Shown: in pieces, positions 1 to 64,000 of the stretch
Layout: the number at the start of each line of letters is the position of its first letter
Numbering within the stretch: the stretch's first letter is position 1
From: Bryoerythrophyllum caledonicum
Lineage: Eukaryota; Streptophyta; Bryopsida; Pottiales; Pottiaceae
NCBI GenBank assembly: GCA_963971425.1
Contig: OZ020521.1
Span: forward strand, 250,501-314,500
DNA length: 64,000 bases
Direction of reading: 5' to 3'
The notes under the pieces: generated by a model
What the model saw: only the letters and a program-made list of their open reading frames with translations
Told to the model about the DNA's origin: nothing
Database searches by the model: none
Translations under genes and position numbers: made by a program

Positions 1-2668
1 GGATTACATCTCCGGTTTCGGTATCGGAGGGGACACCAATATCGGGGAAGCCCTCGGTATTCGGGTGTCGATCATTGTCTTGGCGGAGAAGATTCGTCAT
101 TCCACCTTGGATTGTGCCACGAAGGGAGCCCAGATATCTAACAATTTTTCCCTCTGCCAGGTCAGGTCTTGTCATTTTCAGGACCTTAACCTGGTGCTTA
201 CAGATGTTACCTTTCTGGGAATGAACACATTGGCAGACGGCCCATTCGGTGCACGGATTGTATACCGCATACGTAAGGTGTCTCCTATTTGAGGATTTAA
301 CATATGCAGGACCTCCTGACCACTCGGGCAAGGTGACCACATTATCGGGAATTGTATTTGCTTGGTTGATTGCATTGACCATGATCTGCCGCTGCCTCTT
401 GTTCTTTATAAAACCGTTCAGCTTATACCAGTGACTGTAATCATACTTCTCGATGACATTTCCAGTGAGCTCATAAATAAGCCAGTCCATCCTTCGGCCG
501 ATAAGCTTCCTTTTGGATTGCCGGAACACTGCTTTCATATTAGAATGGTATGATTCGATTGCTGCAGTGGTGTCCTCGCCAGCATGGAGGATTTTCTGGT
601 CTCCCACAACCCACATTTTGATTTTCGGGAGCCATTCCTTGTCGAAGTACTTCTAGTATGCATCAGCGTCTGGCAAGAGAGCCTTAGCTTCGCCGTAGAC
701 GTGCCGCACCCACTCTACCAAATTCCACACTTTATCGTCGGGAGCTCTCGTCGAAGGGTCTTGGAAGTCACTTGGTGTCTCCAATACGTACATAAGTGAG
801 CCCACAATTCCCAAGGCTCCGGCCCTCGTCTCCATGTCTTTCAACTTAGCACATGCATTCTTCTGCCACGCTCGACGAACATGCCAGAGACATAGAAACA
901 AATGCAAGTGCGGCCAAACCTCCCTGCGATAATCCAAGGTGCCGATAAGTACAACTTGCCGAAGGCCCGTCACCCGATAACGTAAGAATACTAAATCGCT
1001 TACCGAAGAGAGTTGATCGCATTATCGGCGTCGTCAAGTACAAAGGCAGTGGGTCTCCAGTCCGGCCTTATCTGCACCAACTTCTGCTTCAGAGCGCGCA
1101 TCCAAGGCACGAGATCTGTTAGTTTGGATTTCGCAGTGATCACAAAAGCCACTGAAACCCCGTTTCTCCACTCGTCGAATTCCATCATCGTGAAGAGCGG
1201 ATACTGGACACGCAAGCAAGAAATTAAGTGGTATGGGAGTGAGTGCTCCTAATTTTTAGACGGACCTTACATGGACCACGGTATAGGTATGTGTACCTTT
1301 TTGTTGTTCGTTTCAAATGTCCCGTCTATAGCAATAATGTTATGGTGACTGTATTTCAGCATCATGTGCGTCTGAAATGGGGTTTGAATCCCAATTACGA
1401 AGGGTACGTTATCGGCATTCAGTACTCCGTCAACCTTGCTGCCCGGGTCTTGGTAGTAAAAAACCGTACCTCGGTTTTCTCTTATCCACATTCTGACACT
1501 CTTAGCGTCGTTGTCGTATTTCTTGTATAGTTCTTGCGCACGCACTCCGCATATGTTGCGGATGTCCTCCATGCTAAGGAAACAATCCCGAGAAGGCGTA
1601 AGAGTGCCGTCATCTTGTGCCTTCAGTACCAACTTCTGGTGCTTCTGTATTATAGCTGCCATCGGAATTTGCTCCTCAAATTGCCTGAGAACCCAAAGCC
1701 TTACTTCCTCCGACATGTACTTCTAAAAGCGGAGCTTTCCCCTCTGCACATTGTCCTTATCGTGGACGATGAGGCCCTGAGTGTCGACATGTTCCGAGAA
1801 AAAGTACCCTATCTCGGCAATATGTGGGAGAAAATAGTACCTCTTTACGTAGAATCGACATTGGCAGCCCACTTTCATAGAGCCCCCCTCCTTCACATCA
1901 GTGGCACGAGGGCCTTTCTGGCCAGCGCCGGACGTAACTTGTTTCCCTTTGTGATTGTATTTCGATGGCGTTGGTGTCATTTTGGGCGTGATAGCTTGGA
2001 TCTTGTCCTAGTTGTCTTCGGGACCATATTGACAACGCCATCTGCTTATCGGCTATGACCATTAGAGATACGTGCGGTACTGAAGAGATGTTACGGCACA
2101 GCCGATAAGCGTGGATATCGTGACATCAGAGGTCGAGATTCACTTACCGTAGGTACTCGATGTGGCAGTTCCACCGATAGTGCGTCTTCTCGCCGACGTT
2201 TGTGGGGTCGTTCTTGTTGCGGACGAAGGTAGTCTCTACATCCTTTCGGCCAGACTGCTCACCCTCCACGAAATCCGAGACCCTATCCCAGGGAATGTAG
2301 GCGATAAGCTTGGACTCCTTCTTCTTCGATGATTGCGGATCCTCTATGAACTTCGTATCATTCTCGGCCTCCATGTTCCACCTAAGACATTTCCATGTCA
2401 AAATTCCTAGAGGAGGGTTTTGTAATGAATCGCGCATCCGAAGAACCTTGTGATCGTGTTTCTTCAGGTAGTCTGCATGCGGGCCTTCCCGGAACGCGGC
2501 ATCAAGGTCCTCCACCCCATTCTCACACACGCTAGCCGGTTTCTTTCTCCCTTGACGCCTCCATTTCTTCACTGCTGCCCTGTTATCGGCAACGGTTGGT
2601 GGCACCGTCTCGCCAGAATTCCCACTCGGCCTATCCTGTATGGGGAGATTGAGATCGAGGAACTCCAT
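1..2668 (-). CDS. MULE transposase with SWIM zinc finger, partial, with introns and at least two in-frame stops
   Basis: Transposase of the Mutator superfamily, which cuts and pastes its element in the nucleus. Reading leftward: an N-terminal block at 2668-2148 with a basic KKWRRQGRKK stretch; a MULE zinc-type block near 1980-1723 (GCQCRF); the first catalytic Asp in IIAIDGTFETN near 1320; the second in FVLDDADNAI near 1020; the C.WHVRRAW block near 870; the catalytic Glu in TTAAIESYHSN near 560; and a SWIM finger near 170-230 (CQC...CKH). At least two introns are visible: 1204-1296 joins TNNKK to YPLFTMM, and donors sit at 2147 and 1003. In-frame TAG codons at 1723-1725 and about 653-655 suggest decay, though one or both could lie in unrecognised introns. 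I could not make every intron phase agree. The C-terminus lies beyond the window. Confidence 0.75.
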
Positions 2669-3026
2669 TCACGCGGAGGCAAGCACTCCCCTTCCGGCAG
2701 GGTACTACACGGCACAATAGATGGTGCGAAAGACGGCACCGTACGAAACGATGTGGATGGCACTTCGCCTTCGCAGCCGCCGAGAAAGACGGGTCATTCT
2801 GGAGTACACGTGGCGGGACGAGAAGGGGCTTTCCGTGATCCGAAGAAGGCAGGGGGAGAAGGGGCTATCGGCGAGAATGGCGATAAGGGATACGGGCAGC
2901 GCAAAAATAATGTGGGCGAAAGTGAACGTTATTGTGGGAAGAATGGCGCATAGAGGCGAAAAGGCGCTTGGGGAGAAGGGCCGCTCTTCGCGGTGTCAGG
3001 CCTAAAATCGGGCCCTGACACCGCGA
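1..3026 (-). mobile_element. Mutator-like element (MULE), left part outside window
   Basis: DNA transposon whose transposase gene is read from about 2668 leftward past the edge of the window. The family call rests on the transposase described in the next entry. The right boundary is not certain. A 40-bp near-perfect palindrome at 2987-3026 (arms TTCGCGGTGTCAGG / CCTGACACCGCGAA) lies just beyond the 5' end of the gene and could mark the terminal region, but the partner end lies outside the window, so terminal inverted repeats and target duplication cannot be checked. GC content falls sharply to the right of 3030, where an AT-rich repeat begins, which fits an element edge there. The word CCGATAA or its complement recurs about a dozen times through the element. 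Confidence 0.65.
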
Positions 3027-3814
3027 ATCCGGATTGACTGTAGTGACCGGGCATAATAACTATCCACCATCAATACTTTATTTCTTTCTTAAGTACCTCT
3101 ACCTTTTAAAATAGGTGTAAGTGCAAAAGATTGTGTATAGATTTTTTTGCTACCTTGAATAATTAAGTGTAGCATATCCAAAATAATTGTGCAAGCATAG
3201 ATAGTTTAATAATGGCCAATGATTTGATTTTTGTGAATTGGAGTTGTCATCAGAGAGTCCAACGATCAAAAAGAAGGTTTAATCCACATCTTGTAGTAAA
3301 TATAATATTTAAAAATATGAAAATCTCTCATTTTTATATGGAAATGAAGAAGTTTCTTTGGCACTTGCCTAACAATGTATAAAACTGTATGGCTTGTGTA
3401 AATACGGCTTATACTAAAGATAAGAACTTCTTCTTTTGATCTCAAATTATAGTAAACAACTAGCAGTTGGCGTTTGCTTTGCAACGCATTAGTTCAACCA
3501 TTTTAATGTAGTTTTTATATTCCAAAATATAAAAAAAGAAAGGTAACAACAATCTACATAAAATATAAATATGTCTTTGAATTTTGAAACCTATGCATGA
3601 ATTTTAATAATGTAATAGAATAGAATAGAACAAAATTAATTAGGTTTTAGATTTTTTGCATTTTAACATGGAATTTCAAAAATGTTATGAACGTCAAGTT
3701 TGTAATCAAGAGTTTCAAATTTATTTTGGATAAGCACAAATTGCAACACACAAATGCAAGTTTCACACACGCACAAACTCAATTTGCAATTACAATCTCA
3801 ATTTCACACACCCA
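3027..3814. repeat. AT-rich repeat fragment and LINE B target site
   Basis: Contains no gene. Bases about 3100-3450 match 30850-31160 in the same direction (shared stretches around 'gtgtagcatat', 'aagaaggtt' and 'atgaaaatctct'), so this is a copy of a dispersed AT-rich family. Bases 3475-3545 recur at about 20451-20520 and 3687-3760 recur at about 20372-20430, on the other side of LINE B. Bases 3750-3814 are a short array of a unit of about 41 bp (cacacacccacaaactcaatttgc...) into which LINE B inserted. Confidence 0.6.
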
Positions 3815-4512
3815 TAGAAGAAGAAGAATGCCGGTCTCCAAGGGAGGCCGGCGTGAATAGAGTGTCTGTTCGTTCCACTACTAAGACCATGCCCACCCGA
3901 CAAGGAATTAGTAAGCTGGAACTACTTCCCCCTCTCGAGGATAGACACTATGTAAGAAGTAACCACAAAACTATAAAACCAACCAATCAAAGAAGTATCG
4001 AGGAGTGAAGCAGAGGGAATTTTATGGGGGGTCTGGTGTATCAGGAAGGGTTTGGTTGTTTTCAATTTTGTGTTTGTGTAGAAGGATGGACATAGCGTAT
4101 TGTATGGCAATGACGTTAATATTCTTGAAAGTGTTTGTAATTGCGTTAATAGGAATTTTGAAGATATCTTCTAGGGTTTTTACAGATGGGATAAAGGTGG
4201 TGGCACGAGCGCCGGCTGTGATTACCACAAGGGGGTCCACTTTCCAGCCGAGGGTAGTGATGTCATCAATAAGGGGTTGGTATTTATTGGTTTTGTTTTC
4301 GATTGTTTCAGGGGAAAATCAGTCATTGCAATATGTAAATTCGATGAATTGAATGGTATAGTTTTGGTTTATATGGTCGGGTGGGGGGTCATTATATGGT
4401 AGGCCTTTAACACAAAGTATGTCGGGTTTGGGTCTAGCATTGCAGTGGCATCGTTGGGTTTCACATGTACATGGGAGTAGCCATGATGGTACCGTGTTTT
4501 CTTGTGGGTTGT

Positions 4513-6265
4513 TGTGGTAGTTAGATTTATTTCTTTTTTCTCTATTGGTGACTTTTTGTGGTTATAGTAGTGGTGTTACCAATAGGTAGGATTCTGATAG
4601 GCTAACTGGCGGGTAGTAGCAGTTAGTTTCCCAATAGGTGGAAATAGTGCAGTTAGGTGGTTGGTGGTAACCAACCAAACCAATCAGGTAGTATAAGTCA
4701 GGACAAACTCGATTGGAAAGACAGTCTCTTTGTGTGTAGTGCAGGAGCTCCTTCCTGGAGATAGAGAAGTATTAGTTGAGTTTTTAGTTTTCTTTTGTGT
4801 GACTCTGACTGTGATGTGTGGAAACTATTAGAGAAATAGACATATGATTCTGGAAATTTGAGTGATTGGAGTTTGATGTCGATGTGGAGTTAAGTGGTGA
4901 ATGGAGAAGATTTGAAACTGATTGGAATTAACGAACCAGCATGGGTACATGCCATGGGCTGGTTTCCAATAGGTAAAGTATGCTGGATGTGAGTAATACC
5001 CGTGGGGATTTGAATTACCCATTGGGAGAAGAGCTGATTGAGGGATAAGCTGATTGGAGCATTATCAGACTTGTGTTTGATTTATAAAATTATGAAAATC
5101 AATAAAAAGGGTGAGTGAAGAGAATGTGATTGAGACTATTGGAGAATAGTGATTGGAGAACTGTTGATGGAGTGTCGTTGTAGACAAATTGGAGAAACCA
5201 ATGACGAAGCCACGCTGAGTGTGTGTGATTGTGAGTGAGTTATTATCAATGGGAAGTTGTGTCACCCATTGGTAATTGGACTGATTGGAGTTGATTGAGT
5301 TAGAGGAGTAGACTGAAACCAATTGGAGAAGTTGAACAGGCATGGGTGCATGCCATGGCCATGTTACCAATTGGTACTTTGTGTGCTGGAGTTGATTGAG
5401 GCCAGATTGGGAAGTGTTACCCCATTGGCTCTGGAGACCAGTGAAGAGAAATTAACAATTGGAGAGTAATCAGACCTGCGTCTGTTAAGAGAAAAATAAA
5501 ATAAATAAATAATAAAAATAATAAATAGAAAAATAAATAAAAAGAGAAGTGTGGCTTAAAAAAATAAAATAAGAAGAAGTGGAAAATGAAATGAAGAAAA
5601 CTAAAGAAGAAGAATAATTGGAGGATGGAGAAAAAGATGTTATGAAGCCTTAATTGCCGAGATGGGAGTAATGTTGTGAGGTGGTTAGTAACACCTATGC
5701 CGGGTGTGAAATTAACCAATAGGGAATTAATAGACAAGTTGAGAGAATTGTTAAAACAAAAATATGGAAGAGTGCATTATTTGGGAGGAATTGTGAAATC
5801 AATAAGTTTGGAGACAAAGAAGAAGATTGTGAAGAGATTCACATCTTGTTGAAGACCAACAAAGACACACCGATTGGAGCGGTGGTAAGGGAAGAAGATT
5901 ACCAAAGGTTGATCAAATTTGAACGTGAGTACAAGTGGACGGGAATCATACGAGAGCCTTGCAGCATCGAAGCGGTGATGTTCTGGCAACTTGGAGAATA
6001 TTATGAAGACGATGGAGTAGAAGATTATTGAAGATACATCTTGCACCAATAAGAGGTTAGCTTTTGGTTTTACATATGAAAATTGAGAGATTGGTACTAT
6101 CACCAATGAGGTGTTATGGAAGCATGGGTATTTGAGTTAAGTCTGAATTGAACCATCCCATGGGTGTTGAAGTCATAATCTCAACTCTTTAATTACATAC
6201 CTCCCTAGCGAACGAATCAGGCCACATTGGATTAATTTTCAATTGGTCAAAAATACTATCTTACA
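4513..6265. mobile_element. LTR-type insertion (probable solo LTR) in LINE B
   Basis: A 1,753-bp insert that begins TGTGGTAG and ends CTTACA. It is flanked by a 5-bp direct repeat, GTTGT (4508-4512 and 6266-6270), and it interrupts sequence continuous in LINE copy A. TG...CA ends with a 5-bp duplication are those of an LTR retrotransposon. No internal coding region or second LTR is visible, so a solo LTR left by recombination is the simplest reading. The interior is rich in 'ttggag' and 'gattggag' words and in A-rich purine runs (5500-5630). Strand and parent family are unknown. Confidence 0.65.
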
Positions 6266-7393
6266 GTTGTTATTAAAGGTGTCGGCATTCATGAGGATGA
6301 AACATCTTGATTTGTTATGGGAGGTGATTAATATACGGATTTCCCATACGGCTTTGTTATGTCTTTTGACAATTAGGGAGTGTATGTGGTGGTTGTGACA
6401 TTTAAGTAAAACATCTAACCATGTGTCAGGGTCCGTGGATGTGCATATTGGGCATGTTATGGATGGGAATCTTTCAATTCCAAAGAAGAGTTGTTTTCGG
6501 GCGTTTCCCATGTATTGCCCAGTACGAAATTTAATAAGGCATGTTATTTGTGAGTCGGTGATGATAGGATTTTTCCAGAAATTTGTGGAGAATTCATTGT
6601 CTATATTGTTGTTGTTAGTCCACTTTTCTATGTTAGGGAAGTTATCTGAGATTGTGTCAAGGTTATTATATAGGTCTTGTTTTTGGAGGTATTTGCTCAA
6701 AAATCTAATTGGGCCTTTATCGGGGGTGTTTTCTTTGGAGGGCCAATCTTCTTTTTGGAAGTAGTATGGGGTGGCGTGGGCATGTTCATGTGGATCTTTG
6801 GCATTTTTGTGTGATTTTTCCCGGCCCTCTTTTGCTAGTTTATCCGCCTGTTCGTTACCATCAATATCAGCGTGGGCTTGAATTTTGTGTATGGTTGTGA
6901 TTTCTCTTTGTTTTAGTATCATTTGGACCATAGACTTTAGTTTGGTTTGGTCGGGGTGACTATTGTGGAGGGTAGGGTGTGTTATTTGGGTGTTTAATAA
7001 GTATAGTGCATTAATGCAGTTCGTAAATATGTGCGCTAGTTCATTATTGTATTTTGTTGTGATAATTTCCAGTGTTTTGTGGATGGCCATAAGTTCTGCT
7101 CTAAGAATATTTTGTAGTCCATGTAGTCTTTTGACTAATTTGATTTCTTTCGTAAAATTGTATATTCCATAACCGGCTTTTTCTCTACGCCAATTACCCG
7201 GACTAATCAGTTCTGGTGGTTTGAAGGAGCAATCGGTATAGTAGCAATATGCGGGGTCAAATTTTGGTGAGGTGGTAGTTTGGTAGTCCGGGAGGGGTGG
7301 GAGTGGTAAACTGTGATCTAGTGTATTGTTATTGAAGTTTAGTTTTGACCATTTTTTGTTGCTATTGACTGATGTTTGTATAGGTCTTGGTGG

Positions 7394-9794
7394 CACTATA
7401 AGAAACCCGTGTTTTTTGTCACGTCCTGAATCATGTCCCAGGAGACATGTAGACATCCGAATTTACATCCCTCTGACGTACCAACGCGTGTAACACGCTA
7501 TAACGCGTGGGGACATCACCAAAAACGCGAGGACATCCCTGCGACAGGGACGATTTTCGGAGATTTTGGGAGGCTGGAAATGGTGCCAACTGGGCGCCAC
7601 GTAGACGACACCTAAGCGGCACGATGACGGGCAGTGCCACATGGCCGGGAATTTCATCCAATCCAATGGTGACGTGGAATCTGACGTGGCGTCTGACCTG
7701 GACCCGGGAAAGAGTGACGTGGCAGGCCACGTCAGCAGAGATTTGCGTGGTTTTTTTTTCAGATTCGTGTTTGCGGGGACGTCATTGGTAACATGGCTGT
7801 GTTTTTTAAGACGTCCCGGGTTGACGTGGAGATGTCCTGCTCGACGTCTACGTCAACGCTACCTGGATTTTGATGCTGATTTCGTTGAACATCGCCATGC
7901 CCTAGAGGACGTGGCGATGGACATGATTGCGTCCTCCAATACATTGCCGACCCATGGTCGTCGGCAATGAGGGTGTCATCGCAGACGTCTCAAAGAACTT
8001 ATGCGTGTCTAACGTGACATCCCCTGATGCATGGTATTGCTGACGCTGTGTATGTGATGGTGTTTTGAAGGGACATTGAGAGATGTTGTACAAGACATGA
8101 ATACGTTGTACAAGACATGAGTATGTTGTACAAGACATGAGTACAAGACATGAATACCTCATCTTACATGTAACATGTACATTCATCCAAATTCATGCTT
8201 ACTGGCCTACTTGCAAATGTGGTAATATGATATACACGCAATTTAAAATATGTCTCCATAGACACGGGGATGTTTCAAAAGACGTCCCTGCGTTTCCTAA
8301 GTACTGCGGCATACGTCTTCTACAACATGGTCACGTCTATATGTTGCTCACAGCACATTTCATGTTCAACACTGCACCTCTAACCTCTACACTCTAAACT
8401 CTAACCTCTACACTCTAAACTCTAACCTCTACACTCAAAACTCTAACCTCTACACTCTAAACTCTAACCTCTACACTCTAAACTCTTACCTCTACACTCA
8501 AAACTCGAACCTCTACACTCTAAACTCTAACATTCTAACTTGTAAACTCAGTCTACACTCTAAAACTCCAACCTCTACATTCTAAACTCTAACTACTTGG
8601 AGAAATGAAGGCCAAAGTGAGCTTTGTGCAACCTCAAATTCTACTTAAAGGTCTCATGACCTAACTATGGCTGCAGCAGCTAACCCTAGCCGCCTCATGA
8701 CCTAACTATGCCTGGAGCAGCTAACCCTCGCCGCCTCTATTCATCCAATGAACTTGACAAAATTCATCCTACTTGATGGTTATGTTTTGCAAGACACGAT
8801 GATGTTTTCCAGGACATGTCGATGTTTTCCAGGACATGTCAATGTTTTGCCAAACACTGCTGATGTTTTCAGAGACGTCTCTGTGGGATGTCCTCAAAGA
8901 CATGTAGACGTTACTCGAGACATCTTCAATTGGATGTCTCAAGTGACGTGGACCTATACATAGAATGACGTGTCACCTTGTCCGACATGGAATTGTGTTT
9001 GCCATGTAGATGAAGTGCTGTAAACTACAAAATATATAATATGTCCACATGGGTAAGCCACCAAGGACTTTACAAAATCACCCTAAATTCCTTATAATTC
9101 GGGTTTTAGTAGAAAAGTGGTAATTTAATATTATATTAATTAATAAATATTATTTAATATTTAAATATACAGTACTGAATTTAATATGTCCGCTTTAATT
9201 ACAGAATAATCAGTTTTTATAAAATATTATTATAATATTAATTAATATTTTGTATTTTTAATATTTAAAATTAAATTTTATTTTGGAAACCATTTTGATA
9301 CGAAGTGGACAAATCAAAAATTTCAGAGGATCAAAGTTAATAAATATAATTAGAATATTCTTCAATTTTATATACTGTATTTTTTTTATTTTTAAAAAAA
9401 AATCTAGTTTTATAAGGCTCGTGCCTTTTTTTTTCTCCTCTTGCAGACCGCTGCCCGTTTCGTTGTTTTTTTTAACGTTGGGCTGCTTTCTACCTTTCAC
9501 AACAGTAACTTCGACATTCTTACCCCAGGTGAAACGCTTTTCCGCTGCCAGCGTGGCAGTTTTGCGTCACCCAAGATGTCCTCGATGACGTCCTCGAAGA
9601 CAGGCGCGTTGTTGGAGACATCGTCGCGTCTCCTATTTCGCACGCGCGTTTCGGGACCCTCCCACCTCCACTGTTCATTATTGATGCGTGGACATCCTCA
9701 CGTTCACGGGGACATTACTGGCTAGCTCCAAGACATCAAAAAAACACGCTGACATGATTAAGGACATAACAAAAAACACGGGTTTCTTATAGTG
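7394..9794. mobile_element. Non-autonomous CACTA-type DNA transposon in LINE B
   Basis: A 2,401-bp insert with terminal inverted repeats starting CACTATAAGAAACCCGTG, identical for 26 bp at both ends, and flanked by the 3-bp duplication TGG (7391-7393, 9795-9797). CACTA ends with a 3-bp duplication define the CACTA (En/Spm) superfamily. The subterminal 500 bp at each end are full of GACATG, GACATC and GACGTC words in both orientations, as expected for transposase-binding repeats in this superfamily. There is no transposase, so it depends on an element elsewhere. Inside are a 21-bp minisatellite (8380-8590), a tandem duplication of about 48 bp (8645-8740) and an AT-rich tract (9100-9400). It splits the segment upstream of the RNase H of LINE B. 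Confidence 0.85.
8380..8590. repeat. 21-bp minisatellite inside the CACTA element
   Basis: About nine tandem copies of CTCTAACCTCTACACTCTAAA with small variations; units near the right end are shorter. It resembles degenerate CTAAA-type telomere sequence in composition but is not the plant telomere repeat. Internal minisatellites are common in non-autonomous CACTA elements. Confidence 0.85.
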
Positions 9795-12318
9795 TGGCGC
9801 TATCTTTGTATATAGCCGATTTATGTTAAGAGTTTTTGCTATGGAGGTGAGTTCGGCAAGTTGATCTAGGGTGCCTAGGGTTTGGTTTTGGTGGTGGACG
9901 CACATTACTTGTAATGTAGATGGTTCAATTCTGGGCTTTTTTAGCTCGGGTGGGATAGTAGGTTCTTCGTAATGAATTGAGTCTGCTTCAAATAATGCAA
10001 GGATGTGGGAATCTACAAATGGGCTGGACTAGGGATTAAAGTTTGGGTACCATTTTTTGTCTGGCGTGATAATGAGTGTAGATGTGTGTTGTGGGTCGTT
10101 TTTAGGAGCGAGGCGGGCCCAGTGTAGTGCTTGTCGAGTTTCTTCCTCATTGTGGGGGTGCGCTATATCATTACCGACCCATTTATAGTCAAAGGCTTTT
10201 CCCAAGGAGCCAAATATTTTATCTCTTTCAAAGGGTGAGTAGAATTTTTTTAATTTGGTGGAACATGTGACGGGGGAAGAGAAGTATGATTGTTCGATGT
10301 TAAAAGATGAGATTAATGAGTCTAAAATGGGTGTGGATATTGTGTATTGTGCATTTTTGAGGGGGTTATTTTTTGGAATGCGGTATTTATATCTTTGGTA
10401 TAGCCTAATCAGTTCGGTTTCAAATGGTTGGGTAGTTGGTTCAATGTTTGTAGTGGTTTTTAGTTTCATATTGTATTGATTCCATAGCCATTGAAGTCTA
10501 GTGGTGGGGATAGTGTGTAAGTGTCGGCCATTTGCTTCGTATAGGTGGGCTTGGTTGTTCTCTATTTTGATTGTGTTCGAGGTTGTGGTAATATCGTTTT
10601 CGGGGTTACATTCCATAGTATAGATGTTAAGGAGTGGGATGATTATAGGTGGAGTTACGGATCTTGAGTCTTGTAATTGTTCTTGGGGGTGGTGTGCTAG
10701 AATGATTTCCGAGTAGAATTTATCTTTGATTTTTTGGTAATATTGTTTTAGCTTTTCGGTGTTGTATGTGGAGGTATTACAGTTGTGTCTTGGAAAAAGG
10801 TTTCGTTGAGGAAGCCATTTATTGAATGTATTGTTGTTGTGTTGCCATTGGCAAAGGTATTTTGTAAAGGTATTTTGTATTCTGTTGGTATCTAGATGTT
10901 GTATGTGTTTATGGCGTATGATATTATTAATAGGATATGCGGTGGGATTTTTGGTTATGTATGTTGGGGGGCGGGGGTGGTATGGGTATGGGGGGGTTGG
11001 GGGGGTGGATTGGTGGTAGGGTGGCTCTCAGGAGGATGTTGTTATCGACGGCAATGAATGGGTATTGGAGTGTGTGGGAGTATGGGTGTATGTTACAAGG
11101 GGTATCGCATATAGTTGGGCATGTTGCGTGGCAAAAAAGTTGTTTGGCAACATTTAGGGCACTCTTGATTAGTTTGGATGGGGTGAAGTGGAAGGTTTTG
11201 AAGTTTTCGTTATTCATGATGTGTATACCCTTTGGTATGGTGATTTGTTTTAGTTCAAAAATATTTTTTGATAGGAGTTTTTGTAAAAGTTTTTGGGAGA
11301 GTTGGGCATTTAGTGTGTTATGGTTTCGTGTTTCTTGACACCATACTATTTCTAATGGTGTTTTGTCATAGATGAATTTTGGAAGTGTACTTTTAAGGTG
11401 AACTTTAGCTACATGTTTTAATAGGTAGAATGTACGAGTTATTGGTGACCTTATACAATCTGCTTTTTTAATTCTCCGTATATTTTCAGCACCACCATAT
11501 TGAGCAAGTACATATTGAGTTAACCCATTATATATTTTTCCGAGCCTACCTTTGTCATTTAGAGCATTTTGTAATTGTTCTCCTATACAGCGTAGATAGG
11601 CATTTTTGAGGGAGAAGGCTCGAGTCCGAATAGGTTATGTGGGAGTTGGGTTATTGCGTTTGCCATGCATTTTGGCATACCACATATGGTTTTTTGTATG
11701 GCTATAATCTTTTAGTCAAGTTTTTTAATGGCTAGCATAGAGTATGTTACTGCGTAGAAGCTGTATGCTATACCTAGGCGTATTGCAGTGTCAACCATTT
11801 TAATTTTTTGTTTCATAGTGGCCGGACATGTTGTTAATTCTTTGCATTGTTTAATGAGTTTTGTAGTTGTGGTGTGTATTTGGATTTTCCATTTTAGTGA
11901 GGGAACAAGATTTGTGCCTAGGTAAGCATATGCTTCGTTTTGGTGTAGTATGGGGATTGGTTGACCACGGTAGTGGATGTTAGAAGCTTGCATTAGGGCT
12001 TCAAATGTAATTGGATTTATTTTGGATTTGTTTGGACATCCTGTAGCCGCGCATTTTGGGACGCCTATGTCCATACCAGTCCATTTACAATATTTGTCGG
12101 TTTTATCAATTTGTGTTTGTAATGCGCTTATTTTGTTAGTTACAGTGGCAAGGTCATCGGCGTAGACGGCGGAGTTTATGGTGATTTGTGATGTACCAAA
12201 GGTATATCCATTATTGCCTCGTTCTAGCCAACGAAGTAGTGGTTCTAAAAATATAATGAATAGGTATGGACTCAGGGTGTCTCCTTGTGTAGTTCCTCTA
12301 TGAATGGGGATGGGCTTA

Positions 12319-12898
12319 GGGCCGCTTCACACTATGCCCAAGTCGAGAGGCCGACCGTCAAAATGAGTGGCCAAACTATGGCGAGAGGCCAAACTTTTTT
12401 GCCAAAAAAATACATTAAATAATATAGATTGAAGGTTTGGCCGGTCGTGGTGTGAAGCCCCAAAGGCCAAGTCCAAAGTCCAAACCCCATATCATTACGC
12501 CAAAAAAAATCAGCCCAACAAAATCAGCCAATCAAAATCAGCCAAAAAACCCAGCCCAAAAAAAATCAGCCAAAAAAATCAGCCAAAAAAAATCAGCCTA
12601 AAATTCGGTCTCTTTCATCTAACGGTCTAGATCTTGTCACTTTTTAATTATTTTAATTAAAAAAATCGACAGACTCTCGATTGTAGTCTGGGTCGAGCAA
12701 AATGGGCAACCCAAGTTTTGCTCGAGAGGCCGTCGCTTTGGCGCCAAAACTACCCAAAAGTGTTGCCATGTAGGACGACGGCCTTTGGAGTTTGGGCACA
12801 AGTGTGAAGGCCCAAAGCCCGGACTTTGGCCATTCTAGCAATCTCATTGGTGGAAATCGACGGCCTCTCGACTTGGCCACCAAGTGTGAAGCGGCCCC
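12319..12898. mobile_element. MITE, GGGCCGCTTCACAC family, copy 1
   Basis: A 580-bp insert in the reverse transcriptase region of LINE B. Its terminal inverted repeats share GGGCCGCTTCACACT and, a few bases in, CAAGTCGAGAGGCCG. A second copy in the opposite orientation lies at 29921-30509. The interior holds A-runs alternating with 'tcagcc', and an internal stretch resembling the terminal repeat (gtgtgaag near 12450). Flanks are TTA on the left and CTA on the right, compatible with a decayed 3-bp TWA duplication of the PIF/Harbinger type, but this is not firm. It has no coding capacity. Confidence 0.7.
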
Positions 12899-13472
12899 TA
12901 GTTTTACCAAAGCACTCACCGGTGTAGTAAGTAGATGATTGGGAGTAGATATTACCAACTAGTGTAGTTGCATCTTTTGGGTACCCAATCTCAGTCATTA
13001 TTGCTAGTAGTCGGGCGTGATCTATAGAGCCAAAGGCATTTTTGAAGTCAATATATAAAATATATATGTCTTGGTTTGTGAATCGTGCATCTTCTAGTGC
13101 CGCTATTAAAGTTTGTATTTGTCTAGAAGTACTTCTCTCTGCTCTAAATCCCTCTTGGCTATCGTGTAGGATTTTAAATTTTTCACCGTATGATGATAAT
13201 ATTGAAGTAAGTGTACTAGTGTAGAGTTTATATATTGTGTTGGCTAATGCTATTGGTCTCTGATTTGGTAAAATTGAAGGATCTCCTTTTTGTATAGTAA
13301 GATTGTTGCACTTGTTTTCCATGAGGCTGGTATTTGTTTTTGTATATAGCAATGGGAGAAAAAATAGAAATAGTAGTTTATTAAATCTTGGGGGCATGTT
13401 TTTGAGTATTGAATTCGGAATACGGTCTCGCCCTGGGGCTTTGTTGTTTCCTAGGTTGCGGAGACATGTGTC

Positions 13473-13518
13473 AAAAAAAAACAAAAAAATAGAAGAAGAA
13501 CGCCGGTCTCCAGAGGAG
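13473..13518 (-). mobile_element. 46-bp micro-insertion of the LINE 3' end
   Basis: Within LINE B, a 46-bp segment absent from copy A is flanked by GACATGTGTC (13463-13472) and GACATGTATC (13519-13528), a 10-bp duplication with one difference. On the - strand it reads as the last part of the LINE (GGAGACCGGCGTTCTTCTTC, one arm of the terminal hairpin plus TTC repeats) followed by a T-rich tail. It is an extremely 5'-truncated retrotransposition of the same LINE family into itself. Confidence 0.7.
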
Positions 13519-15261
13519 GACATGTATCATATATGGCTCTATTGAAGTATGTGTGTAATGGGGATTCAGGCTCACCTCATTTGTCTAAGGTAAATCCATC
13601 TAGGTCATGCCATGGGTATTGGCGTACTGCGCATATGCAGTCGATAAGATGTTGTGGTTGGTAGTTGCATGTTGGTACTGCGGGTCTATTATTTTTTGTC
13701 TGTTGGTTGAATATTTCGTTTGCTATGTCTTCCAGGCTAGTTAATATGTAATTATATTGGTCAGCGATACAATCTAGTGGTGGGGATTCTAGTTTTTTAA
13801 AAACTTTTCTATTTATTTTTTTGGGGCTAGTTTCGTATAGTTGTCTGTATTTTGAGATGGTTTTTCTAATGTTATCTTTGGTGTATTTTGTAGTTACTTT
13901 CCGGGCTTGTATATTGGCTTTTTTTGCGATTTGTGCAATGTTTTTAATCCATATATCATGGGGTAAGTTCGGGAGGGGTTGGGCACGGATTTGGGTGTGG
14001 TGCAAGGTTAGTAATTCGTTACATATGGGATGATTACGCCATTGTGGGTTATTTTTCACGATTCTAATAGTTTTCCGTATTATGTGGTATGTGGTTATGT
14101 GTTGTTTCCATGTTTTGGACAGTTTGCGCGGTAGATAACCGCCTTGTTGTGAAAATCTGTTTGTCATTTGTGGTATTGGTTGGGCTTTACAAGTTTGTTC
14201 TAATGTTTTGGAGATATTATTTATAAGTGTATCTAGGGTGTGGCACATTTCGTGCCATTGTGTTGGAGAGAGTTGGTTGTTATTTTCAAGGGTGTTTATG
14301 AGAGAGTCTATTTGTATGGAGTTTTTTTCAAATAACTTTGTGTTGAATTTTTCTAAATTATCTTTTGGGATGGGGTTTAGTATTCGGATAGTATCCTATC
14401 CAAATTATAGGGGTGTGATTATAGGGGTGCGATTAATTAGTATGTTATTTGGGATGTGAAGTTGTACAGGTGAGTGATCCGAATTGAGAGTAGTATCTTT
14501 GTTTGTTGTAGAGGTGTAGTGTTATTTGTATTTATGTAGAAGCCGTCTATTAGGCTTAAATCACTGTAGTTATGTCCACCTTGTCTGGACTATTGTGTAT
14601 CAGTGTTTATGTAGGTAAAGTTTAAGTTTTATGTGAAGTGGCGCCATTGGTAGTCTATGGTTTGGGGGGGGGGTATTATGGTTTCCGTTTTGTCTACCAA
14701 TTAAAGCTATGTCTCTGTTGAAGTCACCACATAACAAGTAGGTATGGTTAGGGTTTTGATTTATTTGGGATGTAATGGTGTTTTGTATGTCTATAGTAAA
14801 TCTAGTATCTTCGGGATGGGAGGGCATATACATGTGAAAGATTAACCATGCTTGTAGTGGTTGATTAGTAATTTTAATTATTTGAAGGTAGGGAGATATT
14901 TGCATTGGGGTAGGAATTTTTTTGATGTTGCCCGGAAAAGCTTATTTTTTGTGTATTAGTGTAAGGAGGCCACCTCTGCCCGGTGTGTATGGTCTACGTT
15001 GTTGGATGCACCTTGTTAGTGCATCATTGTTAAAAATAAGTTTGTAGTCTTGAAGTATATTTTGTATGTATTTTGTAGATTTTGTGGCCGATATTTTTGT
15101 TTCTTGTATGACTATGATGGCCGGTGGCGTATTTGTATGTGTGACCAATGTTTGTAGGCTAGGGAGAGCGGTATTTAGAGATGCAACATTCCATGTAATT
15201 ATTTTTGTGTTTTCATTGTTTGAGTTGATGTTTTGGTGTTGTGGTGGAAGGTTGTCGTAGT

Positions 15262-18200
15262 TTGCAGAGTCAGTATTCCTCCGGAATGCACTCAATCGTC
15301 ACTAGGTACTTCCAAAGTAAACCGCTCCGGTTTCGTTCCCACAGAGATCTATTTATCCTTTCAAATCATCCCAAAAAAAAACTAGTCTAATCATCACCTA
15401 GGTTAGTTAATCTATTCAATAATAGTTCCGGATCCTTCCGGATTCCGAAACCCAAGCAAAACTTTCCGGAACTAGTTTCCAGAAGGTATATACCGTTGTT
15501 CCCGGAAATGGTTTCCGGAAACCAGGAGGGTAGTTTGATTTACCTCTGTTCCTCCTCAGAGCGGCTTCCAGAAGGTTTAAACGAGTGACCGGAAAGCCAC
15601 TGATCCTATTTTGTGTAAGTGGCCGGATTCCCCACTGCCTTCTGACTTAAAGTGGCTAGACACCCACTGCCCCAGAGTTTATAGTAACCGGACAATCACT
15701 TTTCCCCTAATCTACTAACCGGTGATATAGTGTTGCTTCTAGCCGTAACTCTCACGACATCCGGAAGGCCTTCCGGATACGGTCACGCAAAGGTACGTCC
15801 CGACTACAACGACGTTCCGGTAGCACTTTTGTAGCCCTAAGAAGATAGTGATGTAGTTTCACTGGGGAGGACTCCTTCTAGACTCACATAGCAGGTTTTT
15901 CCTATCGTGGGGGTAAACTCCGGTTTTGGACCGGAATCCGGGTTCACACGGACTATTCCGTGCCCTAGAGACTACCAGGAACACCTCTGCAATAGATCCC
16001 CTCCCCTCCTGGTTCTTCCGGATTTCTGAAGGTGACCAGGAACACCTCTGCAACCTCCTCTAGATATTCCGGACACTCCCCTGCTAAAGACCTAAGCTGG
16101 TTCACTCCTTAGCTTAACAAAACAGCCTTCTCTTCGAAGAAACTTGCACAAACACGTATTACAGTAACGGACCTTGAACCTCTCACGTAAAATGACTCTC
16201 TTCACAAGTACTAGGTAGCAAATCTAGTGGAAGTTCTGAAAATATATTCAACGTGAAGGAAAAGAAACAAGGCGATGAGTTTTCAAAAACCCATCTACTA
16301 AGTACTTAGAACTATTCCTATTTTAAGGCTTATCCTATCTACGAGAAATCCGGGGGATCTTATCCCTAAAGTTAAGGATCTTATCCCGAAAAATCCGGAA
16401 AAGTGAATCTCAGATCCTATTTTCCCGGATCAAGATTCCGGACATCCGAAAAGTACGCAAAGTTCCGGAAGTGTTCCAAGTTTCCGGAAGACTTAGTTTC
16501 CGGATTAAGTAGCCGGGTGCAACTCTGGGCCCCATCGTTAATCGCTATCTAATTCTGATTCCTAAGCTGCTGCTACTCCTAAATCTAACCTATCTAAGGG
16601 GGTGATCCAACGTTCTTGAATCTAGGACTGGTACGCCTCGTAGATGCTTCTGCCTTGGCCTTTCCGGCCCTCCTCTGTTGGGGTGTAGAAGCTGCCGGAA
16701 GGTCTTGTGATCCGGCTCCGGAAGTTGGAGGCTGTGATGCTGCCGGTGGAGGGGGCTCGGAGGTGGAATCCACCACAATAGTCTCCGGAGCTTCAGCAAA
16801 GCCTTGGAATTCGGCTCCGGGACTAGGAAGATCCGTCGCCAAACGCCTAGCGAGTGGAGGAGTGGACTTCCGGCGGCCTGATGAGGGAGGAGTAGGTGCA
16901 GGCCGGATGGAAGAAGGGGTTTCGCCCTGACTTACCTCCGGTAGTAACTCCGTCCAGTGCCTTCCAGTATCGGGGTTCGGGTTGCCGGGAGGACTACAGG
17001 TCATGGGTGCAACAGGCTCCGACGGAGTCGGGGTCTCCGTCTGCTTCCCGGAAGCCTCCGGGTGTACGCTTGAAGGTCCGGGTTCGTCCAGAGACATCCG
17101 GATTCGGACCGGAACTGCGATGTCCTCCGGTGCTTCGGTGCTCCGGTTCTCCGGTCTCTGAGTGGGTAGGTTGGCCACCAGTTCCTACATCCGACTCCAT
17201 GTCTTCTCCATCTTCTTGCCGTGGTCGTGCAAGAACCGTATGATCTCGATCCAGTTGAGTTTGCCCTCCTTCTCCACCTGATCTGTGAAGAGAAGACTCC
17301 GGTTGACAGTGTCAACCGGCAAGGCTAATGCTGCGCGTACCTCTGTCAAGGCCTGTGCGACAGCGTCTGCTCGATCTTCAGCTTCCTTCAACCTCTTCCT
17401 GGATGTTGTCAACGCCGTAAACGTCTCATCGCATGTGGCTGCAAACTTGTCTCGACTCCGGATGATAGCAGCCTGTTGGATCTCCAAGGCTTGGAGTCGG
17501 AGCGTATTCTTCTGCAGGTCTTGGATCGCTGTCGGTATCTCCACGACCCTCTCCACCTCCAGCTCCCGACGAATGCCGTCCACGACTTCTCTTAATCGTG
17601 CCTCGGATTGGCACACGATCACCGCACGCCAACCTGCATGTTGAATGAGCTCCAATAGGTCGGGTCCGTCGAGTCCAACAAGGTGCGGGGGCTCCGCCGG
17701 AGGAATGCGACCTTCACGTGGAGCTGGCCTGGGGTCTTGCGGAGGTTGCTCACCCGTTGGCTGAATCGATGTAGATGGTCCCGGTGTCGACTCCCGCGGT
17801 ACAGATCTGCTCCTCTTCCGGTTTTGGGGAACAGCCTCGGGCAAGGAAGTCTCTGCGTCCTCCACAACCTCGTTGTCGTCTCCTGGTTCCGGCCCGCCAT
17901 AGTTCTGGATCTCCAGCAGCAGCTCGTATGCATCTTGCTCGTCCGGGGTAAGCACATCGTGTTGCGCATAGAGGTGGGTGAGGTACGAGGGAAGAGGGGT
18001 GCTGGCCCTCTTCGACTTCTGGAGCCCTCTCACCATCCGGTTGATCATCTCGCTCATAAGCGAGGCCCAATCTACACTAAATTTCTCCCTCATCGAACCT
18101 AATATGGTGGTGGCCCATTTAGACACCACCTGTTTAGGTTTCTCCGGGTGAAAGATCGGGTTCAAGAATCTTACCACAATTTGCGGGTCTTGATGCCGGA

Positions 18201-19095
18201 GGTCGTCGGTACTGTAGCCTTCCTTGGGGTCGGCTTGCTTCGTGAACTCGTCCCCGAGGATGTCGTCGTTCCGCTCCGCTGTCTTGACGGTTCCGCTACT
18301 GAAAGAGTAGGTACGCTGCCACTCCGGAATACCCCATGTCTCAGGGTGAGCTCGTATGGTGCCGTCGTACTGGTTGTCCGGTGCACCGAGTAACTCCACC
18401 ACCAGCTTCGCCTCCTTCGCACCCCACGCAACGTCGAGAAGCCCTCGGCAGCCCATGTTGGTGAGGTAGTGTTCGAGGACGGCCTTCTCCTCCGGGTCTG
18501 TCGGTATGATCGGGACTACCCGTTGAACCGCCGGTTGCGTCGTCGTACCACAAGTAGTCCGGGAAGGTTCTCCTTCCGCCATTTCTGCAGAGATTTCTCA
18601 CAGTCTCTCCAGTATCACCTGCACGCACTGACCTACCACACACTCTCTCTACTGGAAACACTTTCGTTCTAGGGAAATCAAGAAGGCAAGACGCAAGAGC
18701 GAAGGGGAAAGAGTAAGCCAAGAAGTGTGGGGCATCAGACCTAACTTCTTGCTTTAATACTCTCGGTGGTGTACGGACGGCCGTTACAATCATAACAGCG
18801 GTTCCGGCTCCTAACCAACACCGGATCCGGGTTCCTTCCGGCTCCGGCTTACTTCCGGTTCCGGATGCTTCTGGCAGGTTCCGGATGTTGTGTTCTCTCC
18901 GGTTCCGGATCCCTTGGATTTATGGTAATTCCTAAACGGTTTTAAGGATCTTTGGTACCCCTAGGTTGTCTTATTTCTTATTTATCTATTCTATAGTTCA
19001 AACTTATGATTCTAACATTCTAACACTAAATTTTTTTTTGTTTTTGCCAGATTTTTAGGTTAACTTCCGGAACCTTGTGGGAACGGATTCCCACA
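15262..19095 (-). mobile_element. Unclassified 3.8-kb insertion in LINE B, rich in TTCCGGAA words
   Basis: Sequence absent from LINE copy A and different in texture from its surroundings. It is GC-rich and dense in TTCCGG/CCGGAA (dozens of copies in the flanks of its reading frame, 15270-16530 and 18800-19080). The right edge on the - strand starts with the palindrome TGTGGGAATCCGTTCCCACA. The left edge is near 15262. I did not find a convincing target duplication, so the class is open. A - strand frame of about 660 codons (next entry), with no recognisable integrase or polymerase, suggests a non-autonomous LTR-type element or a captured gene. If it is a retroelement, treat it as a fossil. 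Confidence 0.45.
16594..18582 (-). pseudogene. Gag-like or plant-transposon-type protein of the 3.8-kb insertion
   Basis: A long - strand frame starting MAEGEPSRTT, about 660 codons, with roughly one break. Its N-terminal 230 residues form a compact domain containing the conserved-looking WGIPEWQRTYSFSSGT, RFLNPIFHPEKPK and LPSYLTHLYAQHDVLT. I recall similar blocks in numerous unnamed, repeat-borne proteins of bryophytes ('putative plant transposon protein' type), but I cannot verify this. Then come an acidic linker, a Pro/Ser/Arg-rich region (RKRSRSVPRES), a coiled coil of about 130 residues (ARLREVVDGIRRELEVERVV onward, rich in Arg/Glu/Leu heptads), and a Pro/Ser/Thr-rich tail. There is no catalytic motif. 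The architecture of a globular N-domain plus coiled coil fits a capsid-like or RNA-binding element protein. The function is not known. Confidence 0.45.
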
Positions 19096-20109
19096 AAAGT
19101 GAGAGGGTGGAGGAGGTGGATGGGCATATTTTGATATGGGGTTGAAGCATTTTAGTGCCTCATTAATTAGATTGTTAGGGAGGTAAGGGAATTTTTGTTT
19201 TATTGTGTTGTTTGAGGGGGGTACGGTTTGACTATGTAAAAATTCGTATAATTCTTCGTGTATTGAATTTCTGGGGTTTATGATACTTGGATTATCTTCA
19301 AGGAATTTTGTATAAGGGTGTGTGGTGTGGATGTGTCTTTCGGGTGGGTTTTGTAAGTTTGATAGGGTTCGTAATAATGTGTTAGTCCATGTAATTATAT
19401 TCGGGTTTTGTAAATTTAGAAGACTGTTACATTCGTCTAAGTTTGGGTGGGTGGTGATTACTAGGGCATAGAAAATATGTGTTGGTGGGTGTGTATTTTT
19501 TTGTTGTATGTATTGGGCAATATTTAGATGTGTTGTGATGTGTAGTTGATGTAATATATGTGTGGGTTTGAAAAGTGGTGAAAATGTCTGTGCAATGTGT
19601 TTATATTCCGGTTGTAGTTTTATGGTATTTGGTATGAAGTAAATTTTGGCGTTTTTTTTTTATGTGTTGTGGGATGTCTTTTTAGTATATTGGGCATGGG
19701 TCCCGGATTGGTTTCTATATCTCCACATAGTAGTAGTAGGATTTTATAGTGTGAAGGTTTGTTGTGTTGTTTTTGGTTTATTGGTTTATGTGTATATTGT
19801 TGGTGTTTTTTTGTTTTTTTGTTTTTATTTTTTGTGTTTTTATTTGTGTACGTGTGTGTTTTTGTATGTGGGTTTTGTTGTGGTCTTTTTTTTCCCTTGG
19901 CTCTAAGTGTTATTTTTGGATGTGCATTTCTTTTTGAGTTTGTGTGGGCTTGTTTATAGTTTTTTTGGTGTGTTTTTGTGTGTATTTTTGTGGTATTTTG
20001 TAAGTGGGTTTTTGTTCGCAAGTGTGGAGGTGCGAGTGTGTGTATATGTATATGTGTGTATATATTATGTGCCTTTTTGGGCTTTTGTGTGTGTATTTGG
20101 TTGTGTGTT

Positions 20110-22050
20110 ACACACCCACAAACTCAACTTGCAATTACAATCTCAAGTTCACACACCCACAAACTCAATTTGCAATTACAATCTCAAAACTTACAATCTC
20201 ACCTCAAAACTTGTAATTTCAATCTCTGCAACTCGAATATGCAATTTTGCAACTCCAACTTTGTATGCCAACCTCCAAGATCACAACTCCAACTGCACAA
20301 CTTTTCACTCCAAGTTTACAACTCATAATTTACAATTCAATCTTTAAGTGCTTAACTCAAAAAATATTTTGAACGTCAAATTTGTAATCAAGAGCACAAA
20401 TTGCAACACACAAATGCAAATTTGTAACACCCAAAAACTCAAGCTAATGCTTTGCAACGCATTACTCCAACCACTTTAATGTAGTTTTTATATTACAAAC
20501 TATATTAAAAAAATGGTAATATGATTCAGTGCGCGGTTGGCTGTGCAATTAACTGCGCGGTTGACTGTGCGATTGATCGCCGCGTGGTTCATTGCGCGGA
20601 TTATGATTTTAGTAGTATGATAATATCATTCAAATTTAGAAAAAATCTCAATATTTGTAGAAAGTTGTAGCAAAAGGTTTGGAGCTACCTAGGAAAAAAA
20701 GAAGTCAAACAAGTCACATTTAGAATAGCATATATTATATTCTAGAGGTTTGATGTGGGGGAAAATCATATTCTCATGAAGCTACTACTATGACACATTT
20801 TCATGAAATAGTTCACAAAGTGGATATCAAAATGGGCATAAAGGAACTCACCCAAACGGCAAGAGTCTCCTAAGGGGCTAAATGTCCCTGAGAAATCAAA
20901 CTATGGTAGAGGCACCCAATTCCAATCTGCCACTCAATTCCGATTAGTAGAGTATGCATGGAATGGTGCATGAAAATGGTAAATGCATGAAATGGTGCAT
21001 GAAGCCACCCAAAATCGATAACTCAAAATCTGAAAACAACAGTCATTATTGGCATTGGGTCATGAAGTGTGCAATTTTGGGTTGCTCCACCTCAATTGAG
21101 CTCTCATTGTTGGCCTTGCCTCGAAAGTCAAACAAGGCCAATCGACATTGGGTACCCTCCATGAGTTAGTTATCCATGGCATGTCTTCTCTCTTTTATTC
21201 ACTGTCACTTATTGGCATTGGGCAAAGGAGGGCACCAAATCTCACCTACTCTATAGTTTGATTATGGGCAACGGCGGTTTTGGGCTTTTAAATTCTATAT
21301 CAACTCCAAATCTTTTAGATTAAATTTGAAAAAACATTTGTTGAGTTTCATTCCTAATTCCGCATCATCCTACATAAATATTTTTGACATACAATGTCAT
21401 TTGAGTCCCCAACTAGCTTAAGTGATCAGAAGTGGGTGCCTCTACCTTAGAAGATGCGTAAACTAGGACAAACATGGCAAAGGGAAGGCACGAGTAGAAA
21501 AAATACTGTACAATTTTTTTTGCAGAATTAAAAAATGCAAATTGAAACTACAGTAGTTTGGCACGGGTGTGGTAAAACCAACGCACAGGGCGACGGGGCC
21601 ACTTCCTACACCTGCATGCCACAGTATTTATTTTTCGAAATCACAGCGGTTGCTAGCCATTGCACGGGTATCACCTAGGCATCGCACGGGCATCACACGG
21701 GCATCACCTAGGCATGCCACTGGTATCATCTAGGTAGTATCACATGGGTATCACCTTGGCATGATCTGGGTATCACGTAGACAAATCTCTTGAATTTTTC
21801 AATCTTTTGGACATGTGTACAGTGTGATTTAATTATGTACAAAGTAGATAATATTACCTGTGAATAATTAAAACCCAATGGAGTAACAGGTGTTGCAAAA
21901 ATAGGAAAGGTAGGTGAAGTTGGTGGTAGGTTTTTGGTGCTTCTACCTGAATTGGTTGCATGTGGAAATAATTGAAGCGTGAGGGGAGAAGACGGGGAGA
22001 CCCGGGAGTTGGCTAGAATGAGCTTGGGGGAGTGACCGGTTCCGTCCGCT
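20110..22050. other. Intergenic repeats between LINE B and the INO80D-like gene
   Basis: No gene recognised. Bases 20110-20200 hold two units of a repeat of about 41 bp (cacacacccacaaactcaa...), the LINE B target. Bases 20372-20520 repeat sequence found at 3475-3760. Bases 20520-20600 have alternating 'gcgcggttgactgtgcgattg' words. Bases 21655-21780 hold a loose minisatellite built on 'gggtatcacctaggcat'. The remainder is unique-looking AT-rich sequence. Confidence 0.5.
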
Positions 22051-22318
22051 TTTTTCCTCTTGCTCTGTCTGTCTGCGTCTGCGTCTGCGTCTGCGTGTCT
22101 CTCTCTGCCTGTCCTTCCCGCGAGGCTCTCTTTCGCCACACGATCCCGGTTTCCAGGGCTCAACCTCGCTCGCTCGCTCGCTCGCCCCATTTGTCTGTGT
22201 CTGCCTGTCCGTGCCTCTCCCCCCTGCCTGCCGGCTCTCGTCGACTCCCCTCCCCTCCCCTGCCCTGCCCTGCCCTGCCCTCCCTTGCCTTGCCTTCCTC
22301 ACTTGCTGCTCCCCCGTC
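22050..22318 (+). promoter_or_regulatory. CT-rich leader/promoter of the INO80D-like gene
   Basis: Pyrimidine-rich run immediately before the start codon, with short tandem arrays: tctgcg near 22075-22096, cgct near 22166-22182, and ccctg/cccct near 22247-22290. Such CT-rich microsatellites are usual in plant 5' leaders. The transcription start is not resolved, and I see no clear TATA box. Confidence 0.4.
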
Positions 22319-23399
22319 ATGCTGGAGCACCCGCACCCACACCCGCACCCTCCCAGTGACGACGACGGCGCCACCAACAACGCCCCCACGGACGACGACC
22401 ACCCGGCCTCGCTCGCCATGGCCCTGGTCCCGCCCAACCCTCTGCATCCGCTCGACCCGCTCCACCACGCCAAAGTGCTCACGCACGAGCAGCTGCTGCA
22501 CCGCCGCGCCTCGCGCCTGCGCCACCTGCTGCGCATCTACCGCGCGCAGTACTGGGGCCTGCTCGAGGAGATGCGCTCCAAGTACCGCCGCTTCTACCTC
22601 CGTCATGGCAAATCCGGCTGGCGCCGCGACCCCGCCACCGCCCCTCGCGACGACCCGGACCACCCCACCCCCGCGCCAGCCGTGCCTGGCGAGATGAAGC
22701 AGCCCCTGGCGCCCGAGAACCCCGCCTCCGAAGTGTCCCGCTGCGGCGCGCACGGCTGCCTCGCCCGGCCGCTGCTCCTCAGCAGCTACTGCTACTCGCA
22801 CATCCTTCAGGAGCCCCGCCAGCGTTTGTACAAGCCCTGTTCCTTCATCGTCCGCAGGTCTTCCTCCTCTTCTCCTTGTTCGGTTTCTTTCTTCCTGTGT
22901 GCTCTGCATTGGCATTGTCGCACGCTCCTACTCCCACCATAAATCTTCGTTGGCTTACATTTCCTTGGTGGTTGTTGTATTCAGGGGTAGCGGAAAGATT
23001 GCCAACATCCTGTGCCAGAAGCCTGTTCTGCAGGCCGTGTCGCCCCCTCTGTGTCCCCCTCACTTCCAGCAAACGCAAAAACAGTCCGCCCGCTCCTTAC
23101 GCAAGGCTGGCATTGTGCTTCCGCCGGGTTCATTCGCCAAGTCAACTCCTAAGCTACATCATTTCGTCGCTGAGTACGTGCGGGCTATTCAAACCAAGAG
23201 GCGGGCCCTTCGAATATCTCAGGGACGAGGTGAAGCGAGTGCATCCGCTCATAGGGAATTGGTGCAGAGCTTTGGTGCTGGACCCTCTAAACAGCACGGT
23301 GGCGCGAGAAATATCCATAGGATGGACACTGATGAGCAGCCCCACCCTTCCGAGAATGCACGAGCCGGTGAAGCCAGCAACAAGCCAATTTTGGTGTGA
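22319..23399 (+). CDS. INO80 complex subunit D / KANSL2-like C3H-C3H zinc-binding protein
   Basis: Chromatin-associated protein of the family that holds INO80 subunit D and NSL-complex subunit 2, defined by a paired zinc-binding 'potential DNA-binding' domain. Two exons, 22319-22857 and 22985-23399, with a GT-AG intron of 127 bp, give 317 residues. The paired ligands are visible across the splice: C142, C147, C158, H161 and then C174, C190, C203, H206. After them comes the conserved plant segment HFVAEYVRAIQTKRRA. The N-terminus has a His-Pro run (HPHPHPHPP), an acidic stretch and an Arg-rich helix (HRRASRLRHLLRIYRAQY). I chose the ATG at 22319 because upstream in-frame codons lie in simple CT-rich sequence; an ATG at 22211 is the alternative. 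The last 60 residues are not conserved as far as I can judge, so another 3' splice is possible. Nuclear role inferred from family. Confidence 0.8.
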
Positions 23400-26003
23400 G
23401 GAGCGGAAGTGAGTACGTCGTGGTGTTGTACAGATCCGCGGAATCGAATTCGAGTGCTAAGCCCTAAACCCTGAAGCCATGGCAGTTGCTGCTTTGCAAC
23501 ATGGTCACATTTTCCATGCTTGGCGTGCAATGCAGCTTCACAGGGTTGGAGGATACATGAGGATCCAGCTGCTCGTCATTCCAGGGCTCCGGACATTCAC
23601 ATTGGGCTATGAGCCTCAGTGAACTGGATGATTCGCTGTTGGGTCCAGCACGGCTATCAGGTGCGGAATCTTCCTTGCCTTTCCTTTCCTTTGTAGCAAC
23701 GCTCCTACGCCGTATCGTCTTCATCACTCTCAGAGGGGTGGCACGGCAGATTTTGCACTGCAGTATTGCAAATGCGCTTTGTAGCAAGTCTGGGACTAGG
23801 TCGTATCCTTTCCTCTCCGGCTATGTTCGTTTTGCATTTGGTGCACTTTCGTTGTTGTAGCATTGTAGCTCTGCTCCATATCCGAGCAGCTTTGGGCTTC
23901 TGGCTTGGGTACTCGTGGTACTCGGCACCAGTTCACTGAACCTACTACTGTGGTACACTCCCAATTCGTGTGGGACCTGCTATCATATGGTTACGAGTAT
24001 TGATAAGAAACTGCCCTTGCGAACAGAAGCAGGAGGGGCTGAGGAGGTGTTTACCACTCGTCTTTCTTTAACATCCGGATGTTGGATCGCAACAAAAATC
24101 CACATGCATTCGAGTACCTGAACTTCAAGTGACGAGAGAAATCGCGATGGGAGATGAATAGAGAAAGAGTATTGAATGCTCCAGATTCAAAGCTCTCGGG
24201 TGGAGGCTGGAGTGCAGTGAGCCGCTTAGTGCAGTGCATTGTAGTGGATGGGTGTATCTGTCACTTGGCCATCTGATTGCGTCTTGTTCATTATTGACAC
24301 TTGTGGACCGAAACTGCTCCAAGAGGGCATGAAATGGCCGTTCATACCGACTCAGCTAACAATGTCACCCTTTGTGTAGAAAAATATTTCAATTGCAGGG
24401 AGTCTATAAGCTGTAAGATGAGACTAATGAAATACACTCCATTCATCTGAACCACCTTTGTCCGTGATTTTGTGGCCGACACCCTCGGGAGTATCTAAGA
24501 ACCAGAATATAAAAAATAATTCTTACACAGAAGTTAATCATCACCAGGCAAGTCGAATACAATGTCTACGACAGAGTCTCTCTGGAAGAAGAAGGAAATA
24601 GTGGGTTAAACCCCATTGGAGCCTTTTTGAATATGACAAGTTTCTAGTATTTAAACTCACACTTTGTAATGTGAATAGAAAACTCGTAATAAGTCAAGGC
24701 CGAAACTTGAAAGGGAACTTTACATTGCACTAGGCGGTCATAGGATTATACATTCTAGTGTAACTCGTCCGTGTATGAGCTTCTGTTCCACTTCATTGTT
24801 TACTCTATACAATGTGGATTGGGAACTGATGTGGATTCCACACAAAGTTTTCTTGTTACGCGACAAAGATTGGTACCAAGTTCAAAGAGAAAGGACTTCA
24901 AACGCTCACAACTTCCAGTGAAACCTGGTTCAATTCCAACAATTACATCTTAACCCGGGAACATCAGAGGAGCCTGAAATAGGCTTCTTGGATGACTATT
25001 CAAGGATGATAATCAATGTGAATGATCTTCTTCATCCCATTCTTTTTTGGAGATTTATTGAATGTGTAAGTACTAGATGCTGATGAAACTTGCCTTGTTG
25101 AGGTAGTCATGTTTTATCTAACGTAGAAAATCTTTGTGACATGGATCTCAATGTAGTGTATTTTAGAAACTTCTACATTTTGCTCTAAATCTAAATTTGA
25201 GTGTTTCAAATGATACTCCTTTAGGAAAATCACGATAATGATAAATATTCACAAAAAAATCTGCAAATTTGTGACACAATCAAGACATGTAATCTCATGT
25301 GTGAAAAATAAAATTAAAAAAATCCAATGGAATGGAAATTGGGATTGATGCCATGGTCATAAGCTCTGTCTTTTAGGGGTTACAGCTTCAACATCATAAT
25401 CTTAATCTCTTTGGGTGTTGTCCCCATTCTCTGCGACGTGCCTCCCACAGTATCACGAACGTGATGGGAAAATACCCACCACGCAGAATCTCGCGACCCA
25501 AAAGGGGATTATGTCAAAAAGACGCCCTCCAACGAGGCCGTCTTCCTAAACAACAACCACCCACTAACATCCCAATGACCAAGCATGCACGAACGGGGTT
25601 TTTGAGAATCTAGGGCTCGTGTGATTAAAAATTTCAACAATCTTTTTGAGCTATTTATTTATACCAAGAAGAAATATCACGGCATTATGGGACTAAAACC
25701 TATTTTCAAAACTAATCAGATATGATGAAAAAGTTACTATACCCTAGGAGTTCGGCTACAAGGGCACATTTGAGATTTTGCAAACAAGTACCAACATACC
25801 AACATACCAACTCGGACGATTCAATTGTATAGGGCAGCTGTAAGACCCAGCCCCCATAACATTCCAGAACTCAGCTACAAAAAAACGACCATCGCGTCGT
25901 TGTACTTCTCCACAAACCGGAACACACGTTGATACACTGCGGAGAAACGGGCTAAATCTCATCCCTACAACTAACTCACACTACCACTGCCCATGCCATC
26001 TCC
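23400..26003. other. Intergenic region between convergent INO80D-like and eIF3L genes
   Basis: About 2.6 kb between the stop codons of two convergent genes, so it should hold both 3' untranslated regions. I see no third gene, no tRNA or 5S gene, and no clear repeat. Base composition falls from GC-rich near 23500 to AT-rich near 25100-25350. Several 'aataaa' words (for example near 25310) could serve as poly(A) signals, but none can be assigned. Confidence 0.4.
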
Positions 26004-29000
26004 TCATTCCAGCTGCACGCGCTCCAACTCGCTGTTCACTTCGTCGAACTGCCACCATCCACCCCAACACCAAATCCAAGAACACGGGTCAGCCTCACCT
26101 CGACTCAGTCACACCCCCCTACAACCACACACTACACCACCTCCACAACCAAACCAAAGCGTCCTCCGACCAGACTCCAAGCACCCAACGCTCCTTCAAA
26201 CTTGCAATCGCCACAGACCACCAAACCAGACCGTACCTTCTGGATGTGACGGATGAAGTAATCTCCAAATCGCTTCGTCACTTTCGTGTCCGCAATATGT
26301 ACCATGTCCTGCAAAAATACGGGGCCACTCACCACGTCAGCACCACAAACCACATCGCCCACATGCCACTCCACACTCACCCTCTCACAAACTGCCACTT
26401 CCAAGCTGTCCACACTCACGTCGTCTATGTAAAAATCCACATCTGCATTCGACAGAACGCTGCCATCGTTGTTGATCACGTGCGTCTTGTGCTTATATGT
26501 CAGCAACGCCATCCTGACCACCACCCACATACATCCATCAGTACCCAATCCGACCATCCCAAGCCCACAAACATTATCCCCCCTACTGCTTCCACAAAAA
26601 CCACGTCGCCAAGACACATGTCCTCCCGCAAAACCCAGCTTCCAGTCCATCCACTTCACAGGAACCACTCACTCATCTTCCCCATCCCATGAATGCTCAC
26701 GCTTTCACCACCAGAGCGGGGGCCACCACGGGTCAAGCATACCTCAGAGTCGGCTCGTCCACGTCCATGAAAGATGCCAGCTTCGCAATCGAGATCGTCG
26801 TGTACAGCTTCAGGAAGCTCCGGATGCTCGACAGCAGCTGCTGCTGCCGGACCTCCGACAAAAACAGCTTCAGCTGTAACCTGTATGCGTCCTGTCCAAC
26901 CCCACCATCGTCAACCCACCCTTCAGTCAAACCCAACCCACACCCCCACGCCACCAACAAACCAACAAACCCACCAAAAAATGCCCACACAACCACTGCG
27001 CTCGTCATTCCTACCTGATTGAAGTTCACCGGCGGCTCGTCGTAGTTCGGCGGCGACGGAGTGATGAACTTCGGGCACGCGTACGAAAACAACTCGTCGA
27101 ACATCGACTCGTCGCTGCGCTGCATTCGCAGCATCTTCTCCGCATACTTCTCCCGCAACTGGTTGTTCACATTCTCCTCCACCAGCTTCGGGTGCGGGCA
27201 CAGCGAAAGGCAGATCGCCAGCAGCGCATACATCTGCTCGTTCTTCTTCAAAATCTGATCATACTGGGACGACCGCTGGTGGTACTGCTTCGTCTTGAAG
27301 ATGTACAGCAGAACCTGGTTGAACGACTTGATGGCGTCCATGTACCTGCCCCACAATACGCACCATGCAGGTCAGCGGCCCATCCTCCTACAGCACCGGC
27401 AAAGCACGCGCCACCACATCTGCCACGCTCAGAGCAGCAGAAAATCACACTGGCCGTACCTTCGCAGCATCAGGTTCGCAAAACCATAGTAGTAGATCGT
27501 CGTGATCTGGCACCCGATCACGGTGTTGAACACCCCCGGCTGGTTGATGTCGATCGGCGACAGCGCACGCAGCCCGCTCTGATAATCGCCCAACAGGCAG
27601 TGCACCCGCAGCAGGCCCACGATACTGAAGTACCCCAACACCTTCAGCACGTTCGTCCCGCCGTGGTAGTCGTACCCGTCCGTCGCCGTGAACGTCACGT
27701 TGCCCTCCTTCTCCTCCTCCAGGATTTGCAGAATCATCGACTTCTCGATCAACGCCTGCAGGTAGTTCAACACTCCCACCACGTTCCACACCTGTTGCAA
27801 CACACCCACCCATCAGAACCGACCACCAATCCAGCCCGCCACAAAACCCGCCACCGCCACCGCCACAAACGCACACTCGCTGCTCGCCGCCAGCAATGCA
27901 GACCAGCGCCAACAGACCCCACCAGCCATGCACAAAACCTAAACCTATCGCTTCTGACTGCAGCGCTTCTGCCAAGGCCAACATGGCGCACGCACGGCGA
28001 CACACTACCACTCCCCTCAACGACAGCGTCGCACCAGAGCACGCTCAGAAATGGAGGTGCTCGCAAACCAGCCCGGCCCACCTACAAACTCCCAGGGCTG
28101 CCCTTTCCTCATCATTGCTGAAACAGAGTGCATTCCCAGGAGTCCGAGGCTCCATCGCAGCAGAGGTATTCCTAAATTGCGGGGCCCACTACTCACACCC
28201 GCCCTACCATTGCGCAGAATTGACGGAAACCAGACCCCTCTCAATCGATGCGTGCACCCAGAACCATGTCACCACCGACGCTGAGCACTCTCACCACCTG
28301 ACCCGCCCTCCACCCTATCCTTCCACGGGTTAGGGCTTCGGAGATCCCTGAAAAGGCTTTGCAAATGCAACGCCACCAGGGTGCTGCTTCACTGGTGCTC
28401 TGCACGGAAGCCGGCCACCAGGGAACCGGGGGATCGACCACTGGCCGGAGCAGTCCGCTGTCCAGCGGAGCACGAACTCATCGTCCAAAGGTTCTCGACC
28501 CCACTCAACCGCAGCACCCATCGCGGCTCCCTGGATTGCAATCCCTCCCGCATTGCGCATGCTCCAGCAGGGCGAGATGTCCAGCAGGAATCTCAGGACG
28601 GGCCCGCACCTCGCGCCTGGGGCACCCGCTCGGGCATGCTATTCGACAGCAGGAACGCGGGCAACCCTAAACCTAAAACGCGAATGCGCCCTAAACCTAA
28701 AATGCACATGCGATCCACCGGCCAAAACAGGCACAATTCGGACGCGTTCCGTACCTCGTCAATCTGGCGAAGCACCGCCAGCTCGTGGTCCGTCTTCTGC
28801 TTCAGCTTGGCGCGGTACTGGCAGAACGACTGGAACTGGTAGATGAACTCGTCCACCATGTCCCACAGCCACTGGTTCGGCAGCTGCATGTTCACGTTGC
28901 CGTGCAGGATCACCTGGAACAGATTGCAGTAGTTGTCCCACGAGTCGCACCGCTGCTCCAGCGTCGGCTGCAGCCGCGCGTAGACGTGCCGGAACCACAT

Positions 29001-29327
29001 CTCCTTGTACAGCAGGCAGAACACGTGGTCGTTCTCGACGTAGGGCGCGATCACGTCGACGTGCGGCCAGTTGGACTGCTTGAACAGGCGCTCCGACAGC
29101 TTCTGGAAGCTGCCCTCGTACATCTGGTGGATCTCGTAGACGTTCTTCTCGCGGATGTGGCGGTACAGGTACACCACGAACGTCTTGACGACGTCCGGCA
29201 CGTACGTGGACGTGTCGAAGCCGGGCTCGGGCGGCAGCAGGTCGCGGAAGCCGTCGCGGAACTCCGGACGATCGTCGTAGGAGTCATCGTAGCCGCCGCC
29301 ATAGTCCCGCGCGGCGTCGTAGGCCAT
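26004..29327 (-). CDS. EIF3L: Eukaryotic translation initiation factor 3 subunit L
   Basis: Subunit l of the eIF3 complex, which binds the 40S ribosome in the cytoplasm and supports mRNA recruitment. Seven exons on the - strand: 29327-28755, 27791-27460, 27345-27015, 26891-26752, 26513-26420, 26308-26237 and 26048-26004. All introns are GT-AG, phases agree, and the total is 1,587 bp (528 residues), the family's usual length. Diagnostic blocks include NQWLWDMVDEFIYQFQSFCQ, TATDGYDYHGGTNVLKVLGY, FANLMLRRY, KNEQMYALLAICLSLCP, ELFSYACPKFITPS, then the PCI-domain region QDAYRLQLKLFLSEV, VDEPTLR, NADVDFYID, HIADTK and GDYFIRHI. The start MAYDAARDYGG is the first Met after an upstream region lacking family similarity; an in-frame Met further up (29528) lies in the leader. 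The gene looks intact and under normal constraint. Exons are GC-rich. Intron 1 is the longest, at 963 bp. Confidence 0.95.
28664..28706. repeat. Telomere-like tandem words in eIF3L intron 1
   Basis: CCCTAAACCTAAAA occurs twice, separated by CGCGAATGCG. This is a short interstitial stretch of plant-telomere-like sequence close to the donor of intron 1. It may be regulatory, like intronic telo-boxes of other plant genes, or a chance remnant. Confidence 0.5.
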
Positions 29328-29480
29328 GGCGGGCGAGGGCGAAGGGAAAGCGGACACTACAAAGACACCAGACAGACAGACCGTCGTCAACCCTAAAAGT
29401 ATCGGCCTGCTGGTGCAAAAGGTTGGAAGGGGAAGAACAACAGCTTCGGCCTCCGAAGACGCGAGGGTGGGCGTCAATAT
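29328..29480 (-). promoter_or_regulatory. eIF3L leader/promoter with a telo-box
   Basis: On the - strand, TTTAGGGTT lies at 29397-29389, about 60 bp upstream of the start codon. The telo-box (AAACCCTAA) is a known plant promoter or leader element of translation-machinery genes, so its place here fits the gene. Two more CCCTAAACCTAAAA words lie in intron 1 at about 28665-28705. The transcription start cannot be fixed from the sequence. Confidence 0.5.
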
Positions 29481-29920
29481 AGTGGGTGCCGCTCCGAAAG
29501 GTTCACCTGTTCCCACTCTCCAGTCCATTCATGTTCATGGGAATCAGCTGACGACTACGATTCTGATCCACTTTCCCGAATATAGAGGACGAGGTGCTGA
29601 TTCATTGGTCAGTTTTGTACATGAGTTTGTCCTACAAATTTGGATAATTCTCATGTGATGCCTAGGTTATATCCATGTAATGCTTATGTAATACCCGTTG
29701 TGTTTGAATCATTGTGATTTGATGAAATTAATCATCCGGCATGGCGTGTCCACGATGGACAGATGTGTACGGAAGCAAAAAGCTTATGTCGTGTGTAAAG
29801 TGTTTATTGTGGGTTAGGTAGCTTCCTATGGTGTCAATTTTAACATTCTTCTTTCAAATTTCTACTGTAGATGGGCATTACAAAATGCTTTGTGTGAGTC
29901 CAGTTTCTACCTAAATCTAA

Positions 29921-30509
29921 GGGCCGCTTCACACCTAACCCCGAGTCGAGAGTCCGTCGGTTTTCACCAATGAGATTGCTTGAATGGCCAAAGTCCGGCC
30001 TCTCGGCCTTCACACCAATGGCCAAAGTCCAAAGGCCGTCTTCTTCCAATGTGCCTACATGGCAGTACTTTTGGAGAGTTTTGGCGCCAAGGGGACGGAC
30101 TCTTGAGCAAAACTTGGGTCACAGTTTTTAGACGACCCAAACTTCCTTCGAGTGTCTCATGATTTTTTCAATAAATTAATCAAAATCTGACAAGATCTAG
30201 ACCGTTAGATGAAAGAGGCCAAATTTATTGGCCGGTTTTTTTTGGCTAGTATTTTTTGGATGATTTTTTTGGGCTGATTTTTTTTGGCATAATGATATGG
30301 GGTTTGGACTTTGGACTTGGGCTTTAGAGCTTCACACCACAACCGCCCAAAGACTTCAATATATATATATATATATATTTATTTATTTATTTTTATTATT
30401 TTTATTTGTTTTTAAATGTTTTTTTAATCTAAAAGTTTGGACTCTAGCCATAGTTTGGGCAAAAATTTTGACGGACTTACTCTCGACTTGGCCAGGTGTG
30501 AAGCGGCCC
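29921..30509. mobile_element. MITE, GGGCCGCTTCACAC family, copy 2
   Basis: A 589-bp element whose ends are inverted copies of GGGCCGCTTCACACC, with CGAGTCGAGAG just inside. Its interior matches copy 1 (12319-12898) in reverse orientation, for example 'atgatatggggtttggactttggacttggg'-type sequence near 30290-30325. It adds an (AT)n and ATTT microsatellite at 30358-30400. Flanks are TAA and TAG, again compatible with a decayed 3-bp target duplication. It has no coding capacity. It lies about 600 bp upstream of the eIF3L start and ends ten bases from the next element. Confidence 0.7.
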
Positions 30510-30519
30510 TAGTAGTTAA

Positions 30520-31441
30520 CCCCTAAAGGACCACGACCACTTTCGCTCTAAAACCAGTCCAAAACTGCCACTGCCAAAAAGAGACATGAAAATCACATTT
30601 TAAAGTGAACTTTGGATTTTCAACCGTAGGATCTTAAAATAAACTTCTAAATAAACATGCCGCGAAAGTTTGGTTGCAATCCACCGCACGGATTGATAGA
30701 TTTTAGTGTTTAAAGTCAAAACTATGGTTCATTTTCTTCCCTGCGTTGAGTAGTTCAGCAGACTTTGACTTCACTTTGTATCAAATTTTTGCATTGTACA
30801 AGGTCTAAATCTTTTACCATTGTCTTAAGCATGATGTTATTACCCAACACACCAATTTTTAGAGGGAAAAAAGGAGTGTAGCATATTCAAAGCAAGTGTG
30901 CAAGGAGTGGAGGTTCAAAAATTGCCATTTTACGTTTTTTTTTTTGTGAACTATGTATGTATTCGAATGATAATCCAAACGGTCAATAAGAAGGTTTTCA
31001 CCACATATTGTTGTTGAAAAAATAATAAGTGAAAAATATGAAGATCTCTAGGCTTTATGTAGAAAAGATGAATCTTTTTCCCCCCGTTGCTCGACAATGT
31101 GTGAAAATGTTTGACTTGGAATAAAATGCCTTTTACACTAAAAACAAGAATTTTTTTTGAAAATTTCCAAAGAAGGAAATATTCTTTATATATGTGAAAA
31201 ATCTCAATGTCAATGGAAACTTTTGTCAAAAAATTTGGAGGTGCCCGGAGTCCCCACTTTGGCTTTAAGTGGTACTAACTTTCAAACCACAAATCCAAAG
31301 AATAAAATAAAAATACCTCCACGAAGCTCTTATCAAGGCTATCTTGTATAAAATTTTCAATTAAAAAGGATTTTTTCTATAATTGTAGGTACATGCCCAA
31401 AATCCAATTTGACCCCGGGGGGACGTTTGGTCCTGTAGGGG
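30520..31441. mobile_element. TTAA-flanked, piggyBac-like non-autonomous element
   Basis: A 922-bp segment bounded by TTAA on both sides (30516-30519, 31442-31445). Short inverted ends read CCCCTAAAGGACCA on the left and the complement of TGGTCCTGTAGGGG on the right. TTAA duplication with CC(C)-starting ends is the signature of piggyBac-type transposons, and such short ends occur in their MITEs. The interior is AT-rich and non-coding. Its part at about 30640-31160 belongs to the dispersed family also seen at 3100-3450 and, inverted, at 31570-32040. Confidence 0.5.
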
Positions 31442-32045
31442 TTAATGCAAAAATTATAGGGTTTTGAATTTCAAATGGGGAGAGCGGGCACGTCGGGCAA
31501 TTCCAAAAACTTTTGCCATAACAGTCTATCAAATGTGAGATTTTCAAGAATGGGAAGTAATATTACTTCCTTTTATATTGTCAAAAAACATTTCTTGCCT
31601 TTAGTGAAAAATATCATTTTAACCCAAGTAAAACATTTTCACACATTGTCAGACATTGTCAGGCAAGGTACCAAAAAACTTCTTCTTTTCCACATAAAAC
31701 TTAGAAATCTTCGTAATATTTACATTTTATATTTTCTACTACAAGATGTGGTGTAAACCTTCTTATTGACAGTTTGGATTCTCATTCTAAAACATATTTA
31801 GCTCACAAAAAAATAAAATGTGAATTGGCATCTTTTGAACCTCCACTCTTTGCACAATTGTTTTGAATATGCCACACGGCTTTCCTACTTCTAAAAATTG
31901 GTGTATAAGGAAATGACATCTTGATTAACATGATGGTAATGAATTTAGACCTTGTGTAGTGCAAAAACTTGAGACCAAGTGAAATCATGGATTACTGATG
32001 CACTTAGCATAGGGAAGAAAATGAACCGTTTTCTCTTCTTCAAAC
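30690..32045. repeat. Long imperfect inverted repeat
   Basis: The left arm at about 30730-31160 and the right arm at about 31570-32030 are diverged reverse complements. Markers are 'ttttcttccctgc' on the left against 'gaagaaaatgaacc' on the right, 'accaatttttagag' against 'ctaaaaattggtg', and 'acaatgtgtgaaaatg' against 'cattttcacacattgt'. The spacer is about 400 bp. Only the left arm lies inside the TTAA-flanked element. A further partial copy of the 'ttcttccctgc...tactttgact' part lies near 33425-33465. Confidence 0.55.
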
Positions 32046-34883
32046 ACTATAATCTTTTAGTCTGTGTGGTGAAACTTTATGAAATTTTGTGAGGACGTCA
32101 TGGAATTGGTTTTTATAGGGATTAAAGAACTATGCGACTACAAATATACTCATTATAATTTTTACATGCAACAATGAGGGCACCAATAAGCGGAGTCATT
32201 CCATTCTTATACCTTAGATCATTCTAATGCTTGCTTTATTGCGGTACTTGTACTGTCTGTCCTCTTTAAATGTTTCCTCTTTAAATGTTATTGTCTCATG
32301 TATGTTAAACAAATCATACTCTTTAAAAATAACACTAGTAAGTGTTTGACATGTTTTGATCCCTACTTTGTTATACTGGCTTTTATAAATGTTAAAGTTG
32401 GTAAAATCAGAGAAATTTTACGGAATTAGATACGATCAAGGACAATAAAACGTAATGCACGACAATAAAATTGGCTTAGTAAATTGCAAACTAGAATTTA
32501 GGATGACTACTTTGGATGAAAAATATATGAATAAATGGAAATATTGGATGAAAACTGACGGAAAAAATTGGTTGAGAACTCCATATGCTACTTTTAATAT
32601 GTGTTATGGTGTTCTTTGCTCTGACCATTAACATTTAAAAATAGCAGACTATCCTGATTGACACTACTGGATAAGGTGATGCTTCTCGATACGTATAAGT
32701 TTGAAACATTTTTGTACACAATTAGGTAGACAAAAGTAAAAGAAATCGTCAATAATCATGCATAAATGATTTCTTCACATATGATATGTCAATGCAAAGC
32801 TATAAACCTAGTGCATATGAGAACCTCTTTAATTCTAAGTACAAAATTCTTGCAAGAATCTATTGATGGATAAAGTAGTATACCCTCCAAAGTTGACAAT
32901 TTTCACTACCAATACACAATACTTTTAAACACTATAATCTATTCCATCAATAGTTGGATGTGGTGCAAATATTCCCCAAAGTTTAGGTCATGGTTTGGAT
33001 TCAATTTTGTAAGGTAAGATATTGAATTGACAGAATTCTATCATGACAAGCTAAGCTCACAGAAGAAAATCACCACATAACTTAGTTTTGAAGAAATATG
33101 AGCTAGGCACTAAACGATTAAATGGAAAAGCTGCATCGACATTGGTTTTAAAATATTAATATAAATATAGCTAAAATAATTTATGATACTACTTAGTATT
33201 GTACACCAGACAATTAACCCCTAAATTTCCTTAACAACTTCACACCAAATACTCTTCAATATTGCCCCTCTAAGATGAGACATTACAAGACTGATTGAAA
33301 CAACTTTTTACTAGTATCAACCATAGGATTTTTAGGTTGACTACTATAGGGTGGCACTCAAAAATTTTCATGACCTTTGATTGCACAGAATGTATGATAC
33401 ATGCATTTGAAAATGCAATGTGGTTTTTTTCTTCCCTGCACGGATAGGGTCAGCGTACTTTGACTCAAGATATTGGCATACTTTTCCACTACACATTACA
33501 TAATTTTTATGGAACTATGTTCAGCCTTGTGTTAGGTCATTGCACGCAAAAAATCACAAGTAATGGAGGTGTTAAGGATTTAAAAAATGGACTTGCAATG
33601 ACAAGGGGTATAGAAATCAACCATTTACTTAGGAAAGCAATTTTATTTTTTAAATAGAAAAAAATAAATTGTATCTAAAATCCAAATTGTGGATAGAACT
33701 ATCATGTCTTATTCTATAGATAAATTTTTTTATTGAAAAAGGTGAAATCCTTAATTTCTATGCTTTTTAAGTGAAAACCATGAAGGTTGCCAGGAACTTT
33801 CCTTCATTGCCACAGAAAGTGCACTACTCAGCTCTACAGTGATACTATTGAAGCTCTACAGTAGTACTATTAAGCTTTACCGTACCTTGCCCGCCCTGAC
33901 CAAACTCTCTCTTTCAAACTTCAAACCTCAATAACTTTAGTTTTGTGTATTATATTTCAAAAACAATATTTTCATCACAAAGCTATTTCTTTGACGCATC
34001 TATGATCAAAATTTCAAAAAATCATAATCTAAATTGATACCCAAAATCACTAGAAGCCCACCTTGGGACTCTTATCTTTTAGGGCTTAAGCTATCATCAG
34101 ATAAGATTCGTCTCCACACAAGTTCTCTCATTTGCTGTCACACCCAAATTTATTGTGATGTTTATCAATTTTTTTGGAAAAGATTCAACATTGGCACATT
34201 TATAAAGGACTTGTCACGTACTTCAAGGCTGTGAATCCAACAATACTATTTGAGTAATCTTTGTCGAAACATTGATTCCACTATACATCCCACCTTGAAG
34301 ACATTTTCATTGCAATCATATGTATTTCACGAATTCATCTTTTGTAAGGTGTTTTAAAATGTGTTTGAGTCAATTTTGATTAGGCAATTGCATATTGTGT
34401 ATATTTCTGGCAAGTCTCTCTAAGAACCATTAGTTATCTCCATGATTTTTCAATCCTTTTTTCATCTATTTTAGACTGCAAACATGTTGCACTGAAAAGA
34501 AACTTCATTTTTAACTTCATAAATCATCATACAAAATCAACATGCAATGAAATGACAATTTAACCTACTTTCACGTGGCAATCTGAATGCATTATTCACA
34601 GCATAGATTAATAGATTAAGTGAAGGATTACAATTTAACCTTGTGGGATTCATACACGAACAACTTTCAAACTCAATGACACCTACAACTAGTTTCAGAA
34701 TGGATAAGGCAAAGTACTGAAAACTCGTTCAAACACTCTACAATGGCCACTCCGTAACTCAGAAACAAATTGTTTCATCAAACTGCTAAGAATGAGTCCA
34801 TGAATAGGAATGTGCAGGTTCAAAAACGCACTCAGACAATAGAGCACCAAGTATTACGATCACAAAACCACACCGAAGTGGTT
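32046..34883. other. AT-rich intergenic region downstream of the copper chaperone gene
   Basis: No gene recognised. Bases about 32690-33060 are one arm of an inverted pair whose other arm is at 36470-36603 plus 37499-37724. Bases 33380-33560 share words with the repeat family at 30640-30760. The 3' untranslated region of the copper chaperone gene should lie just left of 34884. Confidence 0.45.
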
Positions 34884-36130
34884 TTATACAACAGCAACTG
34901 CTTCAGCGGGTGCGCTGTCAGCCTTGGCTGCGGGCTCATCAGTCCAGAGGGATGTAGCCTTCCCAGTTTTGGAAATGCGGTCCAACACAACTTCGGGCTT
35001 AAGATTGCCCACGACTGTCACCTTTTGTTCCTTGATATCGATGTCGTAACTCTCGACGCCTACCAAATGTAAACACATCATGAGTCACAGTATTCCATAT
35101 ACTGTAAGGCCATCAAGATTTAGCCATTGAGCAATGAAAAATTGGATTCACAAATTAGTTGCACATGATATTCTCAAACACAAGTATTGTCTACAAGCAA
35201 AAGCCAATTAGAGTAAACCTGTGACGACTATATAAAACGACAATCTCCTAGAAACTGAAGGAAGCAAAACCTAAGACTCAATGTCCAGGTTCAGGATAGC
35301 TACCGTCCAGCTTGCCAATGGCCCTCTTGACTGCTCCTACGCAGCCCTGGCAGCTCATGGCCACCTTCAACACCGTGGTCTACACATCCGTCATTGAAAT
35401 GACAGGTTAGTGGTCCTTCGCCACGAGATTGCCAAACACACAATGCAATAACCTTGTGGTTCAGCCCCTATTCTGTACACTTACTATAGAACCAAAAACG
35501 GTGTCTGAGGAGATTTCAAGTGCTTCTGAGGATACAACACCACACTCTAATCCAAAACTGGAAATTAACCACAATATCAAACTCTATGCATCATCTAAGA
35601 ATCTCCTTGCACCGAGAAAAGCATCAAACAAGTATCCAGATTACGATATGTAAGGGGCGGCAACTATAAACACATTACAACTATTTCTGACGGCAAGAGT
35701 AGCCCAAACATACCTAAAATAAGACTCTTGACGCTCTGTTCCTGACAGCAACACTACTGTACTTACTCCATCATGCAAACAGAGTTGTACAGATCCTCAA
35801 TAAAAATAAATACACGTGCGCCTAGTCACAAGTACAAATACTAAAACAATTGGCGAAGAAAAAATGGAAAAGAATACACGATCAGAAAGGAAGCGTTACA
35901 AAACCCTTGCATGAACAACATCCTTATTCCGCCAAAGGTTTCCTCCCCTCCAGGAACTCACCAATAAAACAAACTTCGAAAATCCAAACAGAGAACAACA
36001 CACGCACTCACTCCCTACTCCGCAATCTAAAAAAAAGACGCGCACACGCACTCACTCCCTATCTGCGATCTAAAAAGAGACGCGCCGATCCAGAAGACCT
36101 CAAAAACATCACGCAACATACCTCAGCCAT
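34884..36130 (-). CDS. ATX1-type copper chaperone (heavy-metal-associated domain)
   Basis: Small cytosolic metallochaperone that hands Cu(I) to P-type copper ATPases. Three exons on the - strand: 36130-36122 (only MAE), 35379-35304 and 35059-34884. Both introns are GT-AG (742 and 244 bp) and phases agree, giving 86 residues. The metal site is MSCQGC (C13 and C16), the standard MxCxxC. The rest follows the family: [26 protein letters not shown], and the Lys-containing loop RISKTGKAT. After the domain comes a short Ala/Pro/Asp-rich tail ending AEAVAVV, a shorter version of the extension of plant CCH proteins. The tiny first exon, with a very long first intron, matches the layout of plant ATX1/CCH genes. 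It looks intact. Confidence 0.92.
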
Positions 36131-36450
36131 AGCGCGCGCCGCAGTAGTTGAGGTGAGAAAATGTGGCGAGAGAGGTGAGCTCCGAAGGCAAGCGCTTCCA
36201 CAACAACACACACAAACAACGCGCAGCGCAGTCTGATGATGACGATGAAGGCCAACGAGCCTCGCGCTCTTGTTGCGCGTTGAGATCAGCAGAAAAGGGT
36301 TTTGCACTCCCCTTCCCTGCTGACGTCACCCCTCCCTCTCCTTTCTTTGGGCCCCACAACATCCCTGCTGACGCCGCCTCTCCCTCGTTCCACAACATAT
36401 CTCTATTATTAACCCTTTACTGCCCAGCTCATGTTTCCCCAAAACCAAGA
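36131..36450 (-). promoter_or_regulatory. Promoter/leader of the copper chaperone gene with a TGACGTCA site
   Basis: GC-richer stretch before the start codon. The palindrome TGACGTCA lies at 36321-36328, about 190 bp upstream of the ATG. It is a perfect bZIP (TGA/CRE-type) binding site, and 'ctgacgccg' near 36370 is a near match. No copper-response GTAC cluster stands out. Function of the sites is inference. Confidence 0.4.
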
Positions 36451-36613
36451 TACGCGCTGATTCTTTTCTTTGAATTCAATTTGATGGAAATAGAATGCCT
36501 AATTTTTGTCTCCAACCTCACAAAATTGGACTCAAACCATGACCTAGACTCTCGGGAACTTTGCAAAACATCCAATGGTTGATGGAATAGATTATAGTGT
36601 TTGAAGATACCAT

Positions 36614-37488
36614 TTTTTTAATTTTTTTTTTTTTTTTGACACAAGTAAAGCGAAACTTTACTGCAAAGGGGAGGGGGGGAAAAACAGGAGGACCGGGCAG
36701 ACCCCGTCACGTCCAACGAGGCCGGATGAGAGCCCGGGCTAGGGTTAGAGGTTAGGAGGGGGGTTAGTCCTAGAAACTAATCACTGGTAACGCGTGACCG
36801 AGTGCCACTGAGGCTTCATATCAACCCACGACGCCAGAATGTTGTTGCAGCACCAAAGCTCCTTAAACCTCTTCGAAAACTTCGTGCACTTCTCAGGGGC
36901 TTGGGTACATCTCGACTGAGTCCTAGACCAAGCCGCGCGGCCGTAGTCAACAAGGCTGAGCCAGATCTTAGCCCTAAGCTTCTGCTTGTTCCAAATAGTC
37001 TCATTGAAGATGGCGTCATTCCTCTCGCTCCACAGGTGCCACAAGATAATACCTCTCAAAAGAATCCAAATCCCATTGATAGGAGTGAATTTCCTAGAGA
37101 TCCTATGCCTGAAGATACCATGCTTCCAGGTCAGTCTGAGCCCCTGCGGCATCTCCAGCTCGCGCGGCGCGTCCTCATCATTCCGGGCGGCAATGAGCTC
37201 CTCCGCCCTGCTTGAACAGCTAGAACCTTCACTCGGCGACGGGTGGACCTCATGCGCAGTGTTAATCCGACTAATGTTGTCCCTTCTCGGGACCCCTCTC
37301 CTTCTCCGCCAGCTGCGACTCCTCATAAACTCCGAGCTGTCGACCACCTTCCGCGTATTCTTATTGACATCGTACCTCGGCAGCATGTTGTTCAAAAGAT
37401 TAGCGCTCCACGTCCAGGACTCCTTAGCAGATTTGCAGTCCCAGAATCTGTGCATGACAGTCTCCGGCGCTCCCACCTCACGGACCTA
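36614..37488 (-). mobile_element. 5'-truncated plant L1-type LINE fragment
   Basis: An 875-bp insert on the - strand, ending in a poly(A) run (T-run 36614-36637 on the + strand). It is flanked by a perfect 10-bp duplication, AAGATACCAT, at 36604-36613 and 37489-37498. Only the last part of the second reading frame remains. Poly(A), a short duplication and 5' truncation are typical of L1 insertion, and this element is unrelated to the Dualen-like LINE. Confidence 0.85.
36781..37476 (-). pseudogene. C-terminal zinc-binding domain of plant L1 reverse transcriptase
   Basis: A 231-codon frame beginning MGAPETVMHRFWDCKSAKESW, which is the second half of the zf-RVT domain of plant L1 ORF2 proteins (H and C ligands in HRFWDC; the usual first Cys pair is missing because of truncation). 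The family-typical segment RGIILWHLWSERNDAIFNE follows about 110 residues later. Between them lies a charged insert (RSRSWRRRRGVPRR). It is open to its stop at 36781, but with neither polymerase nor endonuclease it cannot move by itself. Confidence 0.8.
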
Positions 37489-37724
37489 AAGATACCATAT
37501 ATTGGTAATGAGAATTGTGGACTTTAGAGGGTGTACTACTTTATCCATCAATAGATTCTTGCAAGAATTCTTGTACTTTAAATAAAACAGGTTCACATGT
37601 GCATTAGGCTTATTGATTCGCATTGACATATCATTTGTAAAAAAAACATTTGTACATGATTATTGATGATTTTTTTACCTTTGTCTACTTGATTGTATAC
37701 AAAAATGTTCCAAACTTGTAGGAA

Positions 37725-39298
37725 TTTAAACGGAAGTCTTGTCTCCCATGAGAGAGATCAACAATCACAAAACAATGAAGAATCTCGTAAAGACAAATTT
37801 CAATCAAAGTTTAAGCCCAAAATCATTTTGCATGTGTATGAGATACAACATAGTATGCCGCATGGTATTCATTGTAGTTTAGTGTATTTGATGTATTTTG
37901 AGTTGTATTCCTAGCTTTTCCATGAATTCTATAATTCCAAATCATGATTTTGATTTTTTCACATTGCTCATGTAATGTGTGCCCAAATCTAAACTTCAAA
38001 TTCCACAATCTAATTCCTCATGAATTTCATGCAAATTGAGTTTTAACATCTCCAGAGTCCCATTTTGGGTCCCATGGACACTGAAGGGTTGAAGAATCAA
38101 GTAGATATCCATTGTCTCCAAGGGGGCAAGGGCAATCCTTCAATAAACTTGCTCCAATCCAACACACTATAATATTCTAATTTATGTTGTCTTAATAATC
38201 TAGCATTCTTTTCTTGTTGTCTAGTTGATGATTCTATGATTTAAGATGGTAAAAGTACTTCTAAAAATGGAAAATTTTGGGAAATTTATACTGAGGTAGA
38301 ATGCCACCAAACTCCTTGGTTAAGGCATGGTGAGGTTCATATCCTCAAGCTATATGATATACCTGAATGTAGAAGTTGTCAAAATTCATTTAATTTTCAA
38401 AAATTGTTACATGTTATGGCAATCTTGGATTTGAATTCTTGTCAGATCCATTCTTTAATTTGGAAGGTGATGTTTTTAAAACCAAAACCTGCTTTTAAAG
38501 TAATAAAAAGGCTGATATTAGTTGAATGTGTGTTTGTTTCATAATTGAGCATATGTTTACATGATGTAGGTAAGCAATTTATAAAAGTACTACAAGATAT
38601 GCACTTACACTATGATCATGATTTGACCTTGTACTACATCAAAACATGTTCCAAATAGTAGAGTTTTTCTTAAAGTCACCAAACTACATTAGATAGTCAC
38701 CCCAAATCTTACGGTTTTATGTTAGTAACTGGGACCACATGGTGACTTGGCTTGGGAAAGGTTTGGGGAAACTATTGGTCAACTCTTTGAGAACTTAGGG
38801 TACTATGGAAGAGCTTTAGCTTGCTTGGGGTAGGGCCCAAGAGCATTGATTACCAAGCATTTCATTGGAGTAGAAAAAAGGATATGAACTTCCTCATGCT
38901 CTCTTTCTTTTCATCTTTGAATCTCATACGATCTGGCACCATATTCCTCTTGGCTTGCCTCTTTGGGAAGCACTTTCAGAAAAACTCTAGTGTCTCCATG
39001 ACTTGACTAGAAGCTTACTATGATTACTCACTGTCATGTCAAAATTTTAAAAGACAATCTTTTGTACTTTACTCGACAATGAAAGTTGAGTGAAGTTAGA
39101 CAAGGACTTTAGATACAAACTTAATTAACACCAATGGAGACAAAAATTGGACCTTTACTAGCTTTGAGAGTGACAACAGTTCAACAGTGATGGTGATTGG
39201 ACCTTGCATTCGCTTTAACTGCCAAGCTTAATCCTTTGCGGAAGACAAACATGTAGGTGATCATTTTTTAAGTAAACTGCAAGTATCGGAACCGCGAG
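37725..39298. other. AT-rich region without a recognised gene
   Basis: About 1.6 kb with no long open frame, no recognisable protein similarity and no clear tandem repeat. Confidence 0.4.
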
Positions 39299-40082
39299 CT
39301 TGGATGGGACATGACCTCTCTTTTATTTCTTGAAAGTGAGTAAAAATACTTCTTTTTTACTTTAGAGACCACCAAGCTTTTGCATACCTAATAATGATTT
39401 CAGTTGAGAGACCACCAAATTGTTCCATGTCTAATAGCAATTAAAGTAAAGAATGAAACATAAAGCATTATTATGTAAATAAAAAAGACTACCCTTGAGA
39501 GGTGGAAGTAGTTTCATAGTACTAAACCTATGTCTGGTGGGCATCAATTTAGTAAAAAATGTGAACTTTAGTTTTTTTAATAAGCTCGGAAATATTCAAC
39601 AATGTTCAATTTTTTGTTTGCACAAATTTTTAGAAATCATTTCTACTTCAAAAACCAACATCTCTAGTTATTTAAATTTGTATTTGATTAATAACTAGGT
39701 ACAATTTTATTTTTTGTTTTAACAAACTTTTACAGGTTGTTCCTTACACAACAAGAAGGGTCCTACCGTGAATTAAGAAGGAGGCCGTTGTGAATAAAGT
39801 GTATGTTTGTTCCACCACTAAATTGATGCCCACCGGACATAGGTTTAGTACTATGAAACTACTTCCACTTCTCAAGGGTAGTCTTTTTTATTTACATGAT
39901 AATTCTTTTTGTTTCATTATTTACTTTGATTGCTGTTAGACATAGAATAGTTTGGTGGTCTCTCGACCAAAATCCTTATTAGATATGCAAAAGCTTAGTG
40001 GTCTTTGAACTTAAAAAAAGGTACTTTCACTCACTTTCAAGAAATAAAAGAGAGGTCATGTTCTAGCGTGTATCTAAGTTGT
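39299..40082. repeat. Inverted repeat with arms of about 250 bp containing LINE 3' sequence
   Basis: The left arm (39299-39551) and the right arm (39826-40082) are reverse complements with modest divergence, separated by about 275 bp. The inner part of each arm matches the LINE 3' untranslated region ('ggtggaagtagtttcatagtactaaacctatgtc' type sequence); the outer part ('tctcttttatttcttgaaagtgagt') is non-LINE. A further decayed piece of the LINE 3' end lies at 39750-39825. A transcript through it would fold into a long hairpin. Confidence 0.65.
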
Positions 40083-40372
40083 TTTTCTCTTCTTAAATTC
40101 TAATAGTACATTACTTTGAAAAAGTATCTAGAAGAAATCAAACAATTAGATTATGATTGAGATTATAATTAAGCACCAATATAACAAATTTCTCATATCA
40201 TTGGTCCTTTAAAACTAATTTCAATGCAATTCTAGGAGTCTAAAGGATCTACAACTCAAAATTGGCACAAAGGCTATCACATTAACAAACAACCTTCAAA
40301 AATAGTCAAGTGAAATTTTTTCCTCTTGAAGTACAAAGTTGCACTTGTCTACAATGATGGCTATTGTATGTA

Positions 40373-41670
40373 CCTAGCAATAAGTAAACGTTCTTTTTGC
40401 TTATGTACGTTTCCACACTACACTGCTACCAACTTTGACACCCTTTAAAGCGCTGAAAAATGTCATTTTATCATGAAAATTTTGGCACAAGATCATTTCT
40501 ATGTTGAAAACATGTGTGAAAAATTTAAAGTGCAGAAGATGATTATAAAAAAAGATATCCAAGAATTACCAATATGGGGTAGCTGTAAATAAAGTTTCAC
40601 ATCTACCAACTTTGACAACCTCCCAAGAACTGAGAGAATTTTTTTCCATGGAATTTTAGCATTAGACCATCTTTGTGTTGATTACATATTAAAAAAATTC
40701 AAGTCCAAAAGATCCACAAAAATAAAACTAATTCAAAATCTAGTAACATGTGTAATTGTGAGAAACATTTCAATCCTAGCCAACTATGACACAATCCCAA
40801 GGATTGAGTTTTTTGTTTTTTACCATGAAATTTTGGGCATGAGACTATCTTTATGTTGATCACATTGGTGCCAAATTTGAAGGCCAAAATATCTACATAT
40901 CAAAATATTTGAAATCTACCAACAAGTATATTGTGAGAAACATTTCATTGCTGCTAACTTTGACACCCTCCCAAGGATTTTATTTTTTATTTTTTCCCAT
41001 GGTATTCTGGACATAAGACCATCTCTATGTTGATAATACGTGTGCTTAATTTTAAGTCCAAAAGACCCACAATAGAAAAGAAACAAATCTAAATCTACCA
41101 ATATGTGTAGTTGGGAGAAACAATCAGAGAAACCATTTCTCCATTGCCCACTTTGGCACCCTCCCTAGGTCGGGAAAATTGTTAAGTGACCATGAATTTT
41201 TTGGCACAAAATCACCTTCAAGTTGATAACATGTGTGCCAAAATTCAAGGCCAAATGATGAGTACAAAAAACCATCTTCAAAATCTACCAAAATATGTAG
41301 CTATGAGAAATAGTTTTTGAATATCCTTTTGTGTATTCATCATGTGGCCATGGAATTTTTCACACTTAATATAAACATAGATATGATCTTGTGCCAAAAA
41401 TTTCACGATAAATTAAAAAAGAATCAGCCCTAGGGAGGGTGTCAAAGTTGGTAGTTGTAAATAGCTCACAACTATTTATCTTGGTAGATTTTAAATAGTT
41501 TTTTTAGTATTCATCTTGTGGGCTTGAAATATGGCATACATGTTGTCAACGTAGAAAAAATCTTGTGTAAAAATTTCATGGTAAATTGACAAATTTTCAG
41601 CTCTTAGGAGGGTGTCAAAGTTGGCAGCAGTGTAGTGTGGAAACGTACATAAACGTATACTCATTGCCGG
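40373..41670. mobile_element. Foldback-type element built from repeats of about 175 bp
   Basis: About 1.3 kb with inverted ends that share ACGTTTCCACACTACACTGC and then CCAACTTTGACACCCT. Inside, the unit that starts CCAACTTTGACACCCT is repeated directly near 40426, 40603, 40776, 40951 and 41145 (period about 175 bp), and twice in inverted orientation ending near 41454 and 41626. It has no coding capacity. Long inverted ends made of subterminal direct repeats are typical of foldback or MULE-like elements. The exact ends (about CCTAGCAATAAG / CCGGCAATGAG) and the target duplication are not resolved. Confidence 0.65.
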
Positions 41671-42544
41671 ATGCAATACAATACATACAAAAATGTTGAT
41701 ATTGTGGATTTTTAAGAGTTCACTCCTTCAAAAAAAGGTGAGACTCGTGAATTAGTTTTTTAATGGCCTTTGATTACCTAGATACAATAGTATTCACAAA
41801 AATAATTTGATCTAATTTTAAGGCCCAAATGATTCTTTTTTGTCTAGGGATACTTTTCAACAACTTTACCATAGTATTACTGTATTTGTACATGTTTGGA
41901 TGGAAGCCAAAAGAAGAAGAAGAACTCTGGTCCCCATGAGGAGGCCACAGTGAATAAAGCGTCTATTTGATCCACTAGTGAACCAATGTCCATCAGACAT
42001 AGGTTTAGTAGTCTGGAACTACTCCCCCCTTTTGAGAATAGACACTACGTAACTTGTAACCGTTAAGCAGTAACTAGTAACAAGGGACTGTGGACCAATA
42101 AGAGCCACAGGGCTCAGTTCCAAGACATGATTAGTGGAGGTTGATTGTGTGCTTTTGAGAGGTTTTTAGGGGGTACTATTAAGTTTGGGTAGGGATTCGT
42201 TATTTTCATTTTTTTGTTTGTATAGGAGAATGGACATCGCATGTTGGATAGCAATGGCGTTAATTATTGTGAATATCTTTTTAATTGGGTTAATAGAAAT
42301 ATTGAATGATTTTTTGAGGCTTTTCAAAAAGGGGATAAAAGTAGTAGCTTTAGCTCCAGCGGTGATGACAATAAGGGGGTCAACTTTCCATCCAAGAGCT
42401 GTAATGTCATTAATAAGTGGTTAATATTTATTAATTTTGTTTTCAATAGCTTCTTGGAAAAATCTATCATGTCAGTATTTGAATTTGATCAATTAGATAG
42501 TTTGTGTTAATGTGGTCCGGTGGATGGTTTAGGTACGATAGTCT

Positions 42545-42809
42545 TGTTAGAGACTAGAGTTTCTCATAGTTATCATGATATTGTAAATAGTTGAGGTAAA
42601 TTTAGATGGGAAAGAAATGGAGAGAAAATGGAGAGATGCAAATAGAGCTTAAAATAGTCCCCTATGAATTGGGAGAGGTTGTTATCAATCGGTACTATAA
42701 GTAAAGGCCTTCAAAAGAAGGACGTATCTCACTCCAAACATTGTTTGTAATATCGTGTGTGTTTCATTTGCTTGTGCAATCATTTCTCTACTTCTTTTGA
42801 ACCTCAATA
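42545..42809 (+). repeat. Left LTR of the copia fossil
   Basis: A 265-bp direct repeat of 49716-49981. It starts TGTTAGAG and ends CCTCAATA, directly next to the primer-binding site. It contains 'tactataagta' near 42691, a possible TATA-type promoter. Confidence 0.85.
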
Positions 42810-42823
42810 GGTTATGGGCCCAC
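42810..42823 (+). promoter_or_regulatory. Primer-binding site matching the anticodon arm of initiator tRNA
   Basis: GGTTATGGGCCCAC is complementary to the anticodon stem-loop region of eukaryotic initiator tRNA-Met (GUGGGCCCAUAACC), not to its 3' end. Drosophila copia is known to prime from this internal half-tRNA site, whereas most plant copia elements use the tRNA 3' end. Confidence 0.75.
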
Positions 42824-44500
42824 TCATGTGAGTTGTGTGTGTAGAATTTTGGTGCAAATTGGTTAGGAGAAGATCTTGAGAGTCTTTGAGTGTAGGAGGT
42901 GCACAAGATTCAATTTAGAGCATTGGAGGTGTACAAGAGTTGACTCAAGGTTGTTGAAGCATTGGAGGTGCACAACTTTTGATTCAAGGTCGTTGGAAGC
43001 ATTGGAGGTGATTAAGGACGGCCCAAGGAGTTTTTGGGAGCATTGAAAGTGCACATTCAAGGGTGTCGACTTTGTAAGTGTTTACATTTGCACTTGTGCA
43101 TTTCTGAACACGCCCATATACATAGTACACAATTTGTATGGGTAGCCTTGAAACTTGAGTGTTTTAGGTGTGTGTGCACTTCGCCCATTTACATAATAAA
43201 GAATCCGTATGGGTAGCTTTGAAATTTGAGTGTTGTAGGTGCAAAAGTGCACATTTGAGCCTAAAAATGGCTCATTTGAGTGATTGAGGTGCACTAGTGC
43301 AAATTGGAAGTTAGGAATTAGTGTTGAAGTGCAAATATGACAATATATGATGGCAAGAGTGCTATAGTCATTGACAAGTTCAAAGGTGAGAACTTGAATC
43401 TTTGGAAGTTCAAGATGGGGATGGTGTTGGCATCTATGGGCCTTTGGGAGATTGTGGATGACTCCAAGGAGCCTCCATCCGAAGACAATGATCCAAACGT
43501 GAAGAAGGACTATAATTGGCATGTGAAAAAGGTCATGTCAATCATTGGCCTCAACTTCGTTGACAACCAATTTGCCGACATCAAAAGTTCCATGGGACCC
43601 GCGGAAATATGGAAGAATTTGTGGAACATCCACAATATAAAGAGCTTGTCCAACAACCTCTTCAGTTGCCGCAAGTTCTTCACAATCAAGATGCAAGAGG
43701 GAGATGATTTATTTAATCATGTCAACGAAGTGAAGGCATTTGTGTATGAACTTACTTGCTTTGATATCCCGATGAGAGATGAAGATGTGGTCATGACCTT
43801 GCTTGAGAGTTTGCAGCTGTCATACAAACACTTGATGAGTGCGTTAGAGACCTTGGCAATGAAGGAGCTCACCATGGAGTTTGTGACGGCGCGGTTAACG
43901 CACAAAGTGTCCAAGCGCAAGGAAGAGGAGTCCAATGGCAACGATGCAGCCTTAGTGTCAAACAAAACAAGTGAAGAGGCTTTTCTTCTTTACGTAGCAA
44001 GCTCAAGGTATGTTACAATGGTCGCAAACCGGGCCACATTGCACGAAATTGCTTTAAGCCGAAGATGTAGGAGCGAGACAACGCGAACCTAGCAAAGGAG
44101 AAGGAGAACGCCAATCATGCAAAGGAGGATGATGACTATGCATTTGTAACTGAAGGTGGACCACATTCCAAGTCCATGTGTGAGTCAATCATGGATGCGA
44201 GCGCCACAAAACACTTGACACCTCATAAGGCGGCATTTCACATGTATGAAATATTTACTCCACCTAACGTGCATTTGGGCGATGATAGTGTTATAGAGGC
44301 CGTTGGCGTCGGATCTATCGTTGTTGAAGTGCTTGTGAGGGATTGTTCTAAGAGGTTTAGAATCAAGGACGTTCTCCATGTGACCAAGTTGCAAGCAAAC
44401 TTGCTCTCGGTGAACAAATTTGTGACAAGTGGAATAAAGGTGCATTTCAACATGGATGGATCTGTGTTGAGGGCACCAAATAAATATGTTCTTGTATTAG

Positions 44501-46860
44501 TGTGGGAGTCTGAAACTCCCACTTGGTTGCCTCTACCAAAAAACTTAGTTAAAATAGGATTTTTAGTCTTAATTATATAGAAAAATAGTTAGTTGGAATT
44601 AGATTAGATAGCAGATAGTGAAAATAGGAAAATGCTTAAGTTAACTACGTTTATAGTGATGATAAAACCGGGTCTTAAAATCACTAACTTAGTCCCGGGA
44701 ATCAATTCAAAGAGTCTCGGAAGAGATTTCAGGATGTAATTCTAAAATCACCACTTAACCTAAATTAATTGGTTAAGCTTAGAAGGTAGTTAGATTAATT
44801 AGAAAGTAGTTTAGTTCCTTCATTTTGTTGTTGTAGACACAAATTCTTGTTCAAAAGAATAGGAATTTAGTTATATGAGACAAAATAAATAGAAAAGAAT
44901 AAAATATGAGGATTTTAAAAAAAAATTTAAATAAAAAAATTAAAATAAAATAAATACATACTCGGGTATCAACCTGAGTATGAACAAGCCTGGGTATCAA
45001 CCCGGCTACGGGACGATAGTCGGCTACCCAAGTATCACCCGGGCAGCAGCCGACCTCCCTCCAGCCGCCCTCCAAGTTCTCTCCCCCCGTCCCTCCTCTC
45101 TCCAGAGCTCTTCCCCTCTCCAAAACTATCCTCCCCCTCTCTCTAGCAACCTCCTCACTCCTTCTCTAATTTCCCTCCCCCCTCAAATTTTTCCCTCTAT
45201 CTCCCTCTCTAGTTCTCTCTCTCATAGTATCTCCCTCTCTCTATTTAAGTCTTTTATGCAGTTGGGGTTTTGAAGAAGAAGAAGATGAGAAGGTGCAACA
45301 AGGTGGTTTTCAAGGAAGAAGAAGAAGAGGTGGTTTTCAAGGAAGTAGAAGAAGAGGTGGTTTTGAAGAAGAGGTGGTTTTGAAAAGGAGGTGGCGCAAG
45401 CTAGGGCTTGAAGAAGATTGGTGGCACCTAGGGTTTGAACCACCAAAACTAAGGTTTGATGGTGAAGGAGGTTTGTAGCCGCCAGAAGATCAAAGAGACA
45501 AAAATTTACGGAGGTTGCGGATGCAACAAGGAGTTGGAAAACAAAGGTGATTCATGCTCATGTTGGGTTTCTCTTGTTTATGCAAACTTCTTTCCTTGTA
45601 AGTTTATTTTTCTCTTTCTACCTGGGTGACCTCCAGTAACATCCTCTCTAGTCTAGAGAAAAAGTCCCCCGGTAGACTCTATTTAGACCATATTGTTACT
45701 TCTTATACGTGTGAGTCTACGTTGGTGTCATATTATTTGTTTTCTATTGTCTTAGCCTTGTGGCAAGTCTTTCGTTTAGGTTTTCTCTATCCTCCTATCC
45801 TCTCTAGGTCTTGCCCAAATATTCTATCATTTTCCCGGTCTCTCCGATCAACCGAAAAATTCTCTTTCTAAGTCTTGTTCTCCCAGGTTCTTTCCTTGTA
45901 TTGATCATAGGTGATAGTGTTTCGTTAGTGTGTTGTTAAATACGTGAGATACCTACATCCACGTATTCTAGCAAAGTGTTCCGGAGTAGTACACTAGTTG
46001 ACTTGTGTTTTCCGGGCCGGACCCGAGATTGTGATAAGTTGATAGTGAAATTGGTATAAATACAACGCACATCCAGGAGTAAGCCCATCCCGGACAACAT
46101 AACTCCATTGGTAACACGGATGCTTTCGAAGATTGATCCGAACAAATGGGAAGGAATTGCAAAAGGAAAATACTTTGAGGAAGGTGGTTGAGTTTTTCAC
46201 GATAGCCTCCCTTAAGTGGGAAGTGTTTGGATCGGTGGGGAGGAGGGGTAATATCCTTGCTCTTGGTACACTTGAAGAAATCCCCGCTAAGCCTGAGTCC
46301 GAAGAATTCCGGGGTTTCTATCCTCGTAGTGGACAAGTTTCAACGATCCCCGTGGAAGGTTGACTTGCTCATATGATTTGCTTAGCTCTAATATGTTGTG
46401 AGTCTTATATATTCTTGGTTTGATTCATTGGATGTGGTTGTAGTTGGAACCCAGGCTTGTGTGACCGGTTTACCAGGACAAGTTTTTGGTAGATTGTGAA
46501 GACCGTAAACCGGTTGCAACCTTTTTAACTCTTTCAAGGTGTAGGGTTAGATTGTGGATATTGAGGCCTCTAGACTGCGAGAACGGAGGGCAGTGATTTT
46601 TCGGGCACTGTAAAAGCTTACCGGAAAACTACTGACGCTCAACAGAGTTTAAGTAAAACACTTGTGGTTACTTGTTATCAGTTACTAAGGTACCGGAGAA
46701 GCCATCCTCCGGGATCTGCTGAGGTATTAAGTGTGAAGTGTTGTTAAGATTTAAAGAATTTGATGCACGATAAAAATCCCTGGAAACGATCTAGCTAGGT
46801 GGGCTCGCTTAAGGTTAATTTTGGTTAACTTTGAAAATTACGAACGACTAGACTACGACA
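44501..46860. mobile_element. LTR-type insertion (probable solo LTR) inside the copia fossil
   Basis: A 2,360-bp insert starting TGTGGGAGTC and ending ACTACGACA. It is flanked by a 5-bp duplication, ATTAG (44496-44500, 46861-46865). It opens with a palindrome, TGGGAGT...ACTCCCA. TG...CA ends plus a 5-bp duplication point to an LTR element; no coding domain and no repeated ends are seen within it, so a large solo LTR is likely. It includes a CT-rich tract (45060-45240) and 'gaagaagaggtggtttt' tandem words (45270-45390). It must be younger than the copia element it splits. Confidence 0.65.
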
Positions 46861-49715
46861 ATTAGTACTTTGTAAAGGCAATTTGTACCAAACGACCTTC
46901 GCGAAAGTGTTTGAGGCGGATGCTGCTAACGTGGCACAATCATCAGCAGAGAGCAATGCATTAGAGCTTTGGCATCGTTGAGTTGGTCATTTGAACGTGA
47001 GAAGTGTGCATTTACTTGAAAGCATGATAAATATTAAGTGGTATGACTTTTGGCAAACATGAATTATCAATTTCATTTTGTGAAGGGTACGTGCAAGGCA
47101 AGCAACATAGGTCACTATTTCCAAAGGATGGAGTGGTGTGTGCAACAAAGCCTTTAGAGATTGTGCATTCGAATATGTGCCGCCCCACGAGGACCACTTT
47201 CATAGGTGGTGCAAGATATTTTGTAATCTTCATTGATGACTTTTCAAGGAAGGTGTGGGTGTACATCTTGAAGACAAATGGAGAATGCCTTGAGAAGTTC
47301 AAGGAATTCAAGGCCCTTGTGGAGAAGCAATCAAAGCACAAGATTAAGATGTTTTGGTCGGACAATAGTGGGGAGTTCATATCCAAAGGCTTTCGAAGTT
47401 TCTTGAAAAAGAATGGCATTGAGAGACACACGTCAAAACCTTACAGCCAGAGCAAAATGGAACCACGAAGTGTGCTAATTGTACTATAGTGAAAATGGCG
47501 AGAGGCATGATTGACGCACAACGCCTAAAGCTTGAATTTTGGGCACAAGCGGTGGTCAATGCGGTCTACATCCACAATCAATGTCCAACGAGGCTCTCGT
47601 CACCATTACACCGGAAGAAGCTTGGAGTGGGCGCAAGCGTTGCATTGCACATATGCGTGTGTTTAGATGCATTGTGTATGCCATGGTGCCGGATACAAAA
47701 AAGAATAAGTTTGATTCAAAAGGCACAAAATGTTTGTTTTTTGGCTAGTGTACAGGCACTAAGGCATATCGACTCATGTGCATTGAGACGGAGAAGATCA
47801 TTAAGAGTCGTGATGTACAATTTGTTGAAGATACTACTAGTATTGGCGATGTTTTGGAGATGAGTCCAAGTAGAAGAAGTGAGACCCCTACTTTGGTGGA
47901 CGAATCTTCCAAACCACCACCCTTGAAGGATTGCGATGGCAATACCAAGAAAGAAGAGAGATTGGATACTAAAGAGGGAGGTGTAACATCTTCATCAACA
48001 CCTTCACCAAGCCATGAGGACTTGGGGAACTTACAAGAGCCGCAGTATCCAAAAAGACAGCGTTGCCCGCCCGGTGAATGGTGGAAGAGTCACATTTTGC
48101 CTCAACATGAGATAGAGCGTGCCAATGTGGCGTCATTGGAGGATCCTTCAAACATATCTAAGGTTATGCAATCGGAGGATGCGAGCAAGTAGTAGTTGGC
48201 CATGGAAGAAGAATACAACTTGCTCATGGTGAATGGCACGTACGAGTTGGCTCCTCTTCCAAAAGATCGCAAGAGCGTTGGATGCAAGTGAGTGTTCCGT
48301 ATGAAGAAGGATGCTTCAGGTCAAGTGGTGCGCCACAAGGCAAGATTAGTTGCCAAGGGTTCTCTCAAGTTGCAGGAGTGGGCTTTCTTGAGATGTTTGC
48401 TCCCGTTGCCAAGTTCACCAATATTTGGTGCATTCTTGCATTTGAAGCGGCCTTGGACTTGGACATCTACCAAATGGATGTGAAGACCGCATTCTTAACC
48501 GGTGAGTTGGAGGAAGACATTTACATGAACCAACCGCAAGGTTTTGTACCAGAATATTTTAATAATCTTGTATGCAATCTTAAGGAGTCATTGTATGGAC
48601 TCAAGCAATTACCTAGAGCATGGTACCAACCCATTGATGCTTTCTTCACCAAGGAAGGTTTTACAAGGAGCCAAGCGGACCATTCTTTGTACACCAAGTA
48701 AAGGGGTGAGTACTTGTTGATAGTCCTCATCTATGTGGATGACTTGATCATCTTGGCTATAGTAGCCTTTTGGCTAAATTGGTGTGATTCAAAGGTAAGC
48801 TCAACACGGAGTTTGAGATGAACGATCTTGGTGAGTTAAAGTATCGTCTTGGTGTGGAATGTGTGAGAGACTGCAAGGCACGCAATATCATTATGAGCCA
48901 AAAAAAAATACATTGCGGAGGTGCTCAAGCGCTTTGATATGTAGGAGAGCAAACCCATTGGTACCTCTCTTGATGTGAATGTCAAGTTGTTGAAGCTTTT
49001 GGATGAAGAGTTTGCGGCGAATTAAGGTGAGATAGAAGGCGTGCATACAAAGGTGGAGTTGGATCATTGATGTATGCCATGGTAGGCACACGGCATGACC
49101 TAGCATTTGCGGTGAGCATGGTGAGCCAATTCATATCCTAGGCTGATCCGGCCCATTGGAGTGTTGTGAAGCGCATCATGCGGTACTTGCAAGAAACATT
49201 TGACCACAAATTGTGCCTAGGTGGTAAAGACATTGCTTTAAAGGGGTATTTTGATGCGGATTGAGCCGAAGATACGAACAAACGTTGTTTACCAACGGGG
49301 TATGTGTTATTTGTTGGAGCTGGTGCCATCTCGTGGAATTGCAAGAGGCAACCAACCATTGCTTTGTCCACGACGGAAGCCGAGTACATGGCAGCTGGCC
49401 AAAGTACAAAGGAGGCCATTTGGCTTCGCAAGCTTTTGGCAGATGTAGAGTTTATTCAAGAAGGAACAACGACCATCATGTGCGACAATCAAGGATGCAT
49501 AGCTCTTGCAAAGAATCCTACACACCACTCACGCATATTGATGTGAAACATCACTGCATTCGCGTGAAGTTGGAGAGTGGTGAGATAAGCTTGAAGTATT
49601 GCCCAACGGAAGATATGGTGGCGGATGTGCTAATAAAAACACTTATAAAAGAGTGGCATCAAAGGTTAGCAAAGACAATGGAATTGTGAGAAGGTAATTA
49701 CTTGCGAAGTGGGAG

Positions 49716-49981
49716 TGTTGGAGATTAGAGTTGCTTGTAGTTATCATGATATTGTAAATAGTTGAGGTAAATTTAGAAGGGAAAGTAAAGGAGAGAAAAT
49801 AGAAAGAAGCAAATCGGACTTAAAGTAATACCATATGTATTGGCAAAGGTTGTTACCAATTGGTACTATAAGTGAAGACTTTTTGAAAGAAGGTAACATC
49901 TCACTCCAAGCATCGTTTATAATACAGTGTGTGTTTCATTTGCTTGTGCAATCATTTCTCTACTTCTTTTGAACCTCAATA
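49716..49981 (+). repeat. Right LTR of the copia fossil
   Basis: A 266-bp copy of the left LTR. It starts TGTTGGAG and ends CCTCAATA, followed at once by the AGTCT target duplication and then by LINE copy C sequence. Confidence 0.85.
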
Positions 49982-50061
49982 AGTCTTTTGACACATAGTA
50001 TTTCTAGTTTGAATTTGGCATTATACTAGCATCTATGGGTTTCATACGTAAAAGAAGAAGA

Positions 50062-50088
50062 ACGCCGGTTCCCGAAGGGAACCGGCGT
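50062..50088 (-). other. Terminal 3' hairpin of LINE A
   Basis: ACGCCGGTTCCC - GAA - GGGAACCGGCGT: a perfect 12-bp stem with a 3-nt loop, 11 bases from the 3' end and followed on the - strand by TTCTTCTTCTTTT. Copies B and C keep the stem with paired changes. It probably serves as the recognition site for the element's own reverse transcriptase. Confidence 0.75.
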
Positions 50089-50300
50089 GAATAAAGTGTC
50101 TGTTCGTTCCATTGCAAAGACCATGCCCACCGGACAAGGAATTAGGGAACTGGAACTACTTCCCCATTTCGAGGGTAGACACTATGTGACGAGTAGCCAG
50201 AAACCAACCAACAACGACCAACCACGACCAAACTAATCTAAACAACAAAAAGCAAAACCACACAGGCAGCCAACCATGAAGAGACGAGGTGGCAAAGTTT

Positions 50301-53300
50301 CTAAGGGGGGTCTTGCGTATCAGGGAGGACTTGGTTTTTTTCGATTTTGCGTTTATGTAGTAAAATAGACATGGCATGTTGAATAGCGATGGTGTTGATG
50401 TTTTTAAAGGTAGTTTTAATTGTATCAATGGGTATCTTGAAGGTATCTTCAAGAGTTTTCATAGATAGAATAAAGGTGGTGGCACGAGCGCCGGATGTGA
50501 TAACAATAAGGGGGTCCACTTTCCAACCGAGGGCAATGATGTCGTTTATGAGGGGTTGGTATTTATCTATTTTGTTTTGTATTGTTTCCGGGGAGAATCT
50601 ATCGTTGCAATATGTAAACTCGATGAATTGAATGGTGTAGTCTTGGTTGATGTTCACGGGTGGTGGGTCATTGTATGGTAAACCTTTGACACAAAGAATG
50701 TCCGGTTTGAGCCTAGCGTTGCACTGACATCTTTGGGTCATACATGAGCATGGAAGTAGCCATGGGGGGACCGTGTTTTCTTGCGGATTGTTATTAAAAG
50801 TGCCGGCGTTCATTAGTATGAAACATCTCGATTTTTTGTAGGAGGTGATTAGTTTTCGGATTTCCCATACCGCTTTATTATGTCTTTTGATAATTAGAGA
50901 GTGAATGTGGTGGTTTTGGCATTTGAGTAGTACATGAAGCCATGTGTCGGGGTCCGTTGAGGGGCATATGGGGCATGTTATGGATGGAAATCTTTCTATT
51001 CCAAAGAAGAGTTGTTTGCGAGCGTTTCCCATATACTGACCCGTACGGAATTTGATGAGGCATGTTATTTGTGAGTCTGAGATGATGGGGTTTTTCCAAA
51101 AGTTTGTAGAGAGTTCATTATCTATGTCGTTATTGTTAGTCCGTTTTTCTATGTTAGGAATATTTTCTGAGATTGTGTCCAGGTTGTTATAGAGGTCTTG
51201 TTTTTTGAGATATTTGCCCAGAAATCTGATTGGGCCTTTGTCGGGGGTATCTTCTTTGGAAGGCCAATCTTCTTTTTGAAAGTAGTATGGGGTGGCATGG
51301 GCATGTTCGTGAGGGTCTTTGGCGTTTTTGTGTGTTTTTTCTCGGCCTTCTTTTGCAAGCTTGTCTGCTTGTTCGTTGCCATCAATGTTGGCATGGGCTC
51401 TTACTTTGTGAAGGGTTGTGATTTGTGTACGGTTTTGTAACATTTGTACCATTGATGTTAATATGGTTTGGTCGGGGTGGCTATTGTGAAGGGTAGGGTG
51501 TGTTATTTGAGTATTAAGTAGGTAGAGTGCGTTTATACAATCGGTGAATATATGTGCGGGTTCATCATTGTATTTTGTTGTGATGATTTGTAGTGTTTTG
51601 TGAATGGCCATTAGTTCTGCTCTGAGTATATTTTGCAGTCCATGGAGTCTTTTGGCTAGCATGAGTTCTTTGATAGAGTTGTAGATGCCATAGCCAGCTT
51701 TTTCTCTTCTCCAAGATCCTGGACTAATTTGTTCTGGTGGTTTAAAGGAGCCATCGGTGTAGTAACTATATGCAGGGTTAAATTTTGGTGTGGTGTGATT
51801 TGGATAGTTTGGGAGGGGGGGGCGATGTGACCAGGTAGTTTAGTGTATAGTTGATATAGTTTAGTTTTGACCAATTTTTACTACGGTTAACAGGGGTTTG
51901 TGGGGGTGTCGGTGAGGTCAGTTTTGTGTATAATTTTTGTATATTTAAATTTTCTGCTATGGAGGTAAGTTCGGCAAGTTGCTCAAGGGTGCCAAGGGTT
52001 TGATTTTGATGGTGGACACATAGTATTTGTAGTGTAGATGGCTCGATTCGGGGTTTGTTTAGCTCGGGTGGGATGGTAGGTTCTTCGTATGGTATTGAGT
52101 CTGCTTCGAATATTGCAATGATATGGGAGTCTGGGAATGGGTTTGAGTGTTGGTTGTTGTTTTGGTACCACTTGTTGTTTGGTATGATGATGATCGTGTT
52201 AGTATTAATTGGATCATTTTTGGCGGCGAGTCAAGCCCAGTGTAGTGCTTGTTCTATCTCTTTCTCATTGTGGGGGTGAGCTATCCCTTTACCGGTCCAT
52301 TTGTAGTCAAAGGCTTTTCCCAAGGATCCGAATATTTTGTCTCTTTCAAAGGGTGAGTAAAATTTTTTTAGTTTTGTGGAGCAGGTGACTGGAGAGGAAA
52401 AATATGATTGTTCTATGTGAAAGTTTGAGATTAGTGAGTCTAAAATGGGTGTGGGTATTGTGTATTGCGCATTTTTGAGGGGGTCGTTTTTTGGTATTCA
52501 GTATCTATACCTTTGGTAGAGCCAGATTAGTTCGGTTTCAAAGGGTTGGGTCTTTGGTTGGATGTATGTAGGAGTTTGTAGTTTTGTGTTGTATTGATTC
52601 CATAACCAATGAAGTCTAGTGACGGGGATAGTGTGTAAATGTCGGCCATTTTCTTCGTAAAGATGTGCTTGGTTATTGTCAATTTTGATTGTGTCTGAGA
52701 ATGCAAGGATGTCATTTTCGGGGTTGCATTTTGATGTATGTATTTTTAGGAGTGGAATAATTATTGGTGGTGTTATGGATCTTGAGTCTGGGGATTGTTC
52801 GTGGGGGTGGTGAGCTAGGATGACATCTGAGTAAATTTTGTTTTGAGTTTTTTGGTAGTATTGTTTTAGTTTTTCAATGTTGTGTGTGGAGGTGTTGGTG
52901 TTATGTCGAGGGAAAATGGCTCTTTGGGGGAGCCATTTGTTGTATGTGTTGTCATTATGAATGCCATTGGCACAAATATTTTGTGTAGGTATTTTGTATA
53001 TTATTTGTATCTTTGTGTTGGATGTGTTTATGGTGTATAATGTTACTAATGGGGTAGTTGGTAGGACTTTTGGGGATGAATGTTGGAGGTCGGGGGTGAT
53101 GTGGGTGAGGAGGGTGGGGGGGTAGATTGGTGGGGGGATGTTTCTTGGGGTGATGTTATTGTTGATTGTGATGAATGGTTCTAGAAGTATATGGGAGTAT
53201 GGGTGTATATTGCAAGGAGGAGGGCATGTGGTGGGACATGTTGGGTGGCAAAAGAGTTGTTTGGCAATGTTTAGAGCACTTTTTAGTAATTTGGATGGGG

Positions 53301-56300
53301 TGAGGTGGTATGTTTTGAAGTCCTCATTGTTCATGATGTGTGTGCCATTGGGTAGAGTAATTTGGCTTAGTTTAAAGATATTTTTTGAGAGGAGTTTTTG
53401 TAGAAGTTTTTGGGAGAGGTGGGTATTTATTGTGTTGTGGTTCAATGTCTCTTGTTGCCATATCATTTCTAGTGATGTAGGGTTAATGAGGAAGTTTGGG
53501 AGCGTACTTTTAAGGTGGATTTTAGCTATGTGTTTTAATAGGAAGAATGTTCGTGTTATAGGAGATCTTAAGCAGTCAGTTTTTTTAATTCTAGGTATGT
53601 TTTCAGCACCTCCATATTGGGCAAGGACATAATGGGTGAGTCCGTTGTATATTTTTCCAAGTCTACCTTTATCATTTAAGGCATTTTGTAGTTGTTCACC
53701 TATACAACGGAGATATGCGTTTTTAAGGGAGAAAGCTTCTAGCCCAAATAGGTTGTGTGGGAGTTGGGTAATTGCATTTGACATGCATTTTGGTAATCCA
53801 CATATTGTTTTTTGTATGGCTATTATTTTTTTGTCCAGTTTTTTGATGGCAGGCATAGAATATGGTACACCGTAGAAACTATATGCCACGCCTGGGCGTA
53901 TTACAGTATCCACCATTTTTATTTTTTGTTTCATGGTGGCCGGACATGTTGTTAGTTCATTGCATTGTTTGATAAGTTTTGTTGTTGTAGTGTGGATTTG
54001 GATTTTCCATTTTAGAGATGGGACAAGATTGGTACCTAGGTATATGTATGGTTCGTTTTGATGTAGTATAGGGATTGGTTGATTGCGATAACTGATGTTA
54101 GAAGCTTGCATTAATGCTTTGAAAGTGGTAGGGTTTAGTTTGGATTTATTTGGGCATCTTGTAGCAGCACATTTTGGGACTCCTACGTCCATACCGGTCC
54201 ATTTACAATATCTATCAATTTTATCTAGTTGTGTTTGAATAGATTTAATTTTGTTGGTTATGGTGGCTAGGTCATCCGCGTATGCGGCAGAGTTTATTGT
54301 GACTTGTGATGTGCCAAAAGTGTATCCATTGTAGCCTTGTTCTAGCCATCTGAGTAGTGGTTCTAGGAATATAATGAATAGGTATGGGCTAAGGGTATCT
54401 CCTTGTATAGTCCCCCTTTGAATGGGTATGGGTTTTGTTTTCCCGAAGTGTTCTCCGATACAGCAGGTGGACGATTGAGAGTATATGTTTCCTACAAGAG
54501 TAGTTGCATCTTTTGGGAATCCAAGGTCCATCATTATTGCTAGTAGTCTAGCATGGTCTATTGAGCCAAAGGCATTTTTGAAGTCAACGTGTAGTATGTA
54601 TATATCTTGGTTTGAAAATCTTGCGTCTTCTAGTGCGGCTATTATAGTTTGTATTTGTCGTGCGGTACTTCTTTCTGCTCTAAAACCTTCTTGGCTATCG
54701 TGTAGGATTTTGAATTTTTCACCGTATGAAGATAGTATAGAGGTGAATGTACTAGTGAAGAGTTTATATATTGTGTTAGCTAGTGCAATTGGTCTATGGT
54801 TAGGTAGAATAGATGGGTCTCCTTTTTTGTATAGTAGAATTGTTGTACTTGATTTCCAAGACATTGGTATTTGTTTTTGTTTGTAGCATTGAGAGAAGAA
54901 TAGGAATAATAGTCTATGAAATCTTGGGGGCATGTTTTTGAGTATAGAGTTAGGTATGCAGTCTGGGCCTGGGGCTTTGTTGTTACCAAGGTTCCTGAGA
55001 CATGTGTCGTATGTGGCTATATTAAAGTATTTATGTAGTGGGATTTCTGGTTCGCCGCGTTTGTCAAGAGTAAATCCATCAAGGTCATGCCATGGGTATT
55101 GGCGTACAACGCATGTGCATTCATTTGGGTGTTGTGGTTGATAGTTACATGTTGGTACTGTTGGCCTATTACTTTTTGTTTGTTGGTTGAATATTTCATT
55201 CGCGATGTCTTCAGGGCTCGTTAGAATATTATTGTATTGGTTTGTGATACAGTCCATTGGCGGTGATTCAAGGTTTTTAAAGACTTTTCTGTTGATTTTT
55301 TTGGGGCTAATTTCATATAGTTGTCTGTATTTTGAGATGGCTTTCTTAATGTTATCTTTGGCGTATGTTGAGGTTATTTTACGGGCTTGTGTGTTGGCAT
55401 TTTTTGCAATTAGCGCAATGTCATTTATCCATGTATCGTGGGGTAGGTCCGGTGGTGGTGGAGTGGGGATTTGGGTGTGTTGCAGGGTTAATAGTTCGTT
55501 GCATATGGGGTGATTACGCCATTGGGGGTTGTTTTTTACGATTCTAATGGTTTTCCTTATAATATGGTATGTAGTGAGGTGTTGTTTCCAAGTTTTTGAA
55601 AGTTTGCGGGGGAGATACCCGCCTTGTTGAGAGGTTCTGTTTGTCATAATAGGTATTGGGTGAGCTTTACAAGTTTGTTCTATTGTGCCAGAGATTTTAT
55701 TGATGAGTGTGTCTAGGACGTGGCATGCTTCTTGCCACTGTATTTGTGATAGTTGACTATTGTTTTCGAGGGTGTTTGTGAGAGAATCTATTTGCATGGA
55801 ATTTTCTTCAAAAAATTTTGTGTTGAATTTTTCTATGTTATCTTTTGGTATAGGGTTGAGTATTCGTATTGTGTCATTATTTGGTATTGTGGGAGTTTTG
55901 TTGATTAATGTGTTGTCTGGTATGTGCAGTCGTATGGGCGAGTGGTCCGAGTTCAGAGTATCATCAATGTTTGTTGTAGAGGTGTATTGTGTATTATTGT
56001 TTGTATTTATATAAAAACCGTCTATTAGACTCCAATGGCTGTGGTTGTATCTACCTTGTCTAGAGAATTGTGTGTCAGTGTGGATATAAGTGAAGTTTAG
56101 GTTTTCTGTGAAATGACGCCATTGATAGTCAATGTTTTGAGGAGGGTTGCTGTGATTTCCATTTTGGCGACCTATTAGTGCTATGTCTCTGTTGAAGTCT
56201 CCACATAGTATATATGTGTGATTAGGGTTATTATTAATTTGAGAAGTAATAGTATTTTGTATGTCTATGATATATCTAGTATCTTCGGGGTGGGATGGCA

Positions 56301-57837
56301 TATACATGTGGAAGATTAACCAAGGTTGTAGTGGGTGGTTAGTGATTTTGATTATTTGGATGTAAGGTGATATATGCATGGGGCTAGGGATTTTGTTGAT
56401 GTTGCCCGGGAAGGCATATTTTTTGTGTATTAATGTGAGGAGTCCACCCCGACCTGGTGTGTATGGTCTTCTTTGTTGGATGCATCTAGTGAGTGTAAGT
56501 GTGTTGTTAAAGACGAGTTTATAGTCTTGAAATATATTTTGTATATATTTTGTAGATTTTGTGGCGGTAAGTTTTGTTTCCTGTACAACTATGAGGGCCG
56601 GTGGTGTGTCTGTGTTTGTGACTAAATTTTGTAGACTAGGAAGGACGGTGTTTAGTGAGGAGGCATTCCATGTGATTATGTATGTATCTTCTTGGTTTAT
56701 ATTGTTGTTTTGGTTTTGTGGAGGGATGTCGGGAGGTGGTGGTGGGGGACGGGTGTATTCTGAAATAGGGTCTAAGCATTTTAATAATTCATTTATGAGG
56801 TTGTTGGGAAGGTACGGGAATTTTAGTTTTATTGTTTCAATAGAGGGAGGTATGTTTTGACTATGTAGAAAATCGTATAGGTTTTTATGTATTGAGGTTT
56901 CATGGTTTATGATATTTTGGTTGTCTTCAAGAAACTTTATATAGGGGTGCGTGATGTGTATGTGACGTTCTGGGGGGTTTTCTAGGTTTATTAGAGTTTG
57001 TAGTAGTGTGTTGGTCCATGTGATTGTGTTTGAGTTTTGTGGGTTTAGGAGATAGTTGCATTCATCTATATGTGGATGTGTAGTGACTATTAGGGCATAT
57101 AGGATGTGGGGTGGTGGGTGTGTATTTTTTTGTTGTATGTATTGGGCAATGTTTGGGTGTGTAGTGTTTTGTATGTGGTGTAATGTATGTGTATTTTTGA
57201 AGAAGGGTGCGAAGGTTTTTGCAATGTGTTTATATTCCGGTTGGAATTTTATGGTATTCGGTATGAAGTATAATTTGGCATTTTTCTTATGTGATGTAGG
57301 GTGTCTTTTTAGTATATTAGGCATGGGTCCCGGGTTGGTCTCTATGTCTCCGCTTAAAAGTAGTAGTAGCTTTATGTGCTTGGGATTAGTGGTATGTTTT
57401 CTAGTAATTCCTTTTTGTGATATTGTTTGGTGTTTTCTATTGGTCTTAGAGTTGTATTTTTTTGGGATTTTATGTACCCCTTTGTTCTAGGGGGTTTTTG
57501 GATTTATATTTGTAGTTATGGCGAGCTTAGGAATATTGGTTGTATATCGGCTTTTTGGTGTTTTAGTTTTTATTTCTATATTATAGCATGGGATTATGTC
57601 TTGTCTTGTGGTTATGGTGGTAGTTTTGTTTTTGTTGTGCATGTTATGTGTGGTTGTGTTTTTACGTGTTTTTTTGTTTTTATTTGCGTTTGTATTTTTC
57701 GATGTTTTTTGTTTATGTTTGTATTTTTGTGTTTGTTTTTTCATGTTTATGTTATGGTGTAGCTTTTTGTTTATATTTGTTTGTTGTTTTTTTAATGTTT
57801 TGTGTATAGTTGTATATGTGCGTGTATTTATGCGCAA
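50301..57837 (-). pseudogene. LINE A ORF2: 2A peptide, APE, RT, RNase H, CCHC, RLE
   Basis: About 2,510 codons. A basic leader starts at 57837 (Lys/Thr/Asn-rich), then LLLLLSGDIETNPGP, a 2A-like skipping motif, at about 57360-57325. APE endonuclease occupies residues about 210-450 after the 2A (TYIITWNASSLN, VVQETKLTATK, GDFNRDIALIGRQN, SDHSPIR). The reverse transcriptase spans about 760-1060 (DFKNAFGSIDH, GTIQGDTLSPYLF, AAYADDLAT). RNase H is at about 51760-51340 (YYTDGSF, RAELMAIHKTL, FTDC, DGNEQADKLAKEG). The CCHC knuckle C-x2-C-x9-H-x4-C is followed by RHN near 50880-50980. The RLE endonuclease is at about 50720-50450 (LKPDILCV, IEFTYCNDRF, NKIDKYQPL, ITSGARATT). Defects: TAG at 57489-57487, TGA at 52497-52495 and 52233-52231, and a frameshift in the G8 run near 51815-51822. 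Both TGA codons correspond to Arg codons in copy B, as expected from CpG decay. Confidence 0.88.
57325..57360 (-). other. 2A-like ribosome-skipping peptide site in ORF2
   Basis: The - strand encodes LLSGDIETNPGP followed by Met-Pro. D-(V/I)-E-x-N-P-G-P is the 2A consensus, where ribosomes release the chain after Gly and resume at Pro. Copy B keeps the same motif (LCGDIETNPGP near 19700), so it is a family trait. It would separate the short basic leader from the main polyprotein. 2A motifs are known near the N-terminus of several LINE groups, such as trypanosome L1Tc. Confidence 0.85.
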
Positions 57838-58335
57838 GTACTTGTGTGTGTATTTATGATTTTTTGTCCTTTTTGTTTGTGTTTTTGTATACGTGTTTTT
57901 TGGAATCCTTAAGTATGTGGTTTTTTGTGTCTTTGTTTGGGAATGTGTTATGGAATTGTATTTATGTTTGTGTGTTTGTGTGTATGTGTTTATATTGTTT
58001 TTTGTACTTATTATTTGGTATTCGTAATTGGTATAGTAGGTGTAGTAGTTGGGGTAGTAGTCCTTATGGTGTATGTATTTTGTATGTAGAATATAGTATT
58101 TAGTATTTGTTTGGTATATGGTGAGGTATTTGGGTATTATGTAGGCGTCCTCGTAGTGTAGTGTGTATTTTTTATTTGTATTAAAAACCGTATTTGTATA
58201 TAGTTTTGAAGTATGTAAGGATTTCTATGTGTATTGTACTAGTGAGGTAGTTGTATTTTCTACTAGTAGGATACAATATGTGTAGGGTATTGAATACTAA
58301 TTGGTAACTATGTATTACCTTGAGGTCTTTGAACT

Positions 58336-59970
58336 TTACATGTTTGGCGACCTATCTTCAAGTCTTGGGGGCATTCTTCCTTTCATGGCTTGGAATGCAA
58401 GTCTTGTGGCATTCATGGCTTCCTCTATCTTGTCTAGGTGTTCCATCAAGGAGTTGTGGAGGGTGTCGGTGTACTTCTTGCTTTCTTCTATCACCTTCTT
58501 GTTGTTCTCTTCCAAGGCCTCCTTCAACTCTTTCTTGGTGATGGCGGTCGGGGTGTCTTGTATCTTGAAGGTTGCCACGGTGTTGACCATGGCGGCATTG
58601 ATGTCGTTGAAGCCAAATGCGTTGATTTGTTCCTCCGTGGGGGGTTGTGTGCCTTCCAAGCTCTTCCAATGTGGAGTGAAGTCTACGAAGTTGTCACCAA
58701 TGTCGAAGTGTTTTCTAACAAATTGCTTGTATACTATTGGGTTAGCACATTCCACGTTAGCTTTGCCATTGTGCCTACCTCCAATTTCCTTATGGAACCA
58801 TATGGACTTAACATTATTCACTCCCATGATTTTTTGGATAGCACTAGTGACATCTTGCACATTCATGAGAAGGGGTAATGGAGAGAGGGTGAGGGATATT
58901 GCATCTTTCCTTGCCTTAGTCTCGGGGGTCATACGACCATCATTGTATGTCTTCCTTGCCTTGATGACTTCGTGGTGGGTGGTGATGTGTTGAAGTTGGA
59001 TCTTGGAGGCTTGTATAGGGGTGGTGGCGGCAATGAAGGCGTGGGGATCTCCTTCTCCCTTGGTCACTCCCGTGATCTCATAGTCTTGGCTACGCTTGAA
59101 GCTGTTGATGAGGATGTCCTTGAAGAGTTGGTGTGCGGAAATACCTATCAATGTGTCACTACGCACTTGCACGGAGAGGTTAGAAGCATTAGCAATTTGG
59201 GGGTAAGCTTCACATACTTTTCCAATGGTGTTTTGGTTGTTTATGTTAAGAATGAAAGGTCTAATTCCTTTTAACAACATGAGAGCATCGGTTCCGGGGT
59301 TTAATAAGTGAAGTTTGAACATGCCGGTCCACACTCCCTTTTGCCCACCTCTTTTAACACTATGACAATGTATATAGATTGGGTCCATAACTCCTTCTCC
59401 AAGTTTAATGTCCATGTTATCTAGTCTATGTGTTATCATTTTATGAACATCATCATGCAATAGAATGGAGGGAGGGGGTTCAAAGTGGATAACCACGTGG
59501 AAACCATGTGCCAAACCTGTGGCACCGTTGACTTTGGTGTGTTGGGGAATTTGTGTGATGTTGTAGTGTTGCTCCTCGCTTCCTGCTCGTGCAATGGGAT
59601 AGTAGAGCTGGGGAATCCTTGGATAGGCCACCTTTGACATCTTGAACTCTTTGGCCTCGTGTTCCAGGAACCCTCTAGTCACCATGTCTTCCACCTTTTC
59701 GTCATATAGGAGTTCTTCTAGCCCTTCCTCGATTGCAGGGCGCTCCATGTCTTCAAATCCTAGCCAAAACTTTAGAGACATGGTCATTGCGTTAAGGGGA
59801 GGGGATTGGCTTACCTCTTCCTGTGTGCTCCTACTCTTCTTGGTGTTGCCATTTTTCTCCTCTGTGTTCTTTCTTATTCCTTTCTCTCTCCAATTTATTG
59901 TTGAACTTGTCCCCACTCCATCAATGTCCATGTTTTCCTCGAACCTAAGGTTTCGTTTTGTGATAGACAT
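58336..59970 (-). CDS. LINE A ORF1 protein, RRM-like region plus C-terminal coiled coil
   Basis: A 544-residue frame, uninterrupted, upstream of ORF2 on the same strand and inside the element's target duplications, hence ORF1 by position. The N-terminal 60 residues are charged and Ser/Thr-rich (KNTEEKNGNTKKSRSTQEE). A globular part follows (MSLKFWLGFEDMERPAIEEG onward). Around residues 370-450 the run beginning LPLLMNVQDVTSAIQKIMG, with a strand near KANVECANPIVYKQFVRKHF, has the alternating pattern of an RRM-like fold. Residues about 478-530 form a heptad-rich coiled coil (KKELKEALEENNKKVIEESK). LINE ORF1 proteins usually bind RNA and multimerise through such parts. I recognise no closer relative. 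There is no CCHC knuckle. Confidence 0.7.
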   Translation of the reverse strand: MSITKRNLRFEENMDIDGVGTSSTINWREKGIRKNTEEKNGNTKKSRSTQEEVSQSPPLNAMTMSLKFWLGFEDMERPAIEEGLEELLYDEKVEDMVTRGFLEHEAKEFKMSKVAYPRIPQLYYPIARAGSEEQHYNITQIPQHTKVNGATGLAHGFHVVIHFEPPPSILLHDDVHKMITHRLDNMDIKLGEGVMDPIYIHCHSVKRGGQKGVWTGMFKLHLLNPGTDALMLLKGIRPFILNINNQNTIGKVCEAYPQIANASNLSVQVRSDTLIGISAHQLFKDILINSFKRSQDYEITGVTKGEGDPHAFIAATTPIQASKIQLQHITTHHEVIKARKTYNDGRMTPETKARKDAISLTLSPLPLLMNVQDVTSAIQKIMGVNNVKSIWFHKEIGGRHNGKANVECANPIVYKQFVRKHFDIGDNFVDFTPHWKSLEGTQPPTEEQINAFGFNDINAAMVNTVATFKIQDTPTAITKKELKEALEENNKKVIEESKKYTDTLHNSLMEHLDKIEEAMNATRLAFQAMKGRMPPRLEDRSPNM

Positions 59971-60098
59971 ATTATTATCACTACTTGTTGTCTTATTTAT
60001 CTTGCTTTTAGAATTGTTAACAAAAAGGAAAGAAGGTGAGCAACGTACCTTTTGAGGGGGCTTATCTTTAGTCTTGTATGGGAGGATTTGGCTCTCCT

Positions 60099-60492
60099 CA
60101 GTAGGTCGCTAGATCGCAACGGTGGGTCGTTGGCTCCTCGTAGTGGGTCGCTGGCTCCTCACACTGGGTCGATGTTTCCTCACAGTGGGTCGCTCGCTCC
60201 TCGTAGTGGGTCGCTGACTCCCCGCAGTGGGTCGCTGGCTCCTCGCAGTGGGTCGCTGACTCCCTGCAGCGGGTCGCTGACTCCTCGCAGTGGGTCGCTG
60301 GCTCCTCTCAATGGTCGTTGGCTCCTCGCAGTGGGTCGTTGGTTCTCCGGCAGCAGGTCGCTGTTCGCTGCTATGGTTCTCAGGCTCTCGGCAGTAGGTC
60401 GCAAAATTTTTTTAGTAGTAGTCGTTGGCTCTTCTGCAGTAGATCGTGGCTCCCTACAGTGGTTCGTTGGCTCTTGGCAGTAGGTCGCTGGT
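60099..60492 (-). repeat. 21-bp tandem array in the LINE A leader
   Basis: About 17 units built on GTGGGTCGCTGGCTCCTCGCA (+ strand), best ordered at 60120-60310 and looser toward 60490. It lies about 130 bp upstream of ORF1. Its translation as Ser-Gly-Ser-Leu-Ala-Pro-Arg repeats on the + strand is an antisense artefact. Tandem units in a LINE leader recall promoter monomers of mouse L1. Confidence 0.8.
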
Positions 60493-61009
60493 GAGAGAGC
60501 CTGGCACGATTCTCAGGCACGAACGAACCTGGCACGGCGTGGTATGTTCCAGATACGATGTAGTGCTCTCAGTCTCGTGCAGGGGTTCGTGTAGCGTTGC
60601 TGGGCTGGCTGGGATCTCTTGCCGGTTCTCTCTCCTTGTGTGCTAGTCTTCTCCGAGGTCCTCTCTTTGCTGTGTTGGTCTTGCTCTTCTATGGTCTTGA
60701 GTTGGTGCTGCGTGTTGTGTACTTCTTCCTGATCTCTAGTGAACACTGTTCTTCTTCCCACCATCTTTTGGAGTTGATGATGGTTGTTGAATGCCTTCGA
60801 CGCTTGTCTGGATCTCCTGATCGGATTATGGCTGTTGAGTTCTCTACTGATCTTCTGTCGTCACAGTTCGGGTGCGGGCTCCTGTTCCTCGAGTTGGTTT
60901 CTTGTTCTTGTGTTGTTGATGATCTTGCGCCTTGTGCTTGGATAAGTGCTTGAGTTGTTACGTCTTGGTCTGTGCACCTTCTTGTCAAGTCGAGGATATA
61001 TGAGGCTTC

Positions 61010-61235
61010 GGGCCAAAGTCTGTATACCTGAGTCGATGCACCTTCCTTTCGGGTCTGAGGAGTCTTGTTTTCGATGTCCGAGTTGGAAGACGGTACACCT
61101 GAGTCAATGCACCTTCTGAACTGGCCTGAGGAGTCTTGTTATGATGTCCGAGTTGGAGGTCGGTACACCTGAGTCGATGCACCTTCCGAGCGGGACTGAG
61201 GAGTCTTGTTTCGATGTCAGGGTTGGAGGCTTCTC
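61010..61235 (-). repeat. Second tandem array (period about 71 bp) in the LINE A leader
   Basis: Three units, each containing GTACACCTGAGTCGATGCACC-type sequence (starting near 61021, 61092 and 61163) and a following 'gaggagtcttgtt'. It lies farther upstream than the 21-bp array. Confidence 0.75.
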
Positions 61236-62469
61236 TCGGGGTCGAAATTTCCTTGTTAAAGTCATTGGTCTTTCAAGTTCAGTTCTCCGGATCGCGAGCT
61301 CTGGGATCTAACGTCAGGTTAACTTGTGTTGCAGGTGAAGAGGCGGCCCTGCTCAGCTCCCTTCTGTCCACTTCCCTACTGTCCACTTCTCCATGTTGTT
61401 GATGTTGACTGCTGCTGTGTCTCCGAGTGAGCTGGTCCAGCAGTGCTTTCTTGACTTCTAGTGTCTCTGCGGGGGCTCTTCAGCGCAGGTGTTCTTCGCA
61501 GTGTTGGCGCTGATCTTCTCTCGGACTTAATTCAAGTGTAGGTGCAGGTCCGGAATGTGGGCTTGTGTACTTGGTCTTCCTTCTGCATACCTGTAGTTTT
61601 CCAGAGAAATTTGTGCAGCGCTTCCGCGCACTACTATAGATGTGTAACTTTCTATGTGTGTGCTAAGGGTTTATGTGATCTAGGGTTAGGTCAGCTTAGT
61701 AGTTATAGTCTAGTATTACCACTGTCAATGTTCTAATCTACTTATTAGGTTAAATCACTAAGAGACTTGTATTGCAAAGAGTGCTTTATCGAAGGTGTGT
61801 GGGCTATAGATCTTGTGTGTTAATGCAAGGATCTTAAAAGCAATTGTTTGAAAAACTTACTACGGTAGGTGATACTTGTTGTTTGTTGCTGCTGTTGTGT
61901 CGTTCTCCAGGGTTGTGTACTTTGTTACTGCCTGTGTGTTGTTGTTGCCTACTGCTGCTGAAGTGTTGTTGCTTCCTTCTGCTGCTGGTGTGATTGTTTG
62001 CCAAAGTTGTGGATGCGCTGATTGTTGCTTGTAAGGCTTGTCTTTCAATAATAAGGATGAATATCTGGATTTTGGGGGGTGCAACGACTAGTAAGGAGAT
62101 CTGCAGATCTGGTATCTAACGCTCAGATTTGGGTGGATCTTGTTTGTAAGAGGTTAACTCAATCTATGTGCCAACACTTGCTCCCATGCTTCTCAGTTAA
62201 CGCACACTATAGATCTAAGCCTCATTCACTCAAAAAACCCCAGATCTGCAAGTATGTGAGCTCTTTTCCAACACTATCTGCGTCCCAGACTCTCCTTTTC
62301 GAAACTCAAAAACTTGTGGTGAGCTCTCACCAAGGTGAGCCACCTCTTGGTGCCCACAATCTTTGTTGTTCGAAACTAGGTCACACCTCCCCTCACCGGA
62401 AATTACGGAGCTCACTCAGTCTTCATGCCTGCTCTCTCATGTGGCAATCAGATCTCTCGTTGTCTCACC

Positions 62470-62537
62470 TCCGGAGTTCCATACTCCATGCTTGCTATCA
62501 AAAAACTAGACAAAAAAATCATAACCATGCAAAAATA
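62470..62537 (-). repeat. Antisense ORF2 fragment at the 5' end of LINE A
   Basis: The first 65-70 bases of LINE A, read on the - strand, resemble the + strand of ORF2 at about 53812-53880 (shared 'atttttttgtc', 'agttttttgat', 'gcatggagtatgg' against 'gcatagaatatgg'), about 80 percent by eye. A short piece of the LINE in opposite orientation therefore sits exactly at the 5' junction. Confidence 0.6.
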
Positions 62538-62550
62538 GGTTTCATACGTA

Positions 62551-63192
62551 CATGTAAGTAGCCATGAAAGGACTGTATTTTCTTGTGGTTTGTTGTTGAA
62601 GGTTCCGATGTTCATAAGTATGAAGCACCATGATTTATTGGAGGATATTATTAATTTACAGATTTTCCATACCGCTTTGTTATGTCTTTTAATGATTAGA
62701 GAGTGTATGTGATGGTTTTGGCATTTGAAGAGTACATGTAGCCATGTGTCTAGATTTGTGGATGGGCATATTATGGATGGAAAGCACTCTATTCCAAAGA
62801 ATAATTGTTTGCGGGCATTCCCCATGTATTGTCTAGTACAAAATTTGATAAGGCATGTTTTTTGTGAATCTGTAATTGTGGGATTTTTCCAGAAATTTGC
62901 GGAGAGTTCATTGTCAATGTCTTTATTGCCTGTCCATTTGTCTCTGTTAGGAAAATTGTCTGAGATTATGTCTAGGTTGTTAATTTAATCTTATTTATTG
63001 AGGTATTTATCTAAGAGTCTAATGGGACCTTTGTCCGGGGTGTCTTCTATAGAAGGCCAACTTTCTCTTTGGAGGTAGTATGGGGTAATGTGGGCATGTT
63101 CATGCGTATGGTTGGTCTTTCAATGGAATTTATCTAGTCCCTCTTTTGCTAGTTTATCCGCTTGCTCATTTCTTTCTATGTTGATATGTGCT
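62551..63192 (-). pseudogene. LINE copy C fragment: RNase H end to CCHC knuckle
   Basis: On the - strand this matches copy A 51390-50730. It shows MGNARKQLFFGIE, the CCHC region with H-x4-C in HVLFKC, and the IIKRHNKAVW block. The upstream part (62830-63190) is recognisable by nucleotide similarity but has scattered small indels and stops. It is non-functional: it holds no polymerase, and the rest of its 3' part lies 12.5 kb away. Confidence 0.75.
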
Positions 63193-64000
63193 CCAACGAC
63201 GCTAGAATGCGAGCAGTGAGTAGTGAGCAATGAGCAATGAGCCTTTTTTTGGTAGGAAATATACTAAAATTGGGAATATTCATATAATATTACTTTAACT
63301 AAACTAATAATAGTAACTTTTTAAACCTATAACCGTGGACTGTGAATTGTCTTTAGTAATAGTAATGTTCTAGATGGCCTCTTACATGACTATACTTTTA
63401 GTCATTTGATTAATATAAGATTAGATTTAGCACCAACTTCGATACCAAAATTCCTCTCTCCTCTTTTAAAGTGGATGATTTTTATTGGATGAAAAATATT
63501 ATGGATGTATAGAATTATAGATAAACAGATTCTGTGGATGAACAAAGTTTAGGCATGAACAAAGTTTATGGATGTGCATCGTTCAATTGACCCCTTACAA
63601 ATTACCTTGATCTTTCTAAAAATTGAAGTGCCATCCGTACAAGATCTCTATGATTAGGAAAATGGCATTATCATACGGAGTGATTTTGGTTGTTCAACCC
63701 AGTAGTTAATTTTGCATGCTCTTTAGTGTTGTTTCATACACCCACTCTTTCAATAAGATACTATCTCATATGCTAAAAAACAACACACATGAACCTCCTC
63801 CCCCAAGTTGTTGTACTCATCGTCAATATGATAATGAAGTCCTCTAATGTTTATTGTAGCAACAACATTTAAGTTAAACAGTAGTCTAGAAAGCACCACC
63901 TATAGTCTTGTGATGCCAGCCTCTCCGCAATTTGCAAACAAAATTCGTCAATTCTACATCCGTCATCTTGCAACTTTCATAATATTATTAATAAATATAA
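63193..64000. other. AT-rich right end of the window
   Basis: No gene or element recognised. It begins with 'gagcagtgagtagtgagca'-type short repeats (63209-63243), then plain AT-rich sequence to the edge. Confidence 0.4.

Follow-up and report, generated by a model that had tools for sequence, protein, structure and literature searches.

We report a LINE from Bryoerythrophyllum caledonicum which, judged from its sequence, encodes a domain related to the mRNA cap-methylating enzyme PCIF1 beside two endonucleases, one apurinic-like (APE) and one restriction-like (RLE). The element lies on the minus strand of the stretch of DNA analysed here (the window, 64,000 nt of contig OZ020521.1), and all features of the element given below are on that strand. 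The best explanation of the data as a whole, to which we assign a probability of roughly 85%, is a new and large LINE of the Dualen/RandI type that works by the mechanism proposed below.

Limits, ends and reading frames of the element

Exact copies of the 13-nt target-site duplication GGTTTCATACGTA stand at 62538-62550, on the 5' side of the element, and at 50038-50050, on its 3' side, so that the insertion spans 50051-62537; the perfect duplications and the limits of the original prediction are thereby borne out. That prediction had also called the 12.5-kb element complete. The leader, ORF1 and both endonucleases lie inside one pair of duplications; the first 111 nt at the 5' end (62427-62537), however, are non-family sequence and include an inverted scrap of ORF2 (62469-62535). 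Beyond 62426 most other copies share TGGAGA only, and the extra sequence is absent from the other copies except for 19 nt in one (L002). Among the 40 of 1169 genome candidates that were scored, 39 matches fell within its first 69 nt, the window alone matched at whole length and no source locus was found. This extra sequence, the PCIF1-related domain, the broken ORF2 and the insertion into the element's own family had all been missed earlier.

The element body (50051-62426, about 12,375 bp) has uninterrupted full-length matches in three of the nine other copies fetched, at identities of 99.7, 97.2 and 96.4%, and the other full-length copies carry both the leader and ORF1. Inspection by eye gave four different target-site duplications, in c1, c3, c6 and c10, which point to no single fixed target; none was recognised in this way in c2 and c9. 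Dualen, too, is not known to have a single fixed target. At the 3' end lies a short (TTC)n tail (50051-50061), next to a terminal RNA hairpin (50062-50088) that is indicated by a folding z-score of -5.67 for the element's last 60 nt relative to shuffled sequence and by a stem that two of the three older window copies looked at preserve with altered letters; an Rfam scan of the window gave no match at gathering score. The 5' leader (60109-62426) holds two tandem repeat arrays, with units of 21 nt (60122-60342) and 70 nt (61018-61229).

ORF1 (58336-60108) is open as predicted, with 590 uninterrupted codons, and has 11 relatives at 40-49% identity. It carries no known domain: up to E 10 Pfam matched nothing in the window ORF1, and six of the relatives gave either no match or ones that stayed below cut-off, with an E of 0.02 at best. 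An AlphaFold model, tried as a guide to function, had too little confidence to be of use (mean pLDDT 45.8). Frame reading of the copies places a low-complexity spacer (57490-58351) in the -1 frame, overlapping the end of ORF1 and running into a 2A (StopGo) motif; its frame is open in c3 and c7 and interrupted in the window copy. The -1 relation of ORF1 to ORF2 is present in c3, c4, c5, c6 and c7, and no classic slippery site for programmed frameshifting was seen by eye between the two. The predicted 2A motif, GDIETNPGP, was located at 57325-57351; it satisfies the published consensus (D/G/C/N)(V/I)ExNPGP (PMC12846837) and was found in eight of the ten joined copies, though not in c5 and c8.

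Two endonucleases and one reverse transcriptase clade

The APE (55930-56676) shows the motifs QETK, GDFN and SDH and matches Pfam slightly below cut-off, both for Exo_endo_phos (5.1e-5, 23.6 bits against 24.5) and for Exo_endo_phos_2 (4.7e-5, 23.7 bits against 27.4), while an APE profile built here matches relatives. The reverse transcriptase (RT; 54031-54819, with YADD at 54271-54282) matches RVT_1 at 1.5e-28 and has R2 as its best solved-structure relative, and the RNase H (51342-51770) matches Pfam at 2.5e-13. Pfam and the motifs thus uphold these three domains, and the RLE expected at the end of ORF2 (50523-51101, with a CCHC finger) is likewise found: profile-profile comparison with 17 RLE-only LINEs gives a probability of 99.4 and an E of 4.9e-22 over 190 columns, lining up CCHC, RHN, RPD, E and K..KY. 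On such sequence grounds both endonucleases are real.

An intact ORF2 is not what the window copy contains. It has three stop codons (TAG at 57487-57489, TGA at 52498-52500 and TGA at 52231-52233) and a frameshift near 51780-51840, and for some 60 residues preceding the PCIF1-like domain its frame differs from that of the sibling copy L040; ORF2 is open throughout in none of the ten joined copies. Since the reading frame is disrupted on the way from RT to RNase H, their continuity is invisible in this copy alone, and one might suppose that an APE-type LINE adjoins an unrelated R2-type element, with the endonucleases coming from different insertions. We consider this extremely improbable, because a single pair of duplications encloses everything, RT to RNase H lie inside one open frame in c6, and single-chain relatives are found as well as full-length copies: six database proteins (P0018, P0021, P0025, P0026, P0033, with a partial APE, and P0034) hold all five domains in one chain and in the same order.

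The first RT tree (111 rows, loose labels) was not used for grouping; it required 21 changes for the 'dual' state because matches to the CCHC finger only had been counted as RLE. The second keeps 72 of the 111 rows with labels set by hand, 39 having been dropped by hand, including near-duplicates, several long branches and rows whose label was unclear. The rows labelled RLE in it include P0037 and P0039, which match the RLE in the CCHC-finger region only, and P0055, which does not match it. The element's RT falls inside a 25-row clade (bootstrap 100, SH-aLRT 99) in which both endonucleases are visible in eight rows; the others are mostly partial, ending before one endonuclease or giving no match to it. 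P0037 lies outside the clade despite its APE, RT, RNase H and CCHC-only match.

Dualen/RandI, from Chlamydomonas and relatives, joins an APE and a PD-(D/E)XK-like endonuclease in one LINE (PMC3636483) and has RNase H (PMC4640811). The element has the same features, with the APE upstream of RT, the PD-(D/E)XK RLE downstream and RNase H, and its APE separates it from the R2 clade, where the RLE is the sole endonuclease. Its predicted membership of Dualen/RandI stands on both endonucleases and RNase H; the one supported RT clade is made up of unnamed relatives, and the likeness to Dualen is drawn from its descriptions. A separate lineage, in which RLE and APE were joined independently, would fit a tree without a named Dualen sequence, and would fit the PCIF1-like domain, the 2A and the separate-frame ORF1, which the passages on Dualen leave unmentioned. 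We nevertheless think it very unlikely, as the rows with both endonucleases in view group into a single clade, and the passages name no double-endonuclease group other than Dualen (PMC3636483, PMC4640811).

A Pfam scan of four frames of the window, with matches allowed up to E 10, gave no peptidase family. Dualen was reportedly described in 2005 with a cysteine protease, which is not known as a group-defining feature.

The PCIF1-related domain and the proposed mechanism

The PCIF1-related, methyltransferase-like domain (51907-52809) is recognised by an HMM built here, by a Pfam match of a sibling copy to the PCIF1 family (42.5 bits), by a profile match to PCIF1 in the PDB and by a match to the PCIF1 methyltransferase fold, the predicted model being only fair (mean pLDDT 65.6, pTM 0.55). 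The catalytic motif of PCIF1 methyltransferases is NPPF. At this place the window copy reads IAHPHN and L040 reads HPYN, and because its motif is HPHN, not NPPF, the window domain may methylate nothing. Intact NPPF occurs in none of the 23 aligned members; P0024 comes nearest with SPPF, four others (P0028, P0030, P0034 and P0124) have NPEY, and neither form occurs in the remaining 18, among them the window family. An active N6-adenosine methyltransferase marking the element's own cap is suggested by the five members with SPPF or NPEY, by the fold and by the constraint on the domain, purifying selection being observed; with the other 18 members against it, we regard such activity as unlikely.

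A chromodomain ahead of the PCIF1-like domain is a weak lead from the sequence searches: one of the 23 members gives a match (P0024; Chromo, 20.9 bits, below the 25.1 cut-off), and a PDB sequence search with this segment returned CBX6 at E 0.3, ranked under four unrelated chains.

We propose that one RNA would give the ORF1 protein and a separate polyprotein, the latter by way of the frame overlapping the end of ORF1 and the putative 2A peptide, in the order APE, RT, PCIF1-like domain, RNase H and RLE. Insertion would proceed by target-primed reverse transcription. Once an endonuclease has nicked the DNA, RT, probably binding the 3' hairpin and (TTC)n tail of the element RNA, would copy it, and RNase H would clear the template. 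The APE is perhaps the likelier cutter of the first strand and the RLE of the second. The PCIF1-like domain may bind the RNA of its own element at the capped 5' end, which would favour full-length copies; methylation was presumably retained in some lineages only. A bolder version, which we hold to be rather unlikely, is that the whole double-endonuclease lineage has a captured cap methyltransferase at its core: the polyprotein would read its own RNA at the capped first nucleotide, methylating that nucleotide in some lineages, complete templates would be selected and, with insertion targeted to old copies of itself, a 12-kb LINE would stay full length, hidden among its own remains.

Insertion into its own family and comparison with known elements

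Insertion is often into older copies of the element's own family, in seven of 13 cases. In the window, the 5' flank (62551-63193) aligns with element positions 11,047-11,698 at 76% identity, and the 3' flank has no BLAST match to the element. With the flanks joined over one duplication, the first 51 nt of the 3' flank extend the 5'-flank alignment; this piece, with a score of 27, exceeds all 500 shuffles by a small margin (the best of them reaching 25), and the 3' flank scores higher (33) elsewhere in the element than at the joined alignment (27). Abundance alone, without targeting, is quite possibly the whole cause, though we put it at somewhat less than even. Family DNA outside the element makes up about 7.9 kb of 50 kb (16%) in this window, a share at which the excess has p 0.002, rising to 0.02 at 25% and to 0.06 at an assumed 30%; were the share as low as 5-10%, p would lie between 1e-6 and 1e-4, which would speak against abundance alone.

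Double-endonuclease LINEs serve as evidence for APE replacing RLE in LINE evolution (PMC4640811), and to these the present work adds six single-chain relatives and a supported clade. The PCIF1-related domain suggests a concrete reason for the end-to-end copying of such long elements; among the matches listed from open-licence PMC papers, no LINE of the double-endonuclease clade with such a domain was found. R2/NeSL-type LINEs share the RLE with its CCHC, RHN, PD, E and K..KY motifs, but lack the APE and the PCIF1-like domain and form a separate RT clade. A virus-like 2A is said to be known already in APE-type LINEs, from Odon in 2013, whereas here it sits in an element that also carries an RLE. 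With PCIF1/CAPAM, the cap-specific adenosine N6-methyltransferase, the domain shares the methyltransferase fold and profile match, but it is part of a retrotransposon polyprotein and the listed Pfam matches include no WW family. The Zepp LINEs of green algae likewise nest in copies of themselves, but they are L1 elements whose arrays are described as mostly 5'-truncated (PMC8226300), whereas several copies are full length here. An acquired methyltransferase is shared with the SymbioLINE-Dnmt elements of dinoflagellates, in which, by the account given, a C5-DNA (cytosine) methyltransferase is carried in ORF1 (PMC5890265), whereas the PCIF1-like domain lies within ORF2.

Boundaries, copies and insertion sites

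The 13-mer GGTTTCATACGTA lies at both 50038-50050 and 62538-62550 of the window, and the span of 50051-62537 (minus strand) originally predicted for the LINE is therefore right. An older family member, 76% identical over 652 positions, makes up the 5' flank. BLAST gave no match for the 3' flank; with both flanks spliced together across a single duplication, the family alignment goes on into it for 51 nt. These 51 nt by themselves outscore all 500 shuffles by only a narrow margin, and the 3' flank has a better-scoring alignment to a different part of the element, so the 3' side is the weaker evidence of insertion into family DNA. Among 13 copies with readable flanks, a count that leaves out eight looser relatives, seven loci (L001, L007, L009, L010, L013, L014 and L021) have family DNA at most 40 nt from the junction, taken at the 3' side for L009 and the 5' side for the other six; L002-L006 and L008 have none within 40 nt, the nearest noted for L006 being about 310 nt away. 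In L016 and L019, looser relatives outside this count, family DNA likewise lies no more than about 35 nt away. Whether self-insertion is in excess depends on the assumed family share, with p = 0.002 at 16% (the figure for this window, not genome-wide), 1e-6 at 5% and 0.06 at 30%.

A genome search with the leader, the repeat-bearing part ahead of ORF1, gave at least 57 matches, and most of the leader is kept at 92-100% identity in at least 13 copies including the window's, as one piece in ten and two pieces in three (40 of 1472 candidates scored in each case). We fetched nine copies besides that of the window (c1), and this search for other long copies yielded three further full-length, uninterrupted ones with leader and ORF1: c2 (99.7% identity), c6 (97.2%) and c10 (96.4%). 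Copies c3 and c9 reach both element ends but carry an insert, and the remaining four, c4, c5, c7 and c8, are truncated, rearranged or were traced only part of the way. Because these full-length copies exist and c3 and c9 reach both ends, the leader, its repeats and ORF1 are regular parts of the family. The differences between c1 and c2 (G000:C9:432387) are crowded into the first 1.8 kb and last 1.4 kb, with two in the roughly 9 kb between, though ORF2 is broken in both.

Beyond 62426, most other copies have only TGGAGA in common with the window copy. Its extra 111 nt, of which c2 has 19 nt, contain an inverted scrap of ORF2 that matches many genome places; among the 40 of 1169 candidates that were scored, the whole 111 nt has no match outside the window. 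We read this segment as upstream sequence brought along from a parent locus. By eye, the 5' junctions of L003, L006 and L010 show some ten to twenty G/A-rich nucleotides, differing in sequence, after the target duplication and before the shared TGGAGA start.

At its 3' end the element has a 12-bp hairpin and then (TTC)n, the last 60 nt giving a fold z of -5.67. The stem is kept with altered letters in two older window copies (3818 and 41914), is not clearly visible in that at 39777, and has an expanded, weaker form in c3. The first of these belongs to a broken family copy at 3818-19843 (minus strand), split by other sequence and with 76-83% DNA identity to the element; the others are 3' fragments at 41914-42501 and 39777-39881. 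Elsewhere in the window, an open frame at 28593-29528 (minus strand) holds a stretch that may resemble a splicing or translation factor conserved in eukaryotes.

Reading frames and the 2A motif

ORF1 is open, as had been predicted, and runs to 590 codons. ORF2 is broken by three in-frame stops (TAG at 57487-57489, TGA at 52498-52500 and TGA at 52231-52233) and a frameshift near 51780-51840. ORF2 matches Exo_endo_phos (E 5.1e-5, slightly under cut-off), RVT_1 (E 1.5e-28) and, in a later frame, RNase H (E 2.5e-13). For some 60 residues upstream of the PCIF1-like, methyltransferase-like domain, the window frame differs from that in the sibling copy L040. The set of open frames in c2 is the same as in the window copy, and none of the ten joined copies, as far as fetched, has an uninterrupted ORF2.

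In c3, c5, c6 and c7, ORF2 is read in the -1 frame, which opens some 12 nt before ORF1 ends. The earliest ATG of this frame is codon 205 in c5, c6 and c7; in c3, ATGs stand at codons 56 and 122. The first 330 codons are free of stops in c3 and c7, with a stop at 323 in c5 and at 248 in c6. The 2A motif of the window element lies close to the start of the long ORF2 stretch, and the c4 subfamily has the same ORF1-ORF2 order with a long stretch of Asn upstream of 2A, which in c4 (G000:C3) is a very long in-frame run of Asn codons. Among related database proteins, NPGP-type 2A-like motifs precede APE in P0004-P0008, P0010 and P0013, two each in P0008 and P0010, and some deviate from the canonical E. 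Judged from sequence, the 2A would separate the enzyme polyprotein from any product translated upstream of it.

The second endonuclease and the reverse transcriptase tree

With a 185-position profile built from the RLEs of double-endonuclease elements, the window and 16 relatives are matched over at least 161 positions; outside these, matches stop between positions 60 and 132, except in P0067 (to 167), and in APE-bearing LINEs outside the clade they are mostly of the CCHC stretch. The predicted RLE is borne out by profile-profile comparison of 16 double-endonuclease RLEs with 17 RLE-only RLEs (probability 99.4, E 4.9e-22), in which CCHC, RHN, RPDI, E and K..KY are in register.

On an unrooted tree of 72 RT domains, built with no named Dualen sequence, the 25 rows labelled double-endonuclease form one side of a branch (100/99 support, 100% of 200 bootstrap trees), and sixteen RLE rows form a separate clade (100/99). 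The window RT pairs with P0001 (98/87), and both group with P0002 and P0003 (100/100). Both endonucleases are in view in eight of the 25 rows (P0018, P0021, P0025, P0026, P0033, P0034, P0123 and the window read-through), and one or neither in the rest. The tree needs two changes for the 28 APE rows and three for the 19 rows labelled RLE. Among the relatives, P0028 joins RT and a PCIF1-like domain to a C5 cytosine DNA methyltransferase, and residues 1175-1212 of P0024, ahead of its PCIF1-like domain, match a chromodomain weakly (20.9 bits, below the cut-off).

Proposed mechanism and membership

The best reading is that a two-nuclease polyprotein carries out target-primed reverse transcription, in which the hairpin at the 3' end of the RNA template would take part. 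PCIF1 recognises the capped first adenosine; the PCIF1-like domain would be the counterpart of that host-enzyme domain, and recognition of the cap at the RNA 5' end would aid whole-length copying of a 12-kb element. Anatomy and clade make it likely that the element belongs to Dualen/RandI. Its RLE end would work like that of R2; the element is not a member of R2.
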